A stretch of DNA of 64,000 nucleotides, taken from positions 930,001 through 994,000 of the forward strand of contig NZ_VFOZ01000001.1 in assembly GCF_006716425.1 (NCBI RefSeq), written 5' to 3'. The translations under genes were made by a program, and so were the position numbers. The number at the start of each line of letters is the position of its first letter. Position 1 is the stretch's first letter. Shown here piece by piece: positions 1-64,000 of the stretch. A model generated the notes under the pieces. It did not search any database, was not told the DNA's origin, and was given only the letters and a program-made list of their open reading frames with translations. Origin of the DNA: Actinoallomurus bryophytorum (lineage in GTDB: Bacteria > Actinomycetota > Actinomycetes > Streptosporangiales > Streptosporangiaceae).

Positions 1-49
1 ACCCGCACACCCAGTCAGCACACATCTTCACGGTTTCGAGAGGCGAGAG

Positions 50-1783
<1,734 letters not shown>

Positions 1784-1826
1784 CCATGTGGACCAGGCAG
1801 GTGGAACAGGCGAGGTGACGTAGCCA

Positions 1827-3212
1827 GTGCGGCTGTCCGAACGACTCGACGATCTGATCGCGGATTGGCTTCCGCGCCAGCGGTGGTTCGCTGGCAAGGA
1901 CCGTGACATCGACGACGTCTCGGTCGTGATCGAGACGGAGCTGGTCGAGGGTGATCCGGCGCTGCATCACGTCGTCATCGCCGTACGCCAGGGCGAGCAG
2001 GTCGACCGTTACCAGGTACCGGTCGGCCTCCGCCGCGAGCTACCCGGGCGGCTGGAGTACGCCGAGATCGGGCAGATCGACGACGTGCACGTCTACGACG
2101 CGGTACACGACCCCGAGCTCACCCGGGTGTTCCTGGAGAAGATGGCCGACTGCGCCGACGCCGGGCCGCTGGCGTTCCGGTCGATCGGCACTCTGGACAC
2201 CGACCTCGACAGCCTCGCCAGCCCCGCCGAGCAGAGCAACACCTCGCTCATCTACGGCGATCTGTACATCTGCAAGCTGTTCCGGCGCCTCACCCCGGGC
2301 ATCAACCCCGATCTCGAGCTGAGCCGCGGGCTCGTCGGCGCCGGCAGCAAGCACGTACCGGCCCTCTACGGCTGGATCTCGTGCCAGCTCGACGGCACCG
2401 TGTGCACCCTCGCCATGATGACGGAGTTCCTGCGGTCCGGCACCGACGGGTGGCAGCTCGCCGGCACGAGCGTGCGCGACCTGTACGCCGAGGCCGACCT
2501 GCACGCCGACGAGGTCGGCGGCGACTTCGCGAGCGAGTCCGAACGCCTGGGCGCCGCGACCGCGGAGGTCCACCGCGACCTGGCCGCGGCCTTCGGCACC
2601 GGCGTGATGTCCTCGTCGGACGTGACGGCACTGGCCCGGCAGATGAAGACCCGGCTGACCGAGGCATGCTCCACGGTCCCCCAGCTGGTGCCGTACGCGG
2701 GACGGCTGAACGACGCGTTCGAGGCGTTCGCCGAGCTCGACGAGCCGCTGATGGTGCAGCGTGTCCACGGTGACTACCACCTCGGTCAGGTGATGCGGAC
2801 CGAGACGGGCTGGATGCTGCTGGACTTCGAGGGCGAGCCGGCCAAGTCGCTGGAGGAGCGCCGGCAGCCGGCGCACCCGCTGCGCGACGTCGCCGGCATG
2901 CTGCGTTCCTACGACTACGCGGCCCGGCACCTGCTGGTCAACGGCAAGGCGGTGTCCGGCAACCCGGACCAGCTGGAGTTCCGCGCGCACGAGTGGGCCG
3001 AGCGCAACCGCTCGGCGTTCTGCCGCGGGTACGCCGAGGCCGGCGGCGTCGACCCTGCCGCGCACGAGGAGATCATCCGCGCCTTCGAGTTCGACAAGGC
3101 CGTCTACGAGGTCATGTACGAGGCGCGCAACCGCCCGTCGTGGCTGCACATCCCCCTCGGCTCGATCGCCGCCCTCAGCGCGTCACCGGCCCCGGGGTCG
3201 GCCGCACGCTGA
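1827..3212 (+). CDS. mak: Maltokinase
   Basis: Maltokinase phosphorylates maltose with ATP to maltose 1-phosphate, the precursor of the GlgE donor. The 461-residue protein has the aminoglycoside-phosphotransferase-like fold. The catalytic loop [10 protein letters not shown] is followed by the metal-binding LLDFEGEP near residues 310-335. The N-terminus ([17 protein letters not shown]) is typical of actinobacterial Mak/Pep2. The GTG start at 1827 has GAGGTGA upstream. It lies between treS and glgB on the same strand, so co-transcription is likely. Confidence 0.92.
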
Positions 3213-3315
3213 GACGTGTCCCAGCGCACACTTTCCGCCCGGTGACCAGGGGACGGTTACGCTCCCCTCACCGGGTACGCAAATACGAAAGCACCCCCGA
3301 TATCCGAGGAGCGTC

Positions 3316-5517
3316 ATGGCGCGGGTCACCCACGACGAGATCGACCGGTTGATCAGCGGAGACCATCACGACCCCCACGGGATCCTGGGCGCGCACCCCG
3401 ACCGTGACGGTGTCACGATCCGCGCGCTGCGCCCGCTCGCCGGCGAGGTCGAGGTCGTCCTCGCCGGCGGAGAACGCCGGCCGATGCGCCACATCCACGA
3501 GGGCGTCTTCGCCATCACCTTGACACCCGGCAGCCCGCTGTCCGGCGACGAGCCGGTGGCGGTGCCCGACTACCGCCTCGCGGTGACGTACGCCGACGGG
3601 CCCGAGGTCGTGCAGGACGACCCGTACCGGCACGCGCCCACGCTCGGCGAGCTCGACCTGCACCTGATCGGCGAGGGCCGGCACGAGGAGCTGTGGAAGG
3701 CCCTCGGCGCCCACACCCGCACGTACACGTCGGCGTTCGAACCCGTCCAGGGCACCGCGTTCGCGGTCTGGGCGCCGAGCGCGCGCGGCGTACGCGTCAT
3801 CGGCGACTTCAACCACTGGGACGGCCGCGCCCACCCCATGCGCTCGCTGGGCTCGTCCGGAGTGTGGGAGCTGTTCGTGCCCGGCGTCGGCGACGGCACG
3901 AACTACAAGTTCGAGATCCTCGGCGCCGACCAGGTGTGGCGGCGCAAGGCCGACCCGATGGCGCAGTACGCCGAACGGCCGCCCGCGACCGCCTCGAAGG
4001 TGTTCACCTCCGGCTACGAGTGGGAGGACGGCGAGTGGCTGACGCGGCGCAAGTCCTATGACGCGCTGCGCTCGCCGATGAGCGTGTACGAGGTGCACCT
4101 GGGCTCGTGGCGGTCCCACCTGGGCTACCGGGAGCTCGCCGAGGAGCTGGTGGACTACGTCGCCGACATGGGCTTCACGCACGTGGAGCTGCTGCCGGTC
4201 TCCGAGCATCCCTTCGGCGGGTCGTGGGGCTACCAGGTCACCTCCTACTACGCGCCCACCTCGCGGTTCGGCAACCCCGATGAGTTCCGGCACCTCGTGG
4301 ACCGGCTCCACCAGGCCGGCATCGGCGTGATCATCGACTGGGTGCCCGGCCACTTCCCCAAGGACGAGTGGGCCCTCGCGCGGTTCGACGGCACGGCGCT
4401 GTACGAGCACGGCGACCCGCGCCGGGGCGAGCAGAAGGACTGGGGCACGTTCATCTTCGACTTCGGCCGCTCGGAGGTGCGCAACTTCCTGGTCGCCAAC
4501 GCCTCGTACTGGCTGGAGGAGTTCCACGTCGACGGCCTGCGCGTGGACGCGGTCGCCTCGATGATCTATCTCGACTACTCGCGCGCCGAGGGCGAGTGGA
4601 CGCCGAACATCTACGGCGGGCGCGAGAACCTCGAGGCGATCGACTTCCTCAAGGAGATGAACGCCACCTGCTACAAGCGCTCCCCCGGCATCGTGACGAT
4701 CGCCGAGGAGTCCACCGCGTGGCCCGGGGTGTCCCGGCCGACGCACCTGGGCGGGCTGGGCTTCGGCTTCAAGTGGAACATGGGCTGGATGCACGACACG
4801 CTCAACTACCTCAAGCACGAGCCGATCTTCCGCGGCTACCACCACCACGAGATCACCTTCTCGATGGTGTACGCGTACTCGGAGAACTACGTGCTGCCGC
4901 TGTCCCATGACGAGGTCGTGCACGGCAAGGGCTCGCTGCTGGGCAAGATGCCCGGGGACGAATGGCAGCGGTTCGCCGGGCTGCGGGCGCTGCTGGCGTA
5001 CATGTGGGCGCATCCGGGCAAGCAGCTGCTGTTCATGGGCCAGGAGTTCGGCCAGGGCGCGGAGTGGGCCGAGCAGCGCTCGCTCGACTGGTGGCTGCTG
5101 GACGAGGCCGAGGACAACTACCACGCCGGCCTCCAGCGGCTGGTCCGCGACCTCAACCGGTCCTATGTCGCCTCGGGGGCGCTGTGGACGATGGACGCCG
5201 AGCCCGAGGGGTTCAGCTGGATCGACGCGGACGACGTCGCGGGCAACGTGATCTCCTTCCTGCGCTACGCCTCCGACGGCACGCCGCTGGCCTGCGTGGT
5301 CAACTTCGCCGGCGTCCCGCATGACGACTACCGGCTGGGCCTGCCCCGTACGGGCCGCTGGCGCGAGGTCGTGAACACCGACGCGTACGACTACGGCGGC
5401 AGCGGCGTCGGCAACTTCGGCGCGGTCGAGGCGACCGGCGAGCCGTGCCACGGCCAGCCTGCGTCCGCGCTCCTCCGGGTGCCGCCGCTCGGCGCGGTCT
5501 GGCTCGCGCCTGAATGA
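3316..5517 (+). CDS. glgB: 1,4-alpha-glucan branching enzyme
   Basis: GlgB transfers alpha-1,4 glucan segments to form alpha-1,6 branches and works with GlgE in glycogen-like glucan synthesis. The 733-residue protein has an N-terminal CBM48 region ([13 protein letters not shown]) and a GH13 barrel with nucleophile region [16 protein letters not shown], acid/base region [10 protein letters not shown] and [14 protein letters not shown]-terminal beta domain follows. The ATG start at 3316 follows CGAGGAGCGTC. Third gene of the treS-mak-glgB group; the gap from mak is 103 bp, so a separate promoter is possible. Confidence 0.95.
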
Positions 5518-5615
5518 TCTGCTCCTGGGCGGACCTGGGCCGGATGTGGCAAGAGATCTTGTGCTGAGGCGACAGGTCGCGGAGGATTTGCGCGCGCAAC
5601 CCCAGGAGGTATCGC

Positions 5616-7553
5616 GTGCCGATCTCATCACGGCGGGGCATCCTCGCCTCCGCGATCGTCGTCGCGGCCGCACTCGCGGTCGCGGGGGCACCTGCCGCCA
5701 ACGCGGCGAAGAAACCTGCGATCAAGGTGTCCGGCGGGGTGACCCAGCCGGTCTTCTCCTACCAGGACGCGATCCGCGAGTACGTCCGGGTCCAGTCTTC
5801 CGTCGACGCCGACCGTGACGGGAAGAAGGACCTGATCCGGGTGGACATCATCCGCCCGAAGGAGAGCGACGCGGGGCTCAAGGTCCCCGTGATCATGGAC
5901 GAGAGCCCGTACTACGACAACCTCGGTCGTGGGAACGAGTCGGAGCGCAAGACGTACGACGCCGCCGGGAACCCGGTCAAGTTCCCGCTCTTCTACGACA
6001 ACTACTTCGTCCCGCGCGGCTACGCGGTGCTCGACGTCGACATGGACGGCACCACGAAGTCCGATGGCTGCCCCACCTCCGGCGGCCTGTCCGACGTGCT
6101 CGGCGGCAAGGCCGTCGTCGACTGGCTGAACGGCCGCGCGACGGCGTACGACGCCGCCGGCAAGAAGGTCAAGGCGTCCTGGACCAACGGCCGTACGGGA
6201 ATGATCGGCAAGTCCTACGACGGCACCTTGGCCAACGGCGTGGCCGCGACCGGCGTCGAGGGCCTCGACACGATCGTGCCGATCTCGGCGATCAGCTCCT
6301 GGTACGACTACAGCCGCATGAACGGCGCGGTCTGGTGGACGGGCGAGGAGGACGGCCTCGCCGACACGGTCGACACCGACCCGCCCGCCAAGTGCGCCGC
6401 GGTGAACGCCGACCTCGCCACGGGCCAGGACGACGCCACCGGGAACTACAACTCCTTCTGGGACTCGCGGAACTACCGTTCGGCGCCGGTGCCGTCGGTC
6501 TCTCGCGTGCACGCCTCGGTGTTCGCGGTCCACGGCACGAACGACCTGAACGTCAAGCCGAACCAGTTCTCCACCTGGTGGGCGGGCCTGGCGGCACGCG
6601 GCGTACCGCGCAAGGTGTGGCTGTCGCAGTACGGCCACGTGGACCCGTTCGACTTCCGCCGCGACGCGTGGGTGGACACGCTGCACCAGTGGTTCGACCA
6701 CTGGCTGTGGCACGTCCCGAACGACGTCATGAAGCAGCCGCGCGCCGACGTCGAGGTCGCCCCGGACCAGTGGGTCGGCCAGTCCGACTGGCCCGCGCCG
6801 GCCGCACGCCCCCTGAACCTGTCCCCGCAGGCCGACGGCACGCTGGGCCTGGCTCCTTCTCAGGGCAGCGCGATGTTCACCGACACCTCCGAGGACGAGG
6901 CCTCATTGGTGAGCGACCCGACGACCGCCCAGCCGTACCGGCTGGCATACACGACGGCGCCACTGAAGCAGGACGTACGGCTGTCCGGAACGCCGACGGT
7001 GTCGCTGAGGATCAAGTCGGACCACCCGGCGGCGAACCTCGGCGCGCTGCTGGTCGACTACGGCACGGACACGCGGGTGAACTACCTGGGCGCCGGCTCC
7101 GGCGTCCGTACGCTGACGACGGAGGACTGCAACGGCGAGAGCACCGCGACGGATGACGCCTGCTACCGGCAGGTGGTGACGGACACGGTGACCTCGGACG
7201 TGAACGTGGTGACGCGCGGCTTCCTGGACGCCCAGAACCGTACGTCGCTGAGCCACTCCTCCCCGCTGGCACCGGGGAAGTCGTACGCGGTTCGCTGGCA
7301 GACTCTGCCGCAGGACTACCGGTTCAAGGCGGGACACCGGCTGGCCCTGGTCCTCTTCGGCACGGACGGCGACGTCCAGTACGACGAGCCCGGCACCGGA
7401 GCCGGGGTCACGGTGGACCTGGCGGGCAGCAAGGTCACGCTGCCGGTGGTGGTGAGCGGCGCGGCGCCGTCGGCCAAGACGTTCTCCACCGAACAGGCCT
7501 GGCGCGGCCCGACCAACGTGGTCCTGCCCCGCCAGCCCCGCCTGTTCTACTGA
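5616..7553 (+). CDS. Secreted S15-family (Xaa-Pro dipeptidyl-peptidase-like) hydrolase
   Basis: This is an exported alpha/beta hydrolase of the CocE/NonD/S15 group, which contains Xaa-Pro dipeptidyl peptidases and ester hydrolases. The 645-residue protein has a Sec signal peptide (residues 1-30, ending APAANA). The nucleophile motif GKSYDG places Ser at about residue 200. An Asp lies in HGTNDLNVK and a His in SQYGHVDPF. A C-terminal jelly-roll domain typical of the family follows. The GTG start at 5616 has AGGAGG about 8 bases upstream. Peptidase or esterase specificity cannot be told from sequence. It probably has its own promoter in the 98-bp gap after glgB. Confidence 0.85.
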   Translation: MPISSRRGILASAIVVAAALAVAGAPAANAAKKPAIKVSGGVTQPVFSYQDAIREYVRVQSSVDADRDGKKDLIRVDIIRPKESDAGLKVPVIMDESPYYDNLGRGNESERKTYDAAGNPVKFPLFYDNYFVPRGYAVLDVDMDGTTKSDGCPTSGGLSDVLGGKAVVDWLNGRATAYDAAGKKVKASWTNGRTGMIGKSYDGTLANGVAATGVEGLDTIVPISAISSWYDYSRMNGAVWWTGEEDGLADTVDTDPPAKCAAVNADLATGQDDATGNYNSFWDSRNYRSAPVPSVSRVHASVFAVHGTNDLNVKPNQFSTWWAGLAARGVPRKVWLSQYGHVDPFDFRRDAWVDTLHQWFDHWLWHVPNDVMKQPRADVEVAPDQWVGQSDWPAPAARPLNLSPQADGTLGLAPSQGSAMFTDTSEDEASLVSDPTTAQPYRLAYTTAPLKQDVRLSGTPTVSLRIKSDHPAANLGALLVDYGTDTRVNYLGAGSGVRTLTTEDCNGESTATDDACYRQVVTDTVTSDVNVVTRGFLDAQNRTSLSHSSPLAPGKSYAVRWQTLPQDYRFKAGHRLALVLFGTDGDVQYDEPGTGAGVTVDLAGSKVTLPVVVSGAAPSAKTFSTEQAWRGPTNVVLPRQPRLFY

Positions 7554-7567
7554 TCACCTGACCGACG

Positions 7568-7597
7568 ACGGGCCCCGGGATTCGTCCCGGGGCCCGT
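7568..7597 (+). terminator. Rho-independent-like hairpin after the S15 peptidase
   Basis: A perfect 13-bp inverted repeat (arms 7568-7580 and 7585-7597) closes on a TTCG tetraloop 14 bases after the stop codon. There is no long T tract, as is common in actinomycete terminators. Confidence 0.8.
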
Positions 7598-7667
7598 TCC
7601 CGTTCCGGTCGCGACGCGCTGCCGCCGGCGTGGTCCGCACGCTCGGGTGGTCGGGCATCATGGGCGC

Positions 7668-8627
7668 ATGTCGTCGCGGGAGCTCGTGGTTCTCGGCACG
7701 TCCAGTGCGGTGCCGACCAAGCAGCGGAACCACAATGGCTATCTGCTGCGCTGGGACGGGCACGGCATCCTGTTCGATCCCGGGGAGGGTACGCAGCGGC
7801 AGATGGTGCGCGCCGGCGTCAGTGCGCATGACATCGACTGGATCTGCCTCAGCCACTTCCATGGCGATCACTGCCTCGGTGTGCCGGGCGTCATCCAGCG
7901 CATCGCGCGGGACGGGGTCGAGCATCCCGTTCGGGCGGTCTTTCCAGGGAGCGGGGAGGCCTACTGGCGGCGGTTGCGGCACGCGGCGATCTTCAATGAC
8001 ACGCAGGTCGTCACCGAGCATCCGGTCGACGGGGACGTGATGCCGGTCCCGACCGGAGGCGCGCCGTTCGGGCTGACCGTGCGGCGGCTCTCCCATCGGG
8101 TCGAGTCGTACGGCTACCGGCTCGAGGAGCCCGACGGGGTCACGATGCTGCCCGACCGGCTCGCCCGGCACGGGGTCGAAGGGCCGCTCGTCGGGCGGCT
8201 CCAGCGCGAGGGAACGCTGACCGCCCCGGACGGCCGTACGGTCACGCTGGACGAGTGCAGTGTGCCGCGGCCCGGCCAGAAGGCCGCGTTCGTCATGGAC
8301 ACCCGGCTCTGCGACGCGATCGCGCCGCTGGTCGACGGCGTCGACCTGCTCATCGCCGAGGCGACCTACCTCGACGCGGACGCGCGGCTGGCCGAGGAGT
8401 ACGGCCACCTCACCGCGGCGCAGGCCGGCCGGCTGGCGGCGGAGGGCGGCGTACGGCGCCTGGTCCTGTCCCACTTCTCCGAGCGGTACGGCGAGGAGGA
8501 CGAACCACGGTTCGCCGCGGAGGCGGCCACCGTCTTCGGCGGCGACATCGTGCTCGCCCGCGACCTCGACCGCGTCCCGGTACCCCCACGCCTCCGGCAG
8601 ACGGACGAAACCCCAACGAGTCGGTAA
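7668..8627 (+). CDS. rnz: Ribonuclease Z-like metallo-beta-lactamase-fold hydrolase
   Basis: Predicted tRNA 3'-processing endonuclease (RNase Z/ElaC group) or a close MBL-fold relative. The 319-residue protein starts SSRELVVLGTSSAVPTKQRNHN, the usual RNase Z opening. It has the zinc motif HFHGDH at residues 63-68, ATYLDADARLAEEYGHLTA, and a late His in VLSHFSERY. An earlier in-frame GTG at 7647 exists, but the ATG at 7668 fits the family start. No good Shine-Dalgarno precedes either, so leaderless translation is possible. The C-terminus (DLDRVPVPP) is standard for the family. Confidence 0.82.
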   Translation: MSSRELVVLGTSSAVPTKQRNHNGYLLRWDGHGILFDPGEGTQRQMVRAGVSAHDIDWICLSHFHGDHCLGVPGVIQRIARDGVEHPVRAVFPGSGEAYWRRLRHAAIFNDTQVVTEHPVDGDVMPVPTGGAPFGLTVRRLSHRVESYGYRLEEPDGVTMLPDRLARHGVEGPLVGRLQREGTLTAPDGRTVTLDECSVPRPGQKAAFVMDTRLCDAIAPLVDGVDLLIAEATYLDADARLAEEYGHLTAAQAGRLAAEGGVRRLVLSHFSERYGEEDEPRFAAEAATVFGGDIVLARDLDRVPVPPRLRQTDETPTSR

Positions 8628-8690
8628 CGGCCCCGGCCCGACGGCCGAATCCATGATCATTTAGGGACGGTTTTCCCTAGCATTCCGTCC

Positions 8691-9941
8691 ATGATCGCCG
8701 AACCGCCACATACCTGCCCGAGCTGTGCGAGTGCCATCGAGGCGGCCGGCGACTTCCCGGCCTGGTGCACCCAGTGCGAATGGGGCCTCGGCGACGGGAC
8801 CCCGGCCACCGGACCCGTACGCGGCCGGCTCGGCAGGCGTTCCGCTCACATGGTCGAGGCACTGTACGAGGAGGTGTCCGGCAAGGAGATCCACCGGCCC
8901 GGCTGGGACCTGGCCCGCGTCCTTTCCTACCTCCTCGCGCTGGCCGTGCACGCTTTCACGCTGAGCCTTCTCCTGGTCGCGGTCCTGCTGATGTGGAAGG
9001 CCAGGAACCTCTTCACGATGATCATCGTGCTGATCCTCGTGCTCACCGTCTTCGCCATCGCGCCCAGGCCGGGGCGGCTCCCCAAAGAACACGTGCGGTT
9101 CCGTGGGGACGCTCCGGCGCTGTTCGGGCTCCTGGACCGGATCGGCGCCGAGATGGACGCACGGCCGGTGGACGCCGTCGTGGTCTCCCCGGAGTTCAAC
9201 GCCGCGTACGGCGCGGTCGGGCTCCGGCGACGACGCGTCCTGGAGATCGGCCTCCCGCTGTGGGACGTGCTGTCCGAACAGCAGCGCGTCGCGCTGATCG
9301 GCCATGAGCTCGCGCACGGCGTCAACGGCGACTCACGGCACGGGCTCGTCGTCGGTACGTCACTGTCCAGTTTGAGCCGGCTCCACTCCGCGGTCCTGCC
9401 CGGCGGCGGCGACGCCCGGGTCAACTACCTCATCGATCTGATCGCCAGAGCGATCCAGGGCGCGGCAGGGTGGCTGATCGGGCTGGCCTTCCGCCTCCAA
9501 ATGATCATCACCCTGCGGGCCGGGCAGAGAGCCGAGTACCTCGCCGACCGTCTCGCGGCCCGGGTCGCCTCGCCCGCCGCCGCCATGGGCATGCTGGACA
9601 CGCTGCACACCGCCGCGGACTCGCACACCGCGGTCGTACGCCGCCAGGCGCTGCCCCGCAGCACCGCGTTCTGGGACGACCACCGGCACGGCTTCGCCGC
9701 GCTTCCGGAGCGGGAGCGCGAACGCCGCCGCCGCGTGGCCGCTCGCCGGCGGTTGCGCGTCGACCGGAGCCACCCGCCCACACACCTGCGGATCGCGGCG
9801 CTGAAGGGGCGTCCGGACACCGAGCCACGGATCCGGCTGGAGGGCGCCGAGCGCGACAGGATCCAGGCGGAGCTCGCCCAGGACTACGACCGGGTCGCCA
9901 AGGATCTTCGCGAGGCCGCGCGGGCGGCGCTCTACCGCTGA
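8691..9941 (+). CDS. M48-family membrane metalloprotease with N-terminal zinc ribbon
   Basis: This predicted membrane-embedded zinc protease is HtpX/Ste24-like. The 416-residue protein begins with a zinc ribbon (CPSC at 9-12, CTQC at 26-29), which is not part of the core M48 fold. Two hydrophobic segments lie around residues 80-125. The catalytic HELAH is at 205-209, and further hydrophobic stretches lie around 250-275. A downstream YLADRLAA supplies the third zinc ligand region. The ATG at 8691 lies 63 bp after rnz. Substrate unknown; the zinc ribbon may mediate protein contact. Confidence 0.82.
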   Translation: MIAEPPHTCPSCASAIEAAGDFPAWCTQCEWGLGDGTPATGPVRGRLGRRSAHMVEALYEEVSGKEIHRPGWDLARVLSYLLALAVHAFTLSLLLVAVLLMWKARNLFTMIIVLILVLTVFAIAPRPGRLPKEHVRFRGDAPALFGLLDRIGAEMDARPVDAVVVSPEFNAAYGAVGLRRRRVLEIGLPLWDVLSEQQRVALIGHELAHGVNGDSRHGLVVGTSLSSLSRLHSAVLPGGGDARVNYLIDLIARAIQGAAGWLIGLAFRLQMIITLRAGQRAEYLADRLAARVASPAAAMGMLDTLHTAADSHTAVVRRQALPRSTAFWDDHRHGFAALPERERERRRRVAARRRLRVDRSHPPTHLRIAALKGRPDTEPRIRLEGAERDRIQAELAQDYDRVAKDLREAARAALYR

Positions 9942-9945
9942 GGCC

Positions 9946-10803
9946 TCACGACGCCGGGCAGGGGCGGTCCACGGCGTCGAGCAGCCAGCGGGGGCCGGTC
10001 ACCATCGCTCCCGCGCTCTCGCAGCGGGCGCGCAGTTCGCGGTCGGCCGTCACCACGACGCGGCGCTCGTCGGCGGCCTGCGGCTCGGCGAGCGAGGCGA
10101 TCGTGTCGTCGCCGCTGCCCGGGGCGTCCACCACCTCGGCACCGGGCACACCGGACATGCCCCGCGCCGCGCCCTCCGCGACCATCACGATCCGCGGATA
10201 ACAGATCTCGGCGACCGCTCCCGGCACACCGGTGAAGCCGTCGACGGCCGCGACCTCGTCCCGCAACCGCTCGGCCGCGCCGCGCCGGTCGCGCCACCAG
10301 CCGTCCGCGCGTGAGCCCATGACGTTCGCCGTGTCCACGACGATGACCACGCGGTACAGCGACCGTCGCAGGCGCCGCCAGGACTCGGCGAACGGCGGGA
10401 ACAGCTTCTGGTCCGCGACCTCGGAGGCGGGCACCCAGGCGACCCCGGCGGTCTCGAACGACTGCGGTCGTACGTCGAGGCGCGACGCCGCCGAGCCGAT
10501 CACCGTCTCGTACGACCAGCCGCCGTGGTCCTCACGCGACAGCCAGTGCGGGCGGACCAGCGACGGGTCCAGCGTGCTCTCCTCCGACGCCTCGCGCAGC
10601 GCGGCCTCGACCGGGCCCTCGTGGCTGTGCCGCGCGCCCCCGAGCAGGCCCCACGTGCCACCGCCGATCGACAGCCGGGACCGCTTCTGCAGCAGGATGT
10701 ACGGCTCGTCGCCCGGGTGGTAGAGGAGGAGGCCGGCGGCACCGTACCGCCCCCAGTGCCGGTGTCCCGCGTCGCAGCTCGCCCAGCCGTCGCCGTCGCC
10801 CAT
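9946..10803 (-). CDS. Nudix hydrolase fused to a NYN/PIN-like nuclease domain
   Basis: The 285-residue protein has two parts. Residues 1 to about 150 are a Nudix hydrolase with a full Nudix box: GGARHSHE, then LREASEES. Residues from about 155 (VVIVVDTANVMGSRADGWWRDRRGA) look like a NYN/PIN-type metal-dependent nuclease, with acidic residues in DTANV, GSGDDTIAS and VTADREL. The ATG at 10803 was chosen because the Nudix fold begins shortly after it; the open frame continues upstream without homology. It is convergent with the M48 gene, with 4 bases between the stops. The fusion suggests nucleotide or RNA-end turnover, but the substrate is unknown. Confidence 0.75.
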   Translation of the reverse strand: MGDGDGWASCDAGHRHWGRYGAAGLLLYHPGDEPYILLQKRSRLSIGGGTWGLLGGARHSHEGPVEAALREASEESTLDPSLVRPHWLSREDHGGWSYETVIGSAASRLDVRPQSFETAGVAWVPASEVADQKLFPPFAESWRRLRRSLYRVVIVVDTANVMGSRADGWWRDRRGAAERLRDEVAAVDGFTGVPGAVAEICYPRIVMVAEGAARGMSGVPGAEVVDAPGSGDDTIASLAEPQAADERRVVVTADRELRARCESAGAMVTGPRWLLDAVDRPCPAS

Positions 10804-10873
10804 GGAGGCGAGCCTAGCCGCCGCGCCTCGGGCATTGACGGCAGGCGCGGCGGAGGCTACCGTCCGATCTGAC

Positions 10874-10886
10874 AGGAAACTTTCCT
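10874..10886. promoter_or_regulatory. Perfect palindrome in the chitinase promoter
   Basis: AGGAAACTTTCCT is a 13-base palindrome 55 bases before the chitinase start codon. Its position suggests an operator for a carbohydrate-responsive regulator. No cognate regulator is encoded nearby. Confidence 0.45.
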
Positions 10887-10941
10887 TTCTGTTAAGTGCG
10901 GCGCCGCGCTCCTCCCTCCCGCCAGACCGAGGAGCACCACC

Positions 10942-12933
10942 TTGAAACGAGCCATCCTCCGACTCGCCGTCGCGTTCGCCGCGACGGCCTCCCTCACGCT
11001 GCCCCAGCTCGCCGCCCACGCGGCCGGTACGCCGACCGCGACGTTCTCCAAGGACTCCGGCTGGGGCACCGGTTACCAGGGCAAATACACGATCACCAAC
11101 GGCGGTTCGACCACGCTGAACGGCTGGAAGGTCGAGGTCGACGTGCCCTCCGGCGGGTCGATCAGCTCCGCCTGGGACACCGCGATGACGCACAGCGGCA
11201 CCCACTACACGTTCGCGAACCAGTCCTACAACGGCACGCTCGCGCCGGGCGCCTCGACGAGCTTCGGGTTCTCCGGCGCTCCCGAGTCGGCCACCCCCAC
11301 GAACTGCACCCTCAACGGGCAACCGTGCGCCGGCGGCGGAGGCGGAGGCGGAGGCACCGACACATCCGCGCCGACCGTGCCCGCGAGCCCGCAGGTGACC
11401 GGCACCACCTCATCCTCGATCTCGCTCGCGTGGACCGCCTCGACCGACAACGTCGGCGTCACCGGGTACCGCGTCTACGAAGGCGGTACGGCCGTCGCGG
11501 ACGTGACCGGGACCAGCGCCACCGTCAGCGGGCTGGCCGCGAGCAGCAGCCACACCTACACCGTCGCCGCCCGCGACGCCGCCGGAAACGAGTCGGCCAA
11601 GAGCGCGGCCGTCACCGGCAAGACCCAGGCGAGCGGTGGCGGAGGCGGCACCGGGACGTACCAGAAGATCGGCTACTACCCCCAGTGGGGAATCTACGGC
11701 CGCAACTTCTGGATGAAGGACCTGGACACGAACGGCGCGGCGAGCAAGCTGACCGTGCTCAACTACTCCTTCGAGAACATCGACCCGAACAACCTGACCT
11801 GCTTCGAGGCGACCAAGGCCACGAGCAGCAACCCGTCGGACCCGGACCAGGGCACCGGCGCCGGTGACCAGTACGCCGACTACGGCGTCTCGGTGACCGC
11901 CGACCACAGCGTCGACGGTGTCGCCGACACCTGGGACCAGAAACTCAAGGGCAACTTCAACCAGATCAAGAAGCTCAAGGCCAAGCACCCGAACCTCAAG
12001 GTGCTCGTCTCGCTCGGCGGCTGGACGTACTCGAAGTTCTTCTCCGACGTGGCCAAGACGGACGCGTCGCGCAAGAAGTTCGTCGGCTCCTGCATCGACA
12101 TGTTCATCAAGGGCAACCTGCCAGTGTCTTCGGACGGTACGGGCGGCGCGGGCACCGGCGCGGGCGTGTTCGACGGCTTCGACATCGACTGGGAGTGGCC
12201 CGGCAGCCCCGACGGTCACCCGGGCAACCACTACTCCACCGCGGACAAGGCCAACTTCACCGCGCTGCTGGCGGAGTTCCGTACCGAGCTCGACGCGCTG
12301 GGCTCCGGCCGCCTGCTGACCGCGTTCACCCCCGCCGACCAGGCCAAGATCAGCGCCGGCTGGGACTTCTCGAAGATCTTCAACTCGCTCGACTACGCCA
12401 ACGTGCAGGGGTATGACTTCCACGGCTCCGGCAGCGACAACTCGTGGGAGCCGAACCGCACGGGCGACCAGGCCAACCTGTACACGGACCCGAACGACCC
12501 GTACCCGACCCACTTCAGCGTCGACTCCACCGTCAAGCTCTACACCGGCGCCGGGGTGACCCCGAAGAAGGTCCTGGTCGGCATCCCGTTCTACGGCCGC
12601 GGCTGGCAGCAGGTCGCCGACGGCGGCAAGAGCGGCGAGTGGCAGCAGGCGAACGGCGCCGCGCCCGGCGACTTTCCCGAAGAGGCCGGCACCCGCGGAT
12701 ACAAGAACCTCGCCACGAACGTGCCGGGCTGCACGGTCCACCACAACGAACAGTCCGTCGCGACGTACTGCTACACGGGCGCCAACGGCCAGTGGTGGAC
12801 CTTCGATGACCCGTGGTCCATCGGCAAGAAGACCGACTACATCAAGGCGAACGGCCTGGGCGGCGCGATGATCTGGGAGATGTCCGGTGACACCGGCACC
12901 CTGATGTCCGCTCTGGACGGCGGGCTGAGGTAG
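10942..12933 (+). CDS. Secreted chitinase: CBM2 - fibronectin III - GH18
   Basis: This extracellular endochitinase hydrolyses beta-1,4-N-acetylglucosamine polymers. Signal peptide 1-28 (ending AAHAA) is followed by a CBM2-type carbohydrate-binding domain (TATFSKDSGWGTGYQGKYTI), a poly-Gly linker near 132-140, a fibronectin III domain (about 145-230), a second Gly linker and a GH18 barrel. The catalytic motif DGFDIDWEW carries Glu418. The 663 residues match the actinomycete ChiC/ChiD style. The TTG start follows GAGGAGCACC. A palindrome lies upstream and a terminator hairpin downstream. Confidence 0.95.
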   Translation: MKRAILRLAVAFAATASLTLPQLAAHAAGTPTATFSKDSGWGTGYQGKYTITNGGSTTLNGWKVEVDVPSGGSISSAWDTAMTHSGTHYTFANQSYNGTLAPGASTSFGFSGAPESATPTNCTLNGQPCAGGGGGGGGTDTSAPTVPASPQVTGTTSSSISLAWTASTDNVGVTGYRVYEGGTAVADVTGTSATVSGLAASSSHTYTVAARDAAGNESAKSAAVTGKTQASGGGGGTGTYQKIGYYPQWGIYGRNFWMKDLDTNGAASKLTVLNYSFENIDPNNLTCFEATKATSSNPSDPDQGTGAGDQYADYGVSVTADHSVDGVADTWDQKLKGNFNQIKKLKAKHPNLKVLVSLGGWTYSKFFSDVAKTDASRKKFVGSCIDMFIKGNLPVSSDGTGGAGTGAGVFDGFDIDWEWPGSPDGHPGNHYSTADKANFTALLAEFRTELDALGSGRLLTAFTPADQAKISAGWDFSKIFNSLDYANVQGYDFHGSGSDNSWEPNRTGDQANLYTDPNDPYPTHFSVDSTVKLYTGAGVTPKKVLVGIPFYGRGWQQVADGGKSGEWQQANGAAPGDFPEEAGTRGYKNLATNVPGCTVHHNEQSVATYCYTGANGQWWTFDDPWSIGKKTDYIKANGLGGAMIWEMSGDTGTLMSALDGGLR

Positions 12934-12945
12934 TCCGTCGTCGCC

Positions 12946-12977
12946 GAGGGTGGCCCCCGACCCGGGGGGCCACCCTC
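12946..12977. terminator. Hairpin between chitinase and prepilin peptidase
   Basis: A 13-bp inverted repeat (GAGGGTGGCCCCC and its complement) lies just after the chitinase stop. It overlaps the stop codon of the convergent prepilin peptidase gene, so it may serve both directions. Confidence 0.78.
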
Positions 12978-13599
12978 AGCTCACGAGGATTCCGGCCAGC
13001 GCGCCGGCCAGCATGAACGGCCCGAACGGGATCTCCGACTTTCGCGAGCCTCGTCGGGTGATGAGCAGCCCGGCGGCGTACAGGCCGCCGAGAACGAAGC
13101 CGGCGAGCATGCCGAGCCACCAGGCCGCCGCCCCCAGCCAGCCGAGATAGAGGCCGAGCACACCTGCCAGCTTGACGTCACCCCAGCCGATCGCTCCGGG
13201 CGCGAACAGGTGCTGCACGGCGTACAGGGCCCACAGCACCGCCAGCCCGATCAGGGCGTGCCCGAGCCGTTCCGGACGTCCGCCGGTGAGCACCGTGACT
13301 CCGAGCAGCGCGGGGCCGACGAGGTAGGAGGGCAGCGTGTACGGGTCCGGCAGCCGTTTGACCGCGACGTCGACGAAGGCCAGCAGGGTCCCCACGCCGG
13401 CCAGGTAGAGGTACGCGGCCAGCTCGGCGTGGCCGGCGAACCGCCAGGCCATCGCGGCGAAGGCGGCCGCCATGGTGAGCGCGATGCCGGGCCGCGCCCA
13501 GCGGACCGGCCGGTCGAAGTAGTGCCCGGCCAGCGGCGCGCAGAGCAGGCCGGCGACCGCGCCGCCGAGGGCGCACAGCGGCACCAGCCAGATGTCCAA
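12976..13599 (-). CDS. A24-family prepilin peptidase
   Basis: This integral membrane aspartic protease processes type IV/Tad prepilins. The 207-residue protein has about six to seven hydrophobic segments. It carries the family's two Asp motifs, FVDVAVKRLPD near residue 76 and GWGDVKLAG near residue 140. It lacks the N-terminal methylase domain, as is usual for short actinobacterial members. No tad/flp genes lie beside it, so its substrates are encoded elsewhere. Confidence 0.85.
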   Translation of the reverse strand: MDIWLVPLCALGGAVAGLLCAPLAGHYFDRPVRWARPGIALTMAAAFAAMAWRFAGHAELAAYLYLAGVGTLLAFVDVAVKRLPDPYTLPSYLVGPALLGVTVLTGGRPERLGHALIGLAVLWALYAVQHLFAPGAIGWGDVKLAGVLGLYLGWLGAAAWWLGMLAGFVLGGLYAAGLLITRRGSRKSEIPFGPFMLAGALAGILVS

Positions 13600-13660
13600 G
13601 GACGTGCCTCTCCGTAGCCGCCGGTGGCCTCGACGGGAGGATAGCCGGGAACGGCTGTCG

Positions 13661-14017
13661 TCAGATGAAAACGAAAGCGATGATCATCAACAGCGCCGGG
13701 GCGACCGGGAGCAGGCCCTGGACGATCGCGGGCCGGTCGCGGAAGGTGGGGCGGCGGCGCAGGAGGGCCAGCACGATCATGGCCCCGGCCGCCCACAGCA
13801 CCATCACGGGCAGCACGAACAGCAGGATGAGCCGTGCCGTGCCGGCCGGCGAGAGCACGCAGCCGCCGCCGATGCCCTCGCACTCCCCTGCGGGCACGCT
13901 GTGGTCGCCGAAGATGCCGATCAGCTCCAGCATGAGGGGAGGCAGCGCCGCGAAGGCGAGCATCGCCACGTACGGAAGCGCGGAACGCCGGATGCCTGCC
14001 TGCTCGCTGCCGGGCAT
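13661..14017 (-). CDS. Small three-helix membrane protein, function unknown
   Basis: A 118-residue protein with three hydrophobic segments (about 14-34, 60-85 and 100-118) and two Cys residues in the first external loop (GECEGIGGGCVL). I do not recognise the family. It lies 61 bp upstream of, and in the same direction as, the prepilin peptidase, so the two may be co-transcribed. Confidence 0.55.
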   Translation of the reverse strand: MPGSEQAGIRRSALPYVAMLAFAALPPLMLELIGIFGDHSVPAGECEGIGGGCVLSPAGTARLILLFVLPVMVLWAAGAMIVLALLRRRPTFRDRPAIVQGLLPVAPALLMIIAFVFI

Positions 14018-14180
14018 GTCCTCACCCGTCGTCAGTCTGGGGCCGGCCCTCTGCCGGATGTGTCATATATGCCCTCCAAAGCGACGAAATCGCCCTGCAC
14101 CCTGAAGCGATTGCCGCCGTCTCGCCTCCGGTTGGCCGACTGGGGTCCCCGCCCGGGGCGGTGCGCCATAGAGTTGGCAC

Positions 14181-15902
14181 ATGGTGGATGCCGGATCAGT
14201 CGTTGACCTGCTCAAAGACGCTCGTGATCGGCGCAACGCGGCGCTGATCCTCGAAATCGACCTCACCGACGGGATCATGGAGGGGCAGCCTGCCGACCCG
14301 GTCTCGGCGCTGCTCGGCATGCGCCGTCCCCATCTGCGGGACGTGCTCGGTGGGCTGCGCCGGGGGCGTACGGACCCGCGGGTCCGTGCCCTCATCGTCA
14401 AGATCGGCGGTCAGCGCCTCGGGCTGGCGATGGCGCAGGAGCTGCGCGACGCGGTACGCGCGTTCCGCGACTCCGGCAAGCTCACGGTCGCGTGGGCGGA
14501 GTCATTCGGCGAGGTCAGCCGCGGCACGGTGCCGTACTACCTGGCGACCGTCTTCGAGCGGATCTACATGCAGCCCTCCGGCGACCTGGCGCTGACCGGC
14601 GTCGCCCTGGAGGAGCCGTTCTTCAACGAGGCGCTCGGCAAGATCGGGGTCACGCCGCGCTTCGCCAAGCGTCACGAGTACAAGACGGCCGCCAACACGT
14701 TCATGGAACGCGCCTACACGCCCGAGCACGAGGAGATGTCGGGTCGTCTCGTCGCCTCCGCCGGCGAGCAGGTGGTGGCCGGCGTCGCCGCCGGGCGCGG
14801 GCTGCCGGAGGAGCGCGTACGTGAGCTGATCGACCAGGCGCCGCTGCTGGGCGCCGAGGCGCTCGAGGCCGGTCTCGTGGACAAGCTGGCCTACCGCGAT
14901 GAGGTGTACGCGGAGGTACGCAAGGCCATCGCCACCGAGCCGGGCGAGCCCGACGAGACCGCGCGGCTGCGATACGTCTCCCGCTACAACCGCACCAGCG
15001 GGCTGGCGAAGCGTCTACCGCGCCCGCAGCAGGACGCCGTGGCGCTCATCCAGGGACAGGGGCCGATCAAGGTCGGCCGCAGCGGGCGCAGCGCGATGCC
15101 GGGCCAGGGTTCCTCGATCGGGTCGGACACCATCGCGGCGGCGTTCCGCGCCGCGGTCAAGGACGACAGGGTCAAGGCGATCGTGTTCCGCGTGGACAGC
15201 CCTGGCGGCTCGTACGTCGCGTCGGACACGATCTGGCGCGAGGTCGTGCTCGCCCGCCGGGCCGGCAAGCCGGTGATCGTGTCGATGGGCAACGTCGCCG
15301 CCTCGGGCGGATACTTCGTCGCCGCACCCGCGACCATGATCGTCGCCCAGCCGGGCACACTGACCGGCTCGATCGGGGTCGTGGTCGGCAAGCCGGTCAT
15401 CGGCGACCTGCTGGACCGCCTCGGCATCGGCCTGGGCAGCGTCGAGAACGGCGCGCACGCCCGGATGTTCGCACCGACCCGCGACTTCACCGAGGAGGAG
15501 TGGACCCGGGTCAACACCTTCCTCGACCGCGTGTACGACGACTTCGTGGGCAAGGTCGCCGAGGGCCGCGACCTGTCACCCGAACAGGTCGACGCGATGG
15601 CACGCGGCCGGGTCTGGACCGGCGCGGACGCCCACGAGCGCGGGCTGGTCGACGAGCTCGGCGGTCTGGGCTTCGCCCTGGACGTGGCACGGAAGAAGGC
15701 CGGCCTGGCCACGGACGCACCCGTACGCACGTACCCGCACGTCTCGCCGCTGGACCGCCTGCGCCCGGCCGATTCGAGCGAGGACCGTACGGCCGCGAGC
15801 GCCCGCCTGGACGCCTGGGGCCCGATGTCCACCACCGCCGCGCGCATGGGCCTTCCCCTGGGCGGACCGCTGATGCTCACCGGCAACTGGAGCATCGACT
15901 GA
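14181..15902 (+). CDS. sppA: Signal peptide peptidase SppA, 67-kDa type
   Basis: A serine-lysine protease (S49) that degrades cleaved signal peptides. The 573-residue protein is a tandem duplication. The N-terminal half carries the general-base lysine in RHEYKTAA (Lys168), and the C-terminal half carries the nucleophile in GNVAASGGY (Ser375). No N-terminal membrane anchor is visible, unlike E. coli SppA. The ATG at 14181 follows an AT-richer promoter-like stretch. Confidence 0.88.
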   Translation: MVDAGSVVDLLKDARDRRNAALILEIDLTDGIMEGQPADPVSALLGMRRPHLRDVLGGLRRGRTDPRVRALIVKIGGQRLGLAMAQELRDAVRAFRDSGKLTVAWAESFGEVSRGTVPYYLATVFERIYMQPSGDLALTGVALEEPFFNEALGKIGVTPRFAKRHEYKTAANTFMERAYTPEHEEMSGRLVASAGEQVVAGVAAGRGLPEERVRELIDQAPLLGAEALEAGLVDKLAYRDEVYAEVRKAIATEPGEPDETARLRYVSRYNRTSGLAKRLPRPQQDAVALIQGQGPIKVGRSGRSAMPGQGSSIGSDTIAAAFRAAVKDDRVKAIVFRVDSPGGSYVASDTIWREVVLARRAGKPVIVSMGNVAASGGYFVAAPATMIVAQPGTLTGSIGVVVGKPVIGDLLDRLGIGLGSVENGAHARMFAPTRDFTEEEWTRVNTFLDRVYDDFVGKVAEGRDLSPEQVDAMARGRVWTGADAHERGLVDELGGLGFALDVARKKAGLATDAPVRTYPHVSPLDRLRPADSSEDRTAASARLDAWGPMSTTAARMGLPLGGPLMLTGNWSID

Positions 15903-15931
15903 GACCCGATCCTGCGGAGGCCTGGTCAGTC

Positions 15932-16417
15932 GTGGACGACGTTCCCCTCCGGGACCTCACCGACGCGCTCGCGACCTTCGCCACCGGCGTCGTGGTGGTG
16001 ACCGTACGCGAGGGGCGGGATGACATCGGCACCACGCTGACGGCGTTCTCGTCCGTCTCGCTGGACCCGCCGATGGTCATGGTGGCGGTGGCGAGGGAGT
16101 CCTATGTCACCGAGGTGCTGCACCGCTGCGACCGGTGGGCGGTGACCGTACTCTCCGCCGATCAGCGGGCCATCGCCGGCCGGTTCGCCTCGGCCGGGCG
16201 ACCGAGCGCCCGGCTTCTGATCGCGAGTGTCCCCCATCACCGGGGACCGCTGTCCGACGCCCTCATCGTGGACGACGGAGGGGCCGCGCTGGAGTGCGAA
16301 ACGCGGCAGCGAGTGCCGGCCGGCGACCACGTGCTGTTCGTCGCCGAGGTCCTGTCAGTCGACTACATCGCCGCCGACCGGCCTCCGTTGATCCGCTTCA
16401 ACCACCGATACCGGTGA
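15932..16417 (+). CDS. Flavin reductase-like protein
   Basis: A 161-residue FMN-binding split-barrel protein of the flavin reductase family. Such proteins reduce FMN/FAD with NAD(P)H for partner monooxygenases. Features are LTDALATFATGVVVVTV, TTLTAFSSVSLDPPMVMVAV and a C-terminal RPPLIRFNHRYR. The GTG at 15932 follows GGAGG, 11 bases away. It lies 29 bp after sppA. No obvious partner oxygenase is adjacent; the FAD monooxygenase at 29.5 kb is of the self-sufficient type. Confidence 0.82.
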   Translation: MDDVPLRDLTDALATFATGVVVVTVREGRDDIGTTLTAFSSVSLDPPMVMVAVARESYVTEVLHRCDRWAVTVLSADQRAIAGRFASAGRPSARLLIASVPHHRGPLSDALIVDDGGAALECETRQRVPAGDHVLFVAEVLSVDYIAADRPPLIRFNHRYR

Positions 16418-16601
16418 CGATGACGACGACCGCGATGAGGGCGCAGACCCCGAGAACGGCGTTCATCGTCTCTTTCATGCGCAGGCCGCGCATGCTGGCG
16501 AGCCGGTCCTTGTAGTTGGACCACATGTAGTGGGCCTGGCGCGCACGCTCGGAACGAATTCCGATGAACACCGCGACGCCGACTGCGATCAGTACGAGCA
16601 T
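16398..16601 (-). CDS. Small two-helix membrane protein
   Basis: A 67-residue protein with hydrophobic segments at residues 2-12 and 46-65, separated by a basic linker (RSERARQAHYMWSNYKDR). The ATG at 16601 has AAAGGA 7-8 bases upstream. Its 3' end overlaps the convergent flavin reductase stop by 20 bases. It overlaps the end of the upstream small gene by 13 bases, so the two are probably coupled. Function unknown. Confidence 0.6.
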   Translation of the reverse strand: MLVLIAVGVAVFIGIRSERARQAHYMWSNYKDRLASMRGLRMKETMNAVLGVCALIAVVVIVTGIGG

Positions 16602-16906
16602 GGAAGGGTCCTTTCCGTTGAGGGGAGTACGCCGGGCCACGACAGCAGGGCACCGGCGCAATCGCGAGACAGGGCCCGAGTGAGCGTCACCCCGCCGGCC
16701 GCGTGGAGCACACGGCCGGCCGGGGCGAAATGCGCGCCGAGATCCGTCTCCGCGATACGAGCCGGCTCCCCCGAGACACCCCGCGCGGGCGTCTCACCGG
16801 TGTCTCGCATCCACGTGACCAGGCGGAAGGCCGTGTTCGATCGGGCCATCGAACTCCCGGCTCCGCTCTGGTCGAGACTCGTCTCGACATTCCTGTAAAC
16901 GCGCAC
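16589..16906 (-). CDS. Hypothetical protein upstream of a small membrane protein
   Basis: A 105-residue soluble-looking protein with no recognised domain. Its reality is supported by a strong Shine-Dalgarno (AAAGGAG at about 7 bases) before a GTG start, and by the overlap with the following small membrane-protein gene. The AT-rich region upstream (16907-17069) could hold the promoter. Confidence 0.5.
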   Translation of the reverse strand: MRVYRNVETSLDQSGAGSSMARSNTAFRLVTWMRDTGETPARGVSGEPARIAETDLGAHFAPAGRVLHAAGGVTLTRALSRDCAGALLSWPGVLPSTERTLPCSY

Positions 16907-17069
16907 CGCTCATCTCCTTTACGAAGAGCAGCTCCCGTTCTACTCTTCCTGAAAGGATATTAACTGCGCCTGGATGCATTACTCAATAGGTTATCTAGTC
17001 ACGAAGGTAACATTTCTGTATTAGCAATAAAGCCAAATGCCAAGTGCTAATTCGCTAAGGCGTAAATGG
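16907..17069. other. AT-rich intergenic stretch
   Basis: This segment is visibly AT-richer than the rest of the window, especially 16951-17060. No ORF or convincing repeat is seen. It probably holds the promoter for the minus-strand pair that starts at 16906. Confidence 0.5.
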
Positions 17070-17366
17070 CTAGATATCATTTCCTGACATTCCCGAATGC
17101 GTCCCCGCACGATGCCTGCCGTCGAGCTGCGTACCGCCGCCACGCCTACCCGCGCGCTGCGTCCCGCCGCCATGCCTGCCACCATGACGCCTGCCCGCGT
17201 GCTGCCTGCCGTCACGATGCGCACTCCCAGCGTGCACACCCGCGCCGTGCCCACCACCATCGTGCGTACCCGCGTACAGCAAGGTGGCCATAAGCAGGCA
17301 GGCGCCGGCCACGTATAGCTGCCATCTGACTTCTGACCTGGGCGAACGCCTGACGCATCTCGACAT
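17070..17366 (-). CDS. Putative membrane-anchored Gly/His/Arg-rich repeat protein
   Basis: A 98-residue predicted protein. It has a basic N-terminus, one hydrophobic segment (WQLYVAGACLLMATLLYA, about 15-32), then a low-complexity tail made almost entirely of Gly, His, Arg, Ala and Thr (GTHDGGGHGAGVHAGSAH onwards). The tail could bind divalent metal, or the frame could be a by-product of the repetitive DNA beneath it. The signal-anchor in the same frame is the main argument for a gene. The Shine-Dalgarno is weak. Confidence 0.4.
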   Translation of the reverse strand: MSRCVRRSPRSEVRWQLYVAGACLLMATLLYAGTHDGGGHGAGVHAGSAHRDGRQHAGRRHGGRHGGGTQRAGRRGGGTQLDGRHRAGTHSGMSGNDI

Positions 17367-17765
17367 CAACGGCCCGGCACACGCGTGTCCGCCGCGGAAA
17401 TGATCACACGGGCGGACGGAACTGCCATCCAGAAGAGCCGAATCCCCATATTTTGAGCGGCTAAAATTCGCGCGGTTCTCAGCTCGGCAAATTTACCCGG
17501 TTCTGCACCGAGCACGACTCCGACGCACCCCGTTATCCCTGGTCAACACGCATGTCGAGCAGAATTAATTCGTTCACCGACCATCTCAACAAGATCAAAT
17601 ATGTGTGACGTAAGGGGCTGGCCGGGTGGACGCTTGCCACCTCGCTCTAAAAGGGTATGGCAACCTGCCACCTTGCTGATTTAATCTAAGCCTGTTGGAA
17701 GGCAGCGAAAAGCGAGATGACGGACGAGCCCCCCGAATCTCGATCTTCACCTGCAAGGGGGAAAC
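17367..17765. other. Gene-free region before the XRE regulator
   Basis: About 400 bases without a supportable gene. The part after 17600 contains AT-richer stretches and AAAGCGAGATGACGG-like purine runs before the regulator at 17766. It is probably promoter and leader sequence. Confidence 0.4.
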
Positions 17766-18677
17766 ATGGCTTCGGATCCCGGCCCTGTAGTCCAGCGCGC
17801 ACGCCTCACCGCCGAACTCCAGAGAATCCGGCGCGACGCCGGCAAGACTCAGGAGGAGGTCGCCCGCGCGCTCGACTGGTCACCGTCAAAACTGATCCGC
17901 ATCGAGGGCGGCAACGTCGGCATCTCGACGACCGACCTTCAGGCACTGCTCAGATATTGCGGCATCTCCGACGAGACCCGCATCCTCGAACTCTCCGCGC
18001 TCGCACGCGGCGCCAGAGGGCGCGGCTGGTGGGATCCCTACAAGGAGGACCTGGGCGCCCCTTTTTCCAGCTATCTCGGGTACGAGCTCGGAGCCTCTTT
18101 CGTCAGGTCGTTCAGCCCGCTCCTGGTCCCCGGTCTTCTGCAGACCGAAGAATACGCACGTGCGCTGACCATCGAGTACGTGCCGGGCCCTGTCGCCGAG
18201 GCGGTAATCGAGGCCCGCATGCTGCGCCAGGACAAGATCTTCAACCGAGAAGACCTGCCACAACAGCACTATGTGCTCGATGAGGCCGTCATCCGACGCC
18301 GGGTCGGCGGGCAACGCGATCCGGGGATAATGCCACGCCAACTAATCCATCTGCTCGAACTCGCCCAGCGGCCCGACATCACCATTGAGCTGATCCCCTT
18401 TGAAAGGGGGTCACATTTCGGGATGAGGGGAGAATTCACCATCCTGGGATTCGAGAGCGGTCCCGCAGGCGTGCTGTTCTTGGAGAACGCGCAGGGGCCA
18501 GACTTGACGGTCGCCGACAGTGACCAGATCGCGTCTTATCTCGAGGCGTTCGACCATCTGCGCCAGTTGGCCTTGACTGAGCCCGAATCCACCACCTTCA
18601 TCGAGGCGGCCACCGACCGGATGAAAGACAGGACGGCTGCCGAGCTGGCGAACAGCGATGAGCCCTCAGTGGTCTGA
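17766..18677 (+). CDS. XRE-family regulator with DUF5753 domain
   Basis: A 303-residue DNA-binding protein. An N-terminal helix-turn-helix (residues 10-65, TQEEVARALDWSPSKLIRIEGG) is followed by the DUF5753 domain (LLVPGLLQTEEYARAL onwards) found only in actinomycetes. These regulators are usually partnered by a DUF397 protein and affect development and secondary metabolism. No DUF397 gene follows here, unlike the second copy at 42.7 kb. It is the nearest regulator upstream of the lanthipeptide genes; whether it controls them is unknown. Confidence 0.85.
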   Translation: MASDPGPVVQRARLTAELQRIRRDAGKTQEEVARALDWSPSKLIRIEGGNVGISTTDLQALLRYCGISDETRILELSALARGARGRGWWDPYKEDLGAPFSSYLGYELGASFVRSFSPLLVPGLLQTEEYARALTIEYVPGPVAEAVIEARMLRQDKIFNREDLPQQHYVLDEAVIRRRVGGQRDPGIMPRQLIHLLELAQRPDITIELIPFERGSHFGMRGEFTILGFESGPAGVLFLENAQGPDLTVADSDQIASYLEAFDHLRQLALTEPESTTFIEAATDRMKDRTAAELANSDEPSVV

Positions 18678-19466
18678 GCAGATCTGCGTCTCGTTATCGG
18701 GAAATATCCTCTTCGGGAGCCGGAGCATTTATCGGCCAAGGACGAGGAGCTGTCACAAGGGCGGCCTCTACACATCCGCCAGAGCCGCTACGCGTACCTT
18801 TGCGCCACAACTCCGCCAGCATGAGCGAGCTTGGGTCGGCAGCCATGCCTTCTCCTCAAAACCTCAGATGGACCCCCATAGGGGCCCAGTGTCGGCAAAT
18901 TTTAGCTACGCATAGTGAATACCCATGCGCAGTGTGTCACGAACGCGTTGAGCGTACCGAATTTAACCAGAGGCGCACGCCAGGCAAGCGGGAACGCCGA
19001 AAGTCGATCACTGTTGCTCCAGGCCCTCATGCGAGGACCCCGCGATGGCGCCCCCTCCCACGTCCGCGCCGGCCGCGTTGGAGCTCGGCGACCGCACCTC
19101 ATCCGCGCGGACCTGGCCCCATCGACTCAGGCCGCGGCCGACCGTGCGAAGCGGCGCAGAATAATGTCGCAAAAATCTCAAAATGGACACCACTGGCCAC
19201 AGTGCACCAAATTTGAGGCGACGACGACCAATGATCACAGTTCAACTCGCCCTTAGACGTCCCCGGACCGTCCAATACAGCATCAACGCCACATGACCCA
19301 CATCCTTGCGTTTAGCCACTCACTTCACCCTATGGGATATCTTCACGATGCATTCGTGACACTTGTCCCTAGGCCCCACCCTGTCCGACCTGCGAGTCTC
19401 TGTGTCGAAGCGAACAGTCGGTTCCGACCTTCGCCCGGCAAAGGGCTATAGCAGAGGACGTATCCG
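18678..19466. other. Long intergenic region upstream of the lanthipeptide synthetase
   Basis: Nearly 790 bases with no convincing gene, and AT-richer than its surroundings. It holds two diverged copies of a roughly 48-base element (18855-18903 and 19170-19216). The last 100 bases before the synthetase presumably contain its promoter, the likely target of the RamR-like regulator. Confidence 0.5.
18855..19216. repeat. Pair of diverged direct repeats
   Basis: The segments at 18855-18903 and 19170-19216 share a common order of blocks: CTCAnAATGGAC, then GGCC(C)CAGTG or GGCCACAGTG, then CAAATTT. Identity is imperfect and found by eye. Function unknown; they may be remnants of a duplicated element. 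Confidence 0.35.
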
Positions 19467-22019
19467 GTGGAAAAGCAGTACGAAGTGTATTGCCTGAAAG
19501 ACAGGCTCTTCTATGACGTCCTTGATGGACAGGAGAGCCCGGCTTTCACCATCGTCGACGAAGCGCTTCCCGATGGATGGCAGCGAATTCAGCGCAGCGA
19601 ATGGATCGTCTACGTTCCCCCCGTACACGAGATTCCTTCGCAAGGATGGAAGATCCACGTCTCGGCGAGGCACGAGAACGCCTCAGACGTCCTCATCCGT
19701 GTACGCGACTACTGCCTGCCCAAAGGCATCTCCTTCAAGCACCTCCGCAGCGCGGACATGCTTCTCATGCGCAACGCGAAATACTCTCCGCGGGGTGCCA
19801 GCGGGAAGCTCGTCACCATCTACCCGCGTGACGACGAGGAGTTCGCCCGGATCCTCGACGAACTCGGCGGCATCCTCGCCGGCGAGCCCGGTCCGTACAT
19901 CCTCAGCGACCTGCGCATCGGCGAGGGGCCCCTCTACGTCCGCTACGGCGGGTTCACCGAAAAGCACTGCGAGGACGAGAGCGGCCGGCTGGTCGCCGCG
20001 ATCGAGGACGGCACCGGGCGGCTCGTGCCCGACCGCCGCGAGCCGGTCTTCGTGGTGCCGGACTGGGTCACGCTGCCCGACTGCCTCACGGCCCACCTCG
20101 ACAAGAGAAACGCCGTGACGATGGCCGGCGTCCCGTACCGGATCACCGAGGCATTGCATTTCAGCAACGGCGGCGGCGTGTACGCGGCCGAGAACACCCG
20201 TACCGGGCGGAAGGTGGTGCTCAAGGAGGGACGGCCGCACGCGGGTCTGGCCGCCGACGGCGCCGACGCCGTCACCCGGATCCGCCGCGAGTACGACATC
20301 CTGCGGCTCCTGGGTGGCATCGACGGGGTGCCGCGGGCACTCGACCACTTCGTGGTCGGCGACCACCACTTCCTCGTCGAGGAGTTCGTCGAGGGACGGC
20401 CGCTGAACACCTTCTTCGCCGAGCGGCATCCCCTGCTGGATCCCGAGCCGGACCCCCAGGACCTCGCCGACTACACGGCCTGGGCGATGAAGATCTACGC
20501 CGGCACCGAACGGATCATCAAGAAGGTCCACGCGCGCGGCGTCGCCTTCAACGACCTGCACATGTTCAATATCATGGTCGCTCCGGACGACACGGTGGCC
20601 CTGATCGACTTCGAGGCCGCGGCGCCCGCCGCCGACAACCGCCGGCAGACCCTCGCGAACCCGGGCTTCCTGGCGCCTCCCGACCGGCGCGGCATCGCGA
20701 TCGACCGCTACAGCCTCGCGTGTCTCAAGATCGCGCTGTTCACGCCGACGACCAATCTCTTCATGCTCGACCTGGCCAAGGCGGCCCACCTGGCCGAGGT
20801 GATCGCCGATTGGTTCCCGGTCCCCCCGGGCTACCTCGAAGAGGCGGTCGACGAGATCACCCGGGGCGAGCCGGGCCGGAGGGCGATCCCCCGGTTCGCC
20901 CCGGAGCCACCCGGCTGGGTGAACGCGCGCGCCGCCCTGAGCACGGCCATCCTCGCCAGCGCGACACCGCAGCGCGACGACCGGCTGTTCCCCGGCGACA
21001 TCCAGCAGTTCGGCAGCGGCGGGCTCGGTCTGGCCTTCGGCGCGGCCGGCGTGCTGTACGCGCTCGACGTCACCGGCTTCGGCGTCAAGTACGAGCACGA
21101 GAACTGGCTGATCGAACACGCCACCGACCCGCCCCAGGGCACCGGCCTCGGACTGTACGACGGGCTGCACGGCGCCGCGTACGGCCTGGCCCATCTCGGG
21201 CATCCGGACGCCGCGGCGAAGGTCGTCGACATCTGCCTCGGCGAACGCTGGGAGCGGCTCGGCATCGACCTGCACGGCGGGCTCCCCGGCGTCGCCCTCA
21301 ACCTCGACCATCTCGCCGGCGTCCTGTCCGAACCCGCACTGCGCGGGGCGGCCGCACGCGCCGCGCAGATCGTCGCGGACCATGTCATGGCCGCCGACGG
21401 CGCGCCCGCCCGGCCCGGGCTCATGCGCGGCATGGCCGGTCCGGCGCTGATGTTCCTGCGGCTCTTCGAGCGCACCGGGGACACGAACCTCCTCGATCTC
21501 GCGGCCCGCGCCATCGGGCTCGACCTCGACGGATGCGTGACCGACAAGAACGGCGCCATGCACGTCGACGACGGATCGCGCATTCTGCCCTACCTCGCCC
21601 GCGGCAGTGTCGGGATCGGCATGGTCATCGACGACTACCTCCTCCACCGCGAGGACGAACGCTTCCGCGCGGCCCAGGCCGCCATCCGTACGGCCGCTCT
21701 CACGCGCTACTACGCCCAGTCCGGGCTGTTCAGCGGGCGCGCCGGGATGCTGCTCCACCTCGCCCGCCAACGCGATCCGCGGACCGCCATGCACGTACGC
21801 GACATGGCCTGGCACGCGCTCTCCTACGGCGGCGGGCTGGCCTTCCCCGGCGAGAACCTGCTGAGGATGTCGATGGACCTCGGCACCGGCACGGCCGGCG
21901 TACTGCTCGCGCTCGGCGCGGCACTGCACGACGGCCCGGTACACCTGCCGTTCCTGGCGGCACCAGAGCTTCCCGCGAGATCCCTCGCGGGGACCGCAAC
22001 TCACTCGGCAAGGAGGTGA
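19467..22019 (+). CDS. Class III lanthipeptide synthetase (LanKC)
   Basis: A trifunctional enzyme that phosphorylates Ser/Thr in the precursor, eliminates phosphate, and cyclises Cys onto dehydroalanine to give lanthionine/labionin. The 850 residues comprise an N-terminal lyase region (1-200), a Ser/Thr-kinase-like domain and a LanC-like cyclase (from about 500). Kinase features are VVLKEGRP with Lys253, the catalytic loop FNDLHMFNIM with Asp363, and LIDFEAA with Asp381. The cyclase has GLYDGLHGAAYGLAHLG and GLFSGRAGMLLHLA and lacks the canonical zinc ligands, as in class III. It resembles RamC/AmfT. The GTG at 19467 follows GAGGA. The stop overlaps the Shine-Dalgarno of the first precursor gene. 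Confidence 0.93.
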   Translation: MEKQYEVYCLKDRLFYDVLDGQESPAFTIVDEALPDGWQRIQRSEWIVYVPPVHEIPSQGWKIHVSARHENASDVLIRVRDYCLPKGISFKHLRSADMLLMRNAKYSPRGASGKLVTIYPRDDEEFARILDELGGILAGEPGPYILSDLRIGEGPLYVRYGGFTEKHCEDESGRLVAAIEDGTGRLVPDRREPVFVVPDWVTLPDCLTAHLDKRNAVTMAGVPYRITEALHFSNGGGVYAAENTRTGRKVVLKEGRPHAGLAADGADAVTRIRREYDILRLLGGIDGVPRALDHFVVGDHHFLVEEFVEGRPLNTFFAERHPLLDPEPDPQDLADYTAWAMKIYAGTERIIKKVHARGVAFNDLHMFNIMVAPDDTVALIDFEAAAPAADNRRQTLANPGFLAPPDRRGIAIDRYSLACLKIALFTPTTNLFMLDLAKAAHLAEVIADWFPVPPGYLEEAVDEITRGEPGRRAIPRFAPEPPGWVNARAALSTAILASATPQRDDRLFPGDIQQFGSGGLGLAFGAAGVLYALDVTGFGVKYEHENWLIEHATDPPQGTGLGLYDGLHGAAYGLAHLGHPDAAAKVVDICLGERWERLGIDLHGGLPGVALNLDHLAGVLSEPALRGAAARAAQIVADHVMAADGAPARPGLMRGMAGPALMFLRLFERTGDTNLLDLAARAIGLDLDGCVTDKNGAMHVDDGSRILPYLARGSVGIGMVIDDYLLHREDERFRAAQAAIRTAALTRYYAQSGLFSGRAGMLLHLARQRDPRTAMHVRDMAWHALSYGGGLAFPGENLLRMSMDLGTGTAGVLLALGAALHDGPVHLPFLAAPELPARSLAGTATHSARR

Positions 22020-22026
22020 CACGACG

Positions 22027-22155
22027 ATGGCGCTTCTGGACATGCAGGGGATGAGCACGGCCCCGAACGGCGGTGGGGGCGGTGGCGGCGGCGAGAACAA
22101 CAGCACGCTGAGCCTGCTCTGCCACAGCTCGCACAGCATCACGATCTGCCTCTGA
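22027..22155 (+). CDS. Class III lanthipeptide precursor 1 (SapB/AmfS-like)
   Basis: A 42-residue precursor. The leader begins MALLDMQGMS, matching the LLDxQxM helix recognised by class III synthetases. An eight-Gly linker leads into the core ENNSTLSLLCHSSHSITICL. The core has two ring motifs, S-T-L-S-L-L-C and S-S-H-S-I-T-I-C; the second fits Ser-x2-Ser-x3-Cys for labionin or lanthionine. AGGAGGT overlaps the synthetase stop. The family (SapB, AmfS) comprises surfactant-like morphogens that help aerial hyphae form. Confidence 0.93.
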   Translation: MALLDMQGMSTAPNGGGGGGGGENNSTLSLLCHSSHSITICL

Positions 22156-22203
22156 CGGCGGATCCGGACATGAACGCTCGACCGAGAGGGAGGTGACACG
22201 ACA

Positions 22204-22332
22204 ATGGCGCTTCTGGACATGCAGGGGATGAGCACGGCCCCCGGCGGCCACGGTGGGGGCGGCGGCGGCGAGAACAACAGCACGCTGAGCCTGCTCTGCC
22301 ACAGCTCGCACAGCATCACGATCTGCCTCTGA
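22204..22332 (+). CDS. Class III lanthipeptide precursor 2, duplicate of precursor 1
   Basis: A 42-residue precursor whose leader (residues 1-13) and last 20 residues are identical to the first copy. Only the linker differs (GGH followed by six Gly). The duplicated DNA includes the ribosome-binding context GAGG-TGACACGAC before the ATG. Because the cores are identical, both genes should yield the same mature peptide, so the duplication probably raises dose. Confidence 0.93.
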   Translation: MALLDMQGMSTAPGGHGGGGGGENNSTLSLLCHSSHSITICL

Positions 22333-22386
22333 TGACTGACCCGTGGCCCTGAGTGCCATGGCAGGACCACGACAGCAAGGAGACCG

Positions 22387-24012
22387 ATGACGGCGAGCAG
22401 GCTCGTGATTCGGACGATCCGCTACGGCGGCGTCTGGGCGAGTCTGCTCGCCGTCACCTCTTTGGTTCAGGCCGGGGCCGCGGTCCTCCTGCCGGCGGTG
22501 CTCGGCCGGGCCGTCGACGGCATCCTCGGTGGCTCCCGCGCACTGACCTGGCCCGCTCTGTACGCCGGCCTGGTCGCCCTCTCGATGGCCGGCGATTCCC
22601 TGAGCGAACTCTCCATCGGGGCGAGCACGGCCAACGCGACGGCGCGGCTGCGGCACCGGTTCACCCGGCACGTACTCGGGCTGGGCACGTCCGCCGGTCT
22701 TCCCGCCGGGGACCTGACGACCCGCGCGGTCACGGCGACGGCGGACACCGCGTACGCGCCGTCCGCCTCGATCCTCGCGCTCACCGCCGTCGTCCCTCCC
22801 TTCGGCGGAGTGATCGCCCTCATCCTTCTCGATCCCTGGCTCGCGCTGACGTTCACGCTGGGCCTGCCCGCGATCGCCGCGCTGCTCCGGTCGTTCGTCC
22901 GCGACACGTCCTCGGTGGTCACGCGGTACCTCGAGGCCCAGGGCCTGATCGCCACCCGCCTCGTGGAGACCCTGGCCGGCAACCGTACGGTCGCCGCCGC
23001 CGGAACCGCCGAACGCGAGACCGGCCGGATCCTGCAGCCCCTCCCCGAGCTGGCCGGACACGGCTACGCGACCTGGCGCATCCAGGCGACGACGTCGGGC
23101 CGCGGCACGCTGGCCGTCCCGCTGCTCCAGGTCGCGGTGCTCGCCGTGGCGGGATACGAACTGGCCCGCGGGCGGCTCACCACCGGCGGGCTGCTCGCGG
23201 CGACGCAGTACGCGGGCCTCGGCTCCGACATCGGCCCGCTGATCGCCCAGCTCGGGCGGCTGGCCCGCGCCCGCGCCGGCGCGTCCCGGCTGACCCCGGT
23301 GCTGGAGCGGCCGGTCCCCGTGTACGGCTCCGCGGCGCTGCCGGACGGACCCGGGCGGCTGGAGTTCCGGCACGTGTCGGCCGCCTCCGTACTCGACGGT
23401 CTCGACCTGGTCGTCCCGGGCGGCGCCGCGCTGGCCGTCGTCGGGCGCTCGGGTGGCGGCAAGTCGCTGCTCGCCGCGCTGGCGGGGCGGCTGGCCGACC
23501 CCGACGACGGCCGGATCCTGCTCGACGGGATGCCGCTGACGTCGCTGGACCATGACGCGCTCCGGCATGCCGTCGGGTACGCGTTCGCGCGACCCGCTCT
23601 GTTCGGCGCCACCATCGCCGACGCGATCGGCGGAGACGCCGAGGCCGCCGCGCGTGCGGCCTGCGCGGATCCCTTCATCCGCCGGCTGCCGCTCGGCTAC
23701 CGGACGCCGCCGTCCGAAGCGCCGATGTCGGGCGGAGAGCTGCAGCGTCTCGGCCTCGCTCGCGCCTTCGCCCACCCCGGGCGGGTACTCGTCCTCGACG
23801 ACGCCACCTCCAGCCTCGACACCGTTACCGAGGTGCAGGTCGGCGACGTACTCACCCGTGACGGCAGGACCCGGTTGATCATCGCGCACCGGGTCGGGAC
23901 GGCGGCACGCGCGGACCTGGTCGCCTGGCTCGACGGCGGCCGGGTCCGCGCCTGCGCACCGCACCACGAGCTGTGGCCGGATCCGGAGTACCGCGAGGTG
24001 TTCGGTGAATGA
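22387..24012 (+). CDS. ABC half-transporter, lanthipeptide export (RamA/AmfB-type)
   Basis: A 541-residue exporter subunit. The N-terminal transmembrane domain (about five to six helices, residues 10-280) is followed by a nucleotide-binding domain. The Walker A is GRSGGGKS (Lys359), the signature MSGGELQ starts at about 447, and the Walker B is VLVLDDATSSLD. It probably pairs with the next gene as a heterodimer that exports the lanthipeptide. The stop overlaps the next start by 8 bases, indicating translational coupling. Confidence 0.9.
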   Translation: MTASRLVIRTIRYGGVWASLLAVTSLVQAGAAVLLPAVLGRAVDGILGGSRALTWPALYAGLVALSMAGDSLSELSIGASTANATARLRHRFTRHVLGLGTSAGLPAGDLTTRAVTATADTAYAPSASILALTAVVPPFGGVIALILLDPWLALTFTLGLPAIAALLRSFVRDTSSVVTRYLEAQGLIATRLVETLAGNRTVAAAGTAERETGRILQPLPELAGHGYATWRIQATTSGRGTLAVPLLQVAVLAVAGYELARGRLTTGGLLAATQYAGLGSDIGPLIAQLGRLARARAGASRLTPVLERPVPVYGSAALPDGPGRLEFRHVSAASVLDGLDLVVPGGAALAVVGRSGGGKSLLAALAGRLADPDDGRILLDGMPLTSLDHDALRHAVGYAFARPALFGATIADAIGGDAEAAARAACADPFIRRLPLGYRTPPSEAPMSGGELQRLGLARAFAHPGRVLVLDDATSSLDTVTEVQVGDVLTRDGRTRLIIAHRVGTAARADLVAWLDGGRVRACAPHHELWPDPEYREVFGE

Positions 24013-25735
24013 GGTACGTGGCCACCGGGTCCTGGCCGCCGCGCTGCGCCGGCAGCCGCGCCGGCTCGTGCTGTTCGGCGTCTGGTCGGCGCTGGAGGCG
24101 GCTCCCGTGCTGGTCTTCGGGCGTGCGGTCGCGGGCGCCACCGACGCGTTCCTCGCCCACCGTGTCGAGGCCGCGCTGTGCTGGCTGGCGGTGCTGGCCG
24201 GCGCGGCGGTGGTCGGGGCGGTGGGCGCCACGCGGGTGTACGGGCCGCTGGCCGCGATCGTCGAACCGCTCCGCGACGCCCTCGTCCGCCATGTCGTACG
24301 GGGCGCGGTCCACGACTCGGTACGCACCGGGCGCCGTGACGACGGCGCCGTCGCCCGCCTCACCCAGCAGGTGGAGATCGTCCGAGATACGTTCGCCGGG
24401 CTGCTGATGATCGTCCAGGGCTTCGTCTTCACGCTGGCCGGCGCGCTGATCGGCCTGCTGACGCTGATGCCGGTGACGCTCCTGCTGGTCGTGCCGCCGG
24501 TCCTCGTGGGGCTCGGGCTGTTCCTCTGCCTCGTCTCGCGTTCGATCACCCGGCAGCGGCAACTGATCCTCGCCGAGGAGCGGATCGCCGAGTCCGCCAC
24601 GGCGCTCGCGGCGGGCCTGCGGGACGTCACCGCGTGCGGCTCGGAGGAGGCGATGGCGGCCTCGGCCGGACGGTTGATCGACGCTCAGGCCGCGACCGCG
24701 CGGTCGATGGCCCGGCTCGCCGCCGGCCGTACGGTGGCGCTGGCCGTGGGCGGGCGGCTGCCGCTGCTGCTCATCCTGGGCGCCGCGCCGTGGCTGGTAC
24801 GGCACGGCGCGACGCCGGGCGTCATCCTGGGTTCGCTGACGTACGTGCTGCAGGGCCTCTCCCCCGCGCTGAGCACGATCATCCGGGGAGTGGGCGGCAG
24901 CGGACTGCGGCTGGCCGTGACGCTGGACCGCGTCATGGAGGCGGCCGAGGTGACGCAGGTGCCCCGGCCGTCCCGTCCGGCAGGCGGCGACCTGCGGCTG
25001 TGCGGGGTGAGCTTCGCGTACGGGCCCGGGGCCGCGCCGGTGGTCGACGACCTGTCCCTGCGGGTGCCGGACGGCGACCACCTCGCCATCGTCGGCCCCA
25101 GCGGCATCGGCAAGTCGACACTGTCGCTGCTCGCCGCCGGCCTCCTCACGCCCTCGGCGGGGTCCGTCACCCTCGGCGGCGTACCCGCCGACGAGGCGGA
25201 CCCGGACGACCGCGCGCTGATCCCCCAGGAGGCGTACGTCTTCGGCGGCACGCTGCGGGACAACCTGTGTTATCTGCGCCCCGGCGCCTCCGACCACGCC
25301 CTGGACCGCGCCGTCACGGCCGTGGGCGCGGGTGACCTCGCCGAACGACTCGGCGGATATCGAGCCGAGGTGTCCCCCGAGACGCTCTCGGCCGGCGAAC
25401 GCCAGCTCATCGCCCTCGTACGGGCGTACCTGTCGCCGGCGCGGCTGGTCATCCTGGACGAGGCGACCTGCCACCTGGACGCCCTCGCCGAAGAACGGGC
25501 CGAACGCGCCTTCGCGTCCCGCCCCGGCTCACTCATCGTCATCGCCCACCGGATGACCTCGGCCCGCCGCGCGCGTCACATCCTCGTCCTGGACGGCACC
25601 CGCTCGTGGCTGGGCACCCATGAGGACCTGCTCGCGGACTGCGGCCTCTACCGCGAGCTGCACGGCCACTGGTCGGCACCACCTCCGGAACCGACCGGGC
25701 GAACGGGTCGCGAAGCCTCCCCGTCCCCGGCCTAG
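24005..25735 (+). CDS. ABC half-transporter, lanthipeptide export, second subunit
   Basis: A 576-residue TMD-NBD protein. Walker A is GPSGIGKS (Lys370), the signature is LSAGERQ, and the Walker B is LVILDEATCHLD. The GTG start lies inside the end of the preceding transporter gene. The pairing of two dissimilar half-transporters downstream of the synthetase mirrors ramAB/amfAB. The stop overlaps the end of the convergent methyltransferase gene by 4 bases. Confidence 0.9.
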   Translation: MNEVRGHRVLAAALRRQPRRLVLFGVWSALEAAPVLVFGRAVAGATDAFLAHRVEAALCWLAVLAGAAVVGAVGATRVYGPLAAIVEPLRDALVRHVVRGAVHDSVRTGRRDDGAVARLTQQVEIVRDTFAGLLMIVQGFVFTLAGALIGLLTLMPVTLLLVVPPVLVGLGLFLCLVSRSITRQRQLILAEERIAESATALAAGLRDVTACGSEEAMAASAGRLIDAQAATARSMARLAAGRTVALAVGGRLPLLLILGAAPWLVRHGATPGVILGSLTYVLQGLSPALSTIIRGVGGSGLRLAVTLDRVMEAAEVTQVPRPSRPAGGDLRLCGVSFAYGPGAAPVVDDLSLRVPDGDHLAIVGPSGIGKSTLSLLAAGLLTPSAGSVTLGGVPADEADPDDRALIPQEAYVFGGTLRDNLCYLRPGASDHALDRAVTAVGAGDLAERLGGYRAEVSPETLSAGERQLIALVRAYLSPARLVILDEATCHLDALAEERAERAFASRPGSLIVIAHRMTSARRARHILVLDGTRSWLGTHEDLLADCGLYRELHGHWSAPPPEPTGRTGREASPSPA

Positions 25736-26382
25736 GAACGGCGGCGGGCCAGCAGGTGGGCGTCGAGGAAGCCACGCTCGGAGGCCGGATCGTGGACGAG
25801 CCGGCCGAACACCACGAGCCCTGCCTCTGCCAGGAGTCCGGCGAACCGGTCCACGGGCCAGCTGTAGGCAGGAGTCACCTTGTGGTCGAAGCGGACCGGC
25901 TCCGGTCCGTCGGTCGCGAAGAACGAGACCAGGAACAGCCCCTCCGGCGCCAGGACGCGCACCTGCTCGGCGAGCAGCGCGGGCAGTTCCCCGGGCGGGG
26001 TGTGGATCATCGAGTAGTGGGCCATCACGCCGCCGAGCGCGCCGTCCTCGACCGGCAGGGACTCCATCCACGCCTCGTCGAACCGCAACGCCGGATTGGC
26101 CCGCCGGGCATGGTCGACCATGGCCGGGGAAAGGTCGAGGCCGAACGCGTCCAGCCCCTGCTCGTGCAGCAGGGCCGTCAGATGTCCGGGTCCGCACCCG
26201 ACGTCGGCCACTCGCCGGTTCCCCGTACCGCGCACCAGCTCGGCGAAGATACCGATCATGGCCCGCGCGAACGGCTGCGTCTCCAGCCGGTCGGCGAACA
26301 GCGACGCGTACAACTCGACGACCCCGTCATAGGCCGCCCTGGTCTCCCGCTGATGCTCCACCACGGGCAGAGAAGCTAACAC
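25732..26382 (-). CDS. SAM-dependent methyltransferase
   Basis: A 216-residue class I methyltransferase. Motif I is VADVGCGPGHLT, the acidic residue that contacts the SAM ribose is in FGLDLSPAM, and motif post-II is VEDGALGGVMAHYSMIH. It is convergent with the ABC transporter operon. Similar small methyltransferases have broad substrates. A role in the lanthipeptide pathway is possible from position only; opposite orientation argues for independence. Confidence 0.75.
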   Translation of the reverse strand: MLASLPVVEHQRETRAAYDGVVELYASLFADRLETQPFARAMIGIFAELVRGTGNRRVADVGCGPGHLTALLHEQGLDAFGLDLSPAMVDHARRANPALRFDEAWMESLPVEDGALGGVMAHYSMIHTPPGELPALLAEQVRVLAPEGLFLVSFFATDGPEPVRFDHKVTPAYSWPVDRFAGLLAEAGLVVFGRLVHDPASERGFLDAHLLARRRS

Positions 26383-26457
26383 CGGTGCACGTTCTTCGGC
26401 GTCCCGTCACCTGATCACGGGACGGTCTGCCGGCGGCGTCAGGGGGCGAACCAGCTG

Positions 26458-26568
26458 TCATGGGGTGGCGCGCAGGCCGTCCGAGGGCGCGTACGGGAGC
26501 GGCTGGAAGAACTTCCACGCGTACCCGTAGGGGTCGAGACATTCGAGCTGCGTTCGGTGAGGAGTCCA
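26458..26568 (-). pseudogene. C-terminal remnant of a VOC/glyoxalase-family protein
   Basis: Reading this strand gives about 36 residues ending in a stop. They include RTQLECLDPYGYAWKFFQPL, the typical C-terminal strand of glyoxalase/bleomycin-resistance proteins. No start codon or N-terminal domain is found upstream in the frame. It appears to be a decayed gene fragment. Confidence 0.5.
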
Positions 26569-26718
26569 GGACCGGCCACGATGCCTTGGTCCGGCGAATC
26601 GTGGCCAGTGCCGCACCCGGCGGACCGAGGGTGGTCGATCCCCCTCGGCCGCTGCGGGGCACCGCCCCCGGGGGCTCCCGAGCCCCCGGGGGCCGCACTC
26701 GGCCGGCAGGCGGGCCGG

Positions 26719-27324
26719 TCATAACCAGCCCGCGTCGTCGGCGATGCGGATGGCGTCGATCCGGTTGCGGGCGCCGATCTTCCCGATGATGCGCGAGATG
26801 TGGTTGCGCACCGTTCGTACCGAAAGGAACAGATGGCCGGCGATCTCCGCGGATGACGCACCCTGCGCCGCGAGCCGCAGTACGTCGACCTCCCGGTCGG
26901 TCAGGGGACTCTCCGCGCTGTCGAGGGCGGCGAAGGCGAGCTCGGAGTCGATCACCCGCTCGCCCTGTGCGGCCCGGCGTACCGCGTCGGCCAGGTCGTC
27001 CGGAGGGGCGTCGATCAGCAGATAGCCCATGACCCCCGCGGCGACGGCGCGGCGCAGATCGCCCGGCCGGCGGCGATTTGCCATTATGACGATCGCGCAT
27101 GACCGTAATTCGTCGTGGAGAGATTTGGCGATCGCAAATCCGTTGGCATCCTCCATACCCGCCCCGAGCAGGACGACGTCGGGTTCGAGTTCCAGGGCGG
27201 CGGGAAGTGCCTTGTCTGCGGATTCCAACGCCGCTACCACCGCCATATCCGGATGTCCGGAAAGCAGGGCGACCAGGCCGCCCCGAATCAGGTTCATATT
27301 CTCAACGATGAGAACGTGGATCAC
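26719..27324 (-). CDS. LuxR-type response regulator with a degenerate receiver (RamR/AmfR-like)
   Basis: A 201-residue regulator with an N-terminal receiver fold (1-120) and a C-terminal LuxR helix-turn-helix (about 138-195; LTDREVDVLRLAAQG, SAEIAGHLFLSVRTVRNHISRI). The receiver lacks the phosphorylation machinery. The acidic pocket is Glu8-Asn9, the phosphoacceptor position (PDVVLLG, residue 54) is Gly, and the conserved Lys is Ile in GYLLIDAP. It should therefore act without phosphorylation. It sits at the end of the lanthipeptide cluster, and RamR-type regulators activate ram/amf operons, so it probably activates the synthetase promoter. Confidence 0.85.
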   Translation of the reverse strand: MIHVLIVENMNLIRGGLVALLSGHPDMAVVAALESADKALPAALELEPDVVLLGAGMEDANGFAIAKSLHDELRSCAIVIMANRRRPGDLRRAVAAGVMGYLLIDAPPDDLADAVRRAAQGERVIDSELAFAALDSAESPLTDREVDVLRLAAQGASSAEIAGHLFLSVRTVRNHISRIIGKIGARNRIDAIRIADDAGWL

Positions 27325-27648
27325 GTTTAGCCTCGTGTGGCATAGTCGATTTCGCCGGACGACGTTACCCGATCAAACGGCGAATCACCCCAGCAGCAGC
27401 TAATGAATAGACGTTCACTTCTTGTGATAACGGATAGGGCATCACCTGAGGTCGCAAACGATCAAGAACGTGCATCGTGGACTCCTGAGGGGCTAGGGCC
27501 AGTGCACCTTTAACACTGGATGACAATCCGTGATCAGTCAACGTCCACGCGTGGCCGGGAAAGGCCCTGACGCCGGTGAATGCTTATTCAACCGCGGCGA
27601 AACAATGTTCCGCGATACGCGTTTCGCGGCCAAATATCCCCCGGCCGC
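27325..27648. other. Intergenic region between the LuxR regulator and hutI
   Basis: About 324 bases, AT-richer than average, with no supportable gene. It lies upstream of the regulator gene and downstream of hutI. It contains several TGATNNC-like and CGTTCA stretches that could be promoter elements, but nothing diagnostic. Confidence 0.4.
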
Positions 27649-28791
27649 CTATATCGGTCCGCCCGCACGCCATACGCGGGCCACTTGGGGGACCCCGGGC
27701 CGGTAGGCGAGATGGATGTGCGACGGTGCGTCGAGCATGAGGACGTCGGCGCGGGCACCGGGCCGCAGATGCCCGACGTCGGTGCGCCGCAGCGCCTTCG
27801 CCCCGCCCTCCGTGGCCGCGCGTACGGCCTCCTCCGGCGTCATGTGCATCTCGCGTACGGCCAGGGCGATGCAGAACGCCATGCTGGACGAGTAGCACGA
27901 GCCCGGGTTGCAGTCGGTGGCCAGCGCGACGCTCGCGCCCGCGTCGATGAGCGCGCGGGCGTCCGGGTACGGCTGGCGGGTCGAGAACTCCACGCCGGGC
28001 AGCAGCGTCGCCACCGTCTCCGAGCCCGCCAGCGCGGCGAGGTCCTCATCGGACAGGTACGTGCAGTGGTCGGCGGACGCGGCGTCGTACTCGACCGCGA
28101 TCCCCACCCCCGGCCCGTGGCCGAGCTGGTTGGCGTGCAGCCGCGGCACGAGACCGGCGGCACGCCCGGCGGACAGGATCTGCCGGGTCTGGTCCGCGTC
28201 GAAGGCCCCCCGCTCGCAGAACACGTCGATCCAGCGCGCGTGCGGCGCGCAGGCGGCCAGCATCGGGCCGGTGACGAGGCCGACGTACTCGGCGGGATCG
28301 ACACCGGCCGGTACGACGTGGGCGCCGAGGAAGGTGACCTCGTCCACGAGCTCGGCCGCGATCCGCACGGCCCGCTCCTCCTGCTCCACGGTCAGGCCGT
28401 ACCCGGACTTGCACTCGACCGTGGTCGTGCCCTGCCGGGCCATCTCACCGACGATCCTGCGCACGTTGGCCCGCAGGTCGTCGTCGGAGGCGGCGCGGGT
28501 GCGCTCGACGGTCGTACGGATCCCCCCGGCCGCGTACGGCCGGCCGCTCATCCGCGCGGCGAACTCCTCCGCCCGCTCCCCCGCGAACACCAGATGCGCG
28601 TGGGAGTCCACGAACCCGGGCAGCACCGCCCGGCCGCCCGCGTCGTAGCTCTCATCGGCCGCCGGCGCGTCCGCGGCCGGCCCGGCCCACGCGACGCGGT
28701 CACCGTCGATGACGAGCGCGGCGTCCTCGATCAGCCACCGGTCCTCGGCGGCCCCGGCCAGCTCTCCGATGTTCGTGATCACGGTGCTCAC
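27649..28791 (-). CDS. hutI: Imidazolonepropionase
   Basis: HutI hydrolyses imidazolone-5-propionate to N-formimino-L-glutamate, the third step of histidine degradation. The 380-residue amidohydrolase has the metal motif [32 protein letters not shown] and the late Asp in [10 protein letters not shown]. It is separated from the other hut genes by about 5 kb. A palindrome shared with the hutH promoter lies 56 bases before its ATG, so it is likely in the same regulon. Confidence 0.94.
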
Positions 28792-28846
28792 CCCGCCAGC
28801 ATCCCATCCACGGATCGCCGCCCACAGGACCCGGAGACGGCAAGCC

Positions 28847-28867
28847 GTCTCGCATCCGAGACACCGG
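28847..28867. promoter_or_regulatory. Putative Hut operator upstream of hutI
   Basis: GTCTCGCATCCGAGACACCG is an imperfect palindrome 56-76 bases before hutI. It shares the core GTCTnnnATnCGAGACAC with sites at 39839 (54-75 bases before hutH) and 54242. The similar distance to both hut start codons supports a common regulator. Confidence 0.65.
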
Positions 28868-28920
28868 TCCCGAGAGGTAAGCGACTCTGCCAGGCCGGGC
28901 GCCGGGCCGGCTGGTGCGGT

Positions 28921-29379
28921 TCAGGGGGATCCGTACTCGTCAACGTCCAGGTGGGCGCCCGTCGCGACGAGGAACTCCAGCACCTCGTGATCGAGGGCCC
29001 AGCCCAGAAGACGGTGCCGGTCGGCGGGATCTCGCGGGCGCTCGAGCGCTTCTCCGCCGGAATGATCGAAGTAGCGCACCACCTCGAGAACCGCGCCGGC
29101 CTGGTCCGGATCCCGGGCCCTGAGCTCCGCGGAGAACGCCACGATCCGCTCCCGGCAGGGCCGGAGACGGTCCATGATCTGGCCGATCTGCTCGTCGACC
29201 GCCAGGCCGGGCTTTCGGCACACGATCTTCCACGCATGGCGGATCGGCCTCGGCGGCTCGGCGATCCGACTGCCCCGAACCGATACCTCGTCTGGTTCCA
29301 TGCCCAGCCGCTCCGCCATCTCCGCTGCCGGGACGACCGCGCTTTTCAGCGCGAAATAGGCGTACTGCTCGATCTCCAC
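28921..29379 (-). CDS. DUF4279 domain protein
   Basis: A 152-residue protein with the DUF4279 pattern. It starts EIEQYAYFALKSAVVPAAEM, has LGMEPDEVSVRGSRIAEP, then HAWKIVCRKPG and a helical C-terminus. These proteins are of unknown function and are often encoded near toxin/immunity or phage-related genes, but nothing of that kind is seen here. The GTG at 29379 matches the family's first residues. Confidence 0.7.
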   Translation of the reverse strand: MEIEQYAYFALKSAVVPAAEMAERLGMEPDEVSVRGSRIAEPPRPIRHAWKIVCRKPGLAVDEQIGQIMDRLRPCRERIVAFSAELRARDPDQAGAVLEVVRYFDHSGGEALERPRDPADRHRLLGWALDHEVLEFLVATGAHLDVDEYGSP

Positions 29380-29428
29380 GTGGCGGACCCTAACCGGTGA
29401 CGCCGCGGGCGGTCGTGGATGGCATCCG

Positions 29429-29459
29429 GCTGTCAGCGGGATGCCGGTGAGCTGACAGC
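29429..29459. promoter_or_regulatory. Inverted repeat upstream of the FAD monooxygenase
   Basis: GCTGTCAG and its exact complement CTGACAGC are separated by 15 bases. They end 22 bases before the monooxygenase ATG, a position suited to an operator. No cognate regulator can be assigned. Confidence 0.45.
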
Positions 29460-29481
29460 GGCGCCCGGCAGCGTGCGCGGC

Positions 29482-30894
29482 ATGGACGAGACACAGGTAC
29501 TGATCGCGGGCGCCGGGCCGACCGGGCTCACTCTGGCATGCGACCTCGCGCGGCGTGGCGTCGACGTGCGGATCGTGGAGAAGGAACGGCTCGCCGGGTC
29601 GCGCGGGAAGGGGCTGCAGCCGCGCACGCTGGAGGTCTTCGACGACCTCGGCGTGCTCGATGCCGTGATGGCCGCCGGGGCGGAGTACCCACCCCTTCGC
29701 TCGTACGCGGGCGGCGAGGTCGTCTGGGAGGGCCGCATGCACGAGCCGAAGGAGCCGACGCCGGAGGTTCCCTATCCCAACGTGATGATGCTCCCGCAGT
29801 GGCGCACCGAGCGGATCCTGCGCGACCGGCTGGCCGAGCTGGGTGTCCGCGTCGAACACGCCGAGCTGACCGGGTTCGAGCAGGACGCCGACGGCGTGAC
29901 GGCCGTTCTCGACGGGACCCGGCAGGTCCGCGCCGCCTACCTCGTCGGCTCGGACGGTGGCCGCAGCCTCGTGCGCAAGCGGCTCGGGGTCGGTTTCGAG
30001 GGCGAGACCCACGAGACCGAGCGGATGCTGATCGCCGACGTCCGCACCGACGACCTCGACCGCGAGCACTGGCACATCTGGGGCGACATGGCGACACAGG
30101 CGCTCAAGGTCGGGCTCTGCCCGATGCCGGGCACCGACGTCTTCCAGCTCACCGCCCCCGTCACCGGTGACGAGACGCCGGACCTGTCCCCGGCGACGTT
30201 CGAGAAGCTCGCCGCGGAGGTGTCCGGCGTACGGCTGCGGGACGTGGGCTGGATGTCGCTCTACCGCGTCAACATCCGGATGGCCGAACGCTTCCGCGAC
30301 GGCCGGGTCTTCCTGGCCGGGGACGCCGCGCACGTGCACTCCCCGGCCGGCGGGCAGGGCCTCAACACCGGTGTGCAGGACGCCTACAACCTCGGCTGGA
30401 AGCTGGCCGCCGAACGCGCGCTGGACACGTACGAGGAGGAACGGCTCCCGGTCGCCGCGGGGGTGCTCGGTCTCAGCACCCGCCCGTACCGCGAGATCGC
30501 CGAGCGGCAGGCCGAGGCGTACCGCCGTGGCGGGGAGACCGAGCAGCTCGGCATCGGCTATCCCGGCGGCTCGCTGTCGGTCGGCGGCGGGAAGGCCGGG
30601 CAGCGCGCTCCGGACGCGCCGCTGCGCGACGGGCGGCTGTTCGACGTCTTCCGCGGCCCGCACTTCACCCTGCTCGGCTTCGGCGAGCACCATGCCGAGA
30701 CCGTCGCGCGGATCGGCGAGCGGTACGGTGCCGCGGTCCGTGCCCACACCGTGGGCGCCACGGGCGATCTCGTGGACTCCGGCGGCCACGCGCGCCGCGC
30801 GTACGGCACGGACGGCCTGGTCCTGGTGCGGCCCGACGGTTACATCGGGGTCTACGACGCCTCGCCGGAGGACTACCTGCGGGCGCTGGCCTGA
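29482..30894 (+). CDS. FAD-dependent aromatic monooxygenase
   Basis: A 470-residue group A flavoprotein hydroxylase of the PheA/TfdB type, expected to use NADPH and O2 on a phenolic or polyketide substrate. It shows the FAD-binding GAGPTGLTLA at residues 9-18, the Arg-containing GKGLQPRTLEVFDDLG, and the GD motif GRVFLAGDAAHVHSPAGGQG with NTGVQDAYNLGWKLA. A thioredoxin-like C-terminal region follows. The ATG at 29482 precedes the Rossmann strand directly. It is convergent with the BTAD regulator, overlapping by 22 bases. Confidence 0.88.
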   Translation: MDETQVLIAGAGPTGLTLACDLARRGVDVRIVEKERLAGSRGKGLQPRTLEVFDDLGVLDAVMAAGAEYPPLRSYAGGEVVWEGRMHEPKEPTPEVPYPNVMMLPQWRTERILRDRLAELGVRVEHAELTGFEQDADGVTAVLDGTRQVRAAYLVGSDGGRSLVRKRLGVGFEGETHETERMLIADVRTDDLDREHWHIWGDMATQALKVGLCPMPGTDVFQLTAPVTGDETPDLSPATFEKLAAEVSGVRLRDVGWMSLYRVNIRMAERFRDGRVFLAGDAAHVHSPAGGQGLNTGVQDAYNLGWKLAAERALDTYEEERLPVAAGVLGLSTRPYREIAERQAEAYRRGGETEQLGIGYPGGSLSVGGGKAGQRAPDAPLRDGRLFDVFRGPHFTLLGFGEHHAETVARIGERYGAAVRAHTVGATGDLVDSGGHARRAYGTDGLVLVRPDGYIGVYDASPEDYLRALA

Positions 30895-33800
30895 CGGGCG
30901 AACGACTCGGGTGAGGAGAGGACGCGCGACCAGGCGGCCGCGAACCGCTCCTCGCCCAGCTCGGCCCGGCAGCGGTCGAGCAGGGCACGTACGCCGGGGT
31001 CGGCGGTGTCCTCGATGCCGCGCAGCGTGCGTGCCGCGCTGAGGACAGCCACGGCGTCGTCGTGCCTCAGGCGGCAGGCGGCGCCCTCCAGAACCGTCGC
31101 GCGCGCCACGTCGTCGCCGGAGCCGGCGATCAGGGTGAGGGCATGCGAGGCCAGCTCGCCGGCACGGTCGTCGTCGCCCAGCGCGGCCTCGGCGCAGGCC
31201 GCCGACATGTGCAGGAGCGCCAGGAACTGCTTCGGAGCCTCACGTACGCACGCCAGCGCCGCCCGGTGGCACCTGGCCGCTCCGTCGGGATCGCCGTCCG
31301 CGTACGCCAGGTCGCCGAGCGCGTGGCGGACCCGGGCCAGCGCGAGCGCGTCCCCGCCGCGCTCGGCGGTCACCAGCGCCCGTTCGAGGTCGGTACGGGC
31401 ACCGGCACGGTCACCGGCCCTCGTCCGCGCCTGTCCCAGCTGGACGAGCAGCATCATCGGCGCCGGGATCTCCTCCACTCCGCCGACCGCGGCGGCACGG
31501 GCCCGCGCGCGTTCGAGGACGCGTACGGTGTCCGACCACGAACCGCGGTTGGCCAGCACCATGCCGAGCGCGAAGAGGGTGACCGCCTCTCCCCAGCGGT
31601 CGCCGACCGCCGTGAAGCCCTCCTCGGCGGCGCGCAGGTGCTCCTCCGCCTCCCCCGCGCCGCCCGAGGTGAACTCCAACCGCACGAGTCCGGAGGCCAG
31701 GCCGGCCATGGCCCGCAGCCACGGGTCCGGACTCGCGCCGAGGCGTTCGGCCACCTCGGACGCGTGCGCCCGGATGACGGCGGCCTGGCCCATGTGACCG
31801 CCCGCGATGGTCCAGGCCCCGAGGGCGGCCGGCCGGTCGGAGCGGTTGACCACCTCCAGCGCGCGCTGGACACCGGATGAGTCCTCGGCCGCCGCGATGA
31901 GGACGCACATGCCGTGCGCCAGCTCGTGACCGGGTGGGGCGTCGTCGCCCACGGCCGCGAGCACGGCCCGCGCCCAGTCTTCCGCCTCGCGCCGGCGCCC
32001 GCGCATGACCCACGGCCAGGTCCGCGCGATTATCAGGCGCAGGGCCGTACCGTGGCGCCCGGACTCGATGGCGTGGCCGAGCGCCGCGTCCAGGTTGCCC
32101 TGCTCGGCGTCGAGGCGTGCCAGCCACAGCAGCTGGTCGCCGCCGCGCAGCCTCGGCTCGGCGGTCTCGGCGAACCCCGCGTAGAAGCCGGCGTGCGCGG
32201 CACGTACACGCCCGGCCTCTCCCGCCTGTTCCAGACGCTCACGCGCGTACTCGCGCACGGTGTCCAGGAGGCGGTAACGGACGTCCTGCTCGTCCTCGGT
32301 CATCAGGAGGAGAGACTTGTCGACCAGCCCGGCGAGCAGGTCGACGGTGTCGCGGGCGGGCTCGCAGACCGAGGTCACGGCCGCCACGGTGGCGCCGCCG
32401 AAGAAGACCGACAGCCGCCGGAGCACCTCGCGCTCGGCCTCGTCCAGGAGCTCCCAGCTCCAGTCGACGACGGCGCGCAGCGTACGGTGGCGCGGCTGGG
32501 CGGTACGGCTGCCGCGCTCCAGGAGCCCGAACCGGTCACCGATCCGCTCGGTGAGCTGCCCGACCGTCAGCGACCGCAGGCGTGCCGCCGCCAGCTCGAT
32601 GGCGAGCGGGATGCCCTCCAGCTCGCGGCAGATGTGGGCGACGTCCTCGTTGACGGTGAATCCCGGCCGCACCGCCGCGGCGCGCTCGGCGAACAGCGCG
32701 ACCGCCGGCGCGGCGCGGGGGTCGGTCCCCGGCTCGGGCAGCCCCAGCGGGGACAGCGGGAACAGGGTCTCGCCGCCGATGGCGAGCGGTTCGCGGCTCG
32801 TGGCGAGGATGGTGACGTCCGGCGCGGCCGCCAGGAGGTGTTCGGCGACGCCCGCGGCGGCGTCGATCACGTGCTCGCAGTTGTCGAGGATCAGGAGCAG
32901 GTCGTGGCCTGTGAGCATGGACGCGAGGCGTTCGAGCGGTGGCCGGCCGGTGTCGGTGCCGAAGACGCCGTCGTCTCCGACCGTGGCCACCACGGCCGGG
33001 ACGACGCGTGCCGGATCGGCGACGGACCCGAGCTCGACCAGGCGTACGGGCCGCGACAGGCCGGACGCCGCCTCCAGGGCCAGGCGGGTCTTGCCGGTGC
33101 CGCCGAAGCCCGTGATCGTGACCAGCCGGGACTCCTCCAGAGCGGCGCGGAGTGCCGCCAGTTCGGTGTCACGGCCGACGAAGCCGGTCGCCCGCGCGGG
33201 CAGGCCGCCCCTGCGTGGCGCGCGCTCGGTCCGCAGCGCCGCCAGGTGCGCGGCCCGCAGCTCGGGACCGGGGTCGACGCCGAGCCGTTCGGCGAGGTCG
33301 TGCCGGATCCGCTCGTAGGCCTCCAGTGCCTCCGCACGCCGGTCCGCGGCGCACAGCACGCGTACCAGCCGGGCATGCAGGCGTTCGCGCAGAGGGTGCT
33401 CGCGTGCCGGCTCCTCGACCTCGGCCACCGGCACGTGCGTCCCCGCCGCCAGGTCGGCGTCGATCCGATCCTCGATCATCGCGAGACGCGTCTCTTCGAG
33501 TCGCGCGGCCGGCGCCATGGCGAACAGGGCGCCTCCCGCGTCGGCGAACGGCGTCCCGCGCCACAGCTCGAGCCCGGCGCGGAGTACGACCCCCGCACGC
33601 TCCGGGTCTCCGGCCTCCAACGCCGCATGCCCGTCCTCGGCCGCCCGCTCGAACATCCACACGTCCACGCCGTCGGGCGCGACGTCGAGGAGGTACCCGG
33701 CGGGATGCGACACGATCACCGCGCGCTCACTCCCGAAGGCCCGGCGCAGCCGGGCGACGAGCGTCTGCAACGCTCCGGCGGGATCCACGGGCAGGTCATC

Positions 33801-33956
33801 GCCCCAGAGGTCCTCGGCGAGCCGGTCGGCCGTCACGACCCGCCCGGGGTCGAGCGCGAGCCGGATCAGCAGGAGCCGCAGCCGCGCCCCACCGACCTCG
33901 ATGGGCCGGTCGCCCTCGCCCCGCACCCGCAGCGGTCCCAGCATCGCCACACGCAT
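30873..33956 (-). CDS. BTAD/AfsR-type transcriptional regulator with NB-ARC-like ATPase and TPR-like repeats
   Basis: A 1027-residue regulator. An OmpR-like winged helix (1-75; LRLLLIRLALDPGRVVTADRL) and a BTAD domain (about 95-245) are followed by a P-loop ATPase with Walker A ITGFGGTGKTRL (283-292) and Walker B LLLILDNCEHV. A long helical TPR-like C-terminus completes it. Such proteins activate antibiotic or catabolic genes. The ATG at 33956 begins the DNA-binding domain. Its end overlaps the FAD monooxygenase stop, so it may control that gene. It lies 23 bases after hutF on the same strand and may be read through from the hut operon. Confidence 0.88.
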   Translation of the reverse strand: MRVAMLGPLRVRGEGDRPIEVGGARLRLLLIRLALDPGRVVTADRLAEDLWGDDLPVDPAGALQTLVARLRRAFGSERAVIVSHPAGYLLDVAPDGVDVWMFERAAEDGHAALEAGDPERAGVVLRAGLELWRGTPFADAGGALFAMAPAARLEETRLAMIEDRIDADLAAGTHVPVAEVEEPAREHPLRERLHARLVRVLCAADRRAEALEAYERIRHDLAERLGVDPGPELRAAHLAALRTERAPRRGGLPARATGFVGRDTELAALRAALEESRLVTITGFGGTGKTRLALEAASGLSRPVRLVELGSVADPARVVPAVVATVGDDGVFGTDTGRPPLERLASMLTGHDLLLILDNCEHVIDAAAGVAEHLLAAAPDVTILATSREPLAIGGETLFPLSPLGLPEPGTDPRAAPAVALFAERAAAVRPGFTVNEDVAHICRELEGIPLAIELAAARLRSLTVGQLTERIGDRFGLLERGSRTAQPRHRTLRAVVDWSWELLDEAEREVLRRLSVFFGGATVAAVTSVCEPARDTVDLLAGLVDKSLLLMTEDEQDVRYRLLDTVREYARERLEQAGEAGRVRAAHAGFYAGFAETAEPRLRGGDQLLWLARLDAEQGNLDAALGHAIESGRHGTALRLIIARTWPWVMRGRRREAEDWARAVLAAVGDDAPPGHELAHGMCVLIAAAEDSSGVQRALEVVNRSDRPAALGAWTIAGGHMGQAAVIRAHASEVAERLGASPDPWLRAMAGLASGLVRLEFTSGGAGEAEEHLRAAEEGFTAVGDRWGEAVTLFALGMVLANRGSWSDTVRVLERARARAAAVGGVEEIPAPMMLLVQLGQARTRAGDRAGARTDLERALVTAERGGDALALARVRHALGDLAYADGDPDGAARCHRAALACVREAPKQFLALLHMSAACAEAALGDDDRAGELASHALTLIAGSGDDVARATVLEGAACRLRHDDAVAVLSAARTLRGIEDTADPGVRALLDRCRAELGEERFAAAWSRVLSSPESFARQASARR

Positions 33957-33979
33957 AACGCGGTGAAGCCTATGCGGCT

Positions 33980-35305
33980 CTACCCCGTGACGGCGGCGAT
34001 CGTCTCGGCGAGCGCGGCGGGGACGTCCTCCACCAGCAGGTGACGGCCGCCGTCGACGACCTCGCGACCTGAGATCACGACATGCCGTACGTCGGCGGGC
34101 GATGCCGCGAAGACCACCGACTCCGGCAGGTGGTCCGGGGCGGCGCCGGCCAGGCGTACGGAGTCGAGGGACACGGTGACCAGGTCGGCGTACGCGCCCG
34201 GTTCGATGCGGCCCGCCTCCGGCCAGCCCAGCGTGGTGTGGCCCGCGGTCGTGGCGGCGGCGAGCAGCTCGCCCGCCGTCCAGTGGCCGCGCCGCCGGGT
34301 GCGGAGGCGCTCGTCCAGCTCGACCGCTCTGGCCTCCTCGAACAGGTCGATCATCGCGTGCTGGTCCGAGCCCAGCGAGAGCGGCGAGCCCGCGTCCGCC
34401 AGGGCCCGGGCGGGGCCGATGCCGTCGGCCAGGTCGCGTTCGGTGGTCGGGCACATGCAGACGCCGGTGCGCGTCCCGCCGAGGAGGCCGATGTCGGCAG
34501 AGGTGAGATGCGTCGCGTGCACGGCGGCCGTTCGCGGGCCGAGGGCCTCGCAGTCGGCCAGCAGGCCCGCAGGGGTTCGGCCATAGGCGTCCTGGCACGC
34601 CTCGTTCTCGGCCGGCTGCTCGGACAGGTGGACGTGCAGCGGCGCGTCGTGCAGGTCCGCCCACCCGGCGACCGTGCCGATCTGCTCACGTGGCACGGCA
34701 CGTACGGAGTGGAGTGCGGCGCCGACGCGAGCGTGGCCGGCCGTGCGCAGCGAGGACACGCGCGACGCCCAGGCCGCGGCCGTCCCGTCACCGAACCGGA
34801 GCTGCGGCCCGTGCAGTTCCTCGCCGATGCCGCCGGTCAGATAACACGTGTCGAGAAGGGTGATCCGGATGCCCGCCTCGCCGGCCGCGGCGAGGAGCGC
34901 CGCGCCCATGGCGTTCGGGTCGTCGTACGGCGTGCCGCCTGGACCGTGGTGGAGATAGTGGAACTCCCCCACGCAGCTGATCCCGGCGAGGGCCATCTCC
35001 GCGTACACCGCTCTGGCCAGGGCGAAGTAGGAGTCCGGATCGAGCCGTGCGGCCACCTCGTACATCCGCGAGCGCCACGTCCAGAACGTGCCACGATCGG
35101 CCTGTACGCGCCCGCGCAGCGCGCGATGGAACGCGTGGGAATGCGCGTCGGCCATGCCCGGCAGGGTGAGCCCGGCCAGGCGTACGGCGTCCGGCGGCGC
35201 GGGCACACCCGCGGTCACCCGGGTGAACCGCTCCCCCGAGACCTCGATGAGCACGTCCGCCGCGACCGCGTCGCCGAGCCACGCGTGCGGGGCGTGGTAC
35301 CTCAC
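33980..35305 (-). CDS. hutF: Formimidoylglutamate deiminase
   Basis: HutF deiminates N-formimino-L-glutamate to N-formyl-L-glutamate and ammonia. The 441-residue amidohydrolase has DAHSHAFHRALRGR, the His of PLHVHLSEQPAENEACQ, VHATHLTSADI and the metal Asp in LGSDQHAMIDLFEEAR. The GTG start overlaps the upstream stop (GTGA), so translation is coupled to the M20 gene. Choosing HutF implies the five-step pathway, which needs a separate N-formylglutamate hydrolase. Confidence 0.9.
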   Translation of the reverse strand: MRYHAPHAWLGDAVAADVLIEVSGERFTRVTAGVPAPPDAVRLAGLTLPGMADAHSHAFHRALRGRVQADRGTFWTWRSRMYEVAARLDPDSYFALARAVYAEMALAGISCVGEFHYLHHGPGGTPYDDPNAMGAALLAAAGEAGIRITLLDTCYLTGGIGEELHGPQLRFGDGTAAAWASRVSSLRTAGHARVGAALHSVRAVPREQIGTVAGWADLHDAPLHVHLSEQPAENEACQDAYGRTPAGLLADCEALGPRTAAVHATHLTSADIGLLGGTRTGVCMCPTTERDLADGIGPARALADAGSPLSLGSDQHAMIDLFEEARAVELDERLRTRRRGHWTAGELLAAATTAGHTTLGWPEAGRIEPGAYADLVTVSLDSVRLAGAAPDHLPESVVFAASPADVRHVVISGREVVDGGRHLLVEDVPAALAETIAAVTG

Positions 35306-36579
35306 CGGCACGCCAGCTCCTCCAGTACGTCGGCCAGCGCCACCACACCCGCGTGGCAGTCCTCCGGCGAGGCGTACTCCGACGGCGCGTGCGACACACC
35401 GGTCGGGTTGCGGACGAACAGCATCGCGGTGGGCACGTGCGCGGACAGGATGCCCGCGTCGTGTCCGGCGCCGGTCGGCAGCACCGGTGGGTCGCCGAGC
35501 GTCTTGGCCAGCCGGTCCCGCAGCGCGGTGTGGAACTCCACGACCTCGGTGTAGGACTCCTCGGTCAGCGCCACCTCGACGCCGTCCCACCCCGCGGCCT
35601 CCTCGGCCGCGGACAGGGTACGGGCGACCGTCGCGCGTACGGCGGCCTCGGACGGGGCGCGGGCGTCCAGCCACGCCTGGACCGATGACGGGATCGCGTT
35701 GACGCCGTTCGGCGTGATCCGGACCTTGCCCATCGTCGCGACGGCGTCATTGTGTTCGGCGGCGTCGCGGGCGGCCAGCACCGTACGGGCGAACGGCAGC
35801 ATCGGGTCCCTCCGGTCGCCGAGCAGCGTCGTGCCGGCGTGGTTGCCCTCCCCGGTGAAGTCGAACCGCCAGCGGCCGTGCGGCCAGATCGCGCTCGCCA
35901 CCCCGACGGGAGCGTTCAGCGCGCGCCCCTGCTCGACGTGCAGCTCCACGTAGCAGTTGATCGACAGCAGGTCCGGGTCCGGGCCGATCAGCTCGGGGTC
36001 ATATCCCTGGGCCTCCATCGCCGCGGCCCAGGTGACGCCGTCGGCGTCGCGGAGGCCGCGCGCACGCGCCGGGTCGATCGCCCCGGTGACCAGCCGCGAC
36101 CCCAGGCAGGCCACGCCGAACCGCGCGCCCTCCTCCTCGGCGAAGACGGCCACGCCGAGCGGCCGCCGCGGCGACACCCCGCGTTCGCGGAGCAGGTCGA
36201 TCGCGGCGAGCGCGGACACGACGCCCAGCGGCCCGTCGTACGCGCCGCCGTCCGGCACCGAGTCCAGATGGCTGCCGGTCAGCACCGCGTCCCGGCGCAT
36301 GCGCCCGGCCATCGGGTCACCCGTGATGCCGCCGGCGGCGATGCTCGCCGCACCGGCGACCATGTCCGCCGCGCCGGGGCCCGGCTCGGGTTCGACGTCC
36401 CACCAGGCGAGCAGGTTGCCGTTGCGGTCCTGGTCGAGGGCCAGCCCGCGCGACCGCGCCTCCTGGGCGAACCAGTCGCGGCACTCACGGTCGGCCGCCG
36501 TCCAGGAGAACCTCCGGTAGCCGCCGCCGTCGCCGCGTCCGATGGGCCGCAGCGCCTCCCACATCTCCTCGAACGCCAT
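35302..36579 (-). CDS. M20-family amidohydrolase (allantoate amidohydrolase-like) in the hut operon
   Basis: A 425-residue binuclear metallohydrolase. It shows GSHLDSVPDGGAYDG, EEEGARFG, ELHVEQGRAL and GAGHDAGILS, characteristic of the allantoate/N-carbamoyl amino acid amidohydrolase group. No purine or ureide genes are near. Its place between hutU and hutF, with overlapping stop and start, suggests it may hydrolyse N-formylglutamate to glutamate and formate, because no HutG-like gene is seen in the window. That role is inferred from context only. Confidence 0.85.
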   Translation of the reverse strand: MAFEEMWEALRPIGRGDGGGYRRFSWTAADRECRDWFAQEARSRGLALDQDRNGNLLAWWDVEPEPGPGAADMVAGAASIAAGGITGDPMAGRMRRDAVLTGSHLDSVPDGGAYDGPLGVVSALAAIDLLRERGVSPRRPLGVAVFAEEEGARFGVACLGSRLVTGAIDPARARGLRDADGVTWAAAMEAQGYDPELIGPDPDLLSINCYVELHVEQGRALNAPVGVASAIWPHGRWRFDFTGEGNHAGTTLLGDRRDPMLPFARTVLAARDAAEHNDAVATMGKVRITPNGVNAIPSSVQAWLDARAPSEAAVRATVARTLSAAEEAAGWDGVEVALTEESYTEVVEFHTALRDRLAKTLGDPPVLPTGAGHDAGILSAHVPTAMLFVRNPTGVSHAPSEYASPEDCHAGVVALADVLEELACR

Positions 36580-36582
36580 GGA

Positions 36583-38235
36583 TCAGGCCTCGCGCATGGG
36601 GACGCGCACACCACGCTCGGCGGCCACCTCGTCGGCACGGTCGTAACCGGCGTCGACGTGGCGGATGACGCCCATGCCCGGGTCGTTGGTCAGGACCCGC
36701 TCCAGTTTCTGCGCCGCGAGCGGCGTGCCGTCCGCCACCGAGACCTGGCCCGCGTGGATCGAACGGCCGATGCCGACGCCGCCGCCGTGGTGGATCGACA
36801 CCCACGAGGCCCCCGAAGAGGCGTTGATGAGCGCGTTGAGCAGCGGCCAGTCCGCGATCGCGTCCGAGCCGTCGGCCATGCCCTCGGTCTCGCGGTACGG
36901 CGACGCGACGCTGCCCGAGTCGAGGTGGTCGCGGCCGATCACGATCGGAGCCGAGATCTCGCCGGTCTCCACCAGCTTGTTGAACTCCAGCCCGGCCCGG
37001 TCGCGCTCGCCGTAGCCGAGCCAGCAGATCCGCGCGGGCAGCCCCTGGAAGTGGACCTTCTCGCCCGCGAGCTTGATCCAGCGGGCCAGCGGCTCGTTCT
37101 CGGGGAACAGGTCCAGGATCGCCTTGTCCGTACGGGCGATGTCCTTCGGGTCGCCGGACAGCGCCGCCCAGCGGAACGGCCCCCTGCCCTCGCAGAACAG
37201 CGGCCGGATGTAGGCGGGCACGAACCCGGGGAAGTCGAACGCGCGCGTGTAGCCCGCGGTCTGCGCCTCGCCGCGGATCGAGTTGCCGTAGTCGAAGACC
37301 TCCGCGCCGGCGCCCTGGAAGCCGACCATCGCCTCGACGTGCGTGGCCATGGACTCCCGTGCCCGCGTCACGAACCCCTCGGGGTCCTTGGCGCGCGCCG
37401 CGGCCATGTCCTCGAAGTCCATGCCGCGCGGCAGGTACATCTGCGGGTCGTGCGCCGACGTCTGGTCGGTCACGATGTCGATCGGTGCGCCGGCCGCGAG
37501 CAGCTCGGGCACGATGTCGGCGGCGTTGCCGAGCAGGCCGATCGACAGGGGCCGGCGCCCCTCCTTGGCCTCCTGGGCGAGCCGCAGCGCCTCCTCGACG
37601 CTGTCGGCGCGCACGTCGCAGTAGCCGTGCTCGACCCGGCGGTCGATGCGCGAAGGGTCGCACTCGACGCAGATCGCCACGCCGCCGTTCATGGTCACCG
37701 CGAGCGGCTGGGCGCCGCCCATGCCGCCGAGCCCGGCGGTGAGCGTGATCGTGCCGGCGAGGGTGCCGCCGAACCTCTTGGCGGCCACCGCCGCGAACGT
37801 CTCGTAGGTGCCCTGCAGGATGCCCTGCGTCCCGATGTAGATCCAGGAGCCGGCGGTCATCTGCCCGAACATGGTCAGCCCGAGCGACTCAAGGCGCCGG
37901 AACTCCTCCCAGGTCGCCCACTGCGGCACAAGGTTGGAGTTGGCGATGAGCACCCGCGGCGCCCACTCGTGCGTACGGAAGACGCCGACCGGTTTGCCGG
38001 ATTGGACCATGAGCGTCTCGTCGGCCTCCAGGTCGCGCAGTGCGCGGACCATCGCGTCGAAGGCGTCCCACGACCGTGCGGCGCGGCCCGAGCCGCCGTA
38101 CACGATGAGTTCGTCGGGGTGCTCGGCGACCTCGGGGTCGAGGTTGTTCATGAGCATCCGCAGGGCGGCCTCCTGCGGCCAGCCCTTGGCGCTCAGTGTC
38201 GTGCCGCGCGGTGCGCGTACGGGACGGGGACCCAT
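36583..38235 (-). CDS. hutU: Urocanate hydratase
   Basis: HutU hydrates urocanate to imidazolone propionate using tightly bound NAD+. The 550-residue protein has the conserved N-terminus ([20 protein letters not shown]), the NAD-binding block [27 protein letters not shown] and [13 protein letters not shown]. The ATG at 38235 lies 11 bases after hutH, and its stop is 3 bases before the M20 start, so hutH-hutU-M20-hutF form one operon. Confidence 0.96.
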
Positions 38236-38246
38236 GGGTTCTCCTT

Positions 38247-39785
38247 CTAGGACAGTGATCCGACGACGGACTCGGCGGCGGCGACCAGCGATCCGTCGCG
38301 GACCAGGTCGACGGCGGCGGCGATCTCGGGGGCGACGTAACGGTCGGGTCCGGGCGCGGGCACGCCCGTACGGAGGGCGGCCACGACGGCGGCGGTCGCC
38401 GGGCCGGGGCGCAGCGGAGCCCGCAGGTCCAGGGCGCGCGCGGCGGTCATGATCTCGATGGCGACCACCCGGGTGAGGCCGTCGACGGCGCGCCGCAGCT
38501 TGCGGGCACCGCCCCAGCCCATGGAGACGTGGTCCTCCTGCATGGCCGAGCTGGGGATCGAGTCGACGCTCGCCGGGTTCGCGAGCCGCTTGAGTTCCGA
38601 CACGATGGCGGCCTGCGTGTACTGCGCGATCATGTATCCGGAGTCCACGCCCGGGTCGTCGGCGAGGAACGCGGGCAGCCCGTGCGACCTGGCCGTATCC
38701 AGCATCCGGTCCGTACGGCGCTCGGCCATGGAGGCCACGTCCGCGACCGGGATGGCCAGGAAGTCCAGGACGTACGCGATCGGGGCGCCGTGGAAGTTGC
38801 CGTTGGACTCGACGCGTCCGTCCGGCAGCACGACGGGGTTGTCCACGGCGGCGGCGAGCTCACGCGAGGCGACGAGCGAGGCGTGGTCGAGGGTGTCGCG
38901 GGCGGCGCCGTGCACCTGCGGCGAGCAGCGCAGGGAGTACGCGTCCTGGACGCGGTTGCAGTGCGGGCCCCGGTGTGACTCCATGATCGGCGAGTCCTCG
39001 AGGAGCGCGCGCAGGTTGGCGGCGCTCGCGGCCTGACCAGGGTGCGGGCGGAGTTCTTGCAGGTCGGCGGCGAAGACCCGGTCCGTGCCGAGCTGGGCCT
39101 CGACGCTCATAGCGGCGCCGATGTCGGCGCTCCGCAGCAGACCGCGCAGGTCCTCGATGGCCAGGACGAGCATGCCGAGCATGCCGTCCGTGCCGTTGAG
39201 GAGGGCCAGCCCCTCCTTGGCGACGAGCGTCAGGGGCTCGATGCCCGCGGCGGCCATCGCCTCGGCGGCCGGGCGCCTGGTCCCCCCGGCGTCGTGGACC
39301 TCGCCCTCGCCGATCAGCGCGAGGGCGACGTGGGAGAGCGGGGCGAGGTCGCCGGAGCAGCCCAGGCTGCCGTACTCGTGCACGATCGGCGTGATCCCCG
39401 CGTTGAGCAGGCCGGCCAGCGTCTCGGCGGTGACGGGGCGGACGCCCGTACGGCCGGTGGCGAGCGTGCTCAGCCGCAGGAGCATCATCGCCCGTACGAC
39501 CTCGCGCTCGACCTCGGGCCCGGAGCCCGCGGCGTGTGAGCGGACGATGTTCTCCTGGAGCCTGGCTCGCAACTCCTCGTGGATGTGCCGGGTGGCCAGT
39601 GCGCCGAACCCGGTCGAGATGCCGTACGCGGGCGTCGGCTGTGCCGCGAGGTCGTCCACGTGCGCCCGTGCCTCGGCGATCGCCTTGAGCGCCTCGTCGG
39701 TCAGTGAGACCTCGGCTCCGTGACGGGCGACGGCCACGACGTCGCCGAAGGCGAGCGGGCCGGTCCCGACGGGGATGTTCGTCAT
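38247..39785 (-). CDS. hutH: Histidine ammonia-lyase
   Basis: HutH eliminates ammonia from L-histidine to give urocanate. The 512-residue protein has the catalytic Tyr in [12 protein letters not shown] (Tyr54) and the MIO-forming region [14 protein letters not shown], where the triad is Cys143-Ser144-Gly145 rather than Ala-Ser-Gly. The Ser and Gly needed for MIO are intact. It also has [17 protein letters not shown] and NGNFHG. The ATG at 39785 matches the family start. It heads the hut operon, with a palindromic operator 54 bases upstream. Confidence 0.95.
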
Positions 39786-39838
39786 ACCTCCATTGGACGT
39801 GACCGCGTCCGGCGACGGCACCCCGGGTAGCGTGCTTG

Positions 39839-39860
39839 TGTCTGAGATGCGAGACACTGG
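39839..39860. promoter_or_regulatory. Putative Hut operator between hutH and the WXG-type gene
   Basis: TGTCTGAGATGCGAGACACT is an imperfect palindrome 54-75 bases before hutH and about 100 bases before the divergent gene at 39960. It matches the site at 54242-54263 at 19 of 22 positions, and shares its core with the hutI site at 28847. Confidence 0.7.
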
Positions 39861-39959
39861 GTACGAGCGGGCGCCAGACGGCACCTGGTTTGGGGCTCGT
39901 GCCGCGATACGATCATTTGCGGTGATCACGGCTGATGGCCGACCGCGGCTGGAGCGTTC

Positions 39960-41558
39960 ATGTTGGATTTCCTCGCCTCCCCCAGCGCCATCGGCAGTGC
40001 CGCGTCCGGTATCGGAGCGCTGGCGACCCGGGTGGAGACGTTTCAGCGTTCCACCGACGACGTGAAGCGTTCGCTGTCCCCCGCGCACGCCTGGGGAATG
40101 CTCCGGCCGCTGCGCCATGAATTCCTGTCGCTCGCCGCCGGGTTCGAACAGCACCTCAACCACCTGTCCGGCGCCATCGACGGCGCGAAGAGACGCCTCG
40201 ACCACACGGCCGCCGGCTATTCGTCGGCGGACAAGGCGTGCCTGCAGGTGCTGGCGAAAGTCGGTAACGACCACGGCGACGGCCAGCGGCTTCGCCGGCT
40301 GAATCCGGCCTCCCGCTTCTACCAGGACCACCGGCTGTGGAACGGCGTCATCGCCGCCGCTCCCCCGGCCATCGGCGGCTCGACCGTCCTTCACGCATGG
40401 CGGTTCGTCGGCGACCTGAGCAGTGACGACAAGTACAACATCGGCACTGACGTCGCGATGCTGACGACCGACGCGTCCATCGCTTTCCTGCAGGTTCGCG
40501 CCGACTACGCCCATCTACGTGCCGACCCGCTGGGGCTCCTGATCCGGGCGGGCATGCCCTTTCTGCTGAACGCCTTCTACTGGACGAAGAGCGTCACGGA
40601 CTGGCTGACGGGTGACCCGATCGCCACCGGACAGGCCGCCTACAACTTCGACAGCATCGCCGAAGGATGCCGCAAGCTCGCGGCGGACCTCGGCGAGACC
40701 GTGGACCGGGCGCTCAGCGGGACGTGGCACGGCACCGCCGCGGACAGCGCACGGCAGCGGCTGACCGCGATGCGGGACGGAATCAACGAGACCGCGGGCG
40801 GCGCCGACCGTATCGCCGCGCTGCTGCAACTGGTCAGCTCCCTGATCACCGACGTCGAGACCGTCATCCGCTCGATGATCACCGATGTGATCACCTGGGC
40901 GGTCGTGACCTGGTTCAGCGCCCAGCTGGCCGCGGCCGAGACGTTCGGCGCCTCCGAGGTGGCCGCCGCGGAGCGGATCACGGCGGAGTCGGAGAGAACC
41001 GCCGGCGACGTCGGGCGCCTGATGACGTCGCTGACGGGCATGCTCCGGCGCATCAGCGGACTGGTGAGCAGACTGCGTACGGAGCTGGTGCGGATCAAGG
41101 ACAAGTCGTTCGCGGCGCTCGCTCGTTCGTCGCCCGGAGAAAAGTTCATGGAGTCCCCGTACGGCGGCGGCCGCCAGACCCAGGCGATCGTCAGAGAGGA
41201 CGCCGTCCGGGGAAGACACGAGAAGATCGACGCCTTCCACGGCTACGTCAGCATCGGTAAGCAGACGGTGCGAGCGGCGAAGAACGGCGCCCTGCAGAAT
41301 TTCGGATTCCGTCAGTTCCGGACCGACCAGTACGGGACGCCCTATCCGGACGGCGCGCGCAAGATACGGGTTCTGTCCGTCCAGATCGCGGACGGCCGCG
41401 GAGGAGTGCGCGGGTTGAACAACGATGTCGGCGTCGTGGGCAGTGCGGCGTCGACCATCCTGCCGTTCGGCCGCGTGGCACAGTACTGGGCCCGAGGCGG
41501 CGACAAATCCGACTACACCATCGACAAGGAACTCGACCCGTGGAGCACGCCCCGCTAG
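39960..41558 (+). CDS. WXG100-like helical protein with unidentified C-terminal domain (possible type VII effector)
   Basis: A 532-residue protein. Residues 1-110 are a helical region like ESX-secreted proteins. A second helical segment near 240-280 contains the WXG-type turn GTWHGTAADSARQRL. Hydrophobic helices (about 195-215 and 300-320) follow. From about 395 (SPYGGGRQTQAIVREDAVRG) there is a globular-looking C-terminus I do not recognise. The layout resembles type VII secreted polymorphic toxins, but no ESX components are near, and the bases to the next gene (41559-41774) hold no immunity gene. It is divergent from hutH. Confidence 0.6.
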   Translation: MLDFLASPSAIGSAASGIGALATRVETFQRSTDDVKRSLSPAHAWGMLRPLRHEFLSLAAGFEQHLNHLSGAIDGAKRRLDHTAAGYSSADKACLQVLAKVGNDHGDGQRLRRLNPASRFYQDHRLWNGVIAAAPPAIGGSTVLHAWRFVGDLSSDDKYNIGTDVAMLTTDASIAFLQVRADYAHLRADPLGLLIRAGMPFLLNAFYWTKSVTDWLTGDPIATGQAAYNFDSIAEGCRKLAADLGETVDRALSGTWHGTAADSARQRLTAMRDGINETAGGADRIAALLQLVSSLITDVETVIRSMITDVITWAVVTWFSAQLAAAETFGASEVAAAERITAESERTAGDVGRLMTSLTGMLRRISGLVSRLRTELVRIKDKSFAALARSSPGEKFMESPYGGGRQTQAIVREDAVRGRHEKIDAFHGYVSIGKQTVRAAKNGALQNFGFRQFRTDQYGTPYPDGARKIRVLSVQIADGRGGVRGLNNDVGVVGSAASTILPFGRVAQYWARGGDKSDYTIDKELDPWSTPR

Positions 41559-41740
41559 GGCCTGAGGTCCCGCTGTCCTACTGCGCGGCGCCCAGGCGGC
41601 GTCCCGTCGCGTTGTCGTCGGTCAACACCCCTTACTCCCCCTCCGCCTTGCGTGGCACCACCTGGACGCCGCTCGCTACGGACGGGGACTTCGAGGCAGG
41701 CCCTGGCGGATGGGGCGAGTATCGCGTGGCTGGGCACCCC

Positions 41741-41753
41741 GCGAGACACTGGG
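41741..41753. promoter_or_regulatory. Hut operator half-site before the IclR gene
   Basis: GCGAGACACTGGG is identical over 13 bases to the right half of the hutH site (39849-39861). The left half is not conserved. It lies 22-34 bases before the IclR start codon and may allow autoregulation. Confidence 0.45.
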
Positions 41754-41774
41754 CGGGAGCGGGGGAGGTTCCGG

Positions 41775-42548
41775 TTGTCCGGCGAACAGGTTCCGGCCGC
41801 GCGGCGTGTCCTCGCCGTGCTGCGCCTGCTGGCGTCCTCCGCACGTCCCCTGGCCGCGTCGACGATCGCACGCGAGCTCGACCTGCCGCGCTCCAGCACC
41901 TACCACCTCCTCACCGCGATGTCCGAGGAGGGCTTCGTGACGTACCTGCCCGAGGACCGGCTGTGGGGCCTCGGCGTGACGGCCTTCGAGATCGGCTCGG
42001 CCTATCTGCGACAGGGGCCGCTCGAACGCCTGGCCCGGCCGCTGCTCGTACGCCTGGTCGACCGGCTCGGTGAGATCGTCCAGCTCGGCGTGCTGCACGG
42101 GCCCGAGACGCTCTACCTGCTGAAGGAACAGCCGAGACACCACGCCACTCTGGTCACCGACGTCGGCGTGCGCATGCCCGCATACCTCACCGCCAGCGGC
42201 CGCGCGATGCTCGCATACCTACCGGCCGCCCAGGTCAGGGCGCTGATCCCGGGTGGTGACCTCCTCAACCGCACCGGCGCGGGGCCCCGCTCACTGCGGG
42301 AGCTGCGCCGCCTGCTCGCCGAGGACGCCCGCCGCGGGTGGGCGGTCGAGGACGGGCACGTGACCGAGGGGTTCGCGAGCATCGCGGCGTGCAGCTTCGA
42401 CCACGTCGGCCGGCCGGCGGCCGCGATCACGGTGACGTTCCGGCGAGACTCCCGCGCCGAGGCCGAATGGCCCGCCATCGCGACCTGCGCCCGCGAGGCG
42501 TCCGCCGAACTCACCCGCCGCCTGTCCGGCCACGCCCCCACCCGATAA
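41775..42548 (+). CDS. IclR-family regulator, probable regulator of histidine utilisation
   Basis: A 257-residue regulator. The N-terminal winged helix (VLAVLRLLASSARPLAASTIARELDLP, SSTYHLLTAMSEEGFV) is followed by a C-terminal IclR effector domain (LVRLVDRLGEIVQLGVLHGPETLYL to ACSFDHVGRPAAAITVTF). The TTG start at 41775 has GGGAGG 7-8 bases upstream; the frame is open further upstream without homology. It lies about 2 kb from hutH, and operator-like palindromes occur before hutI, hutH and the lyase gene at 54.5 kb. Control of those genes is inferred. Urocanate or imidazolone propionate would be a plausible effector. Confidence 0.85.
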   Translation: MSGEQVPAARRVLAVLRLLASSARPLAASTIARELDLPRSSTYHLLTAMSEEGFVTYLPEDRLWGLGVTAFEIGSAYLRQGPLERLARPLLVRLVDRLGEIVQLGVLHGPETLYLLKEQPRHHATLVTDVGVRMPAYLTASGRAMLAYLPAAQVRALIPGGDLLNRTGAGPRSLRELRRLLAEDARRGWAVEDGHVTEGFASIAACSFDHVGRPAAAITVTFRRDSRAEAEWPAIATCAREASAELTRRLSGHAPTR

Positions 42549-42552
42549 GAAA

Positions 42553-42587
42553 GGATCCCCACCGAGCCGTGACCGAAGCGGGGATCC
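42553..42587 (+). terminator. Hairpin after the IclR gene
   Basis: GGATCCCC and its complement GGGGATCC flank a 19-base loop starting 5 bases after the stop. The stem is only 8 bp, so the terminator call is moderate. It also lies between two convergent genes. Confidence 0.5.
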
Positions 42588-42602
42588 ATCTTGGGAGAGA
42601 AG

Positions 42603-42695
42603 TCAGGCGTCCGTCTCGGACTCCAAGGACGTGACCTCTACACAGTCTCCTTGAGTCCCGCTTCGGGAGCTCTTAACCCATCCGGACTCCGCCAC
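42603..42695 (-). CDS. Short DUF397 protein, partner of the upstream XRE regulator
   Basis: A 30-residue peptide. Its GTG start shares a base with the TAG stop of the XRE gene (TAGTG), so the two are tightly coupled. The sequence contains GWVKSSRSGTQGDCVEV, the hallmark of DUF397, and ends LESETDA. Typical DUF397 proteins have about 60 residues, so this is a shortened form lacking the second half. A near-copy occurs at 44792-44887. Confidence 0.75.
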   Translation of the reverse strand: MAESGWVKSSRSGTQGDCVEVTSLESETDA

Positions 42696-43501
42696 TAAAA
42701 TGCCTCCATTGCCTTTTCGATCATTGCTCGAGAGGGTTCTGTCGGCAGGGCCACTTGGCCGATGCGGTCGTAGCGCACTCCATATGACCGTACCTCGGTC
42801 GTTGAGGGTACCAGCCTGCCACCTCCCGGAGAGTCGGTGTAGGCGACGTCCCCGATCTCACCGGAGATGATGGAAAAGCTCCCGTCGAGCCCAGCATGCG
42901 CACCAGTGACCTTGGGGATCACGCGTATCCCGATGTTCTCTCGCTGAGACATCTCAAGGAGATGCGCCAGTTGCTTGCGCATCACCACTCGGCCCCCCAC
43001 GGGCCACTCCAGAACGTTCTCTGTGATCAAGGCCCACAACAGCGGAGATGGAGCGTCATCCAGGATGACCTGCCTCCTCATCCTTTCCTCCATCCGTTCC
43101 TGCGGGTCGGACGCCCCTCCTGCCTTGATCAGAGCCAATGCGTAATCGGCGACCTGGAGTAACCCCGGGACGGCCAGGGCCTGGAACGTCTTAATCGTCT
43201 TGGCCTTCTTCTCCAGGTCGACGAACTGTTTGAACCAGTTCGGGTCGTGGCCGCGCTGGGCGAACCGGAGGAGGCGCTGGAAGTGCCCGCCGGTCGCGAA
43301 GTGGCGGTCGAGCGCCTTCGCCTCCTTGTCGGTGATCCGTCTCCGGCCCGCCTCACAGTTGGAAAGGTTCGTGGAACTGCGACCGATGATCTTTCCCATC
43401 GCCGTCTGCGGCAAACCGTACTTTTCTCTGTAGAAGCGCAGGTCATAAGCGAGCCACGCCCACAGCGAGGAGTCAGGGTCCACCGCTTGGTGCTGAGCCA
43501 T
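42695..43501 (-). CDS. XRE-family regulator with DUF5753 domain
   Basis: A 268-residue regulator. The helix-turn-helix (about 24-70; YGLPQTAMGKIIGRSSTNLSN) is followed by DUF5753 (from about 95; FQALAVPGLLQVADYALALI). The ATG at 43501 has AGGAGAG 5 bases upstream. It is followed without a gap by a DUF397 gene, and a divergent anti-sigma-like ATPase lies upstream. This is the standard actinomycete conservon-like trio, which influences development and antibiotic production. Confidence 0.85.
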   Translation of the reverse strand: MAQHQAVDPDSSLWAWLAYDLRFYREKYGLPQTAMGKIIGRSSTNLSNCEAGRRRITDKEAKALDRHFATGGHFQRLLRFAQRGHDPNWFKQFVDLEKKAKTIKTFQALAVPGLLQVADYALALIKAGGASDPQERMEERMRRQVILDDAPSPLLWALITENVLEWPVGGRVVMRKQLAHLLEMSQRENIGIRVIPKVTGAHAGLDGSFSIISGEIGDVAYTDSPGGGRLVPSTTEVRSYGVRYDRIGQVALPTEPSRAMIEKAMEAF

Positions 43502-43660
43502 GTCTTCTCTCCTGACTTTCCAACGTTTCCGGAATGCTTCCGGCGGCATTGCGAACGGTCCAGACTTTCTTGCAGCGCCAAAGGAGTTCAACGAATCGGA
43601 GACGGACGCAGGGCCTCGAAATGGGCCCGCCGCGTTCCGGCAGAAGGAATCGGGGGCGGG

Positions 43661-44059
43661 ATGGATGAACCAGGGATAGCACAACTCCGTGACTATCGCC
43701 TACCGTTACCACCGCACGCGATAGCGTCCCGCCAGGCCCACAAAGTGCTGGAATGGGCACTTTTAGGGTGGCAGGTCCGCGACTCCCCTGCCGACGACGC
43801 TCACATTGTCCTGGGCGAGCTGGTGACCAATGCCCTGACGCACTCCATGGACGTATTCACGCTGGCACTGCGTCTCCACGGAGATCAGATACTCATCGAG
43901 GTGAGGGACTGTGCCGACGCCACGCCTGAAGTCATGCGGCCCGATGATCTCGCGGTCAACGGCCGAGGGATGTTCCTGGTAGATGCTCTCTCAAAAGAGT
44001 GGGGAATCCGACCCGAAAGAGGAGGAGGCAAGACCGTATGGGCCCGAATATCGCGCTGA
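43661..44059 (+). CDS. ATP-binding (HATPase) regulatory protein, anti-sigma-factor-like
   Basis: A 132-residue single-domain GHKL ATPase related to SpoIIAB/RsbW. It has an N-box (LGELVTNALTHS) and a G-box (GRGMFLVDALS). In actinomycetes such proteins accompany DUF397/XRE genes and may act as kinases or anti-sigma factors. It is divergent from the XRE gene (159-base gap). Confidence 0.85.
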   Translation: MDEPGIAQLRDYRLPLPPHAIASRQAHKVLEWALLGWQVRDSPADDAHIVLGELVTNALTHSMDVFTLALRLHGDQILIEVRDCADATPEVMRPDDLAVNGRGMFLVDALSKEWGIRPERGGGKTVWARISR

Positions 44060-44435
44060 CCGCCGGCGGTACGCCGACGTCCTCGGCAACGCCCTCCTCA
44101 GGCCCAAAGAGGCGGCAGCCATTCTTGGCATAACCGTCACTACCCTCGCACGGCTGGCGCGTGACGGGGAACTGCCGTCCGCCCTGACACTGGGCGGCCA
44201 CCGCCGTTACCGGCCCGCCGACGTACGCGCACTGTTCGACGAGAAGGACGCCCGCGATCCCGCCCGCACCGCGATGGAGGAGGACGCGGTACGCCTGTAC
44301 GACGAGGGATGGTCCATTCGCCAGGTCGCGAGCCGTTTCGCGTGCGACTACGGCGCGATGCGCCGCATTCTTGCCAGGCGGACCGCCTTGAGAGACCGCG
44401 GGGGCGCGGAGAACGGCCGGCCCGATCGCCGATAG
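43983..44435 (+). CDS. MerR/excisionase-type helix-turn-helix protein
   Basis: A 150-residue protein. The excisionase-like DNA-binding domain is at about 38-85 (LRPKEAAAILGITVTTLARLARDGELP, GGHRRYRPADVRAL). A second helix-turn-helix follows near 105-130 (AVRLYDEGWSIRQVASRFACDYGAMRRIL). The ATG at 43983 is the only in-frame start before the domain, and it overlaps the ATPase gene by 77 bases. No phage or integrase genes are near, so it is probably a regulator rather than an excisionase. Confidence 0.75.
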   Translation: MLSQKSGESDPKEEEARPYGPEYRADRRRYADVLGNALLRPKEAAAILGITVTTLARLARDGELPSALTLGGHRRYRPADVRALFDEKDARDPARTAMEEDAVRLYDEGWSIRQVASRFACDYGAMRRILARRTALRDRGGAENGRPDRR

Positions 44436-44456
44436 GTCACGGACCATCGAAGGGAG

Positions 44457-44594
44457 GTGACGACAATTGGTGCCACACTTCGCGATCCTGACTTTGCCTG
44501 GGGTGTCCTGGGCGGCAGCCTGTTCGTAGGCGTGCTCGCACGCTCCGCGATGGCCCGCCACAGCAGAGGACGGAAAAAGGATTCCCGTCCCTGA
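44457..44594 (+). CDS. Possible small membrane peptide
   Basis: A 45-residue frame starting GTG within a strong purine run (GAAGGGAGGTGA). It has one hydrophobic helix (FAWGVLGGSLFVGVLA, about 13-28) and a basic tail (RHSRGRKKDSRP). It lies 21 bases after the MerR-like gene. An alternative TTG start in another frame gives only 20 residues. Small size keeps confidence low. Confidence 0.35.
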   Translation: MTTIGATLRDPDFAWGVLGGSLFVGVLARSAMARHSRGRKKDSRP

Positions 44595-44635
44595 AACCTC
44601 CGCACCGGGAAAAACCGGCACGGCTCCGCGGTGAA

Positions 44636-44675
44636 GGGCGGCCCTCAGCCCCGCTCGGCGAGCTGAAGGCCGCCC
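44636..44675. terminator. Strong hairpin downstream of the MerR-like gene
   Basis: A 14-bp inverted repeat (GGGCGGCCCTCAGC paired with GCTGAAGGCCGCCC, one mismatch) with a 12-base loop. It is placed to end transcription of the 43661-44594 genes, and also of the minus-strand DUF397 copy that ends at 44792. Confidence 0.65.
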
Positions 44676-44791
44676 CAGGTGGCGACCACGAACAGAACCC
44701 GCTCGAAACCACACCCCTGCCCTACGACTCAGCGCGTTCCGTGCGCCTTATGGGAAGGTGCGGGGTTATGGCGGATCCATGCGGGGGAGAG

Positions 44792-44887
44792 TCAGGCGTC
44801 CGTCTCGGACTCGATGAACTTGACCTCTACGCAGTTTCCATCCTGTGTCCCGCTCCGGGAGCTCTTTGTCCATCCTGACTCTGCCAT
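44792..44887 (-). CDS. Second short DUF397 peptide, duplicate of 42603-42695
   Basis: A 31-residue peptide containing GWTKSSRSGTQDGNCVEV and ending ESETDA like the first copy. The DNA around the shared end (GTCAGGCGTCCGTCTCGGACTC) is identical in both copies. GGAGG lies 7 bases before the ATG; a GTG one codon earlier is also possible. Its cognate XRE gene survives only as a C-terminal fragment, so this may be an orphan relic. Confidence 0.55.
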   Translation of the reverse strand: MAESGWTKSSRSGTQDGNCVEVKFIESETDA

Positions 44888-44895
44888 CACGGTGC

Positions 44896-45030
44896 CTCCA
44901 TGGCCTTTCGATCATCGTGCGGGGGTTTTCGCGGGCGAGGTCACCTCGCCAATGCGGTCATAGTGCACCGAAACCGACCGCATCTCTGTCGCAGATGGCA
45001 CAGGTCCGCCGCCTCCACGGTGCGGACGGA
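44896..45030 (-). pseudogene. C-terminal fragment of an XRE-DUF5753 regulator
   Basis: The reading frame gives GGGGPVPSATEMRSVSVHYD followed by RIGEV. This corresponds to GGGRLVPSTTEVRSYGVRYD and RIGQV in the intact regulator at 42.7 kb. A one-base shift and an early stop follow, with a relic of the MIE end in the other frame. Upstream sequence has no DUF5753 similarity, so most of the gene is lost. Confidence 0.6.
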
Positions 45031-45106
45031 GGTTAACTTCGATGTGAGGGACGGCCACCCTCTCCGGCCGTTGTCAGCCTTTCCCTCGCCATGCGAATGT
45101 GTACGG

Positions 45107-45412
45107 GTGACGGGGATCTCGACACGACTCGAACGGCGCGTCCAGGCGGAGTTCCCGCGTCACGCCCATCTGGTCACCGCGGCGCTGATCGAGCTGACCA
45201 GCGACATCTTTCCCAGTGAGACCCGCGACTCGCCCGCGATCGAGCGCATCCAGGTGGCCGCGCTCCTACTCGGCCGGGGCGACCTGGAGAGGCTGGACGG
45301 CGCGCTCGACCTCGGCAGGCGGGACTGGCGTGACCTTCTGGTCGCCGCCGGGCTCGCCCACGAGGACTGGCCGGTCCGGGTGGCGGCCGAGCTGGACCCC
45401 CACGGCCGATGA
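45107..45412 (+). CDS. Small conserved hypothetical protein
   Basis: A 101-residue helical acidic protein (ISTRLERRVQAEFPRHAHLV at the start, DWRDLLVAAGLAHEDWPVR near the end). Similar short proteins are widespread in actinomycetes and have no assigned role. A GTG start at 45107 was chosen. No operon partner is visible. Confidence 0.6.
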   Translation: MTGISTRLERRVQAEFPRHAHLVTAALIELTSDIFPSETRDSPAIERIQVAALLLGRGDLERLDGALDLGRRDWRDLLVAAGLAHEDWPVRVAAELDPHGR

Positions 45413-45544
45413 CGCGCCATCCCGTCATGACCGCGATCCGATCCATCCGTTCAATGATCATTCGCCGTTCGCTGGACTGAGCGAGTATCCAGGGGTTCGG
45501 ACCGCATGTGACGTGCGAACTTCTCTCGACCCGATGAGGACGAC

Positions 45545-47173
45545 ATGTGTCTTGGCGGACAGTGTGAGCACAACGTCAACCCGTTGACGAACGCGAGTGA
45601 GGGGCGGCAGGAGAGTGCCGGCGGGCTTGATCGCCGTCGGCTGCTGGCCGCTGCCGCCACCGGGGCCGCCGCGCTCACGCTGGCCCCGGTGTCCTTCGCC
45701 CGCGCCCAGGCGGCCACCGCCCCGCCGAAGGGCGCGACCGGTCCGGGCGAGGTGACCCGTACGGTCACGGGGCACCTGGAGACCGGCGCGGCGGACTTCG
45801 TGTACCTCCCGGTGGAGGTACCCAAGGGCGTACAGAAGATCGCCGTTGAGTACTCCTACGACAGGCCGTCCGTCCCGGCGGGCACCCCGGGCAACTCCTG
45901 CGACATCGGCGTCTTCGACCAGCACGGCACCAAGCTCGGCGGCAAGGGTTTCCGTGGCTGGTCCGGTGGCTTCCGCACGTCTTTCGAGATCAGCGCGAGC
46001 GAGGCCACCCCGGGCTATCTCCCCGGTCCGGTCCAGGCCGGCACCTGGAACATCGTCCTTGGCCCGTACCAGGTGGCGCCGCAGGGCATGAACTACCAGG
46101 TCAAGATCACCTTGACCTTCGGTGCGGCAGGGGCCGCCTTCGTACCCACCTATCCGCCGCGGCGGGCCAAGGGGCGTGGCCGCACCTGGTACCGCGGCGA
46201 CGGTCACCTTCACACGGTGCACTCCGACGGAAAGCGGCTGCCCTCCGAGGTGGCGGCCGGGGCGCGGGCGGCCGGGCTCGACTACATGATCTCGACCGAC
46301 CACAACACGTCCTCCTCACATGCCGTCTGGGGCGAGTACGCCGGCGATGACCTGCTGATCATCACCGGCGAGGAGATCACCACCCGGAACGGCCACTGGC
46401 TGGCGTGGGGGCTGCCCGCCGGAGAGTGGATCGACTGGCGGTACCGCTCACGCGACGGCGACTTCCACCGGTTCGCCCAGCAGGTGCACCGCGCCGGCGG
46501 CCTCGTGGTCCCCGCCCACCCGTACTGCCCGTACGTCGCCTGCCAGTGGAAGTTCGGCTACGACGACGCCGACGCGGTGGAGGTGTGGAACGGCCCGTGG
46601 ACCTACGACGATGAGTCGGCCGTCGACACCTGGGACGCCAGGCTCGGCGAGGCCGTGCGTACGGGCGGTCGGTGGCTCCCCGCCGTGGGCGACAGCGACG
46701 CCCACAGCGAACCCCAGGTCATCGGCCTGCCGCACAATGTCGTGTACGCGGACGACCTGACCACCGGCGCGATCACGAGCGGCCTGCGCGCGGGCCGTAC
46801 CTGGATCGCCGAGTCGGCGTCCGTGGGGCTGGCGTTCACCGCCGGCGGTAACGGCCGGCAGGCCGGCATCGGCGAGACCCTGACCACTCCCGCCGCCGCC
46901 CCGGTCGACGTCCGCCTGGAGGTCCAGGGCGTACCCAACGGCACGGTCCGGCTCATCACCGACGAGGGCCAGATGCACCAGGAGTCCCTGCCCGCCTCCG
47001 GCACCGGCACCGTCGTGTGGCGGACGACGAGCTCGCTCGCCGCCTACGTACGCGCGGAGGTACGCCACCCGATGGCCGACGGCAACCCCGGCCACGGAAA
47101 CACGATGGGCCCGGTGCTGCAGTGGGGACCCATGGCCGCGCTGACCAACCCGGTCTTCCTCAAACGCGCCTGA
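45545..47173 (+). CDS. Tat-exported PHP-domain metallohydrolase (CehA/McbA-type)
   Basis: A 542-residue exported phosphoesterase-like enzyme. The N-terminus carries a twin-arginine signal (DRRRLLAAAATGAAALTLAP, about 29-48). A beta-rich domain comes next, and then the PHP motif GDGHLHTVHSDGKRLPSEV with TDHNTSSSH, GEEITTRNGHWLAWG and VPAHPYCP. The late DSDAHSE completes the metal site. CehA/McbA relatives hydrolyse esters, carbamates or phosphodiesters; the substrate here is unknown. GAGGA precedes the ATG. Confidence 0.85.
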   Translation: MCLGGQCEHNVNPLTNASEGRQESAGGLDRRRLLAAAATGAAALTLAPVSFARAQAATAPPKGATGPGEVTRTVTGHLETGAADFVYLPVEVPKGVQKIAVEYSYDRPSVPAGTPGNSCDIGVFDQHGTKLGGKGFRGWSGGFRTSFEISASEATPGYLPGPVQAGTWNIVLGPYQVAPQGMNYQVKITLTFGAAGAAFVPTYPPRRAKGRGRTWYRGDGHLHTVHSDGKRLPSEVAAGARAAGLDYMISTDHNTSSSHAVWGEYAGDDLLIITGEEITTRNGHWLAWGLPAGEWIDWRYRSRDGDFHRFAQQVHRAGGLVVPAHPYCPYVACQWKFGYDDADAVEVWNGPWTYDDESAVDTWDARLGEAVRTGGRWLPAVGDSDAHSEPQVIGLPHNVVYADDLTTGAITSGLRAGRTWIAESASVGLAFTAGGNGRQAGIGETLTTPAAAPVDVRLEVQGVPNGTVRLITDEGQMHQESLPASGTGTVVWRTTSSLAAYVRAEVRHPMADGNPGHGNTMGPVLQWGPMAALTNPVFLKRA

Positions 47174-47471
47174 CCGCCTCACGACAGAACCCGTGGATCG
47201 CTCACCGAGTGCGGAACACATCACCTTGATTGGAGATCACTACGGCACCCTCGTGCAGTCGCAAGCGTTGGCCGGGCCGCACAGTGAGTTAAGAGTGACC
47301 TTCTGAATACCCATCTGCACGGCAAGCTCTTGTTTGGCGAAATACAGAGGGTGGGTGGGTGAGGGTGGAGAAGGATTCAGACGAGATACCAGCCACAACG
47401 TCCGGTTCGGAGATGCCTTTTGGGTGATGGCAAGGCAGATCACCATCGCGGAGCCGACGCCCAGCTTTCCG
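47174..47471. other. Gap after the PHP hydrolase
   Basis: About 300 bases. On the minus strand a frame running from within the next gene ends at 47240 with a Cys/Ser/Thr-rich tail (TLNSLCGPANACDCTRVP). No ribosome-binding site or modifying enzyme supports it as a peptide gene. Nothing else stands out. Confidence 0.35.
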
Positions 47472-47909
47472 TCATAAGACGCGACGCCGTCTATGTGTGC
47501 CTTTCCGACGCCGGTGACCGGCGGCTCGGCCAACTCTGGCGAGGTCGCCGGCGCAAGCGCGTTTCACCCACGCGGCAGCGGGCAACAGACGTTTTGTCCC
47601 GGGCCGGGAGGCGACTTGGAGGTCGGCTCGCCGACTTCTCCGGTGTGTGTGACCAGAAGTGGCAGCACTATTGCGACGATCCCCACCGGGTAGGCCGATC
47701 CATTGGTCCACCAGGCCGACGAGGTCCACACTGCCGTTCAGCAGGTAGACCATCAGCGCGACGGCGACGCACGCGGCTGAGAGCGGGATGACCCATATGT
47801 AGAACGGCATGTGTGCGCGAATAAGAATGGCAACGCCGATCGTGCAGCCGACGACGGCCAACGTGGCAGTGGCGGCCGACACCATTCGCAATCTTCGTTG
47901 CTTGACCAT
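47472..47909 (-). CDS. Putative small membrane protein with basic tail
   Basis: A 145-residue frame from the ATG at 47909, which has a GGGGGAAAG purine run upstream. Two hydrophobic segments (about 12-30 and 38-57) are followed by a hydrophilic, Arg-rich C-terminus (TSGHTHRRSRRADLQVASRP). No family recognised. The tail composition is unusual, and the real stop or frame could differ. Confidence 0.45.
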   Translation of the reverse strand: MVKQRRLRMVSAATATLAVVGCTIGVAILIRAHMPFYIWVIPLSAACVAVALMVYLLNGSVDLVGLVDQWIGLPGGDRRNSAATSGHTHRRSRRADLQVASRPGTKRLLPAAAWVKRACAGDLARVGRAAGHRRRKGTHRRRRVL

Positions 47910-48104
47910 CGCGGCTTTCCCCCGTGGAAGTCCTGGTAGACGAATTGATGCGAGCGTCACCAGTCCTCGACAATCGCGGTTGCCAGGCCAATTTACAATC
48001 CCCGAACTCGGGGTCACGAGAAAATGGGAAGCGACCCTTGCGGGGAGTCGATTGCCGTTACTTCTTCGAGCGGGCCGGAAGGCGCCCGCCAGGGGCATGG
48101 ACCG

Positions 48105-50021
48105 TCAAGGGGTGGCGCCGTGGGCCGGGGGCGAGACGACCCCGCCGACGACACCGTGCCGGCTCAGCCAGTCTCTCGCGACGGTCCGCCGGTCGACCCG
48201 GTCGACCAGGATCCGGACGTTCATCAGGAGCAGGTCGGCGGTGGTCAGCCTGGCCGAGACCGCGTTGAGGGCGGCCCGGCCAGGGGCGCTCAGCGCCGAC
48301 CGGTAGATGAGCGGCGTGACGTTCTGCACGCCGAACAGATGCTTCGGGTCGGCCAGCACGACGAGCCCGCTCGCGGCGATCGCGGGCTCGGTCGTGAAGA
48401 GGTTCGCCGCCTGGATGAGGCCATCCTCCAACTGCCGGACGATCGTGGCGCGGTCGTCGGTCGCGAAGGGCTGATAGTCACGGAAGTCCAGCTTGTAGGT
48501 CTGGCGTAAGCCGACCTGGCCCTGGTGCCGGGACTGGAACTCCCGCGACCCTCCCAGGACGATGTCGTGGTCCACCGGCCTGAGGTCGGCGATGGTGCGC
48601 AGGTGGTACCGGCCGGCCGTCTTCTTCGTCACGGTGACCGTGTCCTTGTCCTCGGCCGCCGCCGGATCCAGCAGCTGGAGCTGTGACGGCAGCGCCCGGC
48701 GGAGCACCTCGTTCACTCGCGCCGCGGTGGTCACGTCGCCGGCCGGGTCGAGGGCGGTGGCCAGCGCGCCGTTGTACTCCGGGATCACGTCGATCTGCCC
48801 GGACCTCACCTGCTCGTAGTAGGTTTCGCGGTCGCCCAGGTCGAACCTCCTCGTGACGCGGTAGCCCTTGGCCTCCAGCGCCTGGGCGTAGATCTCGGCG
48901 AGCAGGGAGCTCTCGGCGAAGTTGGCCGAGCCCACCGTGACCCGCCCGGGGCCCACGGCCCCCCTCGATCCGGTGCCCGGCCACAGGACGAAGGCGAGGG
49001 CGGCCGCGACGGCGACGGCGGAGCAGGCCGCGACGAGCGTCCGTGCCCTCGTCCATCTCCGGGACACCACCAGGGTCCGGTCGGGGCGGGTGTACGCGTC
49101 CGGACGTGTGGCGTTCTGCGGTACGGCGCCGCGCTCGGGCCGGTCGACCGTCAGGCGGTCCGGGCCGCGTACGCCCTCGGGCAGCGCGATCGCGGACGAG
49201 GCGGCCTCGACGTCTTGGTGGCCGAGCAACTGGAACAGGATGTCCCACGCCGCCGGACGCGCGCGTGGGTCCTTGTCCAGGCAGCGCGCGATCACCTCAC
49301 GGAACGGCGACGGGACGGCCGCGATGGTGGGCTCGTCGTTCAGGATGCGCTGGAACACCGCGGCGACGGTGTCCGCGCCGAAGGCCGGCTTTCCCGTCGC
49401 CGCGAACGTCATCGCGTTCGCCCAGCCGAAGATGTCGGCGGCGGGCGTGTGGTGCTCTCCGCCCAGGAGTTCGGGCGCGGCGTAGGCGGGGGTGCCGACC
49501 AGCCCGCTCGTGACGGTCGCGGCGTTGTCCAGTGCCCGCGCGATACCGAAGTCGATCACCCGCGGACCATCGGGGCCGATCAGCACGTTGTGGGGGGTGA
49601 AGTCGCGGTGCAGGACGCCGGCGCGGTGAACGGCCGTCAGGGCCGAGGCCGTACCGACCATGAGCCGGGCCAGGGTCCCGCCGGTCAGCGGCCCGTCCCG
49701 CTCGACGAGCTCCTGGAGCGAGGGTCCGTCGACGTACTCGCTCACGACGTACGAACGGCCGTCGTCGGCGCCCAGCTCGTACACGCGCGCGGTGCAGAAG
49801 TCCGCCACCCTGCGCACCATCGCGATCTCGTCGCTCAGCCGGGCGTGCGCCTCCGCGTCACGGAGCAGCCGTGGACGCAGCACCTTGAGCGCCACCGGGA
49901 CGCCGTCGCCTCCATCGGCACGGTAGACGATGCCCTGGCCGCCCTCGCCGAGGCGCCCGGTCAGGCGGTACCGTCCGATCCTCCCCGGGTCTTCCGCACG
50001 CAATGGGTCGATGTGCCGCAT
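48105..50021 (-). CDS. Ser/Thr protein kinase fused to an extracytoplasmic OpuAC-type substrate-binding domain
   Basis: A 638-residue membrane kinase. The cytoplasmic kinase domain (15-265) is complete: Gly loop GRLGEGGQG (23-31), Lys46, HRD (138-140) and DFG (157-159). A linker and one transmembrane helix (about 327-348) lead to an exported domain (360-630) of the quaternary-amine/osmoprotectant binding family. That domain is strikingly like the separate lipoprotein at 50.9 kb (VGSANF, EIYAQALEAKG, IPEYNGALAT, FTTEP, NVTPLIYRS). It presumably senses the transporter's ligand and phosphorylates cytoplasmic targets. It lies downstream of the importer operon on the same strand. Confidence 0.9.
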   Translation of the reverse strand: MRHIDPLRAEDPGRIGRYRLTGRLGEGGQGIVYRADGGDGVPVALKVLRPRLLRDAEAHARLSDEIAMVRRVADFCTARVYELGADDGRSYVVSEYVDGPSLQELVERDGPLTGGTLARLMVGTASALTAVHRAGVLHRDFTPHNVLIGPDGPRVIDFGIARALDNAATVTSGLVGTPAYAAPELLGGEHHTPAADIFGWANAMTFAATGKPAFGADTVAAVFQRILNDEPTIAAVPSPFREVIARCLDKDPRARPAAWDILFQLLGHQDVEAASSAIALPEGVRGPDRLTVDRPERGAVPQNATRPDAYTRPDRTLVVSRRWTRARTLVAACSAVAVAAALAFVLWPGTGSRGAVGPGRVTVGSANFAESSLLAEIYAQALEAKGYRVTRRFDLGDRETYYEQVRSGQIDVIPEYNGALATALDPAGDVTTAARVNEVLRRALPSQLQLLDPAAAEDKDTVTVTKKTAGRYHLRTIADLRPVDHDIVLGGSREFQSRHQGQVGLRQTYKLDFRDYQPFATDDRATIVRQLEDGLIQAANLFTTEPAIAASGLVVLADPKHLFGVQNVTPLIYRSALSAPGRAALNAVSARLTTADLLLMNVRILVDRVDRRTVARDWLSRHGVVGGVVSPPAHGATP

Positions 50022-50326
50022 TGCGTTTCCTCCCCCGAAATGCCGCCGAATGACTCTCGCTCCATCGTCTCTTACTGAAACGCATCAGAGCTCGCCTCAT
50101 TTGCCGCACGAAAGGAATCGACGCGAAAGGCCGGTGGAATGACGATCATCGCGTGGGCACGGGTGGGCAGGAGCCTGGGGAGCCTGATCGTCGCCGGCCT
50201 GCGGAACCCGGTGTCGCGATGGGTACCGGCGCCGTGCGCTCCGCCGCCGTCGCTACGCTCGGCGCCCCTGAAGCACCCGAAGACGGACGGCCCGCGTCCA
50301 CGGGCCGGCCGCCGCATCCTGCTTGC
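50022..50326. other. Gap upstream of the sensor kinase
   Basis: About 305 bases. A short inverted repeat (GGCCCGCGTCCACGGGCC, about 50289-50306) lies just after the lectin-like gene and could terminate it. The last 100 bases before 50022 presumably hold the kinase promoter. No gene seen. Confidence 0.4.
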
Positions 50327-50794
50327 TCAGAACGTTCTCCAGCTGAACAGCGAGTTCTTGTAGCTCGGCTTGAAGCCGTAGATGACCAGTGGAGCACCGG
50401 CCTTCGTCACCGCGCCGGATACGTTCCACCCCATGGTGGGCCCGGCCTTGTCCATTATCGAGTAGTAGTTGGGGGAGGTCGTGGTCCAGATCTCCGGGTA
50501 CCACTGGTCATTCGGCCCGGCACCGCATTTGTAGCTGATGACGTGCGTGTTGTTCGCGTAGACGCCGCCCTTGATATTGGTGCAGAGTCCCCAGTCGTCC
50601 GTGATCAACTGCCACGTGGGGCCGTCAGGCGAGTCTCTGAAGAAGAACCTCTGCGCCGCGCTGCCGCTGCACGGCTGCACGGTGATGTCACGCCCGCTGG
50701 CCCCGCCCGACTGCAGGCACAGGGACGGGTCGCTCTGGGGCCAGATCCGCCACGGCCCGGTGCCCGCGGCCGCCGGGCCGGCGGTGCCGACCAT
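50327..50794 (-). CDS. Ricin-B-lectin-like protein, N-terminus probably missing
   Basis: A 155-residue frame resembling a ricin-type beta-trefoil, with repeats SLCLQSGGASGRDITVQPC, AQRFFFRDS, NDQWYPEIW and a Cys-rich core. It opens directly after a stop codon with VGTAGPAAAGTGPW, which looks like the end of a signal peptide whose hydrophobic part is absent. No ribosome-binding site fits the ATG at 50794. It is either a truncated secreted lectin or a gene with a start-region frameshift. Its base composition is AT-richer than the neighbours. Confidence 0.5.
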   Translation of the reverse strand: MVGTAGPAAAGTGPWRIWPQSDPSLCLQSGGASGRDITVQPCSGSAAQRFFFRDSPDGPTWQLITDDWGLCTNIKGGVYANNTHVISYKCGAGPNDQWYPEIWTTTSPNYYSIMDKAGPTMGWNVSGAVTKAGAPLVIYGFKPSYKNSLFSWRTF

Positions 50795-50838
50795 TCACCT
50801 GCGATGACGCCGCGAGTGCTCCAGAAGTCATCACGCGA

Positions 50839-50876
50839 AACGGCCGCCGTCACGCTTGCGCGTGGCGGCGGCCGTT
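50839..50876. terminator. Terminator after the importer operon
   Basis: A 17-bp inverted repeat with one mismatch (arms 50839-50855 and 50860-50876) and a 4-base loop. It lies 16 bases beyond the stop of the binding-protein gene. It separates the importer operon from the lectin-like and kinase genes. Confidence 0.8.
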
Positions 50877-50891
50877 CTTTCGCTTGGTGCG

Positions 50892-51818
50892 TCAGCCGAG
50901 GCCGGCCTGGGACAGCCAGCCCTTGGCGACCGTGTCCGCGTCGTCCTTGTCGGCGACGAGCTTGGTCATCATGGCGAGCAGGTCCTGGGTGGTGAGCTTG
51001 GCCGAGACCGCGTTGAGCGTGGCCTGGGACGCGGCGTCCACCCCGGACTTGTAGATCAGCGGCGTGACATTCTGCGCGCTGAAGACGTTCTGGGGGTCGG
51101 CGAGCACGACGAACTTGTTCTGCGAGATCGTCGGGTCGGTCGTGAACAGGTCGGCCGCCTGGATGGTGTTGTTCTTCAGCAGCTTGACCAAGGTGGTCTG
51201 GGCGTTGGCGTCGAAGGACTGGAACTTCTTGAACTTCAGGCCATAGGTGCTCTGCAGGCCGACCAGGCCCTGCTGCCGGGTCTTGAACTCCGACGGGCCG
51301 CCGATGGTGACCTGACCGGCCGACGACTTCAGGTCCGCGATGGACTTGAGGCCGTACTTCTGGGCGGTCTGGGGGTTGACCGTCACCGAGTCCTTGTCCT
51401 CCGCCTGGGAGGAGTCCAGGATCGCCAGCGTCGAGGGCAGCTTGGCCTTGAGAGCGGCGTTGACATCGGCGGTGGTGACCGCCTTGCTCTCCTTGTCCAC
51501 CGACGTGGTCAGCAGCGCGCCGTTGTACTCCGGCATCACCGTGATCGCACCGGACTTGACCTGGTCGTAGTAGACCTCACGGCTACCGATGTTGAACTTC
51601 CTGGTGACCTTCACGCCCTTGGCCTCCAGCGCCTGGGCGTACACCTCACCCAGCAGCTGACTCTCGGGGAAGTTCGCCGAACCGACGACGACACTCCCTC
51701 CGCCACCGGCGGGTTTTTGGTCCAGCGGATTGCCGCTGTCCTTCTTGTCACCGCCGCACGCACTGACGACCAGCGCGACGACGACACCGAGAACGGCGCC
51801 ACGGACTATCCGGATCAT
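50892..51818 (-). CDS. Quaternary-amine ABC importer, substrate-binding lipoprotein (OpuCC/ProX-type)
   Basis: A 308-residue lipoprotein. The signal peptide ends in a lipobox (ALVVSACGG, Cys at about 20), then a Gly-rich linker and the OpuAC fold (VVVGSANFPESQLLGEVYAQ to AKGWLSQAGLG). The family binds betaines, choline, carnitine and, in some members, ergothioneine. The ATG at 51818 has AAGGAAA about 7 bases upstream; an earlier in-frame ATG is less likely. Last gene of the ATPase-permease-permease-lipoprotein operon. Confidence 0.88.
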   Translation of the reverse strand: MIRIVRGAVLGVVVALVVSACGGDKKDSGNPLDQKPAGGGGSVVVGSANFPESQLLGEVYAQALEAKGVKVTRKFNIGSREVYYDQVKSGAITVMPEYNGALLTTSVDKESKAVTTADVNAALKAKLPSTLAILDSSQAEDKDSVTVNPQTAQKYGLKSIADLKSSAGQVTIGGPSEFKTRQQGLVGLQSTYGLKFKKFQSFDANAQTTLVKLLKNNTIQAADLFTTDPTISQNKFVVLADPQNVFSAQNVTPLIYKSGVDAASQATLNAVSAKLTTQDLLAMMTKLVADKDDADTVAKGWLSQAGLG

Positions 51819-51872
51819 TGTTTGTTTCCTTCCCTGTTTCACGAAGTACGCATTTCCGGAGATCTGCTCGTC

Positions 51873-52604
51873 CTATTGATCGTTTATGGGTACGGAGATC
51901 ACGCGCCTCGACCGACTGCGATCAAGGCGGGACGACCCACGCAGGCCCTGAGACACGAGCACTCTCCGGAGGCCGATGAAGCCGAGCTGGACCACGACGG
52001 CGAGGAGCACGACCAGTAGCGAACCACCCACCACTGACGGATAGTCCTTACGGGAGAGACCATCGACGATGAAGCGGCCGAGACCGCCCAGGCCGGCGTA
52101 CGCCGCGATCGTCGCCGTCGCGACGATCTGGATCGCCGCCGTGCGCAGCCCGAGGAGGATCAGCGGCATGGCGACCGGTATCTCGGCCTTGAGCAGGACG
52201 CCGGTCCCCTTCATGCCCATCCCCTTGGCGGCGTCCTTGATGTCGTCGTCGACGCTGCGGATGCCCTCGAAGGTGTTCACGAGGATCGGCGGCGTCGCGA
52301 GGGCGATCAGCGGGACGATCACCGGGGTGAGGCCGATCGAGGTGACGGTGACCACGAGCAGGAGCAGGCCGAGCGTGGGGACGGCGCGTACCAGGTTGGC
52401 GAAGTTGACGACGATGAAGCCGCCGCGGCCGGTGTGGCCGACGAGCGCGCCGAGCGGCAGTGCGATGACGGCGGCGATGGCCAGCGCCAGCGCGCTGTAG
52501 CCCAGGTGCTCCAGCAGACGCGAGGGGATACCGTCGCCACCGCTCCAGTGAGAAGAGGCGGTGAGCCAGTTCCAGGCGGCGGTGATCTGGTCGGAGAGGT
52601 TCAT
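51873..52604 (-). CDS. Quaternary-amine ABC importer permease 2
   Basis: A 243-residue inner-membrane subunit with about five to six helices. The EAA-type loop is DDIKDAAKGMGMKGTGVLLKAEIPVAMPLI, followed by GLGGLGRFIVDGLSRKDY. It overlaps the upstream permease by 4 bases. It resembles OpuCD/OpuBD. Confidence 0.9.
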   Translation of the reverse strand: MNLSDQITAAWNWLTASSHWSGGDGIPSRLLEHLGYSALALAIAAVIALPLGALVGHTGRGGFIVVNFANLVRAVPTLGLLLLVVTVTSIGLTPVIVPLIALATPPILVNTFEGIRSVDDDIKDAAKGMGMKGTGVLLKAEIPVAMPLILLGLRTAAIQIVATATIAAYAGLGGLGRFIVDGLSRKDYPSVVGGSLLVVLLAVVVQLGFIGLRRVLVSQGLRGSSRLDRSRSRRVISVPINDQ

Positions 52605-53290
52605 CCGTTGCTCCTACGGGTGCGCGTCCACGGCGTGAGCAACCGCTGTGCCGTCACGAGGATGCCGTCGCTGAACAGCGCGAGCACCATGATCAGCACG
52701 CAGGAGACGATGATCGGCGTGGTGAAGTCGCGGGAGTAGCCGTCGATGAACAGCTGCCCGAGGCCGCCGTTGCCGATCAGCACGCCGACGCTCACCAGGC
52801 TGATCGAGGCGACCGTGGCCACGCGAGCACCGGCGATGACCACCGGGACCGCGATGGGCAGCTCGACCTGGACGAGCCGGCGAAGCGTACCGAAGCCCAT
52901 CGCGGTGGCCGCCTGGCGCACCGGGTCCGGGACCGACCGCAGCCCGTCGACGACGTTCGGCACGAGCACCGACAGCGAGAACAGCGTGAGCGGAATGATG
53001 ATCGTGAAATCCGCCTCGCCGCCGCTGCCGATGCCGAAGTACGGGATGAACAGCATGAACAGCGCCAGCGACGGCACGCCGTACAGGACGTTGGCGACGC
53101 CCAGCGTGGGGGGGTAGAGCCAGCGCCAGCGGACGCACAGGATCCCGAGCGGGATCGCGATGATCAGGCCGAAGAGGACCGGCAGCAGCGCGAGCTTCAG
53201 ATGATGGAGCGTGAGGGTGGTGAGCTCGTCGGTGTGGTCACCGATCCAGTTCCACCGGACGAGAGGTTCGCCGTCGGCGAGTGCGCTCAT
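52601..53290 (-). CDS. Quaternary-amine ABC importer permease 1
   Basis: A 229-residue permease with about five to six helices and the EAA loop DPVRQAATAMGFGTLRRLVQVELPIAVPVV, then IGNGGLGQLFIDGYSRDF. It overlaps both the ATPase gene and the next permease gene by 4 bases, so all are coupled. It resembles OpuCB/OpuBB. Confidence 0.9.
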   Translation of the reverse strand: MSALADGEPLVRWNWIGDHTDELTTLTLHHLKLALLPVLFGLIIAIPLGILCVRWRWLYPPTLGVANVLYGVPSLALFMLFIPYFGIGSGGEADFTIIIPLTLFSLSVLVPNVVDGLRSVPDPVRQAATAMGFGTLRRLVQVELPIAVPVVIAGARVATVASISLVSVGVLIGNGGLGQLFIDGYSRDFTTPIIVSCVLIMVLALFSDGILVTAQRLLTPWTRTRRSNG

Positions 53291-54120
53291 CGCTCGGCCG
53301 CCTCGACCTCGTCGGACGCGCCGCTCGCCGTGGAGGGAGCCGGCTCGTCGTCGGCGGTCGCCTCGAGCTCACGGTTGAAGCGCAGGCGCTTGAGGCCCTT
53401 CTGCCCGCCGAGGAACTCCGTCACGAAGCCTTCGGCGGGGTGGGAGAGCAGTTCGTCCGGCGTGGCGTGCTGGGCGAGGACGCCGCCGACCTGGAAGACC
53501 GCGATCCGGTGCCCGAGCTTGACCGCCTCGTCGATGTCGTGCGTGACGAAGGCGATGGTCTTCTGCACCTCGGACTGGAGCCGGAGGAACTCATCCTGCA
53601 GGCTCTTGCGCACGATGGGGTCGACCGCGCTGAACGGCTCGTCCATCAGCATGATCGGCGGATCGGCGGCGAGCGCACGCGCGACGCCCACACGCTGCTG
53701 CTGGCCGCCGGAGAGCTGGAACGGATAGCGCTTGGCCATCTTGGTGTCCAGTCCCACGCGCTCCATCAGTTCCATCGCCGTGGCCCGCGCCTTCTTCTTG
53801 TCCCAGCCGAGCAGATAGGGAACGGTCGCGATGTTGTCGATGATGGTGCGGTGCGGGAAAAGGCCCGCGTGCTGGATCACATAGCCGATGCCACGGCGCA
53901 GGTCCGACGGATCCTTCGCGCGAATGTCCTCGCCGTCGATCGTGATCGTTCCGGAAGTGGTGTCGATCAATCGATTGATCATCCGAAGCGTAGTGGTCTT
54001 GCCACAGCCGGACGGTCCGACCAGCACGGTGATCTGGCCCGACGGGATCTCCAGGTTCAGATCGTCGACGGCCACGGTGCCATCCGGATACCGCTTGGTG
54101 ACGCCCTCAAATTTGATCAA
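53287..54120 (-). CDS. Quaternary-amine ABC importer ATPase (OpuCA-like, no CBS domains)
   Basis: A 277-residue ATPase with Walker A GPSGCGKT (about 36-43), Q-loop VIQHAGLFPH, signature LSGGQQQRVGVARAL and Walker B IMLMDEPFSAVDP. Classical OpuCA proteins carry tandem CBS domains that sense ionic strength. Here the protein ends after about residue 240 with a short acidic low-complexity tail, so osmotic gating is unlikely. First gene of the operon. Its start region faces the lyase gene at 54490 across a 369-base divergent promoter. Confidence 0.9.
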   Translation of the reverse strand: MIKFEGVTKRYPDGTVAVDDLNLEIPSGQITVLVGPSGCGKTTTLRMINRLIDTTSGTITIDGEDIRAKDPSDLRRGIGYVIQHAGLFPHRTIIDNIATVPYLLGWDKKKARATAMELMERVGLDTKMAKRYPFQLSGGQQQRVGVARALAADPPIMLMDEPFSAVDPIVRKSLQDEFLRLQSEVQKTIAFVTHDIDEAVKLGHRIAVFQVGGVLAQHATPDELLSHPAEGFVTEFLGGQKGLKRLRFNRELEATADDEPAPSTASGASDEVEAAER

Positions 54121-54489
54121 GAGTGGCTCTCTCTCCTGGCGTTAGCGAGACCCACCCCGACGTCACCGCTCTGCCCCAATGGATGCTTCACGTCATTGCA
54201 CGGGAACGGCGCCGGCGACAGGACCCGACAAGACACGTTTCTGTCTGACATACGAGACACTAGACGAAGATCATTCGGATTACCCCGCGTTACGGGCCTT
54301 ATCATCCGGAACCAGGGGGCCGCATTCCGGCCGGACGGCCCCACCGGCAGGCCGAACACCTCGTCGGGCGTGCCGCCGTCGGCGCGACGCTCGGTGACGC
54401 CGTCGTTTCGGATCAAGGTGTTCCGCCCTGTGATTACCGGGATAAGAGGTCAAGATAGTGGAATATCTACTGTCCGTGATGGTTCGCCC
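54121..54489. promoter_or_regulatory. Divergent promoter region between the importer operon and the lyase-like gene
   Basis: 369 bases that contain the Hut-type palindrome at 54242-54263. No gene is supported. The operator is 122 bases from the importer start codon and 227 bases from the lyase start codon, so one bound regulator could affect both directions. Confidence 0.6.
54242..54263. promoter_or_regulatory. Putative Hut operator between importer and lyase-like gene
   Basis: TGTCTGACATACGAGACACT matches the hutH-promoter site at 19 of 22 positions. It keeps both half-sites of the palindrome (TGTCT and AGACA). Confidence 0.68.
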
Positions 54490-55935
54490 ATGAACCAAAC
54501 GGCCATAGCGGTCAACGGTAGCGGTTTGAACTGCGACGTTGTAGCCGCAGTGGCCCGTGACGGCGCCTTCGTTACCGTTACTCCACAAGCGGTCGAACGC
54601 GCGCGGCAGGCGTGGGAGGTCGTTCGCGAGGTCGCGACACGTCAGCCGGTGTACGGCCGGACCACCGGTGTCGGCGCCAACCGGAACGTCCTGATCGAGG
54701 ACGATGCCGCGCACGGCCTGCGGGTACTCCGCAGTCACTCCGGCGGGGCGGGACCCCTCATGTCGGCCGAGACCGTACGGGCGATGCTCATCGTGCGCCT
54801 CAACCAGATCGCCGCGGGCGGCTCCGGCGTCGACCCCGACGTGCTCGGCGCCCTCGCGGACGTGATCAACCGATGGCTGATCCCTCCGATTCCAGCGTAC
54901 GGCGCCATCGGCACCGGAGACCTGACCGCCCTCGCCTCGACCGCGCTGTGCCTGATCGGCGAGCGCCCGTGGCAGGGCAACGTGGTCGGCGCGCACTTTC
55001 CCCTGCGGCCGGCCGACGCGCTCGCGTTCATCAGCTCCAACGCGGCGACACTGGGCGAGTCGGCGCTGGCCTGCCGTGACGTCCTCGAACTCCTGCGCGT
55101 GTCGATCCCGGTGACCGGCCTGTCGCTGCTGGCCGTACAGGGCTCCGCGGAGGCGTACGCCGCGCCGGTGCACGCCGGGTGCCCGCACCCGGGGCGGCGC
55201 CGCGTCGCGGACGCCATGCGCGGACTGCTCGAAGGGGAGGAGCTCAAGCCCGCGCGCATCCAGGACCCGTACGGCTACCGCGCCTTCCCCCAGGTGCACG
55301 GGCCGGCCGTGGACGCCGTGGAGAACGCCGAGACGGTCGTGACCCGGGAGATCAACGCCTCGTCGGAGAACCCCCTCGTGGACGTGGCGAACCGTACGGT
55401 CTGGCACAACGGCAACTTCCACACCGCGTACGTGGGCCTGGGGCTGGACGCGGTCCGCGCGGCGATGTTCCAGACCGCGGCGCTGTCGGCGGCGCGCCTG
55501 GGCACGCTGGTCGAGCCGACGTTCACCGGCCTGCAGCCCTTCCAGGCGGCGCCGGGCGAGCCGGGCTCGGGCATCATGATCCTGGAGTACGTCGCCCACT
55601 CGGCCATCGCCGACATCCGCCGGCTGGCCACGCCGTCCGCGCTCGGCAGCGCCGTGCTGTCCCGTGGCGTGGAGGAGCACGCGGGTTTCTCCACACAGTC
55701 GGCACGCGCCACGACGGAGGCGGTCACGGCGTACCGCATCGTGCTCGCGTGCGAACTCATCGCCGCGGTACGCGCCCTGCGCATGCAGGGCCGCGAGCCG
55801 TCGGGACGGCTGGGCGAGGTGTTCGCCCGCAGCGCGGACGCACTGGACTCCGCCGTCGAGGACCGGGCACTGGACGGCGACATCAGCTCCGCCGCCGACC
55901 TCCTCCCCCGCCTCGCCCCGTACGGCGTTTATTAG
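54490..55935 (+). CDS. HAL/PAL-superfamily lyase lacking the MIO triad (candidate betaine lyase)
   Basis: A 481-residue member of the aromatic amino acid ammonia-lyase superfamily. It keeps the catalytic Tyr motif as YGRTTGVGANRN (Tyr55), the PQVHGPAVDAVENAE block, INASSENPLVD and NGNFHTAYVG. The cofactor region reads PAYGAIGTGDLTALA, where hutH has [15 protein letters not shown]. One residue is missing and the Ser that forms MIO is absent (Gly141-Thr142-Gly143). Ergothionase of this superfamily, which expels trimethylamine, is described as not relying on MIO, since a quaternary amine is already a good leaving group. With the adjacent betaine importer and Hut-type operator, cleavage of hercynine or ergothioneine is the favoured guess. 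Confidence 0.8.
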   Translation: MNQTAIAVNGSGLNCDVVAAVARDGAFVTVTPQAVERARQAWEVVREVATRQPVYGRTTGVGANRNVLIEDDAAHGLRVLRSHSGGAGPLMSAETVRAMLIVRLNQIAAGGSGVDPDVLGALADVINRWLIPPIPAYGAIGTGDLTALASTALCLIGERPWQGNVVGAHFPLRPADALAFISSNAATLGESALACRDVLELLRVSIPVTGLSLLAVQGSAEAYAAPVHAGCPHPGRRRVADAMRGLLEGEELKPARIQDPYGYRAFPQVHGPAVDAVENAETVVTREINASSENPLVDVANRTVWHNGNFHTAYVGLGLDAVRAAMFQTAALSAARLGTLVEPTFTGLQPFQAAPGEPGSGIMILEYVAHSAIADIRRLATPSALGSAVLSRGVEEHAGFSTQSARATTEAVTAYRIVLACELIAAVRALRMQGREPSGRLGEVFARSADALDSAVEDRALDGDISSAADLLPRLAPYGVY

Positions 55936-55973
55936 GGTCTGTCTCAAAGCCATGCTGGTTGCCGTGCAGCGCC

Positions 55974-56006
55974 GCCTGGGTGGCGCCTGGGTGGCGCCTG
56001 GGTTGC
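55974..56006. repeat. Three tandem copies of an 11-bp unit
   Basis: GCCTGGGTGGC occurs twice exactly and once with one change, head to tail. Confidence 0.8.
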
Positions 56007-56101
56007 GCCGCCCGGGGTTATCCACAGAACCCCGCTCTACTTCCGCCCGCTGCTGTTCTGGCTGGACAATGAGAGTGGGATGGCACCCCCGGGCGGGTGG
56101 G

Positions 56102-56238
56102 CTCCAGGTGGGTGGGCCCCAGACGGGCGGGCCCCAGACGGGCGGGCCCCAGACGGGCGGGCCCCAGACGGGCGGGCCCCAGACGGGCGGGCCCCAAGAC
56201 CCGCGGGCTCCAAGACCCGCAACCCCCAAGACCCGCGG
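56102..56238. repeat. 15-bp tandem repeat (minisatellite)
   Basis: Five exact head-to-tail copies of CCCCAGACGGGCGGG occupy 56117-56191. Diverged units of the same period flank them on both sides (CTCCAGGTGGGTGGG before; CCCCAAGACCCGCGG and two more after). The unit length is a multiple of three, so any frame through it stays open, which creates spurious ORFs. Confidence 0.9.
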
Positions 56239-56324
56239 GACTCAGACCAAGGACTTCGAGACAGGCCCAATGGCGCCGCGGCCATCCCGGTCGGATTCGC
56301 TGGGCGGTCGGGTACGGCGACAGA

Positions 56325-57110
56325 TCAGGTGTCGTACTCGTCGGGCAGGCGCATCGCCGGGCCGCCGACGTTCAGGCCCAGTGGGGTCGCGCGGCCCTTC
56401 GGTTCCTCCCACTCCTCCTGGCGGCCGAGGGCGGTGAGGTCGAGGTACTCATAACCGTTGTGGAACTCCTCGATGCCGCGGCCGTACGTGGAGTAGGTGT
56501 GGAAGACCTCATCGCCGACCCGCAGGAAGGCGCTGATGCCCGGGAGCTCCTCCCCGCGCATGCTCTCCGTCCACGGGCCTCCCGTCCACGGTGTCCCGAC
56601 CTCGGCGAGTTCGGCCTCGGTGCGGAAGTGGAGCAGCACCGGCGCGACCCGGTCGTCGAGGGTGGCGTGGAAGTCGTAGTTGAAGTCGCTGCCGTAGGAG
56701 GAGTACCAGGGGAACGTCCAGCCCATCCGCTCGCGGAACGCGGCGATCTTCTCGTACGGAGCCCGTGACACCGCGACGAGCGTGGTGTTGCGCACGTGGA
56801 GCTGCCGCAGTCTGCCGATCCCGTCGGCGGCGGAGGAGCAGCTCGGGCAGCCCTGGTCCCAGTCCGGGGCGAACATGAAGTGGTGCATCACCAGCTGCGG
56901 CCGGCCCTCGAACAGGTCGGGCAGGCTCACCGTCCCGTCCGGGCCCTCGAACGTGTACGGCTTGTCCATGCGGACCATCGGCAGGCGACGGCGGTCGGCG
57001 TTGACCCGGGTACGGGCCCGGGTCAGTTCCTTCTCCTTCTCCAGCAGTTCCTTGCGGGCGGCGAGCCACTCCTCGCGCGACACGACCTCGGGCAGGTTCC
57101 CCATCGTCAT
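56325..57110 (-). CDS. DUF899 thioredoxin-fold protein
   Basis: A 261-residue DUF899 family protein. It begins NLPEVVSREEWLAARKELLE and has LPDLFEGRPQLVMHHFMF, then the redox-like Cys pair GCPSCSSAADG and SRAPYEKIAAFRERMGWTFPW. Structure-based annotation places the family among thioredoxin-like folds; its activity is unknown. The ATG at 57110 and a second ATG two codons later both fit. It stands alone. Confidence 0.82.
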   Translation of the reverse strand: MTMGNLPEVVSREEWLAARKELLEKEKELTRARTRVNADRRRLPMVRMDKPYTFEGPDGTVSLPDLFEGRPQLVMHHFMFAPDWDQGCPSCSSAADGIGRLRQLHVRNTTLVAVSRAPYEKIAAFRERMGWTFPWYSSYGSDFNYDFHATLDDRVAPVLLHFRTEAELAEVGTPWTGGPWTESMRGEELPGISAFLRVGDEVFHTYSTYGRGIEEFHNGYEYLDLTALGRQEEWEEPKGRATPLGLNVGGPAMRLPDEYDT

Positions 57111-57214
57111 CTCGATCTCCCAACCGCTCTCGTTCTGCGACTAGATCCGGCCTCAGCACAGCACTTCGGTGAACCGCTTGCCTGCCCCGAGCGGGCCTCG
57201 TCGAACACAGGAAT

Positions 57215-57598
57215 TCAGGAAATGAGCAGGCTCACGCCGAGGGCAACGCACACGGCGACCCCGAAGAGGCTCGAAGCGAATCGGGCGCCGCCGCCCGGCG
57301 ACCGGACTACCTCCGGCTTTTCCGGCAGGTACCGAATCCCCGTCCGGCCGCCGACAGGAACGTCGCGGAGCCGCCCCCTGGGCATTGCCACGGTCACTTC
57401 CCTGTTCTGGGCGGTGGTGAAGCGGACGACGCGGGAGCGGCTGTAGTTCGCCAGGCCGGTGCGGGGGTTGATCCCGATCACCTCCGCGGTGGCGGCGGCT
57501 CCACGGCGGCGCACCTGCGACGACCTGACCACGTCACTGACGGTGCCGAAAATCAGCAGGCCGGCGAAGGCGAGCACGCAGACTCCGAGAAACGGCAT
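57215..57598 (-). CDS. Small membrane protein, DUF3592-like
   Basis: A 127-residue protein with N- and C-terminal hydrophobic helices (about 4-20 and 108-126). Between them is a beta-rich extracytoplasmic or cytosolic segment (AAATAEVIGINPRTG, VVRFTTAQNREVTVAMP, GGRTGIRYLPEKPEVVRSP), the pattern of DUF3592. Function unknown. Confidence 0.7.
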   Translation of the reverse strand: MPFLGVCVLAFAGLLIFGTVSDVVRSSQVRRRGAAATAEVIGINPRTGLANYSRSRVVRFTTAQNREVTVAMPRGRLRDVPVGGRTGIRYLPEKPEVVRSPGGGARFASSLFGVAVCVALGVSLLIS

Positions 57599-57720
57599 GT
57601 CGGCCTCCGGCTCACGGCGACGATGGCGCGGGGGAGCTTATCAAGCGATCTTTTCGGCGAAGACAAGGCGGCGGACGGCAGGAATGAACCCGGCGAAGGG
57701 ATCGCCGGACGCGGCGCCGC

Positions 57721-58746
57721 TCAGTTGACCTCGGGATCGACGCCGCGGGCCCGGCCGGTGGACTCGCGCTGGAGGAGGCTGGGCTCGCAGACGATGCGCC
57801 GCCTGCGGGGCTTGCCGTCGATCGCGCCGATCATGACGCGGACCGCGGAGTGGACGATGCCCTCGATGTCCCAGTCGACGCTGGTCAGCGGGGGCGTGAG
57901 CAGGCCGGACATCGGGTGGTTGTCGAAGCCGGCGACCGAGACGTCCTCCGGGACGGCCAGGCCCAGCTCGCGAGTGGCGGCGTAGACGCCGTAACCGATG
58001 GAGTCGGAGAAGCAGAAGAGCGCGGTCGGCCGCGGGGAGTTGCCCAGGACGTCGAGTGCGACGTCGGTGGCGGCGCCGAGCGCCTGGGGAGAGGTGACCA
58101 CGTCGACCTTGACGCCCAGCCGTTCGGCTTCGGCGTTGACGTGGATGTCGGCCGGACGGTCGGGAGTGCGGGCCACCGTCGGGGTGAGCACGGCGATGTG
58201 CCGGTGGCCCAGGTTGTACAGATGCTCCAGCGCCAGGGTGACGCCCGCACGGTTGTCGAAGACCACCTCGCCGTAGGCGTGGCCGCCGGGCAGTGAGTCT
58301 CCGATCGAGACGATCGGCAGGCTCTCGGCGAGGTCGGCCCACAGGGCGGCGGACGGGTCGACCGGCTGCACGATGAGCCCGTCGACCCGCTGGTCGCGCA
58401 GTTGGCGGGCGAGCATCAGCTCGCGCTCAGGGTCGCCCGCCGCGTCCAGGATGATGGCGAAGCGGTCGCGGGCGAACAGCGCGCGGCCGATGCCCACCGC
58501 CAGGGACTGCTGCCACAGGTCCTCGAGAGAGCCGCAGAGCAGGCCCACCATGCCGCTGCGCCCGCTGGCCAGCGCGCGGGCGATCGGATGGGCCTCATAG
58601 CCCAGCTCCTCGGCGGCCTTGCGGACCCGCTCCTGCGTCTCTTCTGAGGTCTGGATGCCACGCAGCGCGTATGAGACGGCGGCGGGCGAGAGCCCCGTCG
58701 CCTTCGCCACCTCGCGGATCGTCGCGCGCTTTCGCTGCTGCGTCAC
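57721..58746 (-). CDS. LacI-family regulator, last gene of the egt operon
   Basis: A 341-residue regulator. The helix-turn-helix (TIREVAKATGLSPAAVSYALRG, 9-30) with hinge helix (HPIARALASGRSGMVG) is followed by a periplasmic-binding-protein-like effector domain. It starts 9 bases after egtD on the same strand, so it is probably co-transcribed with egtABCD. Four LacI-like operators lie before egtA, so autoregulation of the operon is likely. Effector unknown. Confidence 0.85.
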   Translation of the reverse strand: MTQQRKRATIREVAKATGLSPAAVSYALRGIQTSEETQERVRKAAEELGYEAHPIARALASGRSGMVGLLCGSLEDLWQQSLAVGIGRALFARDRFAIILDAAGDPERELMLARQLRDQRVDGLIVQPVDPSAALWADLAESLPIVSIGDSLPGGHAYGEVVFDNRAGVTLALEHLYNLGHRHIAVLTPTVARTPDRPADIHVNAEAERLGVKVDVVTSPQALGAATDVALDVLGNSPRPTALFCFSDSIGYGVYAATRELGLAVPEDVSVAGFDNHPMSGLLTPPLTSVDWDIEGIVHSAVRVMIGAIDGKPRRRRIVCEPSLLQRESTGRARGVDPEVN

Positions 58747-58755
58747 GCCCCAACC

Positions 58756-59718
58756 CTATAGAGCAGGCCGGACAAGACTGAGGACGAAGTCTTGATCCTT
58801 GTCAGTCCACCACTGGTCAACCCGGAGGCCCGCCGCCTCCATCGAAGCCTCGAAGCGTTCGCGGCGGAACTTCGCCGAGATCTCGGTGCGCATCTCCTCC
58901 CCCGCCGCGAACTCCACGACCAGGTCAAGGGCCGCGACGCGTACGGTCTGGGCCTGCGTCGAGCGCAGCCGCATCTCGATCCGCTCTTCCGTGCCGTCCC
59001 ACACCGCGACGTGGGAGAACCGCGAGACGGCGAAGTCGGCGCCGAGCTCACGGTTGATCACGTGCAGCACGTTGCGGTTGAACTCCGCGGTCACGCCGCG
59101 CGCGTCGTCGTACGCGCGTACGAGCCGCTGCGGCGCCTTGACCAGGTCGGCGCCGATGAGCAGCGCGTCGTCCTCGGCCATGGTGGCGCGCAGCCCGCCG
59201 AGGAAGGACACGCGCTCGTCCGGCTCCATGTTGCCGATCGTGCCGCCGAGGAAGGCGATCAGGCGACGCTCGCCCGCCGGCAGCTGGTCCAGGTGGCGTT
59301 CGTAGTCGGCGACGATCGGCTGGATCGAAAGTGCCGGATACTCTGTCGCGATCTGCTCCGCCGCCGTGGCGAGGAAGTCGCCGCTGACGTCCACCGGGAC
59401 GTACGTCCCCAGCGTCCCGCCGAGCGCGTCGAGCAGGAGCCGTGTCTTCTCCCCCGACCCGGCGCCGAGCTCGAGCAGCGTGCGCGCTCCGGTCACCGAG
59501 GCGATCTCGGCCGCGCGTTCGGTGAGGATGGCGCGCTCGCGACGTGTCGGGTAGTACTCCTCCAGCCTGGTGATCTCCTCGAACAGCTCACTCCCGCGCT
59601 CGTCGTAGAACCATTTCGGCGGCAGCGTCTTCGGGAAGGCGGTCAGCCCGTCGGCGACGTCCTGCCGGAGCGACTTGCCGAGGTCGTCAGGCGTGAGAAA
59701 GCTCTTGGTGGTCGGCAC
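58756..59718 (-). CDS. egtD: L-histidine N-alpha-methyltransferase
   Basis: EgtD trimethylates histidine to hercynine with three SAM, the first committed step of ergothioneine synthesis. The 320-residue protein shows FLTPDDLGKSLRQDVADGL, LPPKWFYDERGSELFEEIT, the SAM motif LLELGAGSGEKTRLLLDAL and FLGGTIGNMEPDE. The GTG at 59718 has GAGGAG 7 bases upstream and is preferred over the ATG 15 bases earlier, which has no ribosome-binding site. It follows egtC. Confidence 0.95.
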   Translation of the reverse strand: MPTTKSFLTPDDLGKSLRQDVADGLTAFPKTLPPKWFYDERGSELFEEITRLEEYYPTRRERAILTERAAEIASVTGARTLLELGAGSGEKTRLLLDALGGTLGTYVPVDVSGDFLATAAEQIATEYPALSIQPIVADYERHLDQLPAGERRLIAFLGGTIGNMEPDERVSFLGGLRATMAEDDALLIGADLVKAPQRLVRAYDDARGVTAEFNRNVLHVINRELGADFAVSRFSHVAVWDGTEERIEMRLRSTQAQTVRVAALDLVVEFAAGEEMRTEISAKFRRERFEASMEAAGLRVDQWWTDKDQDFVLSLVRPAL

Positions 59719-59757
59719 TGAGGATCTCCTCATCGAGTTTCGGCCGAGGTGAGCGGA

Positions 59758-60498
59758 TCAGAGTGGGCTGATGTCGACGCCCCCCGGACCGGCGGTCACG
59801 AGTGATCGGTCGGGCACCTCCTCCCATCCGGGTTCGTCGTCGTACGGCTCGGAGGCGAGCACGACGTCCGAGCCCCCGAGGTCGCGGACGAAGAGCGTGT
59901 CCCCCCAGGTCGTGGCCGCCAGCTGCGTACCGTCGGCGGCCAGCAGGTTGTAGCGGCCGCCGGCCAGCGGGGTGACGGTGCGCACGGCGTGAACCAGGCC
60001 CTCGGCCAGCGACCGGCCGGCGCGCCACGGGGCGGCGGCCAGCGCGAACAGCAGGGCCGAGTCCACCGGCGCACGCGCGTCCGGCACCGGGGCGAGGTCG
60101 CCGGCCAGCTCGCGCAGCTTCGCCTCCACCCCGCCGAACCCCTGGATCACTCCGTTGTGGCTGAACAGCCGCGTCCCGTCCGTGAACGGCTGGGCGCACG
60201 ACTCGTCGACGGGAAAGCCGACGGTCGCCGACCGGACCGCCGCGACCGCGCATCGCGTGCGCACCACGTCGGCGACGTCGGCGAAGGACAGGTCGGTCCA
60301 CATCGGCTGGGTGCGCCGGTAGCGCACGGGGGCGTCGCGGGCGGGGTCGTACCAGCCCGCGCCGAACCCGTCCGCGTTCAGGATGCAGGCGCGCGACATG
60401 CGCGGTGCGTACGCCTGCGTCTCCAGCGAGTGCTCCGGCGCGTACAGCAGCTCGTGCAGGCTCCGCGTGCCGCCGAGGTAGCCCAGGTGACGGCACAT
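59758..60498 (-). CDS. egtC: Gamma-glutamyl-hercynylcysteine sulfoxide amidohydrolase
   Basis: EgtC is an Ntn-type glutamine amidotransferase-like enzyme that removes glutamate from gamma-glutamyl-hercynylcysteine sulfoxide. The start at 60498 gives MCRHLGYLG, placing the nucleophile Cys at position 2 as the mechanism requires. Other features are ADGFGAGWYD and LFSHNGVIQGF. The ATG overlaps the egtB stop (TGATG). 246 residues is normal. Confidence 0.94.
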   Translation of the reverse strand: MCRHLGYLGGTRSLHELLYAPEHSLETQAYAPRMSRACILNADGFGAGWYDPARDAPVRYRRTQPMWTDLSFADVADVVRTRCAVAAVRSATVGFPVDESCAQPFTDGTRLFSHNGVIQGFGGVEAKLRELAGDLAPVPDARAPVDSALLFALAAAPWRAGRSLAEGLVHAVRTVTPLAGGRYNLLAADGTQLAATTWGDTLFVRDLGGSDVVLASEPYDDEPGWEEVPDRSLVTAGPGGVDISPL

Positions 60499-61787
60499 CA
60501 GGCATCCCTCGCGCAACGGAAGCCGGAGAAGATCTGCCGGCGGATCGGGTAGTCCCAGTTGCGGAAGGTGGGCCGGCCGGACAGGGGGTGCGTCGCCCAG
60601 GACCCGCCCTTCAGCACCTTGTAGTCATCGCCGAAGAACACCTCGGAGTACTCCTTGTAGGGGAAGGATCGGAAGCCGGGGTAGCCGTGGAAGCTCGTCG
60701 AGGTCCACTCCCACACGTCCCCGACCAGCTGCCGTACGCCGTAGGCCGACGCGCCCTCCGGGTAGGAGCCCAGCGGTGAGGGGTGGAGCCGGCGCTGCCC
60801 GAGGTTGGCGTGCGCGTCGGCCTCGCCCGAGTCGCCCCAGGGCAGACGGCGCTTGCGGCCCGCCACGGGATCCCAGCTCGCGGCCTTCTCCCACTCCGCC
60901 TCGGTCGGCAGCCGCCGTCCCGCCCACCGGGCGTAGGCGTCCGCCTCGTACCAGCAGACGTGCTGTACGGGCTCGTTCATGGGCACGGGTTCGACCCGGC
61001 CGAGCCGTCGCCGCATCCACTGGCCGCCCTCGCGGAACCAGAACGCCGGGGCCTCCTTGCCTGAGGTGGACCTCCACTCCCATCCCTTCGGCTGCCACCA
61101 GCGCGGGTCCTGGTATCCGCCCGCCTCGACGAACGCGGCGTAGGCGGCGTTGCCGACCGGTGTCGTGTCGATGTAGTAGGACGGCACGTCGACCAGGTGG
61201 CCGGGCCGTTCGTTGTCGTACGCCCACGGGTCGTCCGAGGTCCCCATGAGGAAGGGACCGCCGGGGACGAGCACCTCCGCGCCGACCGCCTCACCCGTGC
61301 CGGGTTCCTGTCCGGGCGGGTCGAGCAGCGCCGGGGCGCCCTTGCGCAGCTGGTGGGTGGCCAGCATGGTCTCGTCGTGCATGTGCTCGTGCTGGATGAC
61401 CATGTGGTAGACGAAGCCGTCCCCGGCGAGGGCGCCGACGAGCGGCACCTTCTCCAGGGAGTCGATCACCCTGTCGCGCACCGTGGTGACGTACGCGCGG
61501 CTCTCCTTGGGCGTGAGCAGCGGCAGCGACGGGCGTTCGGCACGGGGATGCTCGAAGGCGTCGTAGATGTCGTCGATGTCGGGGCGTACGGCCTCGGCTC
61601 CGGCCGCCGCGCGCAGCAGCCACTGCTCCTCGTAGTTGCCGATGTGGGCCAGGTCCCAGACGAGCGGCGACATCAACGGGGAGACCTGCGAGGTCAGCTC
61701 GGGGTCCTCCAGCGCCCCCACCGTCAGCCCGAAGCTGCGGTCGCGCGCCGCGACCAGCTCCGCGACGATCCGTTCCTTCACATCCAT
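60498..61787 (-). CDS. egtB: Hercynine oxygenase (sulfoxide synthase)
   Basis: EgtB is a non-haem iron enzyme that joins hercynine and gamma-glutamylcysteine with O2. The 429 residues comprise an N-terminal DinB-like domain and a C-terminal FGE-sulfatase fold (GGPFLMGTSDDPWAYDNERP, RRLPTEAEWEKAASWDP, YKVLKGGSWATHPLSGR). Iron ligand motifs are LAHIGNYEEQWL and QHEHMHDETML. It overlaps egtA by 10 bases and egtC by one base. Confidence 0.95.
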   Translation of the reverse strand: MDVKERIVAELVAARDRSFGLTVGALEDPELTSQVSPLMSPLVWDLAHIGNYEEQWLLRAAAGAEAVRPDIDDIYDAFEHPRAERPSLPLLTPKESRAYVTTVRDRVIDSLEKVPLVGALAGDGFVYHMVIQHEHMHDETMLATHQLRKGAPALLDPPGQEPGTGEAVGAEVLVPGGPFLMGTSDDPWAYDNERPGHLVDVPSYYIDTTPVGNAAYAAFVEAGGYQDPRWWQPKGWEWRSTSGKEAPAFWFREGGQWMRRRLGRVEPVPMNEPVQHVCWYEADAYARWAGRRLPTEAEWEKAASWDPVAGRKRRLPWGDSGEADAHANLGQRRLHPSPLGSYPEGASAYGVRQLVGDVWEWTSTSFHGYPGFRSFPYKEYSEVFFGDDYKVLKGGSWATHPLSGRPTFRNWDYPIRRQIFSGFRCARDA

Positions 61788-62977
61788 AGTTCCTCCTTGC
61801 CGGCGGGCACCCGCGCGCCGGAGCCCCCGGAGGTCGTGCCCAGGGGGGTTTCATCGGCTCCGTCGGCGGGGCAGCGGCCGCGTGCCACGAAGCGTTCTGT
61901 GTAGTCGTCGACGAGGGGGACGAGTGCCGACGCTCCGAGCCTTGGCAGCGCGTCGCGCGCGGCCTCGAAGCAGCGGCGTGCGGCGCGCCCCAGTACGGGG
62001 TCGGTGAGGCCGAGGCGTGCGGCCTGCCACCAGCGGTCCGCCGCGGGTTCGGTCGCCTCGGCGGCGATGTCGGCGGCCATCGGATCCTCGATCAGCGCCG
62101 CGACCACCGCGATCGGCACGGGCCAGTAGGGCTCCGGCAACGCGTCGATCATCCGCAGCTCCAGCCAGCCCTGGGGGCGTACCGGCGGGAACAGCGTGGT
62201 CAGGTGGTAGGCGAGGTCGGTGACGTCCGGCCGTCCGTCGGTGATCCACTCGCGGAAGGTCATGCCGGGGTCGGGCACCCAGCCGTCCCGCAGCAGCATG
62301 ACCCGCGCGTCGAGGGCGTACTCCGCCCACGCCGTCACCGGGTCATCCCCCACGACCGGCCCGGTACGGCCGCGGTCGAGCGCCTCCCAGACCACCTGGC
62401 GGGAGGAGCGGTGGCCGCCCCCCGGCGAGTTGGCGAACGCCGCCACCAGCATCGGCCCCAGGGCGTGCGCGAGCTGCCAGCGCCGCGCCGCGTCCTTCTC
62501 GTCGGCCCCGATGTCGAGGCAGACCTGCAGCGAGGCCGTCGCGCACATCATGGCCAGCCCCGGTTCGCCGAAGTAGGCGCGCATGCAGCGATAACGGCCC
62601 TCGTCGAGCTGGAAGGGCGCGCGCACGTCGCGGGGATCCGTACCCCGCCCCAGCAGTGCCAGCCCCTCCTGGGCCAGCCGTCCCCCCACGTGGGCGATGT
62701 CCGCCGCGAGAGCGGCGTGCGCCGCCGTGACACCCCGTTGCGGTTGCGAGCTGAGCTCGAGCTGACCTCCCGGTTCGTACGTGATCCGGCTGCCGGCGGG
62801 CGGTGGGCCCGCGGCCTCCATGGCCGTACGCAACAGGGTGATCGGCACGTGCCGTTCGGGTTCGCGCCGGTCGACGACGAACCACTCGGTCTCCGCGCCC
62901 ACCTGCCCAGGTGGCCCGGTCTTGAAACAGACACCGCTGATGTGTTCGTACACGTCGTCCAAGGTCAGACGGGTCAT
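61778..62977 (-). CDS. egtA: Glutamate-cysteine ligase of ergothioneine synthesis
   Basis: EgtA makes the gamma-glutamylcysteine used by EgtB. The 399-residue protein belongs to the GCS2 family (GAETEWFVVDRREPERHVP, ITYEPGGQLELSSQP, CATASLQVCLDIG). It heads the egt operon on this strand. The 204-base gap to the divergent amidohydrolase holds four LacI-like operators. Confidence 0.92.
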   Translation of the reverse strand: MTRLTLDDVYEHISGVCFKTGPPGQVGAETEWFVVDRREPERHVPITLLRTAMEAAGPPPAGSRITYEPGGQLELSSQPQRGVTAAHAALAADIAHVGGRLAQEGLALLGRGTDPRDVRAPFQLDEGRYRCMRAYFGEPGLAMMCATASLQVCLDIGADEKDAARRWQLAHALGPMLVAAFANSPGGGHRSSRQVVWEALDRGRTGPVVGDDPVTAWAEYALDARVMLLRDGWVPDPGMTFREWITDGRPDVTDLAYHLTTLFPPVRPQGWLELRMIDALPEPYWPVPIAVVAALIEDPMAADIAAEATEPAADRWWQAARLGLTDPVLGRAARRCFEAARDALPRLGASALVPLVDDYTERFVARGRCPADGADETPLGTTSGGSGARVPAGKEELWM

Positions 62978-63017
62978 GGGTACCTCCGTTCACTCACGAT
63001 CGATGGTCATTCCCTAC

Positions 63018-63143
63018 TGAACCGGATCAATAATCCGAAAGCTCACTTTTCGCTGGTAACGCGTCGGTGAACTCTTCAGCCGCCTGAGCTGGTGAATCGG
63101 TTTACTTAAGCGGTACAGTGATACGGTTCAGTAAACCGGTTCA
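63018..63143. promoter_or_regulatory. Four LacI-like operators in the egtA/amidohydrolase divergent promoter
   Basis: Sites: TGAACCGGATCA (63018-63029), TGAATCGGTTTA (63093-63104), TGATACGGTTCA (63119-63130) and TAAACCGGTTCA (63132-63143). Each is one or two changes from the perfect palindrome TGAACCGGTTCA with a central CG, the LacI/GalR operator style. The second and fourth also form an 18-base inverted repeat (63089-63106 with 63130-63147). The first is about 41 bases from egtA, and the last 39 bases from the divergent start codon. Confidence 0.75.
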
Positions 63144-63181
63144 CCAGAGCCTGACCAGACGCCTGACGAGACGGGAGCGCC

Positions 63182-64000
63182 GTGGCGACCGACGTACACC
63201 AACACGTGTGGGGCCCGGCCTTCATCGACGCTCTGCGCGGGCGGACGTTGGTGCCCCGGCTCGACGGCTGGACTCTGCATCTCGACGGCGAGGCGCCGTA
63301 CGACGTCGATCCCGCCGACCACGATTTGGCGGCGCGTTCGGCGCTCGCCGCCACGGACGGTTTCGACCGCGTCCTGACTTCTCTGTCCTCGCCACTCGGA
63401 ATCGAGTGGCTCGCCCCGCCTGACAGTACCCCGTTGCTGGATGCCTACCACGAGGACGCTCTCGCGCTGCCGGCCCCGTTCGGGGCGTGGGCGGCCGCCT
63501 GCGTCGCCGAGATCGACGCGCCCGGCCTCGCCCGGTGGCTGGACCGCGGCTTCACGGGCCTGCAACTTCCCGCGAACGCGCTTGTCGACGCGGCCGGCTA
63601 CGAACGCTGTGAGCCGCTGCTGTCGCTGCTGGAGGAACGCGGGCTGCCGCTGTTCGTCCATCCCGGGCCCGCTCCGGACGCCTCCGGACCCTCCTGGTGG
63701 CCCGCTCTCGTCCCGTACGTCCAGCAGATGCACGCGGCGTGGTTCGCGTTCCGCGCGTTCGGGCGTGCGAGTCATCCGCGGCTGCGGGTGTGCTTCGCGC
63801 TGCTCGCCGGCCTGGCTCCGCTGCACGGCGAGCGCCTCGCCGTACGCGGCGGGGGTCGCGGCGAGGTCGACCGCGACGCCTTCGTCGAGACCTCGTCCTA
63901 CGGGCCGCGCGCCATCGACGCGACGATACGGGCGCTCGGCATCGACACGATCGTGTGCGGCTCTGACCGGCCGTACGCACCACCGCCCGGCGACCTCGGC
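63182..64000 (+). CDS. Amidohydrolase-2-type TIM-barrel metal hydrolase (partial, runs off the window)
   Basis: The first 273 codons of an amidohydrolase (ACMSD-like) family protein. The metal motif VHQHVWG is at residues 5-11, followed by GFTGLQLPANAL, LPLFVHPGPAPD and the late Asp in IVCGSDRPYAP. The GTG at 63182 follows GGGAGCGCC. It is divergent from egtA across the LacI-like operators, so it may be co-regulated with ergothioneine synthesis. Substrate unknown; the 3' end is outside the window. Confidence 0.75.
   Translation, partial: MATDVHQHVWGPAFIDALRGRTLVPRLDGWTLHLDGEAPYDVDPADHDLAARSALAATDGFDRVLTSLSSPLGIEWLAPPDSTPLLDAYHEDALALPAPFGAWAAACVAEIDAPGLARWLDRGFTGLQLPANALVDAAGYERCEPLLSLLEERGLPLFVHPGPAPDASGPSWWPALVPYVQQMHAAWFAFRAFGRASHPRLRVCFALLAGLAPLHGERLAVRGGGRGEVDRDAFVETSSYGPRAIDATIRALGIDTIVCGSDRPYAPPPGDLG

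Follow-up and report, generated by a model that had tools for sequence, protein, structure and literature searches.

Gene content of the locus and its hut operator

The locus lies in a window of 64,000 nucleotides, the whole stretch of Actinoallomurus bryophytorum DNA that was analyzed, between the hut and egt genes. Its features are as follows.

27649..28791, minus strand: hutI, imidazolonepropionase (TIGR01224, 364 bits, cut-off 298)
28846..28863: hut operator before hutI (near copy)
33980..35302, minus strand: hutF, formimidoylglutamate deiminase (NF006681, 666 bits, cut-off 362); the start at 35302 is estimated from the model match and the open frame extends to 35674
35302..36579, minus strand: M20 amidohydrolase of the hut cluster
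36583..38235, minus strand: hutU (TIGR01228, 917 bits)
38247..39785, minus strand: hutH with the intact triad GSLGCSGDL (TIGR01225, 667 bits, cut-off 539)
39839..39856: hut operator before hutH
41652..42548, plus strand: IclR regulator adjoining hutH
48105..50021, minus strand: Ser/Thr kinase with an OpuAC-type extracellular domain, 53% identical to the substrate-binding lipoprotein
50892..51842, minus strand: substrate-binding lipoprotein (SBP) of the OpuAC family (PF04069, 171 bits), without an aromatic cage by pocket comparison
51873..52604, minus strand: importer permease 2
52601..53290, minus strand: importer permease 1
53287..54120, minus strand: importer ATPase, ProV-like, 277 amino acids, no CBS domain
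54242..54259: hut operator TGTCTGACATACGAGACA in the gap separating the importer and lyase genes
54490..55935, plus strand: MIO-less lyase of the HAL superfamily (481 amino acids), the proposed hercynine trimethylamine-lyase (PF00221, 370 bits; own clade; residue table)
57721..58746, minus strand: LacI-family regulator, found with the lyase in 44 of 90 loci
58756..62977, minus strand: egtD, egtC, egtB and egtA, all passing NCBIfam cut-offs
63182..64000, plus strand: start of an Amidohydro_2 gene, which with the next gene forms a pair often near the lyase
G000:C1:994074-994571, just past the window: CDO-type dioxygenase gene

The coordinates and gene content given for 50892..55935 in the first-pass annotation held up, as did its description of an importer with a CBS-less ATPase divergent from the lyase, the former on the minus and the latter on the plus strand. 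The earlier SBP start, 51818, is an in-frame ATG. No CBS domain occurs among the Pfam matches of the ATPase, which at 310 bits against a cut-off of 327 falls just short of the proV subfamily. The kinase possibly acts as a sensor of the importer's ligand, given the likeness of its ectodomain to the SBP.

The Hut-type operator claimed for the gap between importer and lyase is indeed present, and is common to hutH and nearly so to hutI. TGTCTNNNNNNNNAGACA occurs in two exact copies in the window, one in this gap and one before hutH, and allowing up to one mismatch yields 4 matches against 0.73 expected, a number reached by none of 100 shuffles. Across the 9.47 Mb genome, TGTCTGANATNCGAGACA is found without mismatch only at the same two places, with no match for a backwards control, and with up to two mismatches TGTCTCGNATNCGAGACA adds solely the site before hutI. 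As the patterns were derived from the sites themselves, these match counts are in part post hoc; independent evidence is that 20 of 21 relatives have the same palindrome upstream of hutH. In the lyase gap the operator is confined to the window strain, being present in 0 of 50 importer-lyase gaps of relatives, and a search for a conserved palindrome across the ATPase-lyase gaps of 55 loci recovered none. A Pseudomonas-type HutC site had no match nearby. The IclR regulator likely reads the operator, judging by its position, and the operator presumably controls the importer and lyase genes.

The first-pass annotation had reasoned that an OpuC-type importer would carry a betaine. This did not stand, since the SBP of the window is cage-less. 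In this it resembles M. tuberculosis ProX (MtProX) as that protein is described in print; MtProX, described as cage-less, bound no betaine, choline or carnitine according to PMC5894108. The SBP at another lyase locus (L020) keeps the quaternary-ammonium cage motifs. D151 of the SBP is found in 55/56 lyase-linked rows and in 31/32 rows of a comparison set that is not clean, as 7 of its rows are the window genome's own or adjoin a lyase (L120, L121, L122, L126, L128, L132 and L151). The pocket residues are typical of a wider actinobacterial group, so we did not accept them as showing that the ligand is a betaine.

A lyase without the MIO triad

The absence of the MIO triad from the lyase, also claimed earlier, was confirmed. 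Its triad region reads GAIG-TGDL compared with GSLGCSGDL in HutH of the same window, and in the alignment the A142 column is empty in all 30 rows of the lyase clade, so the triad is gone via a one-residue deletion that is not a sequencing slip. Because all 30 rows share this deletion, we rejected the idea that the lyase is a paralogue of HutH whose triad has been damaged. Against curated HutH models the protein scored 283-288 bits, below cut-offs of 524-539.

In the tree, the 30 lyase rows form a separate clade apart from HutH and ergothionase, the lyase and ergothionase groups each making up one side of a branch with support of 100/100. The protein thus clusters neither with MIO-dependent HALs nor with ergothionase. 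A long-branch PF00221 protein (L022 12358-14511) was included in the first tree and left out of the second. Not every member of the HAL clade carries MIO, as the row L081 11181-12995 has no triad either. Three MIO-less clades were seen, each with members adjoining betaine-type importers or (thio)urocanate hydratases, and one scan found at least 567 lyase-related stretches.

The pocket has HAL's residues for a histidine-like substrate and lacks the lysine of ergothionase. In HAL residue numbers, Y53 and H83 are retained in all 28 filled rows of the lyase clade, and Q277, R283, F329 and E414 in 30/30. Glu366 of the lyase is invariant, Q413 is replaced in 28/30 rows, N195 is Ser in every row, and the position of the ergothionase-clade Lys in the I-x-x-Q-K stretch, a catalytic residue of ergothionase, is Tyr in 30/30. 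Among 36 diverse members, 47 columns are invariant.

These residues bear on what the enzyme may act on. PAL and TAL belong to the same superfamily, so we considered whether the enzyme might act on a different aromatic betaine (hypaphorine, or tyrosine or phenylalanine betaine), but this is hardly to be expected: every filled row has the HAL-like Ser82-His83 pair, apart from a single Thr-His row, and the hut operator and urocanase linkage oppose it. The kept imidazole and carboxylate residues do not fix the number of N-methyls, and the SBP lacks the classic trimethylammonium cage, both of which would suit some other N-alpha-substituted histidine such as dimethylhistidine, ring-methylated hercynine or another onium. 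We regard such a substrate as unlikely, since dimethylamine and ammonia leave poorly when MIO is absent and hercynine is the common natural betaine of histidine.

It is more doubtful still that the protein is a histidine ammonia-lyase that works without MIO, or that it is a paralogue that has lost catalysis and been retained as a regulator. The operator shared by the lyase gap and hutH speaks for this, as does the lack of any HutH gene found next to the lyase at loci L113 and L101; however, an intact-triad HutH stands in the same apparent operon in L020 and nearby in the window, making a second plain HAL redundant. HAL mutants without MIO lose activity by orders of magnitude, and the 47 invariant columns favor catalysis over a dead paralogue.

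Urocanase linkage in other lineages

Two distant lineages share lyase, importer and urocanase in an apparent operon. In L113 the order is ATPase-permease-permease-SBP-hutU-lyase, and in L020 it is hutH-ATPase-permease-permease-SBP-lyase-M20-hutU-hutF, where the longest lyase frame overlaps the SBP gene by 4 bases and the M20 gene matches PF01546 with 48 bits. Over all 90 lyase loci, hutU lies within 12 kb of the lyase in 21, while 69 have none in the stretch examined, many stretches ending at 10 kb. A transporter is found within 12 kb in 72 loci (58 ABC, 14 MFS) and neither type in 18. Among the 11 lyase genomes of a phylum sample that have a urocanase, 4 carry it within 10 kb of the lyase against 0.038 expected, two of the four belonging to one genus. 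Urocanase also co-occurs with the lyase in this sample (11/12 lyase genomes vs 126/384; p 5e-5), and one lyase genome, G129, gave no urocanase match. As the sampled genomes of one genus (g3) possess urocanase whether or not they carry the lyase, this co-occurrence is confounded by kinship, and co-occurrence of urocanase or EgtD was set aside.

Seven urocanases linked to the lyase were tested (window, L016, L020, L022, L033, L101 and L113), and all of them are true HutU. In the whole genome, only the hutU gene of the window matches urocanase (a single PF01175 match); it scored 661 bits with the thiourocanate hydratase model, below the cut-off of 930. This makes urocanate, and hence hercynine, likelier than ergothioneine, which the first-pass annotation had allowed as a direct substrate; that option was not supported. 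On that reading the lyase would be a disguised ergothionase turning ergothioneine, or its sulfonate, into thiourocanate. In its favor, T. denticola ergothionase has the same one-residue triad deletion and Ser for N195, and the locus adjoins the egt genes and an 8qfl-type dioxygenase gene. An ergothionase-clade lyase (L109) also adjoins a true HutU, so the linkage is not peculiar to the clade studied here. Yet the two enzymes fall in separate, fully supported clades, the lysine is replaced throughout, and no thiourocanate hydratase accompanies the lyase in 7/7 cases tested, compared with a clear one (1044 bits) adjoining the ergothionase-clade lyase of L115. With a single urocanase match in the genome besides, we consider direct action on ergothioneine improbable.

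An egt operon close by had been noted, and egtDCBA are there, but the idea of synthesis and salvage as neighbors did not generalize: egtD is near the lyase in 33/90 loci, and an EgtD match is absent from 4/12 lyase genomes of the phylum sample. The CDO-type gene, near the lyase in 43/92 loci only, matches 8qfl over 158 residues with 262 bits.

Proposed route and comparison with known systems

Of the earlier claim that a trimethylated histidine is imported and cleaved, conversion of hercynine to urocanate is thus the best reading, resting on the MIO-less lyase, its histidine-like pocket, the hut operator and the urocanase linkage. We consider it probable, from gene content and residues, that 50892-55935 is a catabolic module of importer and MIO-less lyase, joined to the hut regulon in this strain. 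The cargo of the importer would be a derivative of histidine that already carries a quaternary alpha-nitrogen, with hercynine the likeliest candidate. From this compound the lyase would remove trimethylamine by a plain 1,2-elimination, for which no electrophilic cofactor is needed as trimethylamine is a good leaving group. Tyr55 (HAL Tyr53) may take the beta-proton, with Arg264 holding the carboxylate and His83 and Glu395 the imidazole. HutU, HutI, HutF and the M20 enzyme would then convert the urocanate to glutamate. A search of open-access papers found no hercynine lyase; PMC13405746, PMC9732360 and PMC11818489 were also drawn on.

The nearby thiol dioxygenase might supply hercynine from ergothioneine, its amidohydrolase partner helping to strip the sulfur. 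More tentatively, then, a complete ergothioneine-to-glutamate route may lie between hut and egt, with the MIO-less lyase converting hercynine to urocanate and trimethylamine and Hut completing the route, and MIO loss may more broadly mark betaine lyases. If the hercynine reading holds, a large family that scores as distant histidine ammonia-lyase has another chemistry, and hercynine enters the histidine pathway through its own entry point. Trimethylamine release from ergothioneine-type compounds would be more common among actinobacteria than the small number of recognized ergothionases implies, and hercynine would become a candidate ligand for cage-less binding proteins such as the orphan MtProX.

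Among known systems, HutH shares with the lyase the equivalents of Tyr53, Ser82-His83, Gln277, Arg283, Phe329 and Glu414, and differs by its Ala/Cys-Ser-Gly triad and N195. Ergothionase (ergothioneine trimethylamine-lyase; T. denticola 6s7j/6s7q) is of the same PF00221 fold family and is likewise MIO-less with Q413 replaced. It differs in its Lys (K in 4/5 rows) and at the Glu366 position (Glu in 2/5 rows, Gln in 3), and one of its clade (L115) has a thiourocanate hydratase partner. The CDO-type gene resembles the thiol dioxygenase 8qfl, deposited as 'Cysteine dioxygenase', which is reportedly the ergothioneine dioxygenase of Nalivaiko, Vasseur and Seebeck (2024). The EgtU/EgtV, OpuC and ProXVWZ importers similarly combine an OpuAC-type SBP, two permeases and a ProV-like ATPase. 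EgtU/OpuC-type importers hold trimethylammonium with an aromatic cage and an Asn, and the window SBP lacks both: it keeps Glu375 and Arg379 of EgtU and has Tyr for Phe293, whereas Asn339, Tyr341 and Tyr443 are lost, D149-K-D151 replacing N339-T-Y341 and Gln replacing Y443.

Gene order at the lyase locus and in other genomes

The window covers C1:930001-994000 of an Actinoallomurus-like genome (9.47 Mb) and carries, from left to right, hutI, hutF, an M20 gene, hutU, hutH, a gene of the IclR type, a kinase gene, the importer, the putative hercynine lyase, LacI and egtDCBA. The lyase and the genes around it are as follows.

48105-50021: Ser/Thr kinase with an OpuAC substrate-binding domain as its extracellular part (53% identity with the window SBP)
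50327-50794: small ORF of 155 aa adjoining the SBP gene, beta-trefoil-like by eye
50892-54120, minus strand: importer, comprising the substrate-binding protein (SBP, 50892-51842), two permeases and the ATPase
54490-55935, plus strand: lyase of the histidine ammonia-lyase (HAL) superfamily
56325-57110: DUF899 gene, in the interval from lyase to LacI
63182-64000: first part of an Amidohydro_2 gene, adjoining egtA in this strain
C1:994074-994571: cysteine-dioxygenase-type (CDO) gene, past the window end, after the Amidohydro_2 gene

A scan of public genomes gave at least 567 related stretches, of which the best 80 were taken further; the closest lyase among the matches listed is 90% identical and comes from an Actinoallomurus MAG (L028). 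Neighbourhoods were counted at 90 lyase loci (L016-L107 minus L026 and L027). An ABC importer lies within 12 kb of the lyase in 58 of these, 18 have neither importer nor MFS permease, and in 14 an MFS permease replaces the importer (L018, L073, L074, L075, L078, L081, L084, L085, L093, L094, L096, L102, L103, L106). Other neighbours are hutU (21), egtD (33) and LacI (44), and an RpiR-type regulator occurs at 19/92 loci. The usual order in Thermomonosporaceae is hut, IclR, importer, lyase, LacI, egt. A marker search of L016-L107 detected the pairing of kinase and OpuAC domain in Actinoallomurus purpureus (L076) only.

The most telling neighbourhoods are those of two distant lineages. L020 (genome G041) has RpiR, symporter, hutH, ATPase, two permeases, SBP, lyase, M20, hutU and hutF on a single strand, and the start of the longest lyase frame falls within the end of the SBP gene. 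On an Arthrobacter plasmid (L113), IclR, ATPase, two permeases, SBP, hutU and lyase share one strand, with hutF and M20 pointing away.

An Amidohydro_2 and CDO-type pair, represented here by window 63182-64000 and L153 3183-4572, is often found near the lyase. The CDO-type gene beyond the window matches PDB 8qfl-8qfr, which we take to be ergothioneine dioxygenase. CDO of this type is near the lyase at 43/92 loci, chiefly in Thermomonosporaceae but also in Prauserella (L080), in Actinophytocola (L091, split into two parts) and, more distantly, in L022; Nonomuraea (L112), not part of this count, has it as well. Of 30 genomes searched, 12 of them with the lyase, the window genome alone yielded the close form; the lyase is therefore independent of it.

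Residues, phylogeny and partners of the lyase

The lyase matches PF00221 with 370 bits and the HutH model with 283 bits, below the cut-off of 539. As the first-pass annotation had stated, the cofactor triad is missing: GSLGCSGDL in the window HutH becomes GAIG-TGDL. We compared rows of the lyase clade (30), HAL clade (13), ergothionase clade (5) and a further MIO-less clade (3), naming columns by what we take to be the HAL residue numbers. The A142 column is empty in all 30, 5 and 3 MIO-less rows, Ser replaces N195 in 30/30 lyase-clade and 5/5 ergothionase-clade rows, and Q413 is substituted in 28/30, 5/5 and 3/3, respectively. The lyase clade retains Tyr53 and His83 (28/28 filled rows) as well as Gln277, Arg283, Phe329 and Glu414 (30/30); its Tyr280 column holds Tyr (14), Phe (14), Leu (1) and Val (1). 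A Lys present in 4/5 ergothionase-clade rows and 3/3 of the third MIO-less clade is Tyr in 30/30 lyase-clade rows, as in 12/13 of the HAL clade. Glu366 is invariant in the lyase clade; 12/13 HAL rows have Gln at this column and 2/5 ergothionase rows Glu.

The lyase did not branch with ergothionase: in a first tree of 52 rows, the lyase and ergothionase clades were separate, each with support of 100/100 (HAL clade 100/99). A second tree, which included AdmH and the HAL 7tqr and left out one long-branch row, split 14 HAL rows and AdmH from the three MIO-less clades at a single branch (99/100). One MIO loss or gain would therefore serve all three, although this tree has no independent root. In Sciscionella, the gene immediately following that of the lyase (L081 11181-12995) encodes a HAL-clade protein that also has no triad (GSVG---YLGP, three residues shorter), so there was at least one more, separate loss of MIO.

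The window genome holds a second MIO-less lyase (L027 9627-13311, i.e. G000:C2:873626-877310; GSIGSSDL, Arg in place of His83), accompanied by an ornithine cyclodeaminase-family gene and divergent from an SBP gene whose product is 91% identical to the window SBP. In Rhizobium (L114) and Prauserella (L080), lyases of its clade are accompanied by betaine-type importers. On Sinorhizobium meliloti pSymA, the gene annotated hutH at L110 8929-10569 actually encodes a lyase of the ergothionase clade without MIO (GSVGQADM); a gene named dimethylsulfoniopropionate lyase is close by.

NCBIfam has separate models for urocanase (TIGR01228) and thiourocanate hydratase (cut-off 930). The HutU proteins of the window, L113, L020, L101, L016, L022 and L033 reach 875-933 bits with TIGR01228 and fall below the thiourocanate hydratase cut-off; the window genome has one urocanase match. 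Beside an ergothionase-clade lyase in Burkholderia (L115), the thiourocanate hydratase model scores 1044 bits, a control blurred by L109, where such a lyase adjoins a true HutU. Judged by its own clade, the change of Lys to Tyr and the linked urocanases tested (7/7 true HutU), the predicted lyase is not an ergothionase, which narrows the earlier proposal of hercynine or ergothioneine.

The hut operator and the importer

The Hut-type operator proposed between importer and lyase was borne out. TGTCTGACATACGAGACA at 54242-54259 repeats TGTCTGAGATGCGAGACA at 39839-39856, ~53 bases before the hutH start, and these are the only two exact matches to the joint pattern genome-wide, with 0.0004 expected in a random 71% G+C genome for this pattern derived from the sites themselves. 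The symmetric form adds 28846-28863, ~54 bases before hutI. Two-mismatch copies lie at C2:876302-876319, in the gap between the second MIO-less lyase and its SBP gene, and at C1:325477, just ahead of an open frame. In relatives, the palindrome precedes hutH in 20/21 gaps examined and occurs in 0/50 importer-lyase gaps, and the importer-lyase gaps of relatives have no palindrome in common; within the set compared, the lyase-gap site is thus confined to this strain. It would control the adjoining genes.

The nearest PDB structure to the window SBP is Lmo1422 (84 bits); EgtU scores 79 bits. The ligand cage residues of EgtU are taken from PMC9732360. Against these, the window SBP has lost the cage (Asn339 to Asp149, Tyr341 to Asp151, Tyr443 to Gln, Tyr419 to Phe); EgtU Glu375 and Arg379 are retained. 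MtProX of M. tuberculosis is described in PMC5894108 as having no cage and binding polyphenols at 20-70 uM but not betaine, choline or carnitine, its natural ligand being given there as not known. Going by this published description, MtProX and the window SBP may form one group. The L020 SBP has the cage motifs GSKNFTEQ, PEYTGT, NNTYA and FYQPAP, evidence in favour of a quaternary-ammonium substrate for the L020 module. The suggestion that the OpuC-type importer carries a betaine is not supported in its original form: the window SBP belongs to the OpuAC family but does not have the EgtU cage, whose motifs the L020 SBP keeps.

From these sequence comparisons, our best reading, held with moderate confidence, is that these genes would encode a hercynine lyase and its importer, both recruited by this strain to its hut regulon. 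We found no assigned function for the lyase clade. The superfamily is already known, and the mechanism of the lyase should be like that of ergothionase.
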